DNA of 64,000 bases, taken from NCBI RefSeq assembly GCF_902167145.1, contig NC_050101.1, positions 128,618,990 through 128,682,989 of the forward strand, written 5' to 3'. This DNA is from Zea mays (taxonomy: Eukaryota; Streptophyta; Magnoliopsida; Poales; Poaceae). A program made the position numbers and the translations under genes. Shown here piece after piece: positions 1 to 64,000 of the stretch. Numbering within the stretch: the first letter of the stretch is position 1; each line of letters opens with the position of its first letter. The notes under the pieces are model-generated. The model was given only the letters and a program-made list of their open reading frames with translations. It had not been told where the DNA came from and made no database searches.

Positions 1-414
1 TCCTATATAGAGCTTAGGAAAATTTGCATCATCTTTGCAAAAGATTGTAATCGAGAATTAAACAGTACTGTGTATATTTCTCCATACCTTGTAATATATT
101 TTTACCTTTTCATTCATGTACGAATTGCTTTGCTGTGGACGAAACTTGTATCTTTTGAGCCGAAGGCGAAAAACACCTTCCCTTCTTTTCGTACACATCG
201 AAGCATGTCCTTGCATAAAATGTGTATGTTTGAAATGAAGCTTCTTCGTGTTCATCGAAGCACTATCGTCGAAGCCATAGTATTTCTGTTCGTGCTTTAT
301 GTCATGATGATGATGATCCTACGAATGTCTAAATGAATGTCTGTATGAATGCAATGCATGATGTGATTTAATATGCAAATGAATGTCCCAAACGCACATG
401 AAGACACACCCAGA

Positions 415-870
415 CTCTGCATCCCCTTAGGAACGACTTTGGAGTCTTTAAGCTCTGCATTCCCTTAGGAACGACTTTGGAGCTTCTTCACCTTCTATTT
501 CGGTGGCATTTAAGCTCTGTATCCCCTTAGGAACGACTTTGGAGCTTCTTCACCTTCTATTTCGGTGGCATTTAAGCTCTACATCTCCTTAGGAACGACT
601 TTGGAGCTTCTTCACCTTCTATTTCGGTGGCATTTAAGCTCTGCATCCCCTTATGAACGACTTTGGAGCTTCTTCACCTTATATTTCGGTGGTATTTGGC
701 TCTACATTCCCTTAGGAACGACTTTTGAGCTTCGGAACATACGATGCGCTCCCTTAGAAACGACTTTTGCAGCTTCGGAACTTACGCTGCGCTCCCTTAG
801 GAACGACTTTTGTAGCTTCGTCATCCTTGGGATGATTACCGCTCTGCATCCGCTTAGGGACATCTTTTGA
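415..870. repeat. Tandem repeat array (about 62-63 bp unit) between pol and accessory region of element A
   Basis: A unit built around 'cccttaggaacgactttgga' plus a 'cttcttcaccttctatttcg' tail recurs at intervals of about 62-63 bases (copies of the gaacgac core near 469, 531, 594, 656 and 717). Shorter variant units stand at each end, one group carrying 'acgctgcgctccc'. The same unit family recurs in elements B (8255-8445), C (25185-25455, reverse complement) and D (33590-33870), always just beyond pol or gag on the 3' side. It is therefore a family trait and not a chance satellite. Role unknown; a spacer or terminator between the converging sense pol and antisense accessory transcripts is one possibility. 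Confidence 0.85.
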
Positions 871-3800
871 GCTTTTCCCTGTTTTCTTTTGCACTCGATG
901 GTGCAGAGTCTGATATTACATATTACATCTTTGGGGGATTTTGGCTTGCCGTCCATATCCTTCAATCTGTAAGAACTGGGTCTTGACGAAGATACTACCA
1001 GAAAAGGACCTTTCCACTTTAGTTGTAACTTGCCCACTATATCTGGGTTGGCTATTCTCCGAAGCACCAAATGACCTGGCTTGATGTTTTTCAACCGAAC
1101 TTTCCTATCACGCCATTTTATTGTTTCGACCTGATACTTATTGATGTGTTCTATGGCCTGAAGCCTGGTCCCTTCTATAGTGTCTTTTGTTATTTGAGAA
1201 TCAGCTTCGTCCTCTGCTGAAGCTGTGGTTCTTATTGATCCTGTCTTTGCTTCTTCTGGTGTTATTGCTTCATCACCGAACAAGAGCTTGAAAGGTGTAA
1301 AACCTGTTGACCTTGAGACAGTTGTGTTATGGCTCCATACCACTTTGATCAACTCTTCTAGCCACTTTCCTCTAGGTTGATTGAAGATTAACTTCATTAT
1401 TCTTGTTATTATGATTCCATTTGTTCTCTCTACTAACCCATTTGATTCTGGATGTCTTACTGATGCAAAATGAATTTTTGTACCAATTCGGTCACAAAAA
1501 TCTCTGAACGTTTCAGCATCAAATTGAGTTCCATTGTCAACAGTTATTGCCTTCGGCACGCCGAAGCGGCAAACAATATTTTGCCAAAAGAATTTCTGTA
1601 CTGTGGCTGAAGTTATTGTGGCTAAAGGCTTTGCTTCGATCCACTTAGAGAAATACTCCACTGCCACGACGACGTATTTCAAATTTCCTTGTACTGGTGG
1701 AAGTGGACCTAACAAATCCAGACCCCACCTTTGCATTGGCCAAGTTGGCTGTATTAGCTGAGTTAAGGACGAAGGTTGTTTCTGGTCTTTTGCACATCTT
1801 TGGCAATTTTCACATTTTTGAACCAGATCTGCTGCATCCGAAGCTGCCTTCGGCCAGTAAAATCCTTGTCTGAAAACCTTCCCCAGCAAAGGCCTAGACC
1901 CAATATGAGACCCACATAATCCTACATGTATTTCCTTCATCAATTCTTGACCTTCGGTTCTGAACAAACACTTGAGTAATGGAGAGCAGACTCCATTTTT
2001 ATATAACTCGCCTTCTATGATCACATATGGTCTTGTTCTTGCTTCCATTCTTTTATTATAAACTTCGTCATCGGAAAGACAATTGCCTTGGAGGAAGGAT
2101 ATAATCTCAGTCCTCCAATCTTCACTATGTACAGGTGATATTGCAAGCACTGCCCTCTCCATAAGTTTGACTGAAGGTGCTTTTATTATCTCAAAAAACA
2201 CTTCCGAAGGTAAAGGGAGCCCCTGTGCCACTGACTTAGCTAGTAAATCCACATGCTCATTTTCCCCCCTTGGAATATTTTTTTACAGAAAATCCTTCAA
2301 AAGAAGCTTCCAGTCTTCGGACTGCATCCAAATATTTTTCAAGCTTCGGATCCCTTGCCTTGCTACTTTTGTCTACATGTCCAAAAATAACTTGAGAATT
2401 AGTTTTGAGTATTGCCCTTCTTATTCCTATTGCTTTTAGCTTCCGAAGCCCCAACAAAAGAGCTTCGTATTCGACAATATTATTTGTACAACTAAAGTCC
2501 AGCTTTACTGCATAACATGTCCTGACTTTAGAGGGCGCTACTAGAACAGCAGCCGCTTCTGCGCCGAAGGGTCCCCAAGAGCCGTCACAGAATACCGTCC
2601 AGGCTTCGGCATCTTTGGTTGCTTCTTCTCCCTGAGCCCCTAGCGTCCAATCAGCAATGAAATCTGCCAATGCCTGAGATTGAATTGATGATCTATGTAC
2701 ATAATCAATGGTGAATTCATTAAGCTCCGCAGTCCATTTTCCAATACTTCTTGTAGCTTCTCAGTTTCTCATTATGTCCTTCAGAGGTTGTGATGAAGGT
2801 ACTATTATATGATATGCTTGAAAGTAATGTCGAAGCTTCCTGGAGGCCATCAACATAGCATACAATACCTTCTCCAACTCTGTGTAATTTTTCTTTGATA
2901 AACTGAGTACTTCGGAGATGAAGTATACCGGTGCTTGTCTTTTTACCTGGCCATCTTGCTTCTCCTGTACCAGCGCCGCACTAACTACAGAATGGGAGGC
3001 AGCCACATACAAGAGTAATGGAGTTCCTGATGAAGGTGGAGTTAAAGTTGTCAAATCTATCAGATATTGTTTTAACTCTTCGAAGGCTTTCTGTTGAGCC
3101 GGACCCCATTGAAAGACTTCGGCTGACTTCACTATTTCAAAGAATGGTAAGTTTCTTTCTGCTGATCTTGATATAAATCTGTTCAATGATGCTAGTTTTC
3201 CTGCCAATCGTTGAGCCCCTTTTTTGAATTTGGCGGTTCCATCCAAAGGATAGCTTTGATTTTGCTTGGATTAGCTTCAATACCCTTTGTTGATACCAGA
3301 TAGCCAAGAAACTTGCCCTTCTTCACTCCGAAGACACACTTTTCTGGATTCAACTTGAGGACAGCTTGCCTGAAATTGGCAAATGTCTCTTGCAAGTCGG
3401 CGTCATGATTCTCTTGTTTTGTGCTTTTTACTATAATGTCATCAACATAAGTTAACACATTTCTGCCTATTTGAGAGTGAAGAACCTTGGCAGTCGTTCT
3501 GATGAAGCTTCCTCCAGCATTTTGAGCCCCTCAGGCATCTGAAGGTAGCAATAAGTACCACTAGGAGTTATGAAGCTTGTCTTTGGCTCATCCTCTTTCT
3601 TCATCCAAATTTGGTGATAGCTCGAGTAGCAGTCTAATAAGCTCATGAGCTCCGAAGAAGCTGCTGCATCTACGAGGGAGTCTATTCTTGGTAAAGGGAA
3701 TTCATCCTTCGGACATGCCTTGTTGAGGTCTGTAAAATCAATGCACATTCTCCACTTCCCATTGGCCTTTTTCACCATGACAGTGTTGGCCAGCCACTCT

Positions 3801-4840
3801 GGATATGTTACTTCCCTGATGACACCGACACTGAGCAGTCTCTTTACTTCATTTCGTGCACCTTCAACTTTATCCTTAGACATTTTCCAAAGTCTCTGTT
3901 TTCTTGGCCTGAAGGATGGATCCACATTGAGTGAATGCTCAATGATATCTCTATTAACACCATAGAGATTGTTAGCTGTCCAAGTGAAGACATCTTTGTT
4001 GTTGAACAAAAACCTTACTAGAGTCTTGTCTTGTTCATCAGATAACTGGGATCCCAGCAGTACCTTTTGATCTGCTATGTCTTCACACAGGAGCATAGGC
4101 TTCGGTTGATCTACCGAAGCAGCCTTCTCTCTTTTGTGTTTATATTGCTGACAAGCTTTGGCTCCATCTATGTTATGGATAGCTTTTGAATCCGTCCAAC
4201 TCCCTTCAGCCCTCCTGGCAGCTTCTTGACTCCCATGAACAACAATATGCCCTTGTTCCGAAGGTATCTTCATGCATAAGTATGTTGGATGAAGTATTGC
4301 TTCGAATGCATTAAGCATCCCTCGACCAATGATTGTGTTGTATGGGTACTCCATGTCAACAATGTCAAAGACAACTTGTTCAGTTCTTGTGTTGTGGATA
4401 TAACCGAAGGTAATTGACATTGTTATTTTGCCAAGTGCCACAATTTGTCTTCCTCCGAAGCCACAAAGAGGGTGTGTTGCATCATGTATCTTGTCTTCTA
4501 GCTCTTGCATCTGTCTGAAAGCCTTTGCAAAGATGATGTCTGTTGCACTGCCTGTGTCAACCAGAACATTATGGACCAGAAATCCCTTGATGACACAAGA
4601 TATAACCATGGCGTCATTATGAGGATAATCCTTGAGCTGAAGGTGTTCCTGGGAGAAGGTAATTGGGATGTGAGACCACTTGGATCTGATGAAGGGTCCT
4701 TGCACCCCAACATGCTGCACTCTTCTTTGTGCTTCCTTCTTCTACATCTTGTTGGCTGGTTCTGAGCTTGAACCACCTGTGATTGGGAGCACAAGCTTCG
4801 TGACCGAAGGTGATACAACTTGGTTGTTGTATGAAGCCAT
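702..4840 (-). pseudogene. pol: Broken pol polyprotein (protease, reverse transcriptase, two RNase H, integrase) of element A
   Basis: In order on the minus strand: a start region with 'LPITGG' (about 4790), protease VDTGS (about 4560), the RT segment with 'MPEGLK' (about 3530) and YVDD (about 3445), RNase H 1, the archaeal-type RNase H with FCDGSW (about 2590), the integrase zinc region HIGS...CENCQRC, then catalytic GLDLLGP, VDNGTQF and GLVERTNG (D, D, E). Breaks: an in-frame TAG near 4743, a frameshift near 3500, another near 3230, a stop at about 2758 and a frameshift in a T-run near 2275. The integrase part (2252 downward) is open. The true 3' end is probably near 930; the open frame continues only into the repeats. 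The copy cannot make a full protein, but protease-RT and integrase are still recognisable. Confidence 0.9.
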
Positions 4841-4870
4841 TGTCACAACAGTGGAAGTGAGTTCACCGGA

Positions 4871-4881
4871 GGTGGGCGCCA
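4871..4881 (-). other. Primer-binding site of element A (tRNA-Lys type)
   Basis: On the minus strand TGGCGCCCACC follows the LTR end (ACA) after one base. This complements the 3' end of plant tRNA-Lys(CUU) as I recall it. Elements B, C and D carry the same 11 bases. Confidence 0.8.
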
Positions 4882-4882
4882 A

Positions 4883-5514
4883 TGTTGGTCACTTGTTCTC
4901 AAAAGCTATGAATCAAGAACAAGGCAACACAAATGTTAATGGTTAAAAACCTTCGGCCTTCGTAACATTATCTCCATTAGGATATAATGATCTTCGGACG
5001 AAGGTCATGAAGGACGTACCTTCATCATTTCAATATGCAAAGATATAAATAGGGACATATGAAACGCAGAAAGAGTATGAATAATCATTTTAAATCATTA
5101 TATTATTCACATTATCATTATATAATCATGAACAAACATCAATGATGTTTAAATTACATTTGTACCTCCGACTTGACAGAAGGTAAAAATACTGAAGTGA
5201 CGCGTGAGCGATTACAAGTCAGCGTGAACAGTACGGGGGTACTGTTCATCTATTTATAGGCACGGGATGCAGCCCGAACAAAATTACATTTGTATCCTTG
5301 ATAACTAACCATAATCATAATACAAATTATCAGGGACTACGCGGTCTTTTCCTTTTTAAGCCGGTACCACCCTTCGTCTTAAGTATGCCATTATGCTGAA
5401 GCTCTTTCAATTGTAGCTTCGGCATATATCTTCATGTCATATCTGCTTGCATATCGTCCTGCCGAAGGTGTTTTTTGCTTAGAGGACCTTCGACGGAGAA
5501 GAAGACCCCCAACA
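4883..5514 (-). repeat. 5' LTR of element A (632 bp)
   Basis: The ends, in plus orientation, are tgttggtcac...acccccaaca, so the LTR reads TGTTGGGGGT...CCAACA on the minus strand. A minus-strand TATA (CCTATAAATAG, about 5250-5260) is followed at once by a perfect palindrome, TGAACAGTAC-4-GTACTGTTCA (5225-5248). The partner LTR is off-window, so age cannot be estimated. Confidence 0.85.
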
Positions 5515-6193
5515 GGGCCCGTGCAACCCCGTGGCAGATGGGTAACATGACTTGTGGGTACAGGGTACAACCTTTGCATAGTGTAAAACTGGTATACTAG
5601 CTGAGCTCACGGTCATGAGCAGCTCAGGACTCTCGCATGATTAAATTATGGAACTTAAATTCAATTTGCCATTCGCATTGCATGGGATTTATTATTAATT
5701 TTGTTCTATTATTCTTATTATGGTTTGGTATTCACTTACATTTAGTAACTGCTAATAAAATTTGACCAACTACTAAAAGCAATGCTCAACTTTAGCCTCT
5801 ATTATTGATCAGCCTTACGATTCACATGAACTCCCACCTTTGGTGAGTTCATGCACATTATTCCCCATGACTTGTTGAGCTATGATCTTTTGTGAGCTCA
5901 CACTTGCGATATATAAACCCTCCCACAGGAGAAGAACAGGTGGTTCAAGAGGAGGCACACAACGAGGAGTTCGACTTGATCTAGGTGGCGTCTCCTAGTC
6001 GACTTTATGGCGCCAAGGATGGACTTTAGTTCGTTTTATATTTATCTTTTATTTTGTAAGACTTCCGCTACGTAATGATTACTTTTATGATATTGTGACA
6101 TTTATCTCTATACACTCTGTTATTATATGTGTTGTCTTCTTTGGCGCATATATGAGATGCACCCGGCTTTATCCCTTGAATCCAGGTGTGACA
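5515..6193 (+). mobile_element. LTR fragment X (3' end of a long gypsy-type LTR)
   Basis: The segment ends in 'caggtgtgaca'. It matches, with divergence, the 3' part of the solo LTR at 26080-38677: both hold a 'cttgtgggta...gtacaacct' stretch, a 'gctcacggt(c/t)atgagc' stretch, a 'caggagaag' block and the GTGTGACA terminus. Its left continuation is interrupted by element A and leaves the window. Its right end lies inside the accessory gene of element B, so X inserted into B and A inserted into X. Confidence 0.75.
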
Positions 6194-7796
6194 GTCCCCT
6201 GGGTTTAGATCTGACTAGCTTATTGCAGTCAAAGGAGAAGGGGTTGACAGAGGTGCGGAAGAGGAGAAGAAGACTACTTCAACGACTGGGAGAAATGAGG
6301 GTGGTCAGAAGAAACGACGCATGATGGTTGTGATGAGGGCTATCCATAAGACCCCACCCCCCGCCTCGGTAAAAAAATTACTGCCCCCGCCAATGCCGAA
6401 GCTGATGAAACGACCACTGAAGCTGAAAATAGCGGAGGCCCTCTTGGAACCACAATGTCGGAGATTGACAGGATTATAGCTGATGTGGTTCCCGAGAGGG
6501 AAATGGCTGAAGTGACCACTGGTAGAGCTTCACCCTTAAAGATGAAAGAATTGGAAGGAGTTTCTTCAGAGAACAAAGAGTTGGACCTACAACACTTGTG
6601 TGGCCAGGAACTCTCCGAAGAAGATATCTCTGAGCTAAAAGAATTCGCTATTGCTAGCGGCTACAAGCCTGAATCTGTATTCTTTTGTGGTGTTGACGAA
6701 GATATTCTAGGGTGCATCCCTGATCGTGCCGGAGCAAAGATTGTCATCACTTTATCAAAGAGCATCGGATTTCCAAAGCTCGAATGAGAGCTAAGCAACT
6801 ATATGAGGCAACATATTACTGAAAGCTTGTTCTATTCAAATTTTAAGGTGCAAATTTTAATGTTTGCCTCTTAAATTTATTAATTTTTAAATTTCAATAG
6901 CTTTAGGCTAACGTAGCTTCAACTTTTTCAACAGAGCCTACTACTGAGCAAAGCTTTGAAGTTGCAACAGGAAAACAAAGATAGGGAAAACAAGCTTGTT
7001 GTCAGTAAATTGGAAGAAAAAGTGAACGAACTTGAAAATCTTCTAGAAGAAAAGGATTCTAAGATTAAAACTGTCGAAGCAGACCTGGCCGAAGCTCACC
7101 TTCGGATTGAAAATCAAGCTACTCAAATTTCTAATCAAGACAAACAACTGAAAAGACAGAACATAGAGCTTGAAAAAGTGAATTCAAATTTAAAAGAAGT
7201 TGGAATTCGCTTTGAGCATGAAATTAACGAACTAAAAGATGAAGTCAAAGCCGAAGCGGAGAAAAGTTCTAAGCTATATGAAGCTCTCAAAATGCTTCGG
7301 GACACCTATTCCGGCTTCGCAACTCGGTGCTCCCTTCGTCTGCGTGAAATTTTCAATTCGATCGGGGTAATGCCAGGTAAAGCGAATTATTCTGCCGACG
7401 ATATTCCAAAGGCGCTTGAGTTTGTTGAGAAAGAAATTAAAGAATTTGACAAAGTGATGGTGTGGCATGGAGATTTTTGCGCCCTAGTGGTCGCCCGAGT
7501 AACTGCTACCATATTTGCAAAAGCTGGGTGTAAACATTTGAAAAATGTTAACAAGCCCACCTTCACTATATCCCCGGCTGACTTTGAGAATATTCCAAGC
7601 GAGGCTTGAAGCGTGGGTAACAGATTTATTACCCAAATCTGGACGAAGGGTGGTCGAGAACTAGCTGGAAACGAAGCTCAGGCTCTCCTTGACGAAGTAT
7701 GAAAAACGTCCTTACCCTCCCCCTCTTTTTTTCCTGCTTCATACTGCAAAACATTTTATATGATAAATTTTTTAGGCTGATATTGGCGAAGAGTGA
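6194..7796 (+). pseudogene. Antisense accessory gene of element B, 5'-truncated and broken, with two introns
   Basis: It lies opposite to pol of the same element. Apparent exons are 6194-6847, 6935-7696 and 7776-7796; the introns (87 and 79 bp) have GT-AG ends and are A/T-rich. Removing them joins 'YSNFK' to 'SLLLSKALK' and then to a short tail ending TGA. Exon 2 is a heptad-rich coiled coil (about 6960-7280) followed by a conserved GDFCALV...AGCKH segment (about 7470-7535). Breaks: a TGA at about 6785 (ahead of ELSNY) and another at 7606-7608. The N-terminal domain seen in D and E is missing because X interrupts the gene. Intron positions match those in C and D. Function unknown. Confidence 0.75.
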
Positions 7797-8254
7797 AGAA
7801 CCGAAGCTGAAGGATTTTGATGTAGTCTTAGAGAAATTCTTGTAACTTATGTACAAACAATGTATTTAGGTAGAAACATTAATGTAATGGAAACAATGAA
7901 AAGCTGGCTTGTAATATACTATTACCTTTGCAACCTTTCCTTCGTCTGCTGCCGTTTGCTTTGGTGTGGACGAAACCACCTTGTTTGTTTTGAGCCGAAG
8001 GCGAAAAACACCTTCCCTTCTTTTCGTTCACATCGAAGCATTTTCGGTCCGAAGTCAAAAAACATCCTTTTTATTCATAATGAAGCATTTTGGAGCCGAA
8101 GGTAAAAAAGTGCCTTCCGTTAGTGTCTTATGCGATGCGCCATGATGCGATGAAGCTACATATGTCTAATGCATGTTTGTATGAATGAATAATATGATGT
8201 GATGAAATGTGCAAGTGCATGCTGAAGATAAAAAACCACACAAATATACAACCA
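7797..8254. other. Spacer downstream of accessory gene in element B
   Basis: No gene seen. It holds a block around 'gtgtggacgaaa' and 'gccgaaggcgaaaaacacctt' (about 7960-8110), shared with element A (about 135-200) and element D (about 33300-33390), so it is part of the family's internal region. Confidence 0.6.
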
Positions 8255-8445
8255 GACTCTGCATCCCCTTAAGAATGACTTTGGAGTCCCTTCACCTCTT
8301 ACTTAGGTGGTATTTTAGCTCTGCATTCCCTTAGAAACGACTTTAGAGCTAACCTCTGCATCCCCTTAGGAACGACTTTGGAGCTTCTTGACCTTTTACT
8401 TAGGTGGCATTTTAGCTCTGCATCCCCGAAGGAATGACTTTGGAT
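8255..8445. repeat. Tandem repeat array of element B
   Basis: Three to four units of the same 'ctctgcatccccttaggaa' type as in element A, with an 'acttaggtggcattttagct' tail. Shorter than the array in A. Confidence 0.75.
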
Positions 8446-8640
8446 TTTTTTTTTCATATTTTTACACTCGATGGTGTAATCTCAGATCTTTACATTTTAC
8501 ATATGGGGAAATTGGCCCTTATATTGGACATGGCTGCGAAAATAAAATAAAATTTACAAACTATGGCCCCATTAAAAACCTTTCTCCCCTCTTGAAAGGA
8601 AAAGGGTGCCGTAGAAAAAAGAAAGAAAATTACATGGTTG

Positions 8641-10267
8641 TTACACATAGTATCTTCGAAGCTCATCAGTATTCCAGGATCTTGGAATATCATTCTCACC
8701 CATGTCTCTTAGCTTGTACGATCCAGGTCTTGACGAAGATACTACCAAGAAGGGGCCCTCCCACTTGAGTTATAGTTTCCCTACTGTTTCTGGGTTGGCT
8801 ATTCTTCGAAGCACCAAATGTCCTGACTTTAAATTCTTTAGTCTCACTTTCCTGTCCCACCACTTTACTGTTTCGGCTTGGTATTTATTGATATGATCTA
8901 TTGCTTGAAGTCTGACTCCTTCTATGGTGTCTTTTGATACTTTGCAAGTGTCTTCGTCCTCTGCCGAAGCTAGAGTCCTTATCGATCCTATTTTTGCTTC
9001 TTCTAGTGTTATTGCTTCATCTCCAAACAAAAGCTTAAATTGAGTGAACCCTGTTGACCTCAAGACAACAGTGTTATGATTCCATACTACTTTCACCAAT
9101 TCGTCTGGCCACTTTCCCTTTGGTAGATTAAAGATTGATTTCATTATCCCTATGATGATGATTCTGTTTGCCCGTTCTACCAAACGATTAGATTTTGGAT
9201 GTCTTATTGATGCAAAGTTATCTTCATTCCAATCTGATCACAAAAGGTTTAAATGTTTCAGAGTCGAATTGTGCTCCATTGTCAACTGTGATAGCCTTCG
9301 GCATACCGAAGCGACAAATGATGTTTTGCCAGAAAAACTTTTGAACTATGGCCAAAGTTATTGTAGCTAGTGGTTTAGCTTCGATCCATTTTGAAAAATA
9401 TTCCACTACTACCACAACATATCTCAAATTCCCTTGAGCTGGTGGAAGTGAGCCCAATAAGTCTAGTCCCCATCTTTGCAATGACCAAGTAGGGTGAATC
9501 AGTTGTGTTAGAGATGAAGGTTGTTTATGATCTCTGGCACACTTCTGACAATTTTCACATTTTTGTACCAGATCCGCTGCATCCGAAGCAGCCTTCGGCC
9601 AATAGAATCCTTGTCTAAAAACTTTGCCAAGAAGTGGCATGGATCCAATGTGGTCTCCACATATTCCTGAGTGTATTTCCTTCATCATCTCTTGACCTTC
9701 AGCTCTGGATATGCATTTTAGTAATGGAGATCAAACTCCTTGTTTGAACAATTCTCCCTCTATAATCACATATGGCCTTGTTCTGGCATGCATCCTTTTA
9801 TGTAAACTTCATCATCTGAAGGATAGTTGCCCTGGAGGAAAGATACAATTTCTGTTCTCCAATTTTCGCTATGCATAGGTGAAATTGTAAGCACCGCTCT
9901 TTCCATGAGTTCGACCGAAGGTGCTTTGAGAGTTTCAAAGAATACTTTTGGGGGAACCGGGAGCCCCTGTGCCGCTGATTTAACTAGTAAATTTGTCTGT
10001 TCATTGTCTCCTCTTCGGATGTTTTTCACTGAAAATCCTTCGAAGGAGGCTTCCATCCTTCGGACCGTGTCAAGATATTTTTCAAGCTTCGGGTCTCTTG
10101 CCTTATTGCTTTTGTCAACTTGGCCTGTGATGACTTAAGAGTCGGATTTAAGCACTGCCCTTCTTATCCACATGGCCCTAAGCTTCCAAAGCCCCAAAAG
10201 GACAGCTTCGTATTCTGCAATGTTGTTTATGCAATTGAACTCCAATCTGGCTGCATAGTAGGTTTTG
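8641..10267 (-). pseudogene. pol: Downstream half of broken pol of element B (end of RNase H and integrase)
   Basis: Minus-strand reading resumes the archaeal-type RNase H (10267-10100), then integrase: the HIGS/CENCQKC zinc region (about 9640-9550), GLDLLGS (about 9460), VDNGAQF (about 9275) and MVERANR (9183). The end is '...RSWNTDELRRYYV' with stop TAA at 8641-8643, homologous to the pol end in D. Stops and frame changes at about 10130, 9760, 9700 and 9220 break the frame. The other half is at 19387-21708, across the copia insertion. Confidence 0.85.
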
Positions 10268-10272
10268 ATTTT

Positions 10273-11456
10273 TGAAAGTCACCTAGAGGGGGGTGAATAG
10301 GGCGAATCTGAAATTTACAAACTTAAGCACAACTACAAGCCGGGGTTAGCGTTAGAAATATAAATCAGTCCGAAAGAGAGGGCGAAAAAAAATCACAAGC
10401 AAATGAAGAGTGAGACACGGTGATTTATTTTACCGAGGTTCGGTTCTTGCAAACCTACTCCCCGTTGAGGTGGTCACAAAGACCGGGTCTCTTTCAACCC
10501 TTTCCCTCTCTCAAACGGTCACTTAGACCGAGTGAGCTTCTCTTCTCAATCAAACGGGACACTAAGTCCCCACAAGGACCACCACACAATTGGTGTCTCT
10601 TGCCTTGGTTACAATTGAGTTGATCACAAGAAAGAATGAAGAAGAAAAGCAATCCAAGCGCAAGAGCTCAAATGAACACAAGAATCTCTCTCTCACTAGT
10701 CACTATTTGATTGGAATTGTCTTTGGACTTGGGAGAGGATTTGATCTCTTTGGTTGTGTCTTGTATTGAATGCTATAGCTCTTGTAAGGTGTTTGAAGGC
10801 TGAAAACTTGGATGCAATGAATGGTGGGTGGTTGGGGTATTTATAGCCCTAACCACCAAATGAGTCGTTGGTGGAGGCTGCTGTCGCATGGTGCACCGGA
10901 CAGTCCGGTGCACCACCGAACACTGTCCGGTGCACCAGCCACATCACCCGGCCGTTGGATTCTGACCGTTGGAGCTTCTGACATCTGGGTCACCGGACAG
11001 TCCGGTGGTGCACCGGACAGATCCTGTAGACTGTCTGGTGCGCCTTCTGGCTCTGCTCTGACTTCTGCGCGCACTGTAGCGCATTAACTGCTCTCTGCAG
11101 ACGACTGTTGGCGCGAAGTAGCCGTTGCTCCGCTGGCGCACCGAACAGTCGGGTGGATTATAGCGGAGTGGCTCCCAGAATTCCTGAAGGTGAGCAGTTC
11201 GTAGTTGGGTTCCCTAGTGCACCGGACACTGTCCGGTGGTGCACCGGACAGTCCGGTGCGCCAGACCAGAGCACACTTCGGTTGTATTTTGCTCTCTTTG
11301 TTTGAACCCTTTCTTGGTCTTTTTATTGGTTTGTTGTGAACCTTTGGCACCTATAGAACTTATAATCTAGAGCAAACTAGTTAGTCCAATTATTTGTATT
11401 GGGCAATTCAACCACCAAAATCAATTAGGAAAAGGTGTAAGCCTATTTCCCTTTCA
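10273..11456 (-). repeat. 3' LTR of the Sirevirus (1184 bp)
   Basis: Contains clustered palindromes of the CACCGGACAGTCCGGTG type (about 10898, 10920, 10990, 11218, 11240), a known Sirevirus LTR mark. A block of about 20 bp holding one extra palindrome copy is absent from the other LTR. Confidence 0.92.
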
Positions 11457-11470
11457 ATCTCCCCCTTTTT
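11457..11470 (-). other. Polypurine tract of the Sirevirus
   Basis: On the minus strand AAAAAGGGGGAGAT lies directly against the 3' LTR; it would prime plus-strand DNA synthesis. Confidence 0.85.
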
Positions 11471-12412
11471 GGTGATTGATGCCAACACAAACCAAAGCAA
11501 ATATATGAGTGCAGAATTGAACTAGCTTGCGTAATGTAAGTGCAAAGGTTGCTTAGAATTAAACCAATATAAGTTCTCATAAGATATGCATGCTTTCTTC
11601 ATAATTTAAAATTTTGGATCACGCTTGCACCACTTGTTTTGTTTTTGCGAATTCTTTTGTAAATTCTTTTCAAAGTCTTTTTGCAAATAGTCAAAGGTAA
11701 ATGAATACGATTTTTTAGAAGCATTTTGAAGATTTTAAATTCTCTCCCCTTGTTTCAAATGCTTATCCTTTGACTAAACAAAACTCCCCCTTAATGAAGT
11801 CCTCCTCTTAGAGTTCAAGAGGGTTTTAGTTATTAATTTTGAAGAGGGTGTACCAATTTGAAATTATATCAACAATAAGATACCAATTTGAAAACACTAC
11901 TTTAAATACAAATTGAAAGACTAAATTTTTGAAATTGGTGGTGGTGCGGTCCTTTTACTTTGGGCTAATACTTTCTCCCCCTTTGGCATGAATCGCCAAA
12001 AACGGATACTTGTGAGTGAAATATAAACCCCTCAATACTTTCTCTCCCCATGGTAAATAACATATGAGTGAAGATTATACCAAAGTGGAGAGCAGTGCGG
12101 AGCGACGACGAAGGGTGAATAATTCGATGGAGTGGAGTGGAAGCCTTGTCTTCGCCGAAGACTCCATTTCCCCTTTCAATCTATGACTTAGCATGAAATG
12201 TACTTGAAAACACATTAGTCATAGCACATGAAAGAGATACGATCAAAGGTATATTAATGAGCTATGTGTGCAAGGTATCAATCAAAATTCCTAGAATCAA
12301 GAATATTTAGCTCATGCCTAAGTTTGGTAAAGGTTTGCTCATCTAATGGCTTGGTAAAGATATTGGCTAATTGTTCTTTGGTGTTAACATAAGAAATCTC
12401 GATATCCCCCTT
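11471..12412. other. Sirevirus 3' untranslated region with multiple purine tracts
   Basis: No open frame of note. On the minus strand it has several G/A-rich tracts (near 11752, 11785 and 11972) resembling repeated copies of the polypurine tract. Confidence 0.6.
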
Positions 12413-15400
12413 TTATTGGTGATCCCTTAAAAAATGATACCGAATGGCTATGTGTTTAGTGCGGCTATGCTCAACGGGATTATCCGCCATGCGGATTGCA
12501 CTCTCATTATCACATAGAAGAGGAACTTTGGTTAATTTGTAACCATAGTCCCTGAGGGTTTGCCTCATCCAAAGCAATTGCGCGTAACAATGGCCTGCAG
12601 CAATATACTCGGCTTCAGCGGTAGAAAAAGCTACAGAATTTTGCTTCTTTGAAGCCCAAGACATCAGGGATCTTCCCAAGAACTGGCAAGTCCCTGATGT
12701 GCTCGTTCTATTAATTTTACACCCTGCCCAATCAGCATCGGAATACCCAATTAAATCAAATGTGGATCCCCTGGGGTACCAGAGGCCAAACTTAGGAGTA
12801 TAAACTAAATATCTCAAGATTCGTTTTACGGCCCTAAGGTGAACTTCCTTAGGATCGGCTTGGAATCTTGCACACATGCATACGGAAAGCATAATGTCCG
12901 GTCGAGATGCACATAAGTAGAGTAAAGAACATATCATCAACCGGTATACCTTTTGATCTACGGATTTACCTCCCGTGTCGAGGTCGAGATGCAAATTAGT
13001 TCCCATGGGTGTCTTGATGGACTTGGCATCCTTCATCCCAAACTTTGTGAGTATGTCTTGAATGTACTTCGTTTGGCTAATGAAGGTGCCCTCTTGAAGT
13101 TGCTTCACTTGAAATCCTAAGAAATACTTCAACTCCCCCATCATAGACATCTCGAATTTTTGTGTCATGATCCTACTAAACTCTTCACATGTAGATTCGT
13201 TAGTAGACCCAAATATGATATCATCAATATAGATTTGGCATACAAACAAATCATTTGCAAGTGTTTTAGTAAAGAGAGTAGGATCAGCCTTTCCGACTTT
13301 GAAGCCATTAGTGATTAAGAAAATCTCTTAGGCATTCATACCATGCTCTTGGGGCTTGCTTGAGCCCATAAAGCGCCTTAGAGAGTTTATATACATGGTT
13401 AGGATACTCACCATCTTCAAAGCCGGGAGGTTGCTCAACATAGACCTCTTCCTTGATTGGTCCATTGAGGAAGGCACTCTTTATGTCCATTTGGTAAAGC
13501 TTGAAGCCATGGTAAGTAGCATAGGCAAGTAATATATGAATTGATTCTAGCCTAGCTACGGGTGCATAGGTTTCACCGAAATCCAAACCTTCGACTTGTG
13601 AGTATCCCTTGGCCACAAGTCAGGCTTTGTTCCTTATCACCACACCATGCTCATCTTGCTTGTTGCGGAAGACCCACTTGGTTCCTACAACATTTTGGTT
13701 AGGTCGTGAAACTAAATGTCATACCTCGTTCCTTGTGAAGTTGTTAAGCTCCTCTTGCATCGCCACCACCCAATCTGAATCCCTTAATGCATCTTCTACC
13801 CTGTTTGGCTCAATAGGAGACACAAAGGAGTAATGTTCACAAAAATGAGCAACACGAGATCTAGTGGTTACCCCCTTTTGAATATCGCCGAGGATGGTGT
13901 TCACGGGGTGATCTCATTGTATTGCTTGGTGGACTCTTGGGTGTGGCGGTCTTGGATCCCTGTCATCTTCTTTGTCTTGATCATTAGCATCTCCCCCTTG
14001 ATCATTGCCCTCCTCTTGAGGTGGCTCATCTTCTTGATCTTCATCTTCATCATCTTGAGCTTGATCCTCTTCTTGAGTTGGTGGAGATGCTTGCATTGAG
14101 GAAGATGGTTGATCTTGTGCATGTGGAGGCTCTTCGGGTTCCTTAGGACACACATCCCCAATGGACATGTTCCTTAGTGCGACGCATGGAGCCTCTTCAT
14201 CATCTAGCTCATCAAGATCAACTTGCTCTACTTGAGAGCCGTTAGTCTCATCAAACACAATGTCACAAGAAACTTCAACTAGTCCAATGGACTTGTTAAA
14301 GACTTTATATGCCCTTGTGTTTGAATCATAACCAAGTAAAAAGCCTTCTACAGCCTTAGGAGCAAATTTAGATTTTCTTTCTCTTTTAACAAGAATAAAG
14401 CATTTGCTACCAAAGACTCTAAAATATGAAACATTGGGCTTTTTACCGATGAGGAGTTCATATGATGTCTTCTCGAGGATTCGATGAAGATATAACCGGT
14501 TGATGGCGTAGCAAGCGGTGTTGACCGCTTCTGCCCAAAACCGATCTGAAGTCTTGTACTCATCAAGCATGGTCCTTGCCATGTCCAATAGAGTTCTATT
14601 CTTCCTCTCCACTACACCATTTTGTTGTGGCGTGTAGGGAGAAGAGAACTCATGCTTGATGCCCTCCTCCTCAAGGAAGCCTTCAATTTGAGAGTTCTTG
14701 AACTCTGTCCTGTTGTCACTTCTAATCTTTTTGATTCTTAAGCCGAACTCATTTTGAGCCCGTCTCAAGAATCCCTTTAAGGTCTCTTGGGTTTGTGATT
14801 TTTCCTGCAAAAAGAACACCCAAGTGAAGCGAGAATAATCATCCACAATTACAAGACAATACTTACTCCCGCCGATGCTTATGTAAGCGATCGGGCCGAA
14901 TAGGTCCATGTGGAGTAGCTCAAGCGGCCTGTCGGTCGTCATGATGTTCTTGTGTGGATGATGAACACCAACTTGCTTCCCTGCCTGACATGCGCTACAA
15001 ACCCTGTCTTTCTCAAAATGAACATTGGTTAGTCCCAAAATGTGCTCTCCCTTTAGAAGCTTATGAAGATTCTTCATCCCAACATGGGCTAGTCGGCGAT
15101 GCCAGAGCCAACCCATGTTAGTCTTAGCAATTAAGCAAGTGTCTAGTTCAGCTCTATCAAAATCTACTAAGTATAGCTGACCCTCTAACACTCCCTTAAA
15201 TGCTACTGAATCATCACTTCTTCTAAAGACAGTAACACCTATATCCGTGAAAAGACAGTTGTAGCCCATTTTACATAATTGTGAAACGGAAAGCAAATTG
15301 TAATCTAAAGAATCTACAAGAAAAACATTGGAAATAGAGTGGTCAGGTGATATAGCAATTTTACCCAATCCTTTGACCAAACCTTGATATCCATCCCCGA

Positions 15401-15530
15401 ATGTGATCGCTCTTTGGGGATCTTGGTTTTTCTCATAGGAGGAGAACATCTTCTTCTCCCCTGTCATATGGTTTGTGCACCCGCTATCGATGATCCAACT
15501 TGAGCTCCCGGATGCATAAACCTACAAAAC
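12413..15530 (-). pseudogene. pol: Broken copia pol (protease, integrase, RT, RNase H)
   Basis: A protease motif, WIIDSGCTNHMTG, sits at about 15510-15470, upstream of the first Met of the long frame. Integrase follows: HMDLFGP, SDNRTEF (the usual G is R) and NGVVERKN give D, D, E (15467-14560), with an acidic, Gln-rich tail (about 14200-13920). RT begins with [12 protein letters not shown] (13616), includes [13 protein letters not shown] (about 13370) and YIDDIIFGST (13220). RNase H has SDADWAGCKINRTSTSG and AEAEYIA and ends 'HFLRDHQ'. Breaks: stops at 13914 and 13719, a stop near 13619, and a frameshift near 13310-13250. Otherwise close to full length. Confidence 0.9.
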
Positions 15531-15534
15531 AATT

Positions 15535-18172
15535 TTAGGACTTGTTCTTAGGTACCCAAACGGTCTTGGGTCCTTTGACATTAGAAACAAGCACCTTGGG
15601 TACCCAAACACAAGTCTTTGACCCCTTGTGTTTGCCCCCAACATATTTGGCAACTACTTTGCCTGATTTGTTAGTAAGCACATAAGACATATCAAAAGTC
15701 TTGAATGAAATGTTATGATCATTTGATGCAATAGGAGTTTTCCTCTTAGGCAATTTAGCATGGGTTGATTGCCTAGAGCTAGATGCCTCACTCTTATATA
15801 TAAAAGCATGATTAGAGCCAGAGTGAGACTTCCTAGAGTGAATTCTCCTTATTTTGTGCTCAGGATAACCGGCAGGGTACAAAATGTAGCCCTCGTTATC
15901 CTGAGGCATGGGAGCCTTGCCCTTAACGAAGTTAGATAATCTTTTAGGAGGGGCATTGAGTTTGACATTGCCTCCCTGTTGGAAGCCAATGTCATCCTTA
16001 ATGCTAGGGCGTCTCCCACTATAGAGCATACTACAAGCAAATTTAAATTTTTCATTTTCTAATTCATGCTCGGCAATTTTAGCATCTAATTTTGCTTTAT
16101 GATCATTTTGTTGTTTAATCATAGCAATGTGATCATGAATAGCATCAATGTTAATATCTCTACATCTAGTGCAAATTGTAACATGCTCAACGGTAGATGT
16201 AGAGAGTTTGCAGGTTTTTAATTCAACAATCTTAGCATGTAAAATAGTATTTTCATCTCTAAGATTGGAAATAGAAGCATTGCAAACATTTAAATCTTTA
16301 GCCTTAGCAATCAATTTTTCATTCTCATTTCTAAGGCTAGCAAGAGAGGCATTCAATTTTTCAATCTTAGCAATTAAACTAGCATTATCATTTCTAAGAT
16401 TGATAATTGAATCATCACAAATATTTGACTTCTCAACCTTAGCAATTAAATTAGCATTCTCAATTCTAAGGTTGGAAATAATATCATGGCAAGTGCTTAG
16501 CTCACTAGATAATTTTTCACATTTTTCTACCTCTAGAGCATAAGAATTTTTAACCTTAACATGCCTTTTTATTTTCTTTAATTAGGAAGTCCTCTTGACT
16601 ATCTAAGAGTTCATCCTTATCATGAATAGCACTAATTAATTCATTTAATTTCTCCTTTTGTTGCATGTTTAGATTGGCAAAAAGAGTTAATAAATCATGC
16701 TCATCATCACTAGAGCTAGCCTCATCACTAGATGTTGCATACTTAGTGGAGGATTTAGATTTTACCTTCTTCTTCTTGCCGTCCTTTGCCATGAGGCATT
16801 TGTGGCCGACGTTGGGGAAGAGAAGGCCCTTGATGACGGCGATGTTTGCGGCGTCCTCGTCGGAGGAGGAGTCGGTGGAGCTCTCGTCGGAGTCCCACTC
16901 GCGGCATACATGGGCATCGCCGCCCTTCTTCTTGTAGTACCTCTTCTTTTCTCTTCTCTTTCCCTTCTTGTCGTCGCCCCTGTCACTATCACTTGATAAT
17001 GGACATTTTGCAATAAAATGATCGGGCTTACCACACTTGTAGCAAACTTTCTTGGAGCAGGGCTTGTAGTCCTTCCCCCTCCTTTGCTTGAGGATTTGGC
17101 GAAAGCTCTTGATGATGAGCGCCATTTTCTCGTTGTCGAGCTTGGAGGCATCGATGGGGACCCTACTCGTTGTAGAGTCTTCTTTCTTCTCCTCCGTTGC
17201 CTTGAATGCAACGGGTTGCACATCGGGTGTGGAGGAGGCGCCTTGCTCGATGATTTTCTTGGAGCCTTTGATCATCAACTCAAAGCTCACAAATTTTCCT
17301 ATTACTTCCTTGGGAGACATTAGTGTGTATCTAGGATCACCATGAATTAATTGACCTTGCGTAGGGTTAAGGAAAACGAGTGATCTAAGAATAACCTTGA
17401 CCATTTCATGGTCATCCCATTTGGTGCTCCCGAGATTGTGCACTTGGTTCACCAAGGTCTTGAGCCGGTTGTACATCGCTTGTGGCTCCTCCCGTTGGTG
17501 AAGCATGAAGCGACCGAGCTCCCCCTCAATCGTCTCCCGCTTGGTGATCTTGGTCACCTTGTCTCCTTCGTGCGCGGTCTTGAGCACGTCCCAAATTTCC
17601 TTTGCGCTCTTCAACCCTTGCACCTTATTATACTCCTCTCGACTTAGAGAGGCGAGGAGTATAGTAGTGGCTTGGGAGTTGAAGTGTTGGATTTGTTCGA
17701 CCTCCTCCGAGTCGTAATCCTTGTCTCCCTTCTTTGTTACCTACGCTCCATACTCAACAATATCCCATATGCTTTTGTGGAGTGAGGTTAGGTGATGCCT
17801 CATTTTATCACTCCACATAGAATAATCTTCACCTTCAAGCATAGGTGGTTTGCCTAATGGAACGGAAAGTAATGGAGTGCGTTTTGAAATACGAGGATAG
17901 CGAAGGGGCATCTTACTATACTTCTTGCGCTCATGGCGTTTAGAAGTTGCGAATGCTAATTCTGAGCCGGAGGTGGAGGGTGACAAAGAGTCGGTCTCGT
18001 AGTAGACCACCTTCTTCATCTTCTTCTTCTTGTCACCATTCCGTTGGGACTTGATGGAGGAAGAGGATTCCTCCTTGTGCTTGTGGGCGGACTCCCTTGA
18101 GTGCGTTCTCCCCGAGCTTGCGGACTTGTCGCCGGTCCCGATCTCCCTCTTAGCGGATGCTCCCGACATCAC
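15535..18172 (-). pseudogene. gag: Broken copia gag (Sirevirus type, with zinc knuckle and long coiled-coil tail)
   Basis: Starts at 18172 (MSGASAKREIG) and carries a Ser/Lys-rich N-terminus, a UBN2-type gag core (SAKEIWDVLKTAHEGD, about 17610) and a perfect CX2CX4HX4C knuckle, CYKCGKPDHFIAKC (about 17040). A Ser/Asp-rich segment and a long coiled-coil region (16540-16060) follow, ending 'VPKNKS'. Breaks: an in-frame TAG at 17741 and a stop plus frame change near 16556. The stop at 15535 lies just before the protease frame and may reflect the natural gag-pol boundary in this group. Confidence 0.85.
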
Positions 18173-18203
18173 TTAGAGCGGTTAGGCTCTAATGAAGTAC
18201 CGG

Positions 18204-18213
18204 GCTCTGATAC
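18204..18213 (-). other. Primer-binding site of the Sirevirus (initiator tRNA-Met type)
   Basis: GTATCAGAGC on the minus strand, a few bases inside the 5' LTR, complements the 3' end of plant initiator tRNA-Met. This is the usual copia primer. Confidence 0.85.
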
Positions 18214-18217
18214 TAAT

Positions 18218-19381
18218 TGAAAGTCGCCTAGAGGGGGGGTGAATAGGGCGAATCTGAAATTTACAAACTTAAGCACAACTACAAGCCGGGGTTAGCGTTA
18301 GAAATATAAATGAGTCCGAAAGAGAGGGCGAAAACAAATCACAAGCAAATGAAGAGTGAGACATGGTGATTTGTTTTACCGAGGTTCAGTTCTTGCAAAC
18401 CTACTCCCCGTTGAGGTGGTCACAAAGACCGGATCTCTTTCAACCCTTTCCCTCTCTCAAACGGTCACTTAGACCGAGTGAGCTTCTCTTCTCAATCAAA
18501 CGGGACACTAAGCCCCCACAAGGACCACCACACAATTGGTGTCTCTTTCCTTGGTTACAATTGAGTTGATCACAAGAAAGAATGAAGAAGAAAAGCAATC
18601 CAAGCGCAAGAGCTCAAATGAACACAAGAATCTCTCTCTCACTAGTCACTATTTGATAGGAATTGTCTTTGGACTTGGGAGAGGATTTGATCTCTTTGGT
18701 TGTGTCTTGTATTGAATGCTATAGCTCTTGTAAGGTGTTTGAAGGCTGAAAACTTGGATGCAATGAATGGTGGGTGGTTGGAGGTATTTATAGCCCCAAC
18801 CACCAAATGAGCCGTTGGTGGAGGCTGCTGTCGCATGGCGCACCGGACAGTCTGGTGCGCCAGCCACATCACCCGGTCGTTGGATTCTGACCGTTGGAGC
18901 TTCTGACATCTGGGTCACCGGACAGTCCGGTAGTGCACCGGACAGGTCCTGTAGACTGTCTGGTGCGCCTTCTGGCTCTGCTCTGACTTCTGCGCGCACT
19001 GTAGCGCATTAACTGCTCTCTGCAGACGACTGTTGGCGCGAAGTAGCCGTTGCTCCGCTGGCGCACCGAACAGTCGGGTGGATTATAGCGGAGTGGCTCC
19101 CAGAATTCCTGAAGGTGAGCAGTTCGTAGTTGGGTTCCCTAGTGCACTGGACACTGTCCGGTGGTGCACCGGACAGTCCGGTGCGCCAGACCAGGGCACA
19201 CTTCGGTTGTATTTTGCTCTCTTTGTTTGAACCCTTTCTTGGTCTTTTTATTGGTTTGTTGTGAACCTTTGGCACCTGTAGAACTTATAATCTAGAGCAA
19301 ACTAGTTAGTCCAATTATTTGTGTTGGGCAATTCAACCACCAAAATCAATTAGGAAAAGGTGTAAGCCTATTTCCCTTTCA
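18218..19381 (-). repeat. 5' LTR of the Sirevirus (1164 bp)
   Basis: Pairs with 10273-11456. It has the same palindrome cluster (about 18838-18945 and 19145-19190) and a minus-strand promoter region. About 20 substitutions plus a ~20-bp length difference from its partner. Confidence 0.92.
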
Positions 19382-19386
19382 ATTTT

Positions 19387-21708
19387 TGATGGTGAAATTA
19401 GAATAGTGGCTGCACCTGCGTCGAAGGTTCCCCATGATCCATCACAGAATACTGTCCAGGCCTTGGTATTTGTTGGGTGTACTTCTTCATGAGCCCTAGG
19501 TGTGCAATCGACAATGAAGTCTGCTGGTGCTTGAGATTGAATCAAAGACATATGAACAAAGTCAATGATGAACTCATTCAACTTTGCAGCCCACTTGCCA
19601 ACCCTTCCTGTAGCTTCTCTGTTTCTTATGATATCCTTTAGAGGTTGAGACGAAGGTACTATGATGTGGTAGGACTAGAAATAGTGTCAAAGCTTCCTGG
19701 AGGCCATCAATACAGCATAGAGTACCTTCTCCAACTCTGTGTAGTTTCTTTTCGATGGACTCAGTACTTTGGAAATGAAGTAAATTGGGACTTGTTTCTT
19801 TGTTTGTTCATCTTGCTTTTCTTGCACCAACGCTGCACTAACTACCGCGTGGGAAGCAACTACATACAATAGCATGGGGCTCCTGATAAAGGTGGAGTCA
19901 AAGTTGTCAACTCTATAAGATATTGTTTCAAATCTTCAAAGGCCTTTTGCTGGACTGGCCCCCATTGAAAGACTTCAGTCGACTTTAGTACTTCGAAGAA
20001 TGGCAGATTCATTTCTGCTGATCTTGAAATAAACATATTCAATGATGTCAGCCTACCTATCAATCTCTAAGCACCTTTTCTTGATTTGGTGGTTCCATCC
20101 GAAGTATAGCTTCTATTTTGTTCGGGTTAGCTTCAATCTCCTTTGTTGATACTATACATCCAAAGAATTTTCCTTTCTTTACCCTGAAGACGCGTTTTTC
20201 TGGGTTTAACTTGAGGTCGACCTTTCTGAAATTGGCAAATGTTTCTTGCAAATCAGCAATGTGATTTTCTTGCTTCGTACTTTTGACTATGATATCATAA
20301 ACATATGTCAAAACATTCCTGCCAATTTGAGTGCAGAGAACTTTGGAAGTCATCCTGCTGAAGCTTGCTCTAGCATTCTTGAGCCCCTCAGGCATCCGAA
20401 GATAGCAATAAGTTCCACTGGGGGTTATGAAGCTTGTTTTGGGCTCATCTTCTTTCTTCATCCAAATATGATGATAGCCTGAGTAACAATCCAACAGGCC
20501 CATTAGCCCCGAAGTGGCTGCCACATCTATGAGGGAGTCTATTCTTGGCAAGGGAAATTCATCCTTCGGACACGCCTTATTGAGATCTGTGAAATCAATG
20601 CACATTCTTCACTTTCCATTGTTCTTCTTTACCATCACAGTGTTGGCTAGCCATTCTGGGTATGCCACCTTTCTGATCACTCCAACACTGAGGAGTCTTT
20701 TAACTTCGTTTCTTGCACCTTCGGCTTTATCATTTGACATATTCCGAAGCTTCTGCTTTCTCGGTCTGACGGTTGGGTCTACAATGAGAGAGTGCTCGAT
20801 GACATCTTTGTTGACCCCACAAAGATCGTTGGCTGACCAAGCAAATACATCTTTGTTATTGAACAAGAACTTTAACAAAGCCTTTTCTTGTTCCTCAGAT
20901 AATTGGGATCCAAACAACACTTTCTGTTCAATTATGTCTTCGAGCAAAAGCATAGACTTTGGTTGATCTGTCGAAACAGCTTTATCTCTTATGTACTTAT
21001 GTTGCTAGTGAGCTAAGGCTTCATCTATATTGTGAATGGCCCTAGAATCCGTCCAATTCCCTTCAGCCCTTCTAGCAGCCTCTTGGCTTCCATGCACAGC
21101 AATAGGGCCCTGATATGATGGTATCTTCATACACAAATATGTTGGATGAAGTATTGCTTCGAAAGCATTCAATATCCCTTGCCCAATGATTGCATTGTAA
21201 GGATAATCCATGTGTACAATGTCAAATACATCTTGCTCTGTTCTAGTGTCGTGCACATAGCCGAAGGTGATTGGCATTGTTATTTTTCCAAGTGCCACTA
21301 TTTGTTTTCCTCCAAAGCCACACAGGGGTGGGTCGCATCATATATTTTGTCATCTTGTTCTTGCATCTGTCTGAAAGCTTTTACAAAGATAATGTCTATT
21401 GCACTTCCTGTGTCTATAAGGACATTGTGTACCAAGAACCCTTTAATGACACATGATATGACTATAGCATCATTGTGAGGGTAATCCTTAAGTTGAAGGT
21501 CTTCTTGAGAAAATGTAATCGACACATGGGACCATTTGTACTTGATGAAGGGTCCTTGTACTCCAACATGTTGTACTCTTCTTTGTGCTCCCTTCTTTTG
21601 CTTCTTATTGGCTTGTTCGGAGCTTGAACCACCTGTGATTGGGAGCACTAGCTTCGTGGCTAACGGTGACACAGCTTGATCACCTTGTGAAGGCATTGTC
21701 ATGGTCAT
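19387..21708 (-). pseudogene. pol: Upstream half of broken pol of element B (protease, RT, start of RNase H)
   Basis: Opens within about 30 bases of the primer site with a short leader and 'LPITGG', then protease IDTGSA (about 21410), the RT core (LPRIDSLID, 'CYSGYHHIW', MPEGLKNA, about 20550-20380) and YVYDIIVKST at about 20300, where the family has YVDD. That Asp to Tyr change would inactivate RT. RNase H 1 (about 20060-19690) and the start of the second RNase H (FCDGSW, about 19450) follow, up to the copia insertion. Several frame breaks (21298, 21005, 20609, 20060 and others). Confidence 0.88.
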
Positions 21709-21737
21709 GAAAGTGAGTTCCCCACGGTGGGCGCCAA

Positions 21738-22357
21738 TGTTGGTCTCTTGTTTATGATTGCAGAATCACATAACAAGGAAACACAAGTATTATACAAAAA
21801 GGACCTTCGTCCTTTGAAGCATCAAATCCTTCTGGGTTTGATGGTTCTCGAACGAAGGTTATGAAGAACAAGTCTTCATCATCCACAGATACAAAAATGT
21901 ATCACCAAATGTAACATCAAAATAATTACTTAAATCACATTAAATATTAAATAACATTGAAGTTTATATCATGTATCAACAAAGTAATATATGATATACA
22001 TATTTATTACATCGAAACCTTTGGCTTGCTCGAAGGAGAAATGAGAGTGCAATCTCAATTCTGCATGAACAGTACTGAGGGTACTGTTCATCTATTTATA
22101 GGCACGGGACACAACCTGGATAAAAATACATTTGTGACCCTAACATATACACATAATCCTAATACAAAACATCAGGGATTAACTAGTCTTTTCCTCTTTG
22201 ACTCAGCATCGTTTTTGACCTTCGTAAGCACCTTAAGCCGAAGTTGCCATCCTTCGGATCTTTACGCATGATTGTTGTAGCTTCGACATTTAATCTTGTT
22301 CCTTATAGACAATTTCTCCGTCTTGAGGACCTTCGACACAGAAGGAGGACCCGAACA
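21738..22357 (-). repeat. 5' LTR of element B (620 bp)
   Basis: Ends TGTTCGGGTC...CCAACA on the minus strand. A minus-strand TATA (CTATAAATAG near 22095) with the palindrome TGAACAGTAC-5-GTACTGTTCA (22066-22090) matches the arrangement in A, C and D. Confidence 0.85.
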
Positions 22358-22727
22358 ATATCTATGTGCTTAGTGCATCCATAATCAATAGGGTTTTCGG
22401 TCATTTGGATTGCACTCTCATTATCACATAGGAGAGGCACTTTGCTCAGATTGTAGCCAAAGTCCTTTAAGTTTTGCCTTATCTAGAGTAATTGTGCACA
22501 ACAATGTTCTGCAACAATATACTTGACCTCAACGGTGGAAAAAAGTAACTGGGTTTTATTTCTTTAAATCCCATGAAACTAGAGACCTGCCCAAAAATTG
22601 GCCAGTTCCAAAACTGCTCTTCCTATCTACCTTACATTCGACATAATTGACATCGAAATAACTAATGAGATCAAAGTTGAAACCCTAGGAGTATGAACTA
22701 AGTATATAAAGATTCTTTTAATGGCCC
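22358..22727 (-). pseudogene. Old copia fragment, part 1 (RNase H end)
   Basis: Minus-strand sequence resembles the RNase H end of the Sirevirus at 12413-12850, with heavy decay. It runs up to the insertion point of element C and resumes at 42719, where the last bases before C (ggccc) are repeated. The two parts are one fragment split by C. Its other end abuts the LTR of element B. Confidence 0.75.
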
Positions 22728-23411
22728 TGTAGGGGCCTTTCCTCTTCCGAAGGTCCTCAAAAACATTACTAACCATTTATTTTTAGCATAATGTCGAGTA
22801 CTGCATGAGCTTCGCCATAAACAAAGGTTCATGATGGGAGATCTCTTCTCCACCAAAGGTCTTTAAGACGAAGATATAGCCCGAAAATGACAATGATGAA
22901 CGCCGAATTTATAGCCGAAGAGCAACAACTTCACCTTAAAGTGGTGTCGAAGATCAAGCATGATGCTGAGCCGAAGAGGAAAAGACTAGTTAGTCCCTAA
23001 CGATTTATGTTATAATTATGAACACATGTTAAGGTCGTAAATGTATTTTTACCCGGGCTGCGTCCCGTGCCTATAAATAGGTCAACAGTACCCACGTACT
23101 GTTCACGTTGGATTGTAATGTTCTCGCGTCAACACCTTCGATCAAGTCGAAGGTATCAATGTAATTTAAGTTCTATTAATGTACATGTTCATGCGTTATG
23201 AAGTAAATATATGAATGAACGAATGAATGACGTACATAATCTTCGCAAATTTTTATTCTCGTAGAATGATGAAGCTTTGTCCTTCATGACCTTCGTCTGA
23301 AGATCATTATATCTAGAAGGAGATAATGCTTCGAAGGACGAAGGTCCTTAATCTTTAACATTTGTGTTGTCTTGTTCTTGATTCACATCATTTGAGAACA
23401 AGTGACCAACA
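22728..23411 (+). repeat. 5' LTR of element C (684 bp)
   Basis: Starts TGTAGGGGCC (the partner has TGTTGGGGGA) and ends CCAACA. TATA box CCTATAAATAGG (about 23070) is followed by the near-palindrome TCAACAGTA...GTACTGTTCA (23082-23107). Confidence 0.88.
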
Positions 23412-23412
23412 T

Positions 23413-23423
23413 TGGCGCCCACC
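23413..23423 (+). other. Primer-binding site of element C (tRNA-Lys type)
   Basis: TGGCGCCCACC starts two bases after the 5' LTR. Same primer site as the pol-only elements A, B and D, as expected if they supply enzymes for C. Confidence 0.8.
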
Positions 23424-23477
23424 TCCGGTGAACTCAAACGACCACCTTCGACAACACCTCGAGCAACCACCTTCGTC

Positions 23478-25007
23478 ATGCCACCGAAGAAGGAAACAGC
23501 GCCAGGGGCTGCCCTTGCACCGCTGGACATAAACCAAGAAGGGCTCCGTCTAAGAGAAGCTCGAAACTAGAAAAGGAAGACCATCATCCCAACACCACAA
23601 GAAGAGGAGCTAGACCAAGAGATCAGGGACCCAGAGGCCATCCACCAACAAGTGGAGAGAAAGAGAGAGAAAATGCTTCGGCTAGCAGAACTTCAGAAGA
23701 AAATCGATGAAGCTGCCGAAGAGATGCGCCATATCACGCAAGATGAGCAAGGACGAAGGCCACAACAAAGAGAGCTTCGTCAAGAAAGCCCAAGCTATGA
23801 TGATGTATGGTATGATGATTTCCATCATGGTAACTTTACTTTTAATGATGCTTCTCCTCTAGCAGCAGAGTTGTAGGCTACCCCATGGCCACCATCCTAC
23901 AAACCACCTCAACTCCCCATGTATGATGGTCATTCCGACCCAAAGCAGTTTCTTATGAGCTACGAGGCAACCATATCATCATATGGTGGCAACACTACCG
24001 TCATGGCGAAGTCCTTCGTCTTGGCAGTTAGGAGTGTGGCTCAAACGTGGTATTCTTCCCTTCGGTTGGGAACAATCACGTCATGGCAAAAGCTGAAGGA
24101 CATGCTGGTAACCAGCTTCCAGGGTTTCCAGACGAAGACAGTGACTGCTCAAGCTCTGTTCTAATGCACAAAGGATCATGATGAATACCTGCAGGCGTAT
24201 GTCCGAAGGTTTCTACGTCTCAGAGCTCAGGCGCCAACTGTGCCAAATGCGATCGTTATTGAGGCTATGATCAAGGGGCTCTGACCAGGACGAATAACAC
24301 AGTATTTCGCCAGGAAGCCCCCACAAACTTTGAAGAAGCTTCTACAGAAGATGGACGAGTACATCAGGACCGACAATGACTTTCGGCAGAGAAGGGGAGA
24401 AGCCTAAAGATACTCCGAGATGACCAGGGGCTTCGGAGGAAGACTCCATCCTAGGCATGTTAGGACGATCCATAATCCCAGCTCAAGCGACGACAGCAGA
24501 AATCACACTCAAGGGCATCAACACAGCTCTCAATCGTCAGGGACACAACAAAGCTCTTTCAGGCCACCGGCTCCAAGAGGCAGAGGAGGTAGAAGTTTTG
24601 CTGGAAGATTCAGCTCCCAACCAAGAAGGTTGTTTTTCCTATTCTGTAGGGAAGATAAGGGGCATACAACAAGGACATGCAAAGTCACGATTCAGAAGCA
24701 GAAGGAAATAGCTGAAGCCGAAGCACGACAGAATCAGCCGAAGCAGGTCCTGCACACTGCTTCATGCTATTCCCCATATATCCTCGAGTGTGTGGGCAAC
24801 CAACAACCCACAACATCAGTTGCTTCGGCAATCCACTCATAAGCTGCATGGGCCCCATTACCTCCACCACCACTCATGGCTCCAACCTTGTCTCACAATC
24901 AACAGCTAGAAGGGCACCGCCAGGTACAACAACAATGTGATGCACGCGAAGAGTCTGAAGCTCGGACAGTCAACATCACTGTACCAGAGTCGAGACACAT
25001 TTACTAA
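23478..25007 (+). pseudogene. gag: gag of element C, one frame interrupted only by stop codons
   Basis: Starts MPPKKETAPG about 55 bases after the primer site. One reading frame of 510 codons runs to TAA at 25005-25007 with no frameshift that I can find. It holds six or so internal stops (near 23571, 23874, 24162, 24282, 24405 and 24840), several of which look like CGA to TGA or CAG/CAA to TAG/TAA. The gag core contains YDGHSDPKQFLMSYEATIS and SWQKLKDMLVTSFQGF (23919-24164). An Arg/Gly/Gln-rich segment (24440-24620) precedes a degenerate zinc knuckle, CREDKGHTTRTC. A Pro-rich tail follows and no protease. The region matches the gag of element E in layout. Confidence 0.88.
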
Positions 25008-25184
25008 AGCAATATAGGGGCTCAATCAAAAAATATTCATACATACTTAATGTAATATTTGTTTCTCTTGCTTTTATGTTATTACCTAAAGACAATATAA
25101 GAAGGTACAACCTTTGGCCCGTTGTAATAAATCTGGGGTTACACCATCGAGTGTAACAGAAAAGGTCACAAAGCTACAAAGTCG
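25008..25184. other. Spacer after gag of element C
   Basis: No gene seen. Leads directly into the tandem repeats; no protease or RT sequence intervenes. Confidence 0.6.
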
Positions 25185-25455
25185 TTCCTACGGGGATGCA
25201 GAGCTAAAATGCCACCTAAGTAAAAGGTGAAGAAGCTCCAAAGTCGTTCCTAAGGGGATGCATATCTTAGCTCCAAAGTCATTCCTACGAGGATGCAGAG
25301 CTAAAATGCCACCTAAGTAAAATGTGAAGAAGCTCCAAAGTCGTTCCTAAGGGGATGCAGAGCTTAGCTCCAAAGTCGTTCCTATGGGGATGTAGAGCTA
25401 AAATGCCACCTAAGTAAAAGGTGAAAAGACTCCAAAGTCGTTCCTAAGGGAATGC
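25185..25455. repeat. Tandem repeat array of element C (about 62 bp unit)
   Basis: Four to five units of 'ctccaaagtcgttcctaagg' with 'gatgcagagctaaaatgcca', the reverse complement of the arrays in A, B and D, as expected from C's opposite orientation. It lies between gag and the accessory gene's 3' end. Confidence 0.85.
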
Positions 25456-25873
25456 AGATTCTTACTTTTATGAAGCATTTGTGCATTAGCATCAGTTGCA
25501 TAATATCATCATATCATACCGCATAGCATAGCATCATTCATCATCTTGCATCATCCGAAACAATGGAAAATAAGGGAAATTTCTCCTTCAAACATACTGA
25601 CTAACCCATGAGGTTAAGTCTATCTTTAGCAAGGAGTTATGAAAGGACGTATCAACAATGCAAGATCTATGCCATTGGCAGTGGTATTTTTATACAAGAT
25701 TTATGCCTTCGACAACGATACTCATGCAATATTTATGGCAAGACCTTCGAGTCCAATAAGATGCTTTGGCAGAAAAGGGGATTTTTATCTTTATGAAGCA
25801 TGAAAAGAAGGGAATGTGTTTTCACCTGCGGCTCAAAAAACGGTACGTAATTACATCATTAAATACATATAGT

Positions 25874-26079
25874 TTATAATTGTTTCTTACATAAGGAAAC
25901 TGCATACAAGAATTTTACAATTGATTCAATGAACAAGGTATAAACATCCTCTTTTGGAACTTTATCAGCAACTTCGTTTAGAAGCCTATTCACAGCTTCA
26001 TCAATGGCTTCGTTAGCTATTTTGATTACATTAAGTGCCCCCTTTAGAGATGGATCAGCTTCAGGGTCATATGACTCCG
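25874..26079 (-). pseudogene. C-terminal exon of antisense accessory gene of element C
   Basis: On the minus strand the reading runs from the solo-LTR junction to TAA at 25874 and encodes an acidic segment including LKGALNVIKIANEAIDEAV. The upstream part resumes at 38683 beyond the inserted solo LTR. A possible acceptor, GGTGCAG, near 38710 would begin this exon. It carries no Pfam domain that I recognise. Confidence 0.6.
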
Positions 26080-26559
26080 TGTAACGCCCTGAATTTGGGG
26101 GTAGAATTTTTTCTTCTTTTCTCTCACCAAATTCGGGCGTTACTCTTTTTTCTCTTCCCGTTTCGCTCCTTCTTCCCAATTTCAAACCAGTATAGTGACA
26201 GGTGTCCGTGTCATGTATAAACAAAACCTAAGCGTCATGGGTGTTGCATCATGTCGAAGCGCATTTCTTTGTCTGATGTCGCGTGTTCGTCTCGGATTTC
26301 GGTTCGCCATTGGAGTCCGTTTAATAGTCGTGCGTGTCGTGGGTTTCGATCCACGATGTGACCCAGCCCGGCCCAGCCCGGCTCGGTCCGGCCCGCGCGC
26401 CCCTGGCCTCCCCCTGTGCGCCCCCTCCCCCAGATCTGTTTGGCTCATTTGATTTCTCCCACGCAGTAACCTCCCTCTCCTTCTTCCACCTATCTCTCTC
26501 TCCCCCCGTGGTGCCCTAGGGTTTGGAGTCGAGATCGCCGGAATTTGGATCCCCGGAGG

Positions 26560-27210
26560 TGAGTTTTCCCCTCCCCTTCCCTTCTCTCTCTCTCCCTCCC
26601 CCTCCCTTCTTCCCCTGGTCGCACGCGCCCCGCGCCGCCTCAGCCTGTGCGCCCGGTGCCGCCCTCGGCCCGCGCCGCCCCGGCGTCCTGCGCCCCTCCC
26701 TCCCCCGCGCGCGCTCGCGCCCCGGCGAGCCCCACCCCCGCCCTGCCCCTGTGAGCCCTCCCCGCGCTCGGATGCATCGTGCCCTACCCTCCCCATCCCA
26801 CGCCCTAGCGAGCTCAGTCGCCTGCGCCCCTCCCTCCCCCGCGCGCTTGCGCCCCGGCGAGCCCCGTCGCGCCCCCCGGCGGCCTTCCCCGCGCCCCGGT
26901 GAGCCCCGCCCCCGGGCCACCCCTCACGGCCGCGCCTTGCTCCCTCCCCAGCGAGCCCTCCCTCTCCCTCCCCGCGTCCTGCCTCGGCCCCGGCGAGCCC
27001 CCCGCCCTCGGTCGCGCCGCCCCCGGCGTCCCCGCGCCCGGCCCCGCCCCTCTTCCGGCGGCTCGGCCCCTGCCCGCGCACGCCCTCGTCCCGCCGAGCC
27101 CGCCCCGTCGCGAGCCCCCTTTCCGGTCGTGCCCCGGCGGCCGTGCCCGACCCCGCGCCCTGATCGCGCGCCCTCGGCCGTGCCCCTGCCCACGCCCGTG
27201 CCCCTGCGAC
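26560..27210. other. Extremely C-rich/G-poor strand-asymmetric block inside the solo LTR
   Basis: The plus strand is dominated by ccc, cgcc and gcccc runs with few A. Long open frames appear in several frames on both strands (for example 237 codons plus, 299 codons minus) because stops are rare in such sequence. Their products are low-complexity Pro/Ala/Arg or Gly/Arg chains without recognisable domains. I read it as regulatory or transcribed LTR sequence and not as a gene. Confidence 0.6.
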
Positions 27211-27284
27211 TCGCGTTCCGTTTTAATCTATTTTAATTTGTGTAGTCGCACTGCGCTTAACCCCGTTTTAATCTATTTTAATTT

Positions 27285-27545
27285 GTGTAGTCGACATGCT
27301 GCGTCGCGCGCTTCGTCGCGCGATGATTCTTTTATTTTATATTTATTAAAGTGTTGCGTTGCGCGCTTCGTCGCGCGACGATTCGTTTAAATACAGTTCA
27401 GTTGACGTAAGCCGTCGTGCGTTTCGTCGCGCAACGCTTAACTTTTTACTTTTAATTAATGCAAGAATCTCGTTGCGCGCTCTGTCGCGCGGCGAGTCGT
27501 TTACTTCTTAATTCAATCCAAATGTTGTGTCGTACATCTCGCCGT
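27285..27545. repeat. CpG-rich 'cgcttcgtcgcgcg' repeats in solo LTR
   Basis: Four to five copies of a motif like 'tgcgcgcttcgtcgcgcgac' (about 27303, 27358, 27418, 27474, 27530), spaced 55-60 bp apart and separated by A/T-rich 'tttaattta' stretches. Just before them 'gttttaatctattttaattt' occurs twice (27220, 27264). A dense array of methylatable sites. Confidence 0.75.
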
Positions 27546-29147
27546 GCGACCCCTCCCTTTCATTTATCTTTATCTATCTATAATGATTAAACAGGAAACA
27601 TGACTTTACTTTATACCAAACGTAGTATCCAAATTAATGCCCTTCTGTTAAGCAAGTGGTTTAATTTATAATTATGTAACGTGATCGTTTCTCGACTGTC
27701 TTTTCCTCTTTCTCTCTCTTAACCATAGTTGCGAGCCCGCGTGGAATGTCTGTTTATTTATTGCATTCTACTGTATGGTGTAATGTTCTTTGTATTAAAT
27801 GTGTGGATGTATGTATGTTTGCGCTCGTATAGAGAACGATCTGGTTGAAGAGTCCGAGGAACTCACAGGAGAAGCCCCTTAGCAGCCGCTGGTTGGTGGA
27901 GGCAAGTGTCCCTTGACCTATCTCTGTCCTATACATTCTTTAATTCACCTCCCGCATTTCACAGTTATACCTAAGGATTGACTAGCTTTTGTTATCCATG
28001 TCCTTGTTTACCTATTTGGGTTGGATTATTATTGTTTAGCTTTATGCTATTGCTCAACTCTAATCAATGAACATGATGAGAATTATCAATGATACGTTGT
28101 TTTCCCTCCTTTATTATGATGTTATACTTGTGGTATTCAAGGGGTCTCGAGCGATTTCTCGAGTGCCTCTCCGTAAGAACCTGTTTGTTGGATGACCGCC
28201 CGGGAAAACAGTGCAACCATGAGGGTGGAATGGGATGCCCTTAGCTGAATAATTAGAGGAACTGGGGTGTAGTTCGCTTAGCCGTTGTGCCGTTAATGGG
28301 GCTCGGTGTATGCGGCTCGCTCTGCCAAGTTTGGGTTCGCCCCTTGGGGAGGAGTGTGGTGCATTTAGGAAACCTAACGGGCGGCTACAGCACCGGGGAA
28401 TCTTTGTAAAGGCTACATAGTGATGCCCTGCTGGGTCACCTTGGTATTGATCAATGGAGAGTCATGATCTCCGGGCAGAAAGGGAATCACGGCTTGTGGG
28501 TAAAGTGCACAACCTCTGCAGAGTGTATGAAAACTGATATATCAGCCGTGCTCACGGTTATGAGCGGCCAAGGGAGCTCCAGTGATTAGTGTTACTTGAT
28601 CAGAGATGTTCGGATTTGCAGGTGGCAATGAGATTGATGGTTCTTGGTATTGATTCTGGTAATGGTAAGTGGTACTCTTTCCGTTTGGAAAGGAGTACGT
28701 TTGGGTTAATAACACAGGTTAATTCTAAAACTTGGCTTTCTCTACTAGTAATAATAATCTAACCAACTAAAAGCAACTTCTTGACTTACCCCCACATAAA
28801 GCTAGTCCACTACAGCCAAACAGGATACTTGCTGAGTATGTTGATGTGTACTCAACCTTGCTCTACACACCAAACCCCCCCATCCCTAGGTTGTCAGCAT
28901 TGCAACCCCTGCTCAGGAGAAGATGAAGCTGTGGAAGGAGACCACCAGGAGTTCCAAGAGTACGATGAGTTCTAGGCGTGGGTTAGCGGCAACCCCCAGT
29001 CGGCTGCCTGTGAAGGCCGTGTTTATCTACGTTTCTTTTCCGCACTTTGATTTATTGTAAAGACTATGTGGATGTCTCAGACATATGATGTAATTGACTA
29101 TTATTCCCCTTTTTAATACTATTTGAGCACTGTGTGATGATGTCCAT

Positions 29148-29754
29148 TGTTGGGGACTTGTTCTCAAATGCTATAGATTAAGAACAAGGCAACATAAAAA
29201 TATTAAGCATAAATGCCCTTCGTCCGCTGTAGCATTATTTCCCTAAGGATTCAATGAACTTCGGACGAAGGCCACGAGTAAGGTATCAAGAAGATTACAC
29301 CTTCGTGATCATACTTGTAATAACAACAAACGATGAGAAATGAAACATAAAGCATAGAATATATTCATATATTTTATTATATGAATATATAAATATTAAA
29401 ACATAATGTTCGGGCATATTTATACCTTTGCCTTGGGGGAAAGCAATAATTCAAGCGTAACGTGCCCGTGATTATAGGATCGCGTGAACAGTGCCGGGAT
29501 ACTGTTCACCTATTTATAGGCACAGGATGCAACCTGCGCAAAATTACATTTATGTCCTTTACAATCGACTATAATAGCGACACAAAACATCATGAGTCTT
29601 TAAGTCAATTCATCTTTAAGTCGGTTCGACCCTTCATTTTGAGATTTGTCTTTGTGCCGAAGCTTTACAGATAATAGCTTCGGCGCTTGCTTCTGAGAAG
29701 ACCTTTCGAAGGTGTTCTTTTTAGGATCTTCGGCTACGAAGCATACCCCCAACA
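29148..29754 (-). repeat. 3' LTR of element D (607 bp)
   Basis: Ends tgttgggga...cccccaaca in plus orientation. Same length as its partner with about 15 substitutions and no indel seen. Confidence 0.92.
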
Positions 29755-30030
29755 GTAGCCCCTTCGCGGTGCTAGATCGTTTTTCGTAACGAGCTTGATC
29801 CGTGAAAAAGTCTTCTAGGCTTCGGGACGCCAAAGATCCAAAAAACACCTTCCCTGAGCTCGTTGGCGAGAAACGATTAAAATAATCGTCGCGCACGCCC
29901 CATCTTGCACCGATTACGCGCGCGCCAGCGATTCACCTTCTCGGACCCTATGGCCCACCGTTCAGTGAGTGCGGGTGACTGTTTGTTCGGTGCTGGAGAC
30001 CTTGCCGATTCACCTTCCCACCTGCGGCAC

Positions 30031-30038
30031 TATATAAA
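30031..30038 (+). promoter_or_regulatory. TATA box of the antisense accessory gene in element D
   Basis: TATATAAA lies about 200 bases before the first ATG (30235), with no ATG in between. It is internal to the element, outside the LTR, and points opposite to the LTR promoter. Confidence 0.65.
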
Positions 30039-30234
30039 CAGACGGGTAGGTGTGAAGTTACCACGGCATTCATTGCTATTGCACTGTTTTGCTACCAAAT
30101 TTTTAGTCATAGCCAAAGCTTAATCATCGTGCTCAGACGAAACTTCGCTTGTGATTCTGCTTCGGCACAAGAGTAAGAGCTTCGGAGAAAACAAAAAAGT
30201 CAATACCAAAAAATTTCAAGTAAATCATAATCAA

Positions 30235-33156
30235 ATGGCCAGAGTTCGCTCTACTGCTCGGGTCGATCGTGAGGGAGATGAGACCGAAGCTACTGAGACT
30301 GTTCCTATTTCGGAAGCAATGAAGCGCTCTGGGTTGGTAACACCGGAGGACATCCCTGCTACCGAAGACATCCCTGCTGCCGAAGCAGAACGGGCTGCTG
30401 TTGAAGAAACTGATTCTGAAGATGATTACAGCAGCGCAGTGCCAAGCAAGCCTAGCCACCTGGACTTCGGAAAGTCCACCATCTCCGAAGCTAATTTTCC
30501 TAAGATGGTGAAGCTGGGCTATCTTAGTGAAGCAAAGAAGGAATTGATTCGTTTTGGTGGAGAAGAAACTATCCCGAAGCCGGGAAAAAAATGAAGTGGT
30601 GGTTTTCAAAAGTCTTTTTAAAGCTGGTTTAAGATCCCTCTGAACAAGATGATTGCTGGTGTGTTGAAGAAATATGGGATCTACCTTCATCAGCTAACGC
30701 CTAACGCTATCGTTAGGCTGAGTGTTTATATCTGGACCCTCCGAAGCCAGGGGGTGGAACCATTCGCCGAAGGTTTCTGCCGAGTACACGAACTGCACTA
30801 CCAAACCAAGGCTAGGGGAGATGGTTTGCATGAAAATTTTGGCTGCTACAACTTTGCTTATCGCAAAACTACAAAGTTCCCAGTGATTAGTTACCGGAGC
30901 AAATGGCCAGCAGGATGGAAATCTGAATGGTTTTATGTCAAAGTTGACGAAGATGAAGATAAATTGGTCCAGAGTCCGTTAGAACTGACCTTCGGAGAAA
31001 CAAGACCCCCGTGCAACATGATACGGGGGAGCCCGAGCCAGATTGCCTTGGCTTAGTTTCGAGTAATTGCAGATCATATTGGCACTAGAGACTTAGTGCA
31101 GGAATTTTTGACCTTCAGAGTATTCCCGACTTTGAAGGAGTGGGAAATGCCGAAGCTAGAGGGGGAAAAAAAGAAAGGGGAGCTTATTCGGTTGCCCTAC
31201 CACTATAAGTTCAAGAAACATTTCAAAGTATCTTGCCAAGAATGGCTGGATACAATCGAAGTAATGTGCAACGAAATTCTTGGAAATTATTCTAAAAAGG
31301 AAGATCAATTGATGACAGCGGCCTTCGGCACCCGTCCGAAACGAAGGCTAAACCGAGTGATGGATGCTATAGGCTTTGAATATCCTGACTATGAGCGACT
31401 GGACAAGGGTGCCGAAGGGCAAAAAAGAAAAAGAGTGGCTAGTGCTTTGAATAAAGACGACGAAGATCAATCAAAGAAGAAGAAACAAGAATCTAAGGCG
31501 AAAGCAGTTGCTTCGAAGAAAAGAAAGGCCTCGACCCCAAAGAAAAAATCAATTGATGAGGAAGAGAAGACTTCTGCGACATCTTCTGCTACTGAAATAG
31601 AGGAAATCCTAAAGGTAATGACTGAAACTTTGCCTACCAAACTAAGTCCATTGGGGCTTCATCTGACAAAGTTTTTTCATAAGGAAAAGGAGCCCACAAA
31701 AACAAAGGCACCTAGGCCAAAGAGGCAAAGGATTGTTACTGTGACAGAAGTGATTGAAGCAACACCACCAAGGGCTTTAGCTCCAAAGGTGCCGGTTATT
31801 GAAAGCACAACAGCTACCGAAGCTGCACCTTCGGAGGCCATAGATGTCGAAGCTACTAGAGCCGAAGATATTAATTTGGAAAGTGTGGCTCTTGATATAA
31901 ATAAAATTCTGCTAGACATGGCCGCAGAAGAAGCTGCTGGAGCCATCGAAGAGGCTTCGGCCCTAGAGGCCGAGAAAAAGAAAGAAATTGCCGAAGAAAC
32001 ACTCGAAGATGAAATTTCCAATTTTCAAAACTTGGTTGGCCAAGAATTAACAAAAGCCGAAAAAGAAGAATTAAAAGAGTATGCCATTTCTTGCGGCTAT
32101 CGGCCAGGGGCACTTCTCTTCGGAGGTGTTGATGATGAGAAGTTAGGCTGCATCCGAGATCAGACCGGAGCAAAGGTTATCGGTACTCCATCAAAGAGTA
32201 TCGGTTTCCCAAAGCTCGAAGCCGATATTAGCCGCTACCGACAACAGCACATCGTCGGTAGTTTGTTTTATTCCAATTTCAAGGTAAACAATCTCCCTCT
32301 AACTTTTTATTTTCATAAAAAATGTTTTCTAACGAAGGTTGTTCGTGTACAGAGTATGATATTGAGCAAAGCTTTGAGGATGCAAGAGGATTTAGAAGAT
32401 AAAAAACATGAGGTTATAATTGAAAACTTAGAAAACAAAATAAAAGATCAAACAGCTGCTTTTGAGAAAAAAGAGTTCGAACTCCAAACAACTGAAGGTT
32501 TACTAGCGGAAGCCGAAGCTAAAATAACAGAACTAAATATGAAGCTTCTCTATCAGTCAGAAAGTTTCGAACAAGAAAAGCTGAAGCTTAATGAAAAACT
32601 TGAGGCTGAAATCCAGAATGGTTTAGTTTTGAAAAAATCATTGATAGACCTTCAGAACAAATGTTTGAAATTCAGCAATCAATGTGTTCAATGACTGAAG
32701 AAGGTGTTTTATTCAGTCGGGGCCAGTAGTGAAAAATTTATTCCTTCGGCTGAAGATCTACCAGGAGCCTTCGAACACATCGAAGGTGAGATTGATGACC
32801 TTGATGATGTTATTGCCGGTCACGGCGACTTTTGTGCCCTGGTAGCTTCTCGGGGCACCGCTGCTGCGTTCCTGAAATCTGGCTGTGAGCACGGAAAAAT
32901 TATCAACAGACCCAATTTCAGCCCATCACCAGCAATTCTAGATGATATTCCTAACCTCGCCCGAAGCATTGCGAATAAATTTATAAAGGTGATATGGACA
33001 AAGGGTGGGCGAGAGAAAGCTGGTGACGAGGCCCGGAGCCACCTTAAGCTGGTAACAATATTATACCTTATGCTTACCTTTTCCTTTGAATTTTTGAATT
33101 TAGCTTATAATACTTACATACAGGTTGACCAAGCCGAAGCTGAAGCTGCAGAATAA
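30235..33156 (+). pseudogene. Antisense accessory gene of element D, nearly full length, two introns
   Basis: Starts at the first ATG after the TATA box (MARVRSTARVD). Order: acidic N-terminus; a domain with LRSPLNKM, IYLHQLTPNAI and WFYVK (30610-30960) resembling the plant 'putative gypsy type transposon' family; a Lys-rich, likely nuclear, segment (31410-31560); an acidic Ala/Glu-rich stretch; a coiled coil (32370-32690); then the GDFCALV...SGCEH segment (32825-32895). Introns 32284-32352 (69 bp, GTAAAC...TACAG) and 33052-33123 (72 bp, GTAACA...TACAG). The last exon codes VDQAEAEAAE, stop at 33156. Breaks: frame change and stops near 30590-30630, TAG near 31054, TGA at 32692. Opposite strand to pol of the same element. 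Confidence 0.8.
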
Positions 33157-33589
33157 AAGGAAGAAGCTCCAGAGATGCTGTCGAAGCTCGAATAGTCTGT
33201 AAAAATAGCTCAAAAAACTCCTGTGATAACTTGTATAAAGTATGATGTAATTGAATTTCACTTTGTAATATAATCCTACTTTTCCGTCCATGTATGAAAT
33301 GCTTTGGTGTGGACGAAATTAAGACTTTTGAGCCATAGGCGAAAAACACCTTTCCTTCTTTGCGTACACAGCGAAGCATAAAATTGCCTCTTTTTCTCTC
33401 TTTTTTCCGTAGCCTTCTCTTTCAAAGCCGAAGCAAGTTTGTATGTTATGATAATGATGATCCTATGTATGTCTAAGTGAATGTTTTTGAATGCAAATGT
33501 ATGATGTAATGTATCGTGCAAATGAATGTTCGAAGACACATATGAAACCATAATAACAAATCTTTGTTGTTTATTTTTTGACTTCACCG
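33157..33589. other. Spacer downstream of accessory gene in element D
   Basis: No gene seen. It carries the same 'gccataggcgaaaaacacctt' block as A and B. Confidence 0.6.
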
Positions 33590-33870
33590 CTTATTTTTCG
33601 GTGTATCAGCGCTGACTTTTCGCTGTAAGCCTCTCTTAGGAGCTTCTTCGCCTTTTATTTTGGTGGAATCAGCGTTGACTTTTCGCTGTAAGCCTCCCTC
33701 AGGAGCTTCTTCGCCTTTTATTTCGGCGGAATCAGCGTTGACTTTTCGCTGTAAGCTCTGCATTCCCTTATGAACGACTTTTGAGCAGAAAACTTACGCT
33801 GCGCTCCCTTAGGAACGACTTTTCGTAGCTTCGTCGTGCTCTGCATCCCCTTAGGGACGTCTTTCGAGCT
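33590..33870. repeat. Tandem repeat array of element D
   Basis: Units around 'gcgttgacttttcgctgtaa' with 'ggagcttcttcgccttttat' repeat about every 63 bases from 33600 to 33760. Then come 'ccttaggaacgacttttcgt' variants like those at the end of the array in A. Confidence 0.8.
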
Positions 33871-34068
33871 TCTCCGTGTTTTTTCTTTTTCTCGTTGCAC
33901 TCGATGGTTCATGCCCAGTTTTTACATTTACATCTTCGGGGGATACTGCTCTTGTAGAGCTGATATAAGGAAAAGAGAAATTACATGCTATGGCCCTATT
34001 AAAAACCTTTCTCCCCCTTTGGAAAGGAAAAGGGTGCCATAGGAAAGAATAAAAAAGATTACATCAGG

Positions 34069-37000
34069 TTACACATAATACCGCCGAAGCTCATCCGCAT
34101 TCCAAGATCTAGGAATGTCGCTGCCGTCCATATCATTCAGCTTGTAGGAACCGGGTCTTGACGAAGATACTACTAGGAAAGGCCCTTCCCATTTCAACTG
34201 TAGCTTGCCTACTGTGTCTGGGTTGGCAACTCTTCGAAGTACCAAGTGTCCTGGCTTAATATTTTTCAACCGAACCTTTCTGTCACGCCATTTTATTGTT
34301 TCGGCTTGATATTTATTGATATTCTCTACAGCCTGAAGCCTGATCCCTAGCATCTTCTGGGGTTATTGCTTCGTCACCAAACAACAATTTGAATGGTGTA
34401 AAACCTGTTGACCTTGATATTGTTGTGTTGTGGCTCCACACCACTTTGATTAATTCGTCCGGCCACTTCCCCCTGGGCTGGTTGAAAATTAACTTCATTA
34501 TTCCTGTCATTATAATGCCATTAGCTCTTTCGACAAGTCCATTTGACTCCGGATGTCGAACTGATGCAAAATGGATCTTCGTGCCAATTTGTTCACAAAA
34601 CTCTCTGAAAGCTTCAGCATCAAACTGCGTTCCATTGTCCACGGTAATGGCCTTCGGCACCCCGAAGCGACACACAATATTTTGCCAAAAAAACTTTTGA
34701 ACAGTGACCGAAGTTATTGTGGCTAAAGGCTTCGCCTCAATCCATTTAGAAAAATATTCCACTGCCACTACAACATATCTTAAATTCCCTTGTGCTGGTG
34801 GAAGTGGGCCTAGCAAATCAAGGCCCCAACTTTGCAATGGCCAGGTGGGTTGTATTAATTGAGTTAGAGATGAAGGTTGTTTTTGATCTCTTGTACATTT
34901 TTGACAACCTTCGCATTTTTGGACTAATTCTGCTGCATCCGAAGCTGCCTTCGGCCAATAGAATCCTTGACGAAAAACTTTACCCAACAAAGGCCTAGAT
35001 CCGATGTGAGATCCACAGAGGCCTGCATGTATTTCTTTCGTCAGCTCTATACCTTCAGTTCTGGATAAACATTTGAGTAATGGAGAACAGACTCCATGCT
35101 TGTATAACTCCCCTTCTATTATTACATATGGACGGGCTCTTACCGCTATTCTCTTTTGATAAGCTTCATCATCTGAAAGGAAATTGCCCTGGAGGAAAGA
35201 CATGATCTCAGTTCTCTAATCTTCGCTATAAACAGGAGATATATTGAGCACTGCTCTTTCAAGAAGGTCAACCGAAGGTGCTTTTATTGTTTCAAAGAAA
35301 ACTTCCGAAGGTAATGGCAGCCCCTGTGCCGCTGACTTGGCTAGTAGATCAGCGTGTTCATTTTCTCCTCGTGGAATATTCTTAACAGAAAACCCTTCGA
35401 AAGAGGCTTCAAGTCTTCGAACTGTATCCAAATATTTTTCAAGCTTCGGATCTCTTGCTTTGCAACTTTTGTCAACATGGCCAGAAATAACATGGGAATC
35501 AGTTTTGAGGACCGCCCTTCTTATCCCCATTGCTTTCAACTTCTAAAGACCCAAAAGCAAAGCTTCGTATTCAGCAATATTATTTGTACAACTAAAATCA
35601 AGTTTCACTGCGTAGCATGTTCTGACTTTTGAAGGTGCAATTAAGACGGCAGTTGCACCTGCCCCAAAGATTCCCCAAGAACCATCGCAGAATATTGTCC
35701 AAGCTTCGGCATCTTTACTTGCTTCTTCTTCCTGAGCCCCTGGTGTCCAGTCAGCAATAAAGTCTGCTAACGCGTGGGACTGAATCGAAGATCTATGCAC
35801 ATAATCAATGCAGAACTTATTGAGTTCCGCAACCCACTTTCCAATCCTTCCAGTAGCTTCTCTATTTCTCATAATATCCTTCAAAGGCTGTGAAGAAGGA
35901 ACAATTATATGGTATGCTTGAAAATAATGTGGAAGCTTCCTGGAAGCCATCAAAACAGCATACAGCACCTTCTCCAATTCTGTATAGTTTTCCTTTGATA
36001 AACTAAGGACTTCAGAGACGAAGTATATTGGGGCTTGCTTTTTGGTTTGCCCTTCAAGCTTCTCTTGGACAAGTGCCGCACTTACCGCTGAGTGCGAAGC
36101 TACCACATATAACAACAGAGGAGCCCCTGGCGCTGGTGGAGTTAATGTCGTTAGATCTATCAAATACTGCTTCAGCTCGTCGAAGGCTTTCTGCTGAACT
36201 GATCCCCATTGAAAAACTTCGGCTGACTTCAGCACTTCAAAAAATGGTAAATTTCTCTCTACTGATCTAGATACGAATCGATTCAAAGATGCAAGTCTTC
36301 CCGTCAGTCGTTGAGCCCCCTTCTTTGTGCTTGGTGGTTCCATCCGAAGAATAGCTTCGATTTTATTTGGATTAGCCTCAATCCCTTTTGTTGAAACTAG
36401 GCAACCAAGGAATTTCCCCTTCTTCACTCCGAAGACACACTTTTCTGGATTTAGCTTCAGACCGGCTTGTCTAAAATTAGCGAAAGTTTCCTGTAGATCA
36501 GCAATGTGATTTTCTTGCTTCGTGCTTTTTACTATGATGTCATCAACATAAGTTAGCACATTTCTGCCTATCTGAGAATGAAGAACCTTCGCTGTCATTC
36601 TGCTGAAGCTTCCTCCAGCATTCTTGAGCCCATCAGGCATCCGAAGATAACAATATGTTCCACTAGGGGTTATGAAGCTGGTTTTTGGCTCATCCTCTTT
36701 CTTCATCCAAATTTGATGATAGCCTGAATAACAGTCTAGCAGACTCATAAGCTCTGACGAAGCTGCTGCGTCAACTAGGGAATCTATCCTTGGTAATGGA
36801 AACTCATCCTTCGGACAAGCCTTGTTGAGATTAGTAAAATCAATACATATCCTCCATTTGCCATTGGCCTTTTTTACCATAACAGTGTTGGCTAAACATT
36901 CTAGGTATTTCACTTCTCTGATGACTCCGGCGCTAAGGAGTCTTTTCACTTCATTCCGAGCACCTTCGGCCTTGTCATCAAACATCTTCCGAAGCCTCTG

Positions 37001-37936
37001 CTTTCTGGGTCTGAAGGATGGATCAACATTGAGCGAGTGTTCAATAACATCCCTGTTGACTCCGCAGAGATCATTAGCTGACCATGCAAAAACATCTTTG
37101 TTGTTGAACAGGAACCTTATCAAGGTTTTCTCCTGTTCCTCAGACAATTGAGATCCCAATAGCACCTTCTGCTCTGCTATGTCATCACATAAGAGCATGG
37201 GCTTCGGCTGATCGACCGAAGCAGCTTTCTCCCTTTTGTACTTGTATTGCTCACAAGCTTCAGCTCCATCTATGTTATGGATTGCTTTTGAATCTGTCCA
37301 GTTTCCTTCAGCCTTTCTGGCAGCTTCCTGACTTCCATGAATAGCAATAGGCCCTTGATCCGAAGGTATCTTCATGCAAAGATATGCTGGATGAAGAATT
37401 GCTTCAAAAGCATTGAGAGTACCACGACCAATGATTGCGTTGTAAGGGTACTCCATGTCAACAATATCAAACACAACTTGTTCAGTTCTTGTGTTGTTGA
37501 TAAATCCGAAGGTCACCGGCATCGTGATCTTGCCAAGTGCTACAATCTACCTTCCTCCGAAGCCACAAAGGGGATGTGTGTCGTCATGGACCTTATCTTC
37601 GGGCTCTTGCATCTGTCTGAAGGCCTTAGCAAATATAATATCCGCTGCACTGCCTGTGTCAACCAAAACATTATGGACCAGAAATCATTTGATAACACAA
37701 GAGATAACCATAGCATCATTGTGAGGGTAATCCTTGAGCTGAAGATCCTCTTGGGAGAAGGTAATCAGGATGTGAGACCATCTTGACTTGATGAAGGGTC
37801 CTTGCACCCCTACATGTTGTACCCTTCTCTGTGCCTCCTTCTTCTGCTTCTTGTTAGCCGGCTCTGAGCATGAACCGCCTGTTATCGGGAGTACAAGCTT
37901 CGAAGCCGAAGCAACTCCAGCTTTGAACGAAGCCAT
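34069..37936 (-). pseudogene. pol: pol of element D (protease, RT, two RNase H, integrase), broken by a few stops and one deletion
   Basis: ATG at 37936, about 32 bases after the primer site; ends RSWNADELRRYYV with TAA at 34069-34071. Motifs: LPITGG near the start, RT 'CYSGYHQIW', MPDGLKNA, YVDDIIVKST (about 36540), archaeal-type RNase H FCDGSWG and TNNIAEYEALL, integrase HIGS/CEGCQKC, GLDLLGP, VDNGTQF, GLVERANG. The frame is continuous from 37936 to 34313 apart from stops near 37686, 37552, 35543 and 35214. Near 34340 a deletion of about 85 bases shifts the frame just after EAITPED. No gag and no zinc knuckle precede the protease. Confidence 0.92.
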
Positions 37937-37967
37937 CAGCTCAGCAAGTGGAAGTGAGTTCACCGGA

Positions 37968-37979
37968 GGTGGGCGCCAA
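37968..37979 (-). other. Primer-binding site of element D (tRNA-Lys type)
   Basis: TTGGCGCCCACC on the minus strand abuts the 5' LTR end (CCAACA). Confidence 0.8.
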
Positions 37980-38586
37980 TGTTGGGGACTTGTTCTCAAA
38001 TGCTATAGATTAAGAACAAGGCAACACAAAAATGTTAAGCATAAATGCCCTTCGTCCGCTGAAGCATTATTTCCCTGAGGATTCAATGAACTTCGGACGA
38101 AGGCCACGAGTAAGGTATCACGAAGATTACACCTTCGTGATCATACTTGTAATAACAACAAACAATGAGAAATGAAACATAAAGCATAGAATATATTCAT
38201 ATATTTTATTATATGAATATATAAATATTAAAACATAATGTTCGGGCATATTTATACCTTCGCCTTGGCGGAAAGCAATAATTCAAGCGTAACGTGCCCG
38301 TGATTACAGGATCACGTGAACATTGTCGGGATACTGTTCACCTATTTATAGGTACAGGATGCAACCTGCGCAAAATTACATTTATGTCCTTTACAATCGA
38401 CTATAATAGCGACACAAAACATCATGGGTCTTTAAGTCAATTCATCTTTAAGTCGGTTCGACCCTTCATCTTGAGATTTGTCTTTGTGCCGAAGCTTTAC
38501 AGATAATAGCTTCGGCGCTTGCTTCTGAGAAGACCTTTCGAAGGTGTTCTTTTTAGGATCTTCGGCTACGAAGCATACCCCCAACA
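37980..38586 (-). repeat. 5' LTR of element D (607 bp)
   Basis: Pairs with 29148-29754. A minus-strand TATA (CCTATAAATAGG, about 38340) is followed by the palindrome, here slightly decayed. Confidence 0.92.
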
Positions 38587-38683
38587 TCCATGTTATGTAA
38601 CTGCTGTGTACGTGAATTGCTGATCCTGGCACGTACATGGTTCGCATTCAATTTGCCTTCTAAAACCGGGTGTGACACTCCGG

Positions 38684-41600
38684 AGGGGGAGAGAGTTCAG
38701 CTGCACCATACTACAAGTGTCTGTTAGTTCCGAAGCTAAAATAATTTACGAAGCTAGGTCACAATAGATATATTTATAAGTCTTGCACGTTCTGCAGCTT
38801 CTCAGTTTTCCTAGCCTCTTCCAAGGCAGCATGAGACTCTTTCTCATTTTTTCTGATAGCTTCGTCGGCTACCAGTCGGCCACCCCTCAACCAGACTTTG
38901 GAAAAAAACTTTTCAATTAGCGCAGTGGCTTCGGCCGAAGGGTTCTTAATGTCGTTGGCTGAGATCGAGAATCCTGGCTGAACCACAGCCTTTGCATGTT
39001 CATAGCCAACCTTCTCAAGGAGTGACAGAGCTCCGCGGGCGCCGACAAAGGCGCAGAAGTCTCCCCTATCTCTCAGAATCTCCTCAAAAGCTTTGGCTTT
39101 GCCGCAGATCCACCGAATAACTCCATCAGGATTGCCACGAATAAAATGTTGCTCTGTAGAGAACGCGCCAACTTTGGCAAAGCTATCTTTCAATTTACTA
39201 CAACATTCCATGGCAACACTGTAGCATTCTTCTTTTGCTTGACGAAGCTCCTTGACATTTTTCTGAACTCTCAGCCATTCAGTATCAGATATTTCGCGCT
39301 TTGTTTGCTCGATATTAAAATTTTCAGTCACTTCATCGAGTTTCTTTTCCAGTCCTTGCACTTCAGATCTGTGCAATTCTACTTGAATAGATAGCACATA
39401 CTCCAAGTCAGCAATGTGCTTCGCATCTTTTTGTTGCTTCTCTTCAAACTCCTTTACCCTCTGCTCTGCTTCGAAAAGGCTAGAAAGCCTAGCTTCACTA
39501 GATTTTAATCTTTCCACCAAAGAGAGCATGATCTTATCCTTCTCGAGAGCTTCATTTCTCAAAGTTATGGCCTCCGAATGAAGGTTTCCAATTGCTATCT
39601 AATTGCTCTCATCTTCTGCATCTTTCTGAGCCTTTAAAGCTTTGCTAAGAATTAGACCCTGGCAAACAAAGAACGTACAAATAACAATAATAAGTATCAC
39701 CACAAAATCGTTCATCATAATAAAAACTACCAAATACGAAGGCAAAATAAACAAACCTTCAGGCTGTTATAAGCGAGACTATCTACAAGTTGGTCCTTCG
39801 TCATTACAGACAGACCAAGCTCAAGCTTCGGGTATCCCATGTTGTCCATCATTTCCCAGCAAACATCAATCTCCTTGCTGTCTGGTAGACAGTAAAGGAA
39901 GTCATCTTTGTCGCTCCCTCAATAAACTAAGGATCCCCGAGGGTATTCAAGATCCCTTACATAATGTTGCACTTCGGTAATTTGATCTTCGGATAGTTGC
40001 TTCCCCGAAGCATGACAAACAATATATTCTGAATCAACTTGGGAAGGTGTTTCGGGAGTAGGCAATGTTGGCTTTTCATGAAGACTTTCCTTCGCTAGTT
40101 CTACTAGCTTAACCCCTGAAGCTTCAGCCTCAGTGTAAGTGAGAGAAGCACTTGCAGTGGGTACTTATCTCGACTCTTCAACATTTTCTTTGGGAGCTTT
40201 GATAGAAGTAGGAGTTGGAATATTTGTAGACTTCAAAACAACATCCAAAACACTGACCATCCTTCTTTCCTTAGGAGTCATTGTTACAGCAGTTGTTAGC
40301 CTCGGCAACCTAGTTGTGGTTGGGGGACTCAGCAGTTTTGAATGCTCTTCTGCCTTTGAGCTCTTTATCTCAGACTCTTCTACTGGACCGGCACTAGCTT
40401 CGACCGTCACAGTAGGAATCATCTTCAAAGCTAAGGGGATATCTTCGGCCAGTTCAGCAATCTCTATCCTCTTTGTATCAGGTATTACAGCTGTCCTTCT
40501 TATAGAATGTGGCCTCGGCATGTGAGTTAAAACTTTAACCTTCTTTGATTTAGGCGTGGTGGAAGAGGATGAGGCTGATATTTTCCTTTTCAACCCTTGT
40601 TTTCGGGCAGGAAAGTAGTAATCAGGATAAAAAACCAATCACATCAAAAACTCTATTCAACCTCCTCTTTTCGCAAGCGCCAAAGGCAATGGTCATAGCT
40701 TCATCCTCTACCTTCGTGTAAGCTCCCAAAAGCTCATCACTAGTAGCTTCGACAGCCTCAAGCCAGTCATCATTTGGCTCATCAAACTGATTTCTGAAAT
40801 GGTAAGTATATCTCAGGTAAACCAAGCCACCTTCGTTAGAGCTAGTAGCAGTCTCCTTCGGCATCTCCCAGTCATTAACGAGCGACCACACCTTGTAGGC
40901 AATATGCTCCTGGACTAAATCTTTGGTACCGATGTAAGTACACATAATGTTGAAAGCCATCAAACACGCTTGCACTTCATTCCCACTTGCAATTGATGGC
41001 CTCCTGATGTCAAAGCGTGACCGAATGGGGCGCTATATTATTCCACTCACATCTTCCCTCTCACCCAGATCATTCTTGACATAAAACCATTGCTTCATCC
41101 AAGAGCCCGACCATTTCTTTCGGAATGTTGGCATAGGATACCTCACATTAGAACGGTACACAAAGTTGTAACATCCAAAGTTGTTATGATACTGCTCCTT
41201 CCCAATTGCCTTCGTCTGGTAGGATAATTCATGAATGTTGCAGAAGCACTTGGCATCTGGCTCTAGCCCTTGGCTTCTCATAACCCAAATAAAATTCCAA
41301 CTTTAATTAAGGCTTCGGGAGTAAGCTGATGAAGGTATATCTCAAATGTCTTTAGCACTTCAACCAGCATCTTGTGCAAGGGAAAACGAAGTCCAGCCTT
41401 CAAAAAACTTTTAAATACTACCACTTTGTCTGCCTCGGGAAGAGGAACGGTACTCTCTCCCCCAGCCCTCACAATGGATATATCATGGAAATATTTCTCC
41501 TTCATCGCTTCATCTGTCCTTGCTTAACAGTGGATTTTCCGAAAACAACATGACTCGGCCTCCATGGTCGATCTTCGGCATATTCGTTATCACTCTTCAC

Positions 41601-41737
41601 ATCAAAGTAATCACTGTCGCTGGAATCCCCAGATAGCCCAGCCAACATCTCATTAGTAATTTTTCAACATTGGTCCTTTCCATAGCTTCGTAAAAACCAG
41701 CAAGTGTCGGGTCTACAATCTTCTTATCTTCGGCCAT
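38684..41737 (-). pseudogene. Antisense accessory gene of element C, upstream part, with a conserved intron
   Basis: ATG at 41737 (MAEDKKIVDP), the first after a minus-strand TATA. Domain order as in D: LRFPLHKM and IYLHQLTPEALI (41420-41290), 'WFYVKND' (about 41070), a Lys-rich stretch (40570), intron 39756-39659 (98 bp, GTTTGT...TGCCAG), then a coiled coil starting GLILSKALKAQ and the GDFCAFVGARG...GYEH segment (39060-38990). A second intron probably starts near 38785. Frame breaks near 41660, 41280, 41030 and 40625. The C-terminal exon lies at 25874-26079, across the inserted solo LTR. Opposite strand to gag of the same element. Confidence 0.78.
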
Positions 41738-41860
41738 TTCAATGATGATCACAACAAATGCCGAAGCTCAAAAACAATTGCGCTTACAGAAGAAGAAAAC
41801 TAAAATGGCAATCACAGCACAAAAAGCTAGATAGCACAAAAAATGTTCATAGCACAATCC

Positions 41861-41872
41861 TCTATATATATA
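41861..41872 (-). promoter_or_regulatory. TATA box of the antisense accessory gene in element C
   Basis: TATATATATAGA on the minus strand, about 125 bases before the ATG at 41737. An ATG at 41850 lies too close to be downstream of the expected transcription start. Confidence 0.55.
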
Positions 41873-42027
41873 CACAAAGAACCACTGAGCGGTGGGGCCC
41901 ATGATTTAGAACGATTCGCTATTCTAGCGAAGGGAAAGTGTTTTTTCAGACCTTCTGCTAAAGGCCTTCATTCATGTCGCAGTCTGAATTTGTTACAAAG
42001 AAACAAACTAACACTGTGAGGGGCTAC

Positions 42028-42713
42028 TGTTGGGGGACTTTCCTCTTCCGAAGGTCCTCAAAAACATGACTAACCATTTATTTTTAGCATAATGTCGAGT
42101 ACTGCAGGAGCTTCGCCATAAACAAAGGTTGATGATGGGAGCTCTCTTCTCCGCCGAAGGTCTTTAAGACGAAGATATAGCCCGAAAATGACAACGATCA
42201 ACGCCGAAGTTATAGCCGAAAAGCAACAACTTTGGCATAAAGTTGTGTCGAAGATCAAGCATGATGCTGAGCCGAAGAGGAAAAAACTAGCCAGTCCCTA
42301 ATGATTTATGTTATAATTATGAACACATGTTAATGTCATAAATGTATTTTACCCGAGCTGCGTCCCGTGCTAATAAATAGGTGAACAATACCCCCCGTAT
42401 TGTTCACGCTGGATTGTAATTGTTCTCGCGTCAATATCTTCGATCAAGCCGAAGGTATCAATGTAATTTAAGTTCTATTAATGTACATGTTCATGCGTTA
42501 TGAAGTAAATATATGAATGAACGAATGAATGACATACATAATCTTCGCAAATTCTTATTCTCATAGAATGATGAAGGTTTGTTCTTCATGACCTTCGTTT
42601 GAAGATCATTATATCCGGAAGGAGATAATGCTTCGGAGGACGAAGGTCCTTAATCTTTAACAACTGTGTTGCCTTGTTCTTGATTCACAACATTTGAGAA
42701 CAAGTGACCAACA
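42028..42713 (+). repeat. 3' LTR of element C (686 bp)
   Basis: Begins TGTTGGGGGA after purine tract GAGGGGCTAC (42018-42027) and ends CCAACA before GGCCC. About 45 differences from the 5' copy, including a changed TATA (taataaatag). Confidence 0.9.
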
Positions 42714-42718
42714 GGCCC

Positions 42719-44407
42719 TAAGGTGACATTCTTTAGGATCCACTTGGAAACTTGCATTCATGCATACAGAAAGCATAATGTCCGATCTAAATGCACATAA
42801 ATAGAGTAATGAACTAATCATAGACCGATATACCTTTTCAACAACCGATTTACCTCATATGTCAAGATCAAGATGTCCATTTGTTCCCATGGTTGTCTTG
42901 ATAAGGTTTTGCGTCCTTCGTCCCAAACTTCTTTAAAATGTCTTGAGTGTACTTTGTTTGGCTGATGAAGGGGCCACCTTGAGTTACTTGATTTGAAATC
43001 ATAGAAAGAACTTCAACTCCCCCATCATTGACATCTCAAACTTCTTGATCATAATCCTACTAAACTCCTCACAAGACGATTAGTTAGTAGAACCAAAGAT
43101 AATGTCATCAACATAAATTTGGCATACAAATAAATCATCATTAATCGTCTTAGTGAAAAGAGTAGGGTCGACTTTCCCAACATTTAATGTGTTAGCAATC
43201 AAAAAGTCTCTAAGGCATTCATACCATGCTCTTGGTGCTTACTTAAGCCCATGGAGCACCTTATTGAGCTTAAAGACATAGTTAGGATACTTATCGTCCT
43301 CGAAGCCGAGAGGTTTCACAACATAGACCTCTTTCTTGATGGGTTCATTGAGGAATGCACTTTTTCACGTCCATTTGAAAAAAAATTGAAATCATGGTAA
43401 GTAGCATAGGCCAATAAAATGCGAATTGACTCAAGCTTACCTACAAGTGCAAAGGTTTCATCAAAATCCAAACCTTCGACTTGTGAGTACCCCTTGGCCA
43501 TAAGTTGCGCTTTGTTCCTTGTCACCACACCATGTTCATCTTGCTTATTGCGGAAGACGCACTTGGGTCCTACAACAATTTTATTAGGATGTGGTACTAA
43601 ATTCCAAAACTCATTCTGCTTGAAGTTGTTGAGCTCTTCTTACATAGCCACTAGCCTATCCGGATCCTTCAAAGCATCTTCTACCCTACAAGGCTCAAGA
43701 GAAGACACAAAAGAGTAATTCTCACAAAAATTGCAATTCTAGAACGACTCCTTAATGTATGTCTTGAAGGATCATGTCCATCGGATTTGAATTCTTTGGT
43801 GGACTCTTGGGTGAGGCACTTTGTTTCTCAGTGGTTGAACTTCATCTTCATCCCCCTTGTCTAGATTTTCTTCATCTCCCCCTTGATCCTTGCTATCTTC
43901 TTGATTGTCTTGATCTCCATCTTGAGATGTGGGTTGAGCTTGCACGGAGGATGGTTGATCTTGCCCTTGATTAGGCTCTTATGGACACACATTCCCGATG
44001 GACATGTTTTTCAAAGCTGTGCATGGAGCCTCTTAATCATCTAATTCATCAAGATCAACTTGCTCTTCTTAAGAGCGGTTAGTCTCATCAAACACAACAT
44101 CACAAGAAACTTCAACACACCCGGTGGATTCATTAAAGACTCTATATGCCCTTGTGTTTGAATCATAACCAAGTAGAAACCATTGTACGACTTTAGGAGC
44201 AAATTTGGAATTTCTACCTCTCTTCACAAAAATATAGCATTTGCTCCCAAAGACTCTAAAATAAGGAACATTAGGTTTGTTATCAGTTAGCAGTTCATAA
44301 AAGATCTTCTTGAGGAGTTAGTGAAGATACAACCGGTTGATGGAATGGCAAGTTGTGTTGACCGCTTCCACCCATAACCAATCTAAAGTCTTGTATTCTT
44401 CAAGCAT
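42719..44407 (-). pseudogene. pol: Old copia fragment, part 2 (RT and integrase)
   Basis: Minus-strand decay of the same Sirevirus-type pol as at 12413-15467. RNase H/RT sequence around 42720-43300 includes a YIDDIIF remnant (about 43120). The RT start [12 protein letters not shown] is at about 43500, and integrase C-terminal sequence runs to about 44407, where similarity stops abruptly. Many stops and indels. It continues 22358-22727 across element C. Confidence 0.8.
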
Positions 44408-45103
44408 TTAGTTTCCTCCTCTGTGTGATGGTAATACTCTTTGATAGAGCCCTCTAGTGGGAAGAACAAAGAGAAAAGAAAATGTGAGCGAAGAGAAGAT
44501 GAGAAGAAGGTTATCCCAAAATCAACCCTGTGGCAGTCATCTCTCCGTAGCCTGCTTAAGCAGCAACAACAGAAGAAGCCCATAACACCCATGTTATGAG
44601 GCGCTTCAAGGAGTTGCAATCCTCAAGATTCAAGAGTTCTACCCACATTCGTTTTAAGTGGGGTAGTGTTCTAGTAAGGTTGCTGTCGTGGAGAGAAAGA
44701 AGAAGACTTGTATATGCAGCAAGCTTGGGGAGGACCAGATCTTCCGAGTATACAAGTTTCTAGAAGAGAAGTGGTCACCCAAGTTTTGTTGGTGAAGCAC
44801 CAGAAGACCAATCAATGAAGGAATCCATGGGTAACATCGTAAGAGAAAGGTTTGCGTGTTGGCATCGATGCTTCTTCAATAAGCTAGCTGCCTCGTGAAA
44901 ACTAGAAGCCTGAGGATGATCTTTGAATAGCTAGAAACATCGTTTGCAATCGGCAACAAGATGCTCCTCAAAGGCCAGATATTGTTGAATTTCCATCTCC
45001 TCGAAGAATTTGTAGAGCAAAGATATGTAGCTAAAGTACAGCTACACCCTAACCCTTCTAAGCCGAATCTCAAGGACGAGATTCATTTTAAGTGGGGTAG
45101 GTT
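44408..45103 (+). other. 3' internal end of another LTR element (no intact gene)
   Basis: Unrecognised sequence ending in 'aaggacgagattc' and a purine tract, AAGTGGGGTAGG (45090-45101), directly before an LTR start. A similar 'cgttttaagtggggtagtgt' occurs earlier (44650-44670), suggesting a duplicated purine tract or a tandem repeat. No intact coding region. Confidence 0.45.
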
Positions 45104-45669
45104 TGTAACACCCCGAAAATTCAAATCTAGAAAATTTCTCAACTCGTTCTAAATTCAAAATGAATTTTAAAATTTCATTTCTAAATGTTTGTTGCGAGTT
45201 GATCTCAACAAAGAAAATATAGTGGTATATATTCTCTCCAACAGTCTCTCAAAATACCCTACAAATATTTTTCAAGCAATCCCTTCAAATTCTTTTTAGA
45301 AATACTGCCTAAATATTCCATCGCAATTATCCAAAATTTTTTCTCCTAAGTAATACCCTTAGAATCATTTTTAAAATCCCTACAAAATTTCCTTAATAAT
45401 TTCCCTTATACTCATACATATACATATGCCTATGGTATCATATAATGAGCTCTATAAGCTAATTTCACTTATCAACGTCTAATACATGCTTATCTCCCAC
45501 TAATCCTTGACTCCTCCCACTAATCCTCGCCTTCTCCCCCTAATCCCCCACCTTGCCTATAAATAGATGAGCAAGGGGCTCCCCCATGCCACCCCAAGTC
45601 ATTTAATGGCAACTCACTCCCACTCACTTCCGCTCTCACTCCTACACAAACACAACACAAGCACAAGGA

Positions 45670-46115
45670 TCGTTCGATCGTTCATTCAATTGTTCGTCCA
45701 AATGTTATTGGTTAGTTCGTCCGATCGTTCGTCTGTTCGTTTGTCCAAGTTAAATTCTTATTCATCTGTCATGTGGCTGAAATTCTGATCGTTCGTTCAT
45801 TCATAATGCATACTCATCGTTCGTTCATACGAACTATGCATCATTCATTATTCGTTCATACAAACTATTCATCATTCATCCTTTGTTCATACGAACTATT
45901 CATTGTTCATTCATAATCCCTATTCATGGATCATCGTTCGTTCATAATCACTATTCATCGTTTATCGTTTGTTCATACAAACTATTCATCATTCATCGTT
46001 CGTTTATATAAACTATTCATCATTCATCGTTTGTTCGTAATAACTATTCATCGTTCATCGGATCGTTCATCCTATTATTCATCGTTCATCTGATCACTCA
46101 ATTATTCAATTGCTC
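45670..46115. repeat. Degenerate 'cgttcgttcata / cattcatcgttc' repeats
   Basis: A long run of loosely repeated units such as 'cgttcatacgaactattcat' and 'atcattcatcgttcgttcat', about 30 bases each with heavy variation. Purine-poor on the plus strand. Confidence 0.75.
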
Positions 46116-46189
46116 ATCCATCATGTTGTTTAGCTCACCTAAGACCTGCCAGACCAATATATATCATACGAACTCGGGTGACTGTGATT

Positions 46190-46270
46190 TTCCTTACACT
46201 AAGAACTTCTCGGTTGGTCACCCACCACAGAATTGCTCTAAGTTGAGCACGCTTAACTTTGAGGTTCTTT
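46190..46270 (-). ncRNA. 5S-rRNA-like segment inside the LTR (probably not functional)
   Basis: On the minus strand the order is CTCAAAGTTAAGCGTGCT, then 'AGAGCAATTCTG', then GGGTGACC, then GAGAAGTTCTTAGTGT. These line up in order and spacing with the 3' two-thirds of plant 5S rRNA as I know it (AAGTTAAGCGTGCTTGG, GAGTAGTACT, GGGTGACC, GGGAAGTCCTCGTGT), which includes internal promoter boxes. Cassandra retrotransposons are known to carry 5S sequence in their LTRs. This may be a relative or an independent capture. The 5' third of the gene is not recognisable. Confidence 0.55.
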
Positions 46271-47299
46271 CGAACTAGGCTTCCAAAAAGAAAGGCAGAC
46301 CATGTTTATATGGATATGGTATCAATCCTATGAAACCCTGAACCAAGATACCACAACCCATCCGGGCCAGGATATCATAATATTCTAGCTATCTGGGTCC
46401 TGCCTAACTGTTGTCCCATGTGACACAATATATAGGATCAATTGCCACTAACATAAACCTCTGCTCATGAACAGCCCGGAAATAGTTTTTGGCGCTCCGC
46501 TCAAAAATACATATGTGTTTTTGATTTTCCAAATATGCCCAAATATTCAAATTTTGGAATATTTCTTTTCCTTTTCTAATTCCTATTATTATAAAATCCA
46601 AAACTGCCCCATCCAAACTCAGATTTCGACAGTTCTGATTTCTAAAGTCCTATCAGATTATCCTCTATCCAACGATGTCATCCCTTAAGAATGGTTGATA
46701 TTATAGAAAACTCCAAAAATACTCTTGTCCCATATTCCGCCGATGATTCCCTATTCAAACTGATTCCTTCACCACTATTCTCATAAATAGTAAGCTCTAC
46801 CGTATTAAACTATTTACCCACCTATAAATACACCTAGTTACCTTCTTCCTCTCCATACCCTCAACACTCTAAGCCAAGTCAAACCCCCACACACTCGGGT
46901 ACCCCGCTCTGCTGACTACACTTCTAGTGTTGGTTCACCTCCAATATACCCTTCGGGTAAGCATCTCTACTCCATCAACACAAACTCTACTCAATACTAT
47001 ATTCACCCATCCACCACCATTCCTAACCATTATAATGGATATTTGTTGACATACTTGCTGGTTTGTATGTTGCTTGTTCTTGCTGCATAATTATTGGAGT
47101 GTTCGTGTTGTCCCGTGAAGGCCAGTTCTGTGAATCTACACCAGATGGTGGAGCCAGAAGCTAGTTCCACGTGCTCTCACCCTTTCTCCGGTTAAAGCAA
47201 TAGCAAGCTCACTGGATCCCTTTGATGCATAAATTACCTATATTTCAAACACATCCCTCAGTCTGTTTTTATGTATGCATTATGTTATATTCCAAACAC

Positions 47300-48150
47300 A
47301 CTATCAGAAGGGTTTGAACGAGGCTTTAGAGGTTGCTAGTGCCACCTCTTCTATAGAGCTTCTAGCCCCTGCCTTCAGTGCATTTTTGCTAAGGAGATCA
47401 AGGATTTCTATGCCATGTTCTATATGTATGACTCGTGTTGTGCCTTTGTGCTTTAGGCATTGTGTGTGCCTTTATGAAGGTTGGCTGTGAGCATGGTGAA
47501 GAGTATGGCTAAGCCCAATGAGAACCAACTTGTGGATGAAGTATGGGATTGCCGCCATGATTGTCACAACATCGAGCGAAGGATTTGCACTCATTTCACT
47601 TGGAGGCGATGCGCTGACGATAGAAGATGCCCATGTATTTTTTTAAAGGCAATGGATACCCCCCTATTTCATTAGGGAATAGAAATATGTCCATGCATGG
47701 ACGATAAAACTTTATGATTGCGAGGTTTTAACTTGGAGAAATTTGTTTGGCAGACGAACAGTGCTCGAAGCTGATTGTTGCTGCTACTACTGACATTGGT
47801 GGCTTGTCCGCGCCTGTTGCTACCGCTCTAGGGGTCATGGAGTCGCTCCTGCCACTGCATGATGTTGTTGTGCCTTCTACCAATGACATGGCTTCGACAA
47901 CGACTGGCGATGGGGCTAAGATGCCAACATGAACTAAGGCTGGTGAGGTCTTGTCGGAGACAGAGGTTCATGAGTAGTTGTTGTACGTTTGGGGGAGTTG
48001 GGACTTTGGGTGCATGAGCAGGGAGAAATGTAGAAAAATGTTAGGAGACTTTGAACTAAATCCCTACAGTATATGAGGGCTCTTTTACATTATATTGTGT
48101 ATGTTTTGAATTTTAGGAGAGGCTTCAGTAAGGCTCTATAAACTCAGGAG
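47300..48150 (+). pseudogene. Decayed fossil resembling the antisense accessory gene
   Basis: A segment around 47425-47500 reads, across frame breaks, as a relic of the GDFCALV...GCEHG block (seen: 'CCAFV', then 'GCEHGEE' in another frame). Further right is low-conservation coding-like sequence (47745-47930). No splice sites or flanking LTR assigned. Element E inserted at its right side. Confidence 0.35.
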
Positions 48151-48155
48151 CGGTA

Positions 48156-48630
48156 TGTTGGGGCGAAGGCAAAGACGCCACCCTTCGCTCGAGGCCTTCG
48201 CTGCAGCCGCTGGTCCGACGGAGACAAAGCGGGCAGGGACACCCTTCGCAGGACTCGGCACTTTGACGAAGGCCTGCGGCGACGTCCTCCCACGGCACGG
48301 CCTCGTTCAGCCCCAAGGCCCACGTGTGATCTGGCCCATCGTAACGGGCCCCGCGTGGCCGCCTCTGTATTACGGGCCTAACTTGTAAAGGCATACTTGT
48401 AATTACAGCTTGTAACCCTGCTTTATGGGAATATTCCGGGGATAAACCAGGCGTCTGAGGGCACATGCGTCCTTAACACGAGACGCTGGGCACTCAGATA
48501 CCTATAAATACCCCCGCACAGTGCCCGTGAGAGGCTAGATTAACAGAGCTATTGCCCCCGTGCACGTAACCCTGTTGTCACCACTGTTCACCCTTGTTGG
48601 TCTACTTGCAGCAGAGAGCAAGTTCCAACA
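48156..48630 (+). repeat. 5' LTR of element E (475 bp)
   Basis: TGTTGGGGCG...GTTCCAACA. TATAAATA at 48503-48510 would start the genomic RNA. Confidence 0.95.
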
Positions 48631-48631
48631 T

Positions 48632-48644
48632 TTGGCGCCCACCG
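48632..48644 (+). other. Primer-binding site of element E (tRNA-Lys type)
   Basis: TGGCGCCCACCGT begins one base after the LTR and complements 13 bases of the tRNA-Lys(CUU) 3' end as I recall it. Confidence 0.8.
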
Positions 48645-48670
48645 TTCGTGCTACGACAAAACCACCCGCG

Positions 48671-51600
48671 ATGGCACCCAAGAGAGCTAACCCCAAGGCT
48701 GACGAGGCTGCGAAGGCAGCACTGCTGGCCGCAAGAAAGGGCAAGGCCCTCGTCCTCACCCAATCCACCCACCAAGAGCCCGTTGAAGACAATGTTCCCC
48801 ACACCGGCGAAGACGACACCTTCCGCACCTGCGGAACCGAAGGACAGTCGTAGCCGCCCCCAGGCTTCGCCCCACTGGAAGGCGCGGACCTCACCGAGGA
48901 CGGTGAGGTCCTCGGCGTCTCGACAGAAGAACAGCTGCAGCTGCGCGCCCTGCGCCTCAGGAACCGCAATCTCCAGAGGCAGAAAGAGATACTGGAGGCC
49001 AAGCGCCAGCGTGTTTCCGCATTAGCCAAAGTGCGGCAAATGATACGCGACGAGGAGCAGAAAGCCCAAGACCTCGAGCGCGAGATCGCGCTGATGCAGC
49101 GCGAAGGCCACCTCGGTTTACAGCAAGAGCCACCCCTCCAACAACGCACACAACCGGAGGACACGCGCGAAGGCTACCTCGGCCGGCAGCATGGCCAACC
49201 CCTGCAGCACCGGGCGCAGCCGGAGAACCCGCGTTTCCCCCAGCATGACTACGCCCCCCAGCACGGCGCGCCATTCCAAGGGGTCAACTACCTCGACGAG
49301 CGAAGTCCCCTGGCGCCACACCTGCAAGTGACGCCTTGGCCAGCCAACTTTCGAGCGGGGGCATACCCCAAGTACAACGGCAGCACCGACCCGGCGCAAT
49401 ACATCATGAGTTACCAAGTCGCCGTTGCATCAGCCGGAGGGGACGACGCCACAATGGCGAAGTCTTTCATCATCGCCCTAGAGGGCCCAGCACTCACCTG
49501 GTTCACCAGATTGCCTCCGCTGTCCATTGATTCGTGGCGAAGTCTCAGGGACAAGTTCCTCCTCAACTTTCAAGGGTACCGTCCAGACACCAACGCTTTG
49601 GCCGAGCTCTCGCTTTGCAAACAGCTGGAAAAGGAGACTCTGCGGGAGTATTACCGCAAGTTCTTAACACTCAAGTCGCAGCTGCCCTCTGTCGACGATC
49701 AGATCGCTATCCACTACGCCATCAGTGGCCTTCGGGCCGGCGTCCTCTACAGCCATTGTATCAGAGATCCACCCAAGAGCTTGCAGGAGCTATATCAGCT
49801 CTTCGAAAAATATGCCAAGTCCGAAGAGCTCCACCAGCGCAAGGTCGAGTCACAACGGAAACCCAACAGTCAGACTCCGCAGTCCAGCCGCACGTGGACA
49901 AGGACTCCGCAGCCAGACTCCAGTCGAGACGGCCGCAGTCAGCAGCAAGTCCACAACATCGTCAACCAACAGCCTGCTGCTGACCCCCCTCGCCGCCAGG
50001 AATATCCCCCCCAGGGCCGCGGAAATGGAGCTCGCGGCAGGGGTCGAGGGCGGGCGCAGCAGCCGCCGCGCCGGTTCTATTGCCTTTTCCACGGCGAAGA
50101 CTGCGCCCACCAGACCAAAGACTGCCCCGAGACGAAGGCCACCAGAGACAGAATGGCGAGGGCGCAGCCAGCCGACAATCCCAGAATTGTCGCACATAAT
50201 TATCAGCCACCCCCTCCACCATATGTCCACGCTCCCGCTCCGCATCCACCGCACCACGCTTACCAACACCATCAGGAAGTACAAATCGTACCTCCTCCAC
50301 CCCCACCACCACACCAGCAACACCAAAACATCCCCCATGCCCCAAAGCAAGAAGACTTCGCCGATCAACCATATCGCGGAGTCATTCACATGATAACAGG
50401 GGGGTCGAGCACCGACTTCGACACCAAGCGGCAGAAACGGGACCACTACCGCAGCATCAACCATGTCGCTGTCACTGGCCCAGTCGTGCAGACAAAGTGG
50501 TCCCACATACCGCTAACCTTCGACGCGCGAGACGTCGACCTGCGCAGCGCCCCCCACATCGACGCAATGGTCATCAATTGCAGCGTGGCAGGCTGGGACT
50601 TACACAAAGTCCTAGTCGACAACGGCAGTCAGGCGGACATCATCTTCCTCCACGCCTTCGACCGCATGGGTATAAGCCACAGCTTGCTGAAGCCTTCGGA
50701 CAACCCGTTGTATGGTTTCGGCGGCAAGGGCACCTTTCCAGTTGGCAAGATAGAGTTGCCCCTCTCCTTCGGTGTAGCACCCAATGCCCGAAGTGAGCAA
50801 ATAACCTTCGACATTGTCGACATGGTATATCCGTACAACGCCATCATGGGCCGGGGCTCCATCAACAAATTCGAAGCCGCCATCCACGGGTTGTACCTAT
50901 GTATGAAGATACCAGGCCCGCTAGGCGCCATCACAATCTACGGCAACCAGCAGACGGCGCGCAACATAGAGCGGGACTTCGTGCCCGGTCAGAGAAATGT
51001 ACACTGTCTCACGACCCAGCGCGAAGTCCCTGCGCCGGCCAGCCCAACCGAAAAGCAGCACGACAAGGCACAGCTGCAGTGCCAAGATGGGACCAAGACT
51101 GTCCCCCTCGATCAGGCCACGCCCAAGCAGACAGTAACTATCAGCGAAGACCTCACCTCACTTGAAGAAGAGAAACTTCTCTGCTGCCTGGCCAAGAATA
51201 AAGATGTCTTCGCCTGGTCTGCCCTCGATTTGGTCGGAGTCAGCCGAGCCATTATTGAGCACAGCTTGGGGATTGACCCTTCGGTGCGACCCAAAAAGCA
51301 GAAGCTTCGCAAGATGTCAGACGAAAAGACAGAAGCCGCCAAGGCGGAGGTGCATCGCCTCCTGGAGGCTAAATTCATCGAGCCAGTGGCTTACCCCACG
51401 TGGCTCTCCAATGTTGTGATGGTGCAGAAGAAAAGCGGAAAATGGCGCATGTGCATAGACTTCACCAGCCTCAATAAGTCCTGCCCCAAGGACAATTTCC
51501 CGTTGCCACGGATCGACAAAATAGTCGATAGCGCGGCCGGATGCGAGGTCATGTCCCTCCTCGACTGCTTCTCCGGCTATCACCAGATATACATGAAGGA

Positions 51601-54340
51601 GGAAGACAAGGCTAGCACCAGCTTTATAACACCCTTCGGCACTTATTGCTTTGTCAGAATGCCGGAGGGTCTCAAGAATGCCGGATCCACCTTCTCCAGA
51701 CTCACCAAAACAGTGCTCGAAGGGCAGGTCGGCAGAAATATATTCACATATGTGGACGACATCGTCGTCGCCAGCAGGAATAAGGAGGACCACCTCGCCG
51801 ACCTGGCGGAGACATTCGCGAACATGCGAGATGCACGACTCCGCCTAAACCCGGAAAAGTGTGTTTTCGGTGTTCGCCAGGGCAAGATATTGGGCTACCT
51901 GGTGTCCCGCCGCGGCATCGAGGCCAACCCAACCAAGATCCAGGCCATCGTCGATATGTCGCCTCCGCAGTCAGCTAGGGACGTCCAGCGCCTGACAGGC
52001 AGGATGGCCGCCCTCAATAGATTCATCTCCAGGTCCGCCGAGCGAAGTCTCCCCTTCCTCAAAACACTCCGCGGTGCGAAGGACTTTGCTTGGGGACCGG
52101 AGCAAGCAGCGGCTTTCGCCTCATTAAAACAGTACCTGGCGGAGCTGGCCATCCTCACAAGCCCAGACTCCTCGCTCCCCTTATTGCTCTATGTCGCGGC
52201 TTCGCCGCACGCGGTCAGCGCGGCACTGGTACAGGAGCAGACAGTCGAGGGCGCAGTCAGACAGTGCCCTGTCTACTATGTCTCCGAAGTCCTGACACCA
52301 TCCAAATGCAACATGACAGAGCTGGAGAAGATTGCTTACGCAGTTGTTATGTCCTCGCGCAAGCTGCGCCATTATTTTGAAGCATTCAAGGTCCGAGTCA
52401 CCTCAGACAGGGGACTCGGCGAACTATTCAGGAACCCGGAGGCATCAGTAAGAATTGCCAAGTGGGCAGCCGAGCTCTCCGGCTACCACATCAGCTTCGA
52501 GCCCAGGACAGCCATCAAATCGCAAGTCCTGGCAGACTTCGTCGTCGACTGGACTGGGCCAGTAACACAGCCGGACCCATCCACAGAAAAGGTCTGGACT
52601 ATCCATTGCGACGGTGCATGGTGTCATGCGGGGGCAGGCGTCGCTGCAGTCATCACCTCACCAGCCGGAGTCAAACACAGATATGCAGCACGCCTCAGCT
52701 TCGCTCTGGAGTCCGACAAATGTACAAACAACATAGCAGAGTATGAAGCAGTCATCCTCGGCCTCCGCAAGCTAAGGGCCCTCGGAGTCACCACATGTAT
52801 CATCAAAACAGACTCCAAGATAGTCGCCGGTCAGGTCGAAAAAGACTATGCAGCAAAAGACCCCGCGCTCATGCAATACCTCGCGGCTATCCGAAGTCTC
52901 GAGAGGCAGTTCAAGGGATTCACCCTACAGCATGTGGACAGGGCCAAAAACGAGGAGGCCGATGCATTAGCCAAAGCCGCCGCCAGGGGCGAGCCCCTGC
53001 CCTCTGACGTATTCTTCCACACCATCGGCACGCCAGCCGTCCGGAGCCCCGAAGGGCTCCAAATAACTAATGATAGCGAGGGCCACCGTATAGTCAACCT
53101 AATCATGACCGAAGACTGGCGGGCCCCAATAACCCTGTTCCTACAGGGATACTATCACCCAACAGACGTCAGTGAGGCGAAGCGCCGCGGACATCGAAGC
53201 CGGGACTTCGCACTGATCGAGGGCCAATTATACAAGAAAGGGGTCAGTCAGCCAATGCTTAAGTGTGTCACCGAGACCGAAGGCATCCAAATCTTGCGCG
53301 AGGTCCACAGTGGCACGTGCGGCTCGCACGCGGGGCCAAGGGCCCTGGCTGCTAAGGTGATCCGACAAGGGTTTTACTGGCCTGCAATGATCTGCGCCGC
53401 AAATCGAGTCACAAGATCCTGCGAAGCCTGCCAGAAGTTCTCTCCTCGGTCAGGCAACCCCTCGCAATACACAAAGCTGATCGCCCATACATGGCCTCTT
53501 CAGCGCTGGGGCCTGGACATTGTCGGGCCCCTGCCCACCGCTCAGGGGAACCTTAAGTTCGCCTTCGTAGCCGTCGAATACTTCACCAAGTGGATTGAAG
53601 TGAGGGCCGTGTCCACAATCACATCAAAGACTGCCCAAAAATTCTTTTGGCAGAACATTGTTTGCCGCTTCGGAGTACCGTCCGAGCTAACAGTTGACAA
53701 CGGCAAGCAGTTTGACAATCAAGATTTCAAGGATTTTTGTTTTTCCATCGGCACCAAGCTTGCCTTCGCTTCAGTCTATCATCCGCAGTCCAACAGAGTC
53801 GTGGAGCGTGCCAATGGGAAAATCTTCACAGCTGTCAAGAAGATGCTCCTCGATGAGAAAAAAGGCAGATGGACAGACTTGTTACCGGAGGCAGTCTGGG
53901 CGCTAAACACAACCGAGTGTAGGGCGACCGGGTTCACTCCTTTCCGCCTTCTATACGGATCGGAGGCAATGACCCCGCAAGAAATAAAGCATGGGTCTCC
54001 GCGCACAGCTCCGTCAGCCACCCCTGACGTGGATGAGCCAACATCCAAAGATCTCATTGACGGAGACCGGGTCTTCGCCCTGCAGGCCTTAAACAAATAC
54101 CAAGCCTAGACCAAAGCATGGCGCGACCGCGCAGTCATCCCAAAGGAGTTCAGCACGGGGGACCTCGTACTCATCCGAACAGCTCGGACGGAGTCCAAGG
54201 GCAAGTTGGAGCCCAAGTGGGAGGGCCCCTTCATAGTTAAAACAAAGGCTTCCCCCAGCGCTTACAGGCTCACAACGCCAGACGGCGAGGACCTGGAGCA
54301 CTCCTGGAACATCGACAACCTTCGTAAATTTTTTGTTTAA
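48671..54340 (+). pseudogene. gag-pol: gag-pol polyprotein of element E, one 1890-codon frame with two TAG stops
   Basis: ATG at 48671 (MAPKRANPK). A single frame runs to TAA at 54338-54340, interrupted only by TAG at 48851 and TAG at 54107 near the end. Domains: coiled coil (about 48930-49120); gag core AYPKYNGSTDPAQYIMSY (49355); zinc knuckle variant CLFHGEDCAHQTKDC (50085); Pro/His-rich linker; protease VDNGSQADI (50617); RT with LPRIDKIVD, MPEGLKNAGSTFSR and YVDDIVVAS (51749); RNase H 1; archaeal-type RNase H IHCDGAW (52603) and TNNIAEYEAVILGL; integrase HAGPRA...CEACQKF, GLDIVGP, VDNGKQF, RVVERANG (53510-53810). All catalytic residues are present. The 1692 codons between the stops (49031-54106) are open. 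The first TAG would cut gag off near residue 60. Confidence 0.93.
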
Positions 54341-54571
54341 TTCTTAGGGCTGAGTTCGCCCTTGTAATTCACCGCAAACAATCTTGTACCGGCCCGCACT
54401 CTTTTCCTCCCGGGGGGTGAGGTTTTTAACGAGGCGGAGCCATGTAATATATGTGAGAAAAATCCCCCGCAAAAGCATGTGTCGAAAAAGACCGCGACAA
54501 CGGTCTTCGGCATTCGACCAATTCGAAGTCACCGCGAGGCTAAGCGCTAGACACCCTCGCGTGCGACCAAT
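54341..54571. other. Spacer after pol in element E
   Basis: No gene seen. It contains a 'cttttcctcccggggggtga' stretch and leads into the 79-bp repeats. Confidence 0.5.
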
Positions 54572-54966
54572 CCGCGCAGAAGTCGCCTAAGGGTGCAGCC
54601 GGACTTAGCACAACAAGTGCGCAAAAACCAAAGTCTATCGCGAAGACTATCCGCGCAGAAGTCGCCTAAGGGTGCAGCCGAACTTAGCACAACAAGTGCG
54701 CAAAAACCGAAGTCTATCGCGAAGACTATCCGCGCAGAAGTCGCCTAAGGGTGCAGCCGGACTTAGCACAACAAGTGCGCAAAAACCGAAGTCTATCGCG
54801 AAGACTATCCGCGCAGAAGTCGCCTAAGGGTGCAGCCGGACTTAGCACAACAAGTGCGCAAAAACCGAAGTCTATCGCGAAGACTATCCGCGCAGAAGTC
54901 GCCTAAGGGTGCAGCCGGACTTAGCACAACAAGTGCGCAAAAAACCGGAGCCTATCGCAAGAACCG
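54572..54966. repeat. Tandem array, five copies of a 79-bp unit
   Basis: Units start at 54572, 54651, 54730, 54809 and 54888, each with CCGCGCAGAAGTCGCCTAAG at the start and 'tctatcgcgaagactat' at the end. The copies are nearly identical; the last one degrades after 54950. It is in the same relative position as the ~62-bp arrays of A-D: between pol and the 3' end of the antisense gene. Confidence 0.95.
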
Positions 54967-55153
54967 CCTAAGGGCGCAGCCGACCCAGTATAACAAAAGC
55001 AGAAACGACAGCAAGACCAATTATAATCACACTGGCACAGCACAATCAATCACACCAGTCAAAGTACACAGCGCCCTCGCAGGCACAGGCACGCGAGGGC
55101 ACACTACTCCATTTTACAAGCCCTTACACATACACAAGCGAGGGCACCATGCC
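54967..55153. other. Region downstream of the antisense gene's stop
   Basis: No coding region. It would hold the 3' untranslated region of the antisense transcript. A plus-strand open frame here is a shadow. Confidence 0.5.
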
Positions 55154-58100
55154 CTACATCGGCTCAACCTTAGGAATAATCCCCATCTCTCTATAATTAA
55201 ATAACATTATCCTAAGCTCCTCACCCGCAAAAAGGCTTCGCAGCTCCCCTTCCCCTACACCCGAGACGGCCGGCAAAGACAGCAGCTCCTGCCGACCAAC
55301 CCTACTAACGCGAAGCCGAGCCCCTTCCTCCGCACTAATCCTACGCTTCGCAACCGCCCTTCGTCGTCGGTGCCCGGCGCTAGGACCGGGCACGCCTGGC
55401 GCATCCGCAGCATGTGGCGCAGCCTCCGCCGCAGCCACGTCCAAGGCCGCAAAATAGTCCAAGTCCTCCTCCGACGACTCCTCGGTCCACTCAACCGAGC
55501 TCCCAGAGTCAGTAAAATCAAAAAACTCAGAAAAAGACCCACCACATTCATTTCCATCTTCCGTGGTCGAAGCCGCCAAAAACTCAGTAGTAGCGGTTGC
55601 GTGCGCAGGCCCAAAATCTTGAACCTGCGCAGCAACCAAAATTCAGTACAACATCCAAAAATCCCTCAACCCTAAACACCACCTATGCCACCTGCGAAGG
55701 CCCTGCCGCTGCGGGAGCCTCCGCCGCCGCCTCCGTCGCCGCCTCCGCCCCCACCTCCGCTGGATCTTCAGCGCTCGGCACAGCAGCTGCGGGGGCATCA
55801 GGTGCGCCTTCGGCCACCTTTGGGGGAAGGCCTTCGCCGGCCGCAGCAGGTGCAGGGGCGCCTGGTGCATCTTCCGCAGTCACCGGGGTCAGCCCCGGGG
55901 CGACTCCAGTCGCGGCCTCCGCAGGGGTCGTCTCCGACTCAGGCAGCGCGCTGTTCAGCGCCCCCAAGTCGTCCACCCGCTCGCCGCGCTCCGCCTAAGA
56001 CAAAACGCACAAAAATTCAGCAAACACACGCACAGACAGCATCCAGCAAACGCCGAGTAAACGACAACGTTACCTGAGCCCTCGCAGCCTCGGCCCGCGC
56101 CCGGACCACCTCACGACCGTATGAACCCCACATCCGGTCATAGAGGGCCCCGACGGACTCCTTCACCACGGGGTCTTCGACCTCAAAGATATCTCGCACG
56201 AAATCCTCATCCACCTGGTCGAGGGCCTCATAGTGCCGGCAGCCTTCGCGAGAGAGCGCGTTCATCGCTGCCTCGCAGGTGACCAGGGAGGTGAACGACA
56301 TCAACCCCGCCAAGACAGTGGGGAGCTCCTGCAGTTCCTCCTGCACCCACTCCAGACAGCGAAGTCCGGCCTCTCGCTCCGGCACCTCGAAGTCACCCGT
56401 CCGCACACCCAGCTCGCGATATGAAGTCATGAGCTGCGTGCGCGTCCGTTCGGCCTCCGCTCGCGCCGCGGCCTCGGCCCCCTCCGCGCGGCTCTCAAAG
56501 GCAGCAAGCCGCCGCTGCAGCTCTCCGGCGAGCTCTTTAGCGATATTGCCTTCCGCCCGCGCCAGCCTGGCCTCCGCCTGCGCAGCCTGCTCTTTGGCGA
56601 TGGCTTCGTTGGCCTCCCTCCTCTCCTCCATCAGCTGGCGCCGGAGGTCTGCCTTCTCCTTCTCAAGGGCGGCCACCTTCTCCGCCAGTTTGCGGCACTT
56701 GCTGTCGGAGGCCGACTTCTCACGGACAGCGTCCGCATGTTGCGTCCGAAGTCTCTCGACCTCGGCAGACAACGCCGCCGTAAGGGCCCCCGACGCAGTG
56801 CGGCTGGTGAAGTCAGCCACCTGCAGAACACACGTAAGGCCCGTAAAAAAAATGTGTATAGTTCGGCGGACCTGACTCAGCGCCTCCATCACTCCCTTCA
56901 GCCGGCGGGTCGCCTCGCCCGCCTCGTCTCTGACCAGCGCGAGGGCAGTCACCTCGCCTCCAACGCCAAGGGTCTCTACCCCCGCCTTCGGCGCTGGCGC
57001 AGCCGTCGCGGTCGCCGCGCCAGGCACAACTAGAGCGAGCGGGCCCTCGTCCGACCCTGCAACGCGTCAACAAATTAAAAAAAAATGTATACATATTTGT
57101 ATAGACTTACCCCCAAGATAATCCTCCACATTAATCTCAGTGCCGAAGTCGGCAACGCGTTTGCCAGACGGCGGTAACGATCGGGCCGCCTTCGCAGCCT
57201 CCGCCACTCCGCTGACGGACGGCACCATCTTCGACAGCTTGGGGCCTCCGGCGCCCACCTTCGCCGGCAAAGGCGGCTTGCCTCCGCCGGAGGCCTCAGC
57301 CTTCGCCGTTCCCCGCTGCTTTTTCGGCCGAGCTTCGTGAACCCTCACGGTCGCCTGGCGTTTTCGCGCCGCCCCTTGGCGATCCTTGTCCATCACTGCC
57401 CACACAACATGACCGATATTTCGCCCATAAGGAAAAACTTTCCACCGACGAACCATACGAGATGTAAAACAGTCCTCATCATCCGCCCAGGGGATAGAAA
57501 TGCCTTTAGGCCAACAACCCCCGGTAACCCTCAGCATCCGAGCCGAAGACTCCCGGAGCTCGGGCGAAGACATCCTCTCCCCCGGGGCCGCACACGTCCT
57601 CATTAACTCTCTAGCGAAACTATCAGACACCCCAAGCCTTCCCATCGCAGTACCTAATTTTCTCTTTTTCGAAGAGGTGGCAGCCGCCAGCGCAGGGTCG
57701 CCTCCGGTCTCCACCGCCGGTTTCTTCCCGCGGCGGTCTGCTTCGTCCTGACCAGGGTAGCCATCGTACGGCAGTTGATTTAATTCGAAGACCCTGTTCA
57801 AACGATCGTTTGACCCGCGGATATCAAAACTGCGCTGGCCTTCCGTCCTCGGCACGTAGCGCCCCACGAGTCGCACCGCCAAGTCCTCTGCATCACGCAC
57901 AAAGGCGGCCGGATCACGGTTCCGCAAACTCAGTGCGAAGGCAGGACTTCGCACCTCCCTTCCTCCGTGAAAGGGCATCTGGCGAGGGCATACTTCGCCC
58001 AGCGCCCAGCCGTGCGCCAAGGGCCAGACCCCGTACGCCGCAAACTCTTCAACTAAATCACGACCGCTGCTCTGACCGGCGGCGTACCGAAGGGCCCCTT

Positions 58101-58788
58101 CGTCTGCATCCTCTTCTGCCACTTCGAAAGGCGGATACGCAGAGTAATAGTGAGAGCACATTTCGGACACGGGGAGCCCTTGATGGCCTTCGACAGTAGC
58201 CTCAGCAACATAAAACCAAAATTCATTCCAATTGCCCCACTTGTTGCGGGCGCACGGGACCAACTCCACTACTGGCATTGTGGTCTTGCCGGTCTTCGGC
58301 GTGAAAGTGCATGACCTGAACTGGGCAACTCCGCCCTCAACCACCCTTTTCTGCCAATGCAAGCAATAATTCTTCGCAAAAACTTCAACCGACGGCTGCC
58401 CGCCGTACGAAGTCGTCGCCCAGACATACTTCGCCAGCGCCACTATGGCGTTCGGTGTCAGCTGATGTATTTGAACGCTGAATCTGCGCAGGACTTCGCC
58501 GACAAACGGGTGCACAGGCAAGCGGAGTCCGGCGGCGAAGAACGCCTCGAAAACAACCAACTCGCCCTCCGGCTCGGGGACTTCCTCCGTCCCCGGAGCA
58601 CGAGCGACTCCGCCGCCGAAGTAGCCCAACCGCTGCATATCTTCAATCCGGGCTGACGTCATCCGTGACACACCAAATTCAACAGAGTCGCCGGCGCGCA
58701 ACTCCTCCACCATCACGTTACTCAACGTCTCCTCAGACGAGGCGGCGGCCGGCGGCGTGGCGGTGGCGGAAGAAGAAGAGGATGGCAT
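55154..58788 (-). CDS. Intact antisense accessory gene of element E, five exons, about 1127 residues
   Basis: Minus-strand exons: 58788-57111, 57056-56872, 56820-56074, 55994-55692, 55624-55154. All four introns (54, 51, 79, 67 bp) begin GT and end AG. Intron 1 is strikingly A/T-rich and has an in-frame stop; phases (1, 0, 0, 0) keep one frame to the stop at 55154. I chose ATG 58788 because it is the first ATG after the antisense TATA box. Residues about 78-200 (FAAGLRLPVHPF, IHQLTPNAI, later FWFYVAE) resemble the 'putative gypsy type transposon' family (PF04195, from memory), which is not a proven transposase. Then a basic segment, a coiled coil (about residues 640-740), a conserved LVTCEAAMNAL...GCRHYE block, an Ala/Pro/Glu-rich exon 4 and an acidic exon 5. 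Homologues: B, C, D. Two introns are shorter than usual for plants; RNA is needed for proof. Confidence 0.8.
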
Positions 58789-58948
58789 TGCTACGTACCG
58801 TCGGCGGCGGCGGGCGGTCTGCTTCACTCGAGCCAGAACGCCGACGAGCAAAGGGAGCAGCGGAGGAAAAGGAGCAGCAAGACGGCGGGCGGCTAGGGTT
58901 TTACGGAGCGCGGAAAGCAGAATTCAAACAGCGCCGCCCCCGCCCCCC

Positions 58949-58955
58949 TTTTATA
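58949..58955 (-). promoter_or_regulatory. TATA box of the antisense accessory gene in element E
   Basis: CTATAAAAGG on the minus strand (58947-58956), about 165 bases before ATG 58788. No ATG lies between them. AAACCCTAG, a common plant 5'-leader motif, lies between the two. It is internal to the element, about 170 bases from the 3' LTR. Confidence 0.75.
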
Positions 58956-59112
58956 GGCAGGGCGCGGCTCTTCGGGAAACCCGCAATCCAACAGTACGCC
59001 GTCCATCAACGGTCACATCAAAAACCCCCGCGGAACCACTTCGAGCGAGGGCAGCGTCTCCGCCATCTAGCGACGTCTTCGGCACCAGGTGACTTTGTCG
59101 AACTGGTCCCTC

Positions 59113-59122
59113 GGAGGGCAAA
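59113..59122 (+). other. Polypurine tract of element E
   Basis: GGAGGGCAAA directly before the 3' LTR. Confidence 0.7.
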
Positions 59123-59597
59123 TGTTGGGGCGAAGGCAAAGACGCCACCCTTCGCTCGAGGCCTTCGCTGCAGCCGCTGGTCCGACGGAGACAAAGCGGG
59201 CAGGGACACCCTTCGCAGGACTCGGCACTTTGACGAAGGCCTGCGGCGACGTCCTCCCACGGCGCGGCCTCGTTCAGCCCCAAGGCCCACGTGTGATCTG
59301 GCCCATCGTAACGGGCCCCGCGTGGCCGCCTCTGTATTACGGGCCTAACTTGTAAAGGCATACTTGTAATTACATCTTGTAACCCTGCTTTATGAGAATA
59401 TTCCGGGGATAAACCAGGCGTCTGAGGGCACATGCGTCCTTAACACGAGACGCTGGGCACTCAGATACCTATAAATACCCCCGCACAGTGCCCGTGAGAG
59501 GCTAGATTAACAGAGCTATTGCCCCCGTGCACGTAACCCTGTTGTCACCACTGTTCACCCTTGTTGGTCTACTTGCAGCAGAGAGCAAGTTCCAACA
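59123..59597 (+). repeat. 3' LTR of element E (475 bp)
   Basis: Three substitutions relative to the 5' LTR: in cacggc(a/g)cgg, ttaca(g/t)ctt and tatg(g/a)gaat. Confidence 0.95.
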
Positions 59598-59602
59598 CGG
59601 TA

Positions 59603-60648
59603 CGAGGCTCGAGCCCTGTCTGCCCCACCTCTACCTCCATCACTGTGCATGAGGGTTCAGGGAGCCTCAAGTGTTGATCGTGTAATTAACATGTGATATT
59701 GGTATTTTGCTGCGCAGGTTCCTAAACGCGTTGGGTGTTTGAGCTGGTTCCTTTGATGATGAATTGGCAAGACATTTTTGCATTAGATCATTAGTGAGTT
59801 TAGTTTCGTTGCAAGTTTTCAAAGACAGATTTCATTGACTTTTTTGTGGTTTAAGCTTTGTCAGTATGATGTCGGTAGCCTGGACACCTCGGCATGGGGG
59901 CGCATTGGTGGTAGTGTAGGAGTAAAAGGTTGGTTGGTGTGGCGGTGGCCTAGGCACACCTATGTGTGAGCCTAGCGGTGGCGGGCAATATTGAGTAAGC
60001 CATGAAGAAGGAGAAGCTTGCGAGGACGAGAGGAGGTTGAAGACAGAAGACATTCTCTCGTCTTATTTTTTAAAACAGATGTAATTATTGATATAGCATA
60101 TTATAATAAATAATAGCAATTTTATAATTATGATCAGTACGTTTTATGATGTGTCGTGTGAATTGACGAATAACATATTCTCTAATGTCGCACAAACAAA
60201 ATTTAATAATATAAACTAATGTTATTATTGGCTATGTCCAAATTAACGCATTTTTAGACGAGGGACACATTCCCAAGGAATTCGACCCATTTTTATAATA
60301 GAAAGAAAACATTCACCTAATATAAATACGGGGAGAAGATATCAGGTGCACATTTGGTGCACATGATGCATGTATTGAATTATGATCGTTTATTTTAAAT
60401 CTAATTTCCCTTATTATTCTATGTATGTTACAAATAACATCTCCTGAGTGGGTGGAAGTGGAGAAAAATAATAGTAGAGGGTGTTATTTGCAAAATACAC
60501 ATGTCAGCAATGGACATTTTAGATAGATGATTATAATTCACTGTTTATTTTCTTTCAGGATTATATAATCCAGTTTATAGGTTGTATAATCATCTAATGA
60601 CCTATTTATAGATTATCATCATCATAATGTAGGTATCTAGATTATATA
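59603..60648. other. Intergenic DNA between element E and the MITE
   Basis: No coding region recognised. An A/T-rich stretch (60060-60640) contains 'ggattatataatccagttta' (about 60560), echoed by 'ggattatataatctcgaggg' at about 61035. The 334-bp MITE may therefore sit inside a second small inverted-repeat element. Confidence 0.4.
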
Positions 60649-60982
60649 GGTCATGTTTGGTTTCTTTAGTCTAGGGACTAAAGTTTAGTTAGAGGACTAA
60701 AGTTTAGTCCATAGCGTGTTTGGTTCTAGTGACTAAAACTAGTAAGAATATACTAAATGACTCATAAGAAGACTAAAATGACTTTAACATTCTCCTGCTA
60801 TTAGTACAATTGAACTAAATGAGGGGTAAATGTGGAATTAATATGGTTTAGTCCCTTTTAGCCACATCTTGAGGGACTAAAGCAATTTAGTCCATGTTTT
60901 AGTCCTACTGTTTGGCATTTTAGTAACTAAATGAGACTAAAATGGAGGGACTAATCTTTAGTCCCTCAAACCAAACGGGACC
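60649..60982. mobile_element. MITE, about 334 bp, with terminal inverted repeats
   Basis: The left end, GGTCATGTTTGGTTT, and the reverse complement of the right end, GGTCCCGTTTGGTTT, agree at 13 of 15 bases. Further in, 'gggactaaagtttagt' motifs occur in both orientations, so the element is strongly self-complementary. A 3-bp ATA flanks both sides (60646-60648 and 60983-60985), which would suit a PIF/Harbinger-like insertion, but the usual TWA form is not seen. No coding capacity. Confidence 0.7.
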
Positions 60983-61290
60983 ATAATCTATCTAATAATC
61001 TGAATTGTTTGTTTGTCTTAACTTATTTAAATTGGATTATATAATCTCGAGGGTAAACAAACATAGTCTTAATATATACACCATGTGCATCAGGATTACA
61101 TGAATACAGCCTCTGTTTTGGAATATAATCGCGCTTTGATTAGAAATAAGTCACACAAAATAAGTTTTGATACAGAAGAAAGGCGAGGGAAAAGAAAGGA
61201 ATTAAAAAGGGAGGAGAAAACGGTAAGAAAATCCGCAGCACCCACCTAACATTTTTTTTCCCTTCTACCCGCTCACCTTTTCCCCTACTC

Positions 61291-61298
61291 TATAACTA
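61291..61298 (+). promoter_or_regulatory. Possible TATA box of the FAB1-like gene
   Basis: TATAACTA after a pyrimidine-rich stretch, about 350 bases before the proposed start codon. Weak evidence. Confidence 0.35.
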
Positions 61299-61337
61299 CC
61301 TCCATTCCCGCACTAGCACAAGCTTCCTCCTTCCCAC

Positions 61338-61511
61338 ATGGGCACCGTCTCCTCCTTCCCCAATTGCAAGCTCCATTCGCGCTCCTCGTCCTCCGCTGCC
61401 TCCAGCCTAGTCCCATCTCTGCTCGATTGGAGAGGTTTGGGCCATGCTTCCTCCTCGCGCGCCACGTTCTCGACGGAATTTCTCGTCTACACAGGAGCCA
61501 AGGAACGCTAG
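61338..61511 (+). CDS. Possible upstream open reading frame (57 residues) in the FAB1-like leader
   Basis: ATG after TATAACTA opens MGTVSSFPNCKLHS and is Ser-rich; it stops at TAG 61509-61511, before the main start candidates. It could be an uORF that restrains translation, or simply a leader sequence. No domain recognised. Confidence 0.3.
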   Translation: MGTVSSFPNCKLHSRSSSSAASSLVPSLLDWRGLGHASSSRATFSTEFLVYTGAKER

Positions 61512-61641
61512 AATTAGACGCTTCCCGGGGTCCCTTTTAGTTCCCCTCTAACGAATCATAGGTTTGCAGTTTGGTGTGGACGTATCCTGTGATTTGTGGA
61601 TGGTTTTGGTGTAGAGTTTAGAGAGATCAAGAACTTCCAAC

Positions 61642-64000
61642 TTGGGGTTTCCTGTAGCCTTTTTTAGCTGTTCTGGGGCTTTTATGGGAGTGCCCGTCGC
61701 GCAGAAGTCCGATTCTTGGGTGACTGTGCTTGCGATGACGGACAGCGGCGGCCTCGGCGTTCGGCCTATTAACGGAGGCCGAGGGAGTGCCGTGGAGCAG
61801 CGTGGGCTCGGACTCGGAGACAACGGGCCTCCAGTGTCCCCACCAGAGCGTGTTTCTACGCCGCCTGCGCCGAGACTAGCTGCTTGGTGGCGCATGTCGT
61901 CGCCTGGTCCTCTCCGGTGCTCAACCCCGAGGTGAGCAATTGACTTTCTTGGTTGCCTAAGCCTTGGAGGGGATAACTCGTTGATAGACTTTTCACTGAT
62001 TGAAATTACTGGGCGCAGGAGCGTTGGATGTGAAGATGGTGATGATTCGGATAGGTACTTTTCCCCACAGAGTGAGTTTTCTCAAGACACTTCTGATACA
62101 GATTCGATGAGCACAAGTATTAGTAGGATGTATACCTTCAGGTTAGGGACTTCGAGCCCATTAGATAGTCCTATCAAACAATTGGGAGTAGGAGACACAA
62201 GTCCTCCCTCAAGGAAGGGTTGCCATTCTCCTAGATATCCTTGGAATTCTTGCCGGGGATCAGATGATGTTGATTCTAGCTTTATGAGTTCACCTCGGCA
62301 TGATGATGAAGAGAGGAAATATGATGTGCAACCAATTGATTTTGAGAGTAGACACATCTGGTATCCTCCACCACCTCAGGATGAAAATGGTACTTTTCAA
62401 TATGATGAGGATGATGACAATGATGTTTGTGATGGGAAGGTCTTTGGACATATTAACCATGATTATTGTGACGGCGAAGATGATGATGATGTGTTAGGGA
62501 TCAAAGGAAAACATAGTATATCTCACAAAGAGTTCTTGAGGAGTGCTTTACATGGGCATTTCAGGGCTCTCGTCTCACAATTGCTCGAAGGACATGGCAT
62601 TGATCCTGTGGATGGCTGGCCAGACATAGTATCCTCATTAGCTTGGCAAGCAGCTACCTTTGTCAGGCCAGACACGAGCAAAGGTGGTAGCATGGATCCC
62701 ACAGACTATGTCAAAGTCAAATGCGTAGCATCAGGAAATCCAAATGATAGGTATGCCCTTCGACTACAACTTGTACTGAAGAATTACATGAAATTTCCAC
62801 CATGGTATTTTGGAGCTAAATGATTGTCCAACTGTTTGCAGTGCTTTCATTAAAGGTGTTGTTTGTTCTAAGAATGTAAAACACAAACGCATGGTGTCAA
62901 AACATGAGAACCCTAGGCTGCTTCTTTTGGGAGGAGCACTAGAATACCAGAAAGTCACGAACAAACTAGCTTCAATAAACAGCATTCTTGAACAGGTCAT
63001 ATCATCATTTTCCAGTTACATGTTCATGCTTATTTATCTCAATATGCTCTTAATATTGATTTTCAAATGCAATGTGTACAGGAAAAGGAGTATCTTAAGA
63101 ATGCTGTTGCAAAGATAGAGGCTCAACGCCCACAAGTCTTGCTAGTTGAGAAAAGTGTGCCATTGCATGCACAACAGCTTCTTGCAAAAGATATCTCTTT
63201 AGTATTGAACGTCAAGAGATCACTTCTGGAAAGAATTTCTCGCTGCACAGGTGCTCAAATTGCATCTTCTGTTGAAAATATCACTTCTACAGGAGTTGGA
63301 CAATGCCAAACATTCTGGATTGAGAGAGTTACAGAATGTTCATCACCGAAGGTCTCAAACAAAAACACAGTCAAGACACTGATGTTTTTTGATGGTTGTC
63401 CAAGACGCTTGGGGTGCACGGTAATAATCAAATTATTTAATTGCATTTCAAATATAGCTTTTATTCAGTGTTACTGTTAATTTCCTCCAAATAGTTTAAA
63501 TTCTTCTGTCATTTGTCTTTTCTGTCCATTATTTTTACACCTCTAAATGCATTGCAATGAATTTTCTTTGGTGGATAGCAAATGCTTTGTTTCAATAGTG
63601 TCTTAATCCTTTACTATATTTGGTACTTACTATTTTGGGTCTCTTTGTTTATATCATGATCATACCATATCCGAAAAATGGCATGCATTTACGCCTTCAA
63701 CAATATGATTTTATTTGGTTTATGGAAAGTTAATGCCTTTATATTGTGATTATGTCACATAGGATAAAAGTGACGCCTTTGTTTATACTGTGATCATGTC
63801 ATATCTGATAAAAATGGCATGCTTTTCCTAGGTTCTTCTAAGAGGAAAATCATATGAAGAGTTAAAGAAAGTCAAACTTGCTGTACAGTATGCTTTATTT
63901 GCAGCATACCACCTGTCACTTGAAACCTCATATCTTGCTGACGAGGGTGCAACACTTCCAAAAGTCCCTTCAGACCTTCAACTTGAGAAGCCGAATTCTT
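61642..64000 (+). CDS. FAB1: FAB1/PIKfyve-type 1-phosphatidylinositol-3-phosphate 5-kinase, 5' part, continues past window
   Basis: Makes PI(3,5)P2 from PI3P on endosomal and vacuolar membranes. Exons: 61642 (or the in-frame ATG at 61684)-61931, 62019-62750, 62842-62995, 63082-63420, 63832-64000+. All introns have GT-AG ends, and exon phases join into one frame. Exon 2 is acidic and Ser-rich with a basic-aromatic end (HGHFRALVSQLLEGHGI), typical of the region before the chaperonin-like domain. Exons 3-5 are that TCP-1/cpn60-like domain: KGVVCSKNVKHKRM, LLLLGGALEY, VLLVEKSVP, DISLVLNVKRSLLERI, RCTGAQI, FFDGCPRRLGCT, VLLRGKSYEELKKVK. No Cys-rich FYVE finger is seen in the N-terminal part, which suggests a plant FAB1C/D-type member. 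The kinase domain is off-window. The start codon is uncertain. Confidence 0.87.
63421..63831 (+). other. Intron 4 of the FAB1-like gene, with internal repeats
   Basis: 411-bp intron, GTAATA...TCCTAG. Three imperfect copies of a ~40-base 'tgtgatcatgtcatat...aaaaatggcatgc' motif at about 63649, 63738 and 63783. Confidence 0.8.

Follow-up and report, generated by a model that had tools for sequence, protein, structure and literature searches.

Several described systems resemble the locus analysed here, and each differs from it in an informative way. The closest are the antisense TRP28 ORFs of Retand elements (PMC11963269), which share with it the position between pol and the 3' LTR, the antisense orientation, the PF04195 domain, a tandem array, and the sizes of the element and of the pol-to-3' LTR region. 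In that survey the region runs from 2,933 to 6,566 bp, and a DNA-binding function is predicted for TRP28. There, the ORFs are counted individually, most being 600 bp or longer, whereas the corresponding pieces at our locus are modelled as exons of one gene whose introns are conserved; the word 'intron' is absent from the main text of the survey. Grande gene23 is likewise an antisense accessory gene located between pol and the 3' LTR. According to its description, a promoter of its own drives the antisense transcription and the encoded protein is nuclear (PMC7264820); the match to our gene is by description only. That 2020 review does not contain the word 'intron', and it asks for a search of antisense and spliced transcripts. 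HBZ of HTLV-1, described as a basic zipper factor, is a protein encoded by the proviral minus strand through a spliced message (PMC2386809) and serves as a functional comparison only. Of the two exons in the spliced form of HBZ, one lies in the 3' LTR and the other inside, whereas the gene studied here has its promoter outside the LTR and five exons. Spliceosomal introns in plant LTR retrotransposons are known from Ogre and EVADE (PMC12786077, PMC6317226). There, they lie on the gag-pol strand and are described as yielding subgenomic RNAs or joining the polyprotein frame, in contrast to the four on the antisense strand here. A December 2025 review describes plant LTR retrotransposons as generally intronless, Ogre and EVADE excepted (PMC12786077), and the available text of a study on maize element transcripts (PMC3091746) holds nothing on antisense-gene introns. 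Among the publications listed as matches, no title or abstract reports that an antisense gene of a plant LTR element has introns, in line with the guess of the first-pass annotation that a spliced multi-exon model may be unpublished. The gene family is known, but its multi-exon, intron-split structure seems to be undescribed.

The window, the whole stretch of DNA that was analysed, covers 64,000 nucleotides of Zea mays contig NC_050101.1 (positions 128,618,990 to 128,682,989). According to our analysis of its sequence, an intact LTR retrotransposon spans 48156-59597 and carries the antisense gene inside. Besides this gene, it consists of the following parts.

48156-48630, plus strand: 5' LTR, 475 bp, with the target duplication CGGTA just before it
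49031-54109, plus strand: gag-pol, a single open frame of 1692 codons
54570-54962, no strand assigned: tandem array of a 79-bp unit in 5.0 copies, between pol and the end of the antisense gene
59123-59597, plus strand: 3' LTR, 475 bp, with CGGTA directly after it

The LTRs have the termini TGTTG..CAACA, that is TG..CA ends, and are 99.37% identical over 476 aligned bases with 3 mismatches; CGGTA flanks the element on both sides. The Pfam domains of the polyprotein are ordered Retrotrans_gag, RVT_1, RT_RNaseH, RVT_3, Integrase_H2C2 and rve, and RVT_3 (residues 1194-1317) sits between RT_RNaseH (1046-1152) and Integrase_H2C2 (1420-1472). Ogre and Retand polyproteins are marked by an additional RNase H domain that separates RNase H from integrase (PMC6317226), and this marker is present here. 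The region from pol to the 3' LTR (54110-59122, 5013 bp) is within the surveyed Retand size span. Judged by its domains, the host is a Retand-type LTR retrotransposon, and the gene that it carries is, by its PF04195 match, of a known kind, the antisense TRP28 gene of such elements. The first-pass annotation had pointed to the Tat lineage, with the Grande accessory gene as an example; this placement fits and can be sharpened to the antisense gene with PF04195 that Retand-type elements carry. Thirty-seven places in the same genome were scored, and 30 copies, 29 of them distinct and differing by up to 4.2%, were compared.

On the minus strand, from 58788 to 55154, five exons join to 3384 nt, made up of 1127 codons plus a single stop at the end. 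The five exons, four GT-AG introns and 1127 residues claimed before were thus rebuilt exactly from the sequence, with the paired numbers given then (57111/57056 etc.) being exon edges, not intron ends. The TATA box, which had been put about 165 bases before the first ATG and inside the element, lies ~167 bases upstream, within the element but outside the 3' LTR.

58956-58947, minus strand: TATA box CTATAAAAGG, ~167 bases upstream of the ATG at 58788
58788-57111, minus strand: exon 1, with the start ATG, PF04195 (TRP28) at residues 78-143 and an invariant KKRK at 374-377
57056-56872, minus strand: exon 2, ~62 codons, no measurable constraint
56820-56074, minus strand: exon 3, a predicted coiled coil, then a conserved helical part of low model confidence
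55994-55692, minus strand: exon 4, 101 codons, an Ala/Pro/Gly-rich acidic linker, no measurable constraint
55624-55154, minus strand: exon 5, the C-terminal part, acidic then basic, with the stop codon

Both TATAAAAGG at the TATA box and the start ATG are kept in 30/30 copies, and a TATA-derived peptide, [VM]YK[RK]G (TATAAA..G translated), stands upstream of the frame in 8/21 metagenome relatives. When up to four GT-AG introns of 45-150 nt were permitted, the longest frame among 60 dinucleotide shuffles had 630 codons, and the opposite strand gave 579. None of the 60 shuffles reached 1127, which agrees with the earlier view that such a structure is hard to get by chance. We reject chance frames in GC-rich DNA on the basis of these shuffles together with the frame-specific selection described below. 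On the real strand, the identical search attains 1174 codons with different junctions. Therefore, frame length alone cannot fix the junctions; comparison fixes them.

The four introns are as follows.

57110-57057, minus strand: intron 1, 54 nt (48-71 in the copies), GT-AG, phase 1, AT-rich, with an in-frame stop
56871-56821, minus strand: intron 2, 51 nt (45-76 in the copies), GT-AG, phase 0, with a weak donor GTCCGC
56073-55995, minus strand: intron 3, 79 nt in 30/30 copies, GT-AG, phase 0
55691-55625, minus strand: intron 4, 67 nt in 30/30 copies, GT-AG, phase 0, unusually invariant

By the standard of plant introns, lengths of 45-54 nt are short. The frame joins at all four junctions, as had been claimed, and retaining intron 1, 3 or 4 brings in an in-frame stop; the one announced for the A/T-rich intron 1 is there. 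Retention of intron 2 adds no stop in the window copy, but the length of this intron differs among copies out of frame, so that its retention breaks the frame in 14/30 copies and leaves it open in 16/30. The splice dinucleotides GT and AG are unchanged in 30/30 copies at all four introns. From decoy GT and AG, invariance of all eight dinucleotides has a chance of ~0.04; by itself it is weak evidence, being only mildly unlikely. Branch-like YTNAY sites lying 12-50 nt upstream of the acceptor occur in 27/30 copies for intron 1 and 30/30 for intron 2, and in 0/30 copies each for introns 3 and 4. Across the copies, intron 1 carries 31 changes (9.1 expected) and intron 2 carries 28 (9.2 expected), so that both clearly evolve fast; intron 3, with 16 vs 14.8, is average, and intron 4 is slower, with 1 change vs 11.0 and 66/67 sites invariant. 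We infer that the minus strand is transcribed and its RNA spliced; at introns 1-3 splicing as modelled is very likely.

Selection among the copies speaks for the same frame. In the 29 distinct copies, the shared changes comprise 105 nonsynonymous (N), 130 synonymous (S) and no stop-creating changes, against a context-matched expectation of 153.4, 76.7 and 4.9. N/S is thereby 0.39 of neutral in the gene frame, and 0/1000 simulations are as low. In the other two same-strand frames, it is 1.86 and 1.61 of neutral. One of the three opposite-strand frames is likewise low (0.44), as expected if its codon positions mirror the gene frame. Changes found in at least 4 copies give 0.33 of neutral and singletons 0.65 (singletons vs shared, Fisher P 0.004). 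By exon, the shared changes give 0.30 in exon 1 and 0.29 in exon 3; exon 5 has 0.61 over all changes and 0.54 over shared ones, with 13/500 and 43/500 simulations as low, respectively. Exons 2 and 4 tested alone have no measurable nonsynonymous depletion and look neutral. This pattern of substitution indicates purifying selection on exons 1, 3 and 5 in the gene frame, and we have little doubt that the locus is a multi-exon coding gene under selection. The first-pass annotation had named a ratio near neutral and indels spread evenly over exons and introns, together with a lack of spliced minus-strand reads, as evidence against the gene. The half of this test that concerns sequence came out in the gene's favor. 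The ratio is far below neutral; among the indels, 28/43 fall in introns 1-2, which make up 105 of 3961 aligned query bases, so that the expected concentration holds for these two introns and fails for introns 3 and 4, which have none. Exon indels common to at least 2 of the 29 distinct copies are just 39 and 21 nt long, multiples of three. The whole spliced frame is kept in 20/29 distinct copies. Since it is now broken in 9/29, the further claim that the gene was kept working stands for the lineage of source elements, with no measurable constraint on exons 2 and 4.

Relatives were found as metagenome and database proteins. Their similarity falls off at the splice sites of introns 1-3. For the exon 2-3 frame, 101/120 alignments among the matches listed start at residues 63-71, exon 3 starting at 70; among the same matches, mean identity is 0.81 at residues 311-320 and then 0.31 and 0.35, exon 3 ending at 318, and 61/120 alignments continue through intron 3 to the query end at low identity. 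Relatives of exon 1 keep a donor-like peptide in 18/21 cases and diverge thereafter, and exon 2 is barely covered among the matches listed. The called frames of the relatives begin or end inside introns, so this edge signal is in part where frames open and close. Read-through inserts occur 29 times at intron 3, once at intron 2 and twice at intron 1. The intron 3 insert takes up 24-26 alignment columns in the 25 shown of the 29, at the exon 3/4 junction; these 29 look alike and may represent one lineage. None of 261 database proteins crosses a junction without the intron. Exon 5 has 1667 relatives in the model frame, 120 among the matches listed, but they cannot serve as a check on the acceptor of intron 4, since conservation extends to the 3' end of that intron. 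Among viral contigs, two stretches match the exon 1 pattern and neither is a relative. We reject a recent host-gene capture in the window copy alone, given the 37 same-genome places and the hundreds of database relatives.

The predicted product is ordered as a TRP28 domain, basic patches, a long coiled coil and an acidic tail. PF04195 (TRP28, Transposase_28) matches residues 78-143 with E 3.8e-14 and 53.1 bits against a cut-off of 26.2. The invariant KKRK in exon 1 is a possible nuclear signal. In the structure model of exon 3, helices at exon residues 2-34 and 40-142 form the coiled coil, with block-mean pLDDT of 90 or more over residues 41-120. The model of exon 1 is unusable (pLDDT 29 with 22 sequences), and exon 1 has no solved relatives up to E 0.1. 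Based on KKRK and the modelled coiled coil, a nuclear regulatory role of the product is an even call.

The window harbors two more genes of this kind, both decayed.

30236-33156, plus strand: TRP28 gene of a second element, with LTRs at 29144-29754 and 37976-38586 and pol on the minus strand
38774-41738, minus strand: TRP28 gene of a third family, in which one intron (39756-39659) precedes the coiled coil

The second-family gene has introns at corresponding places (32284-32352 and 33052-33123). At these two introns, its family copies keep GT in 10/11 and 11/11 and AG in 11/11 and 10/11. The third-family intron is seen in a single copy, its donor judged by eye, and in that copy no intron was seen at the later position.

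The pieces could instead be separate antisense genes or ORFs (TRP28, coiled-coil and short C-terminal), each expressed alone with no splicing needed. Exon 1 by itself has a TATA box, an ATG and an open frame of 559 codons, and the Retand survey counts 104 antisense ORFs in which TRP28 and Smc-like are listed apart (PMC11963269). However, the similarity edges of the relatives lie near splice sites and not at the ATG codons or stops of the window's frames, and the read-through relatives hold exons 3 and 4 in one frame across intron 3. In addition, intron 2 differs in length out of frame, and the sequence past exon 1 diverges when read on. We regard separate expression as improbable. Slightly less probable still is a role of the antisense transcript as RNA, a double-stranded trigger or decoy for silencing or self-limitation with coding secondary. 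Codon-level constraint, the lack of shared stops and the protein-like behaviour of exons 1, 3 and 5 speak against it, although such a role is raised as possible in PMC7264820, an antisense RNA of yeast Ty1 silences in trans (PMC12786077), and the near-invariance of intron 4 would suit an RNA or DNA element.

The 9/29 broken copies, and a singleton N/S closer to neutral than that of shared changes (0.65 vs 0.39), would also fit a gene functional just in an older ancestor and carried as a passenger by the recent family, its low N/S inherited. Yet constraint is also seen in the very changes, shared among copies, that separate those differing by up to 4.2% (0.39; 0.33 in at least 4 copies), so it lasted through the family's recent spread, and 20/29 distinct copies retain the whole spliced frame; we give this reading hardly any credence. 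A different matter is the 3' end, where intron 4 could be retained so that the product ends after exon 4 (~974 residues), leaving exon 5 to another product or isoform. The invariance of 66/67 sites, the absence of a YTNAY site in range, a stop two codons in and the neutral look of exon 4 favor retention, but exon 5 is constrained in the model frame and finds its 1667 relatives there. An error of this sort is unlikely, if less so than the readings above.

Our preferred reading is that the locus is probably a real, ordinary-looking nuclear gene riding antisense in a Retand-type element, with its own TATA, five exons and four spliceosomal introns. The protein would enter the nucleus and dimerize through its coiled coil, and the dimer would bind element or host DNA, regulating transcription or integration of its own family. 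In the gag-pol-strand RNA, which is reverse-transcribed, the introns would face the wrong way; being backwards in the element's own RNA, they could not be spliced there, so that no retrotransposition cycle would remove them. The spliced antisense message, for its part, would have neither the LTR ends nor the primer site that copying requires. With the introns not removed and the spliced message not copied, the intron-bearing gene would persist through transposition. More tentatively, most antisense 'ORFs' across Retand elements of flowering plants may belong as exons to a single ancient gene (TRP28, coiled coil, tail) that already had its introns at the one capture event and was shielded from their loss by antisense orientation. 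The introns are perhaps useful in that the spliced message would be exportable and distinguishable from intronless element RNA.

If the model is right, it maps out concretely the exons of an accessory gene that is widespread among plant retrotransposons, and it brings the TRP28 piece together with the coiled-coil ('Smc-like') one as parts of a single protein. It would also offer a simple rule, that introns are retained by facing backwards, which is testable on existing long-read RNA data. The ancient capture, if true, would give a retroelement a stable means of taking a gene with introns through its RNA phase.

The antisense gene of the intact Retand-type LTR retrotransposon holds together as a five-exon gene. 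Spliced in silico, its exons give 1127 codons and a stop in one frame through four GT-AG introns, exactly as the first-pass annotation had claimed, and its TATA box, placed there about 165 bases before the first ATG and inside the element, lies about 167 bases before it.

Features of the main element and its antisense TRP28 (PF04195) gene
48156-59597, intact LTR element; LTRs of 475 bp, ends TG..CA, target duplication CGGTA
plus strand, gag-pol in one frame of 1692 codons
58956-58947, minus strand, TATA box, about 167 bases 5' of the ATG
58788-57111, minus strand, exon 1
57056-56872, minus strand, exon 2
56820-56074, minus strand, exon 3
55994-55692, minus strand, exon 4
55717-55760, 12-bp tandem repeat GCCTCCGCCGCC, 3.7 copies, within exon 4
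55624-55154, minus strand, exon 5
54570-54962, 5.0 copies of a 79-bp unit in tandem (97% matches), a little past the antisense gene's 3' end

Since 166 bases separate it from the 3' LTR, the TATA box is internal to the element, and the assumed 137-base leader contains no ATG. Introns 1 to 4 measure 54, 51, 79 and 67 nt, the first in phase 1 and the others in phase 0; introns 1 and 2 are short by plant standards, and introns 3 and 4 contain no YTNAY site within the range scanned. Chance does not account for the spliced frame: with up to four introns allowed, none of 60 dinucleotide shuffles attained 1127 codons (longest 630), and the same search on the opposite strand reached 579. Other junctions on the real strand can reach 1174 codons, and therefore the exact junctions depend on comparison. 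The two LTRs differ by 3 mismatches in 476 aligned bases, which at 1.3e-8 substitutions per site and year dates the element to about 0.24 million years. Its gag-pol runs gag, RT, RNase H, a further RNase H-like domain and integrase, and the 5013 bp between pol and the 3' LTR contain the minus-strand gene and the tandem array, of a kind described in Retand elements (PMC11963269).

A DNA search of the genome gave 5317 candidate places, of which 37 were scored and 30 extracted, 7 not. All 37, window included, cover the entire query over 3,956 to 4,046 bases; therefore none is shorter by the introns' summed 251 bases. Within the 30 copies (window counted), L017 (contig C5) and L018 (the small contig C500) show no difference over the 3985 bases compared and probably represent either the same locus entered twice in the assembly or the product of a recent duplication, leaving 29 distinct copies. 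The spliced frame is unbroken in 20 of 30 (20 of 29 distinct). In 30/30 copies none of the eight splice dinucleotides has changed; decoy dinucleotides are often unchanged too (GT 157/245, AG 185/267), so this invariance by itself is weak evidence, about 0.04 against decoys. It means more in introns 1 and 2, because only 26/54 and 26/51 of their sites are invariant. These two introns range over 48-71 and 45-76 nt, and introns 3 and 4 are fixed in length. The first-pass annotation had tied a working gene to indels spread unequally over exons and introns. This stood for introns 1 and 2, with 28 of 43 events, but not for introns 3 and 4, with none; ten lie in exons and five outside the gene. Among the 29 distinct copies, the exon indels common to two or more are of 39 and 21 nt, and eight are confined to single copies, six of them not multiples of three. 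A 17-nt indel belongs to the identical pair, and thus counts as shared over 30 rows and as single-copy over 29.

Comparison of nonsynonymous and synonymous changes (N/S) between copies, which had likewise been proposed, argues for selection on the encoded protein. Each change in the 29 distinct copies was redistributed over sites with equal trinucleotide context. For changes shared by two or more copies, this null predicts 153.4 N, 76.7 S and 4.9 stops; the observed counts are 105 N and 130 S, a ratio of 0.39, and 0/1000 simulations fell that low. The ratio is 0.33 for changes in at least four copies and 0.65 for singletons (singletons versus shared, Fisher P 0.004), and shared changes give 1.86 and 1.61 in the strand's other two frames. 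Opposite-strand frames give 0.44, 1.73 and 1.63, the low value being expected if codon positions mirror the gene frame. By exon, 1 to 5, the shared-change ratios are 0.30, 0.70, 0.29, 0.99 and 0.54; exons 2 and 4 are therefore indistinguishable from neutral. Exon 4 is an Ala/Pro/Gly-rich linker without constraint, which houses the repeat at 55717-55760.

Intron 4 (55625-55691) behaves differently. Over the 29 copies it shows 1 change against 11.0 expected (P 2e-4, lowest of 11 regions tested), with 66/67 sites unchanged, the opposite of introns 1 and 2, where changes are threefold above expectation. Function is no likelier an explanation than a mutational cold spot or gene conversion, because most singletons should be neutral changes arising after insertion.

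Database proteins bear on the junctions indirectly. The whole product found 21 relatives, each spanning 40-52% of it and all matching exon 1 at 60-86% identity. Metagenome predictions, presumably derived from plant DNA, make up most relatives among the matches listed, and the closest of them, at up to 98%, could be maize sequences. In 18/21 exon 1 relatives a donor peptide like DYLVGK/DYLGGK is kept, with divergence after it; the last two codons of the window's peptide contain GGTAAG. For the exon 2-3 frame (exon 3 at residues 70-318), the best 120 of 833 relatives were examined: 101 alignments start at residues 63-71, and identity averaged over ten-residue blocks is 0.00-0.01 at 1-60, 0.26 at 61-70, 0.52-0.97 over 71-320, then 0.31 and 0.35. 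Sixty-one of these 120 continue to the query end, within intron 3. The edges owe part of their sharpness to the opening and closing of the relatives' called frames, itself inside introns. In 29 HSPs, exon 3 continues in one frame into the beginning of exon 4, with an insert at the intron 3 site, 24-26 alignment columns long among the 25 matches listed; alike in appearance, they may be one lineage. One relative has a 22-column insert at intron 2, and two have inserts at intron 1. Thus the junctions show up as gaps in alignments to proteins predicted from genomic DNA. No spliced junction crossing was found among 261 database proteins; one gap-free row at the 1/2 junction was rejected as a spliced protein, its right-hand side not being exon 2. 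The best 120 of 1667 exon 5 relatives cover the full frame, five codons of intron 4 included, and are therefore uninformative on its acceptor.

An exon 1 profile search found two further TRP28-type genes within the 64-kb window, both decayed; of the two pieces run against Pfam, neither matched.

Features of the second and third families
29144-29754 and 37976-38586, LTRs of the second element, 97.4% identical
near 30033, plus strand, TATA-like sequence, with first ATG at 30236 (by eye)
32284-32352 and 33052-33123, plus strand, second-family introns, both phase 0 (by eye)
about 41738-38774, minus strand, third family, one copy only; earlier intron 39756-39659

The second element carries RT and integrase frames on the minus strand and its TRP28 gene on the plus, hence the antisense arrangement once more. 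Its introns flank the coiled-coil exon, one just 5' and one just 3'. Among eleven copies, the window's own and ten drawn from 39 located elsewhere, the donor is GT in 10/11 (earlier intron) and 11/11 (later), and the acceptor AG in 11/11 and 10/11. The middle exon has no stop in five copies, one stop in three and a frame shift in three; its shared changes, 7 N and 12 S, compare with an expectation of 12 and 7 (6/500 simulations as low), and it matches the exon 3 profile at E 6e-5 (assumed search space 1000). In both the main gene and the second family the later intron lies 15 residues past a common Gly-Arg; in the MAFFT alignment the offset is a few residues for the later introns and about five for the earlier. 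Beside the earlier intron, the third family's GLILSKAL is very like the second's SMILSKAL; the single third-family copy has no intron at the later place and scores 0.84 against the exon 3 profile, below significance. Direct repeats at 22732-23411 and 42033-42713 (92.8% identical) resemble LTRs of an older element, and the second element looks to have inserted into it (22732-42713); the older element would then hold the third TRP28 gene. The second element's LTR spacing, 8832, is within two bases of the summed LTR and internal region, 585 + 8,245, of the 'Zea mays 2' cluster (PMC11963269), a resemblance only.

Antisense TRP28 genes in Retand-type elements are a known class: PMC11963269 tallies 104 antisense ORFs across 63 clusters, 57 with TRP28 and 11 Smc-like, and predicts DNA binding for TRP28. 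For Grande, a nuclear protein is reported whose gene has an antisense promoter of its own (PMC7264820). In our gene, exon 1 carries PF04195 and an invariant KKRK, exon 3 is modeled as long, coiled-coil-like helices (low confidence in the last 100 residues), and the segments from exons 4 and 5 carry a net charge of -15 and -12, respectively. Together with the published relatives, these features lead us to propose that the product may be a dimeric nuclear protein regulating the element.

The new part appears to be the multi-intron structure. Among the titles and abstracts listed, largely from open-access literature, none described an antisense gene with several introns in a plant LTR element; the main text of PMC11963269 does not use the word "intron", PMC7264820 urges that antisense and spliced transcripts be examined, and plant LTR elements in general are given as without introns in PMC12786077. 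A retrovirus offers a precedent for a spliced antisense gene, HBZ (PMC2386809). Retrotransposition reporters have the reverse layout, with an intron in the element's sense that is hence lost (PMC12786077). In the maize element, the gag-pol-strand RNA, the one reverse-transcribed, would show the antisense introns as reverse complements rather than introns, and the spliced antisense message would have neither LTR ends nor primer site, so that intron loss would be prevented. Shielding of antisense-gene introns from loss through retrotransposition would thus follow from the retrotransposon cycle.
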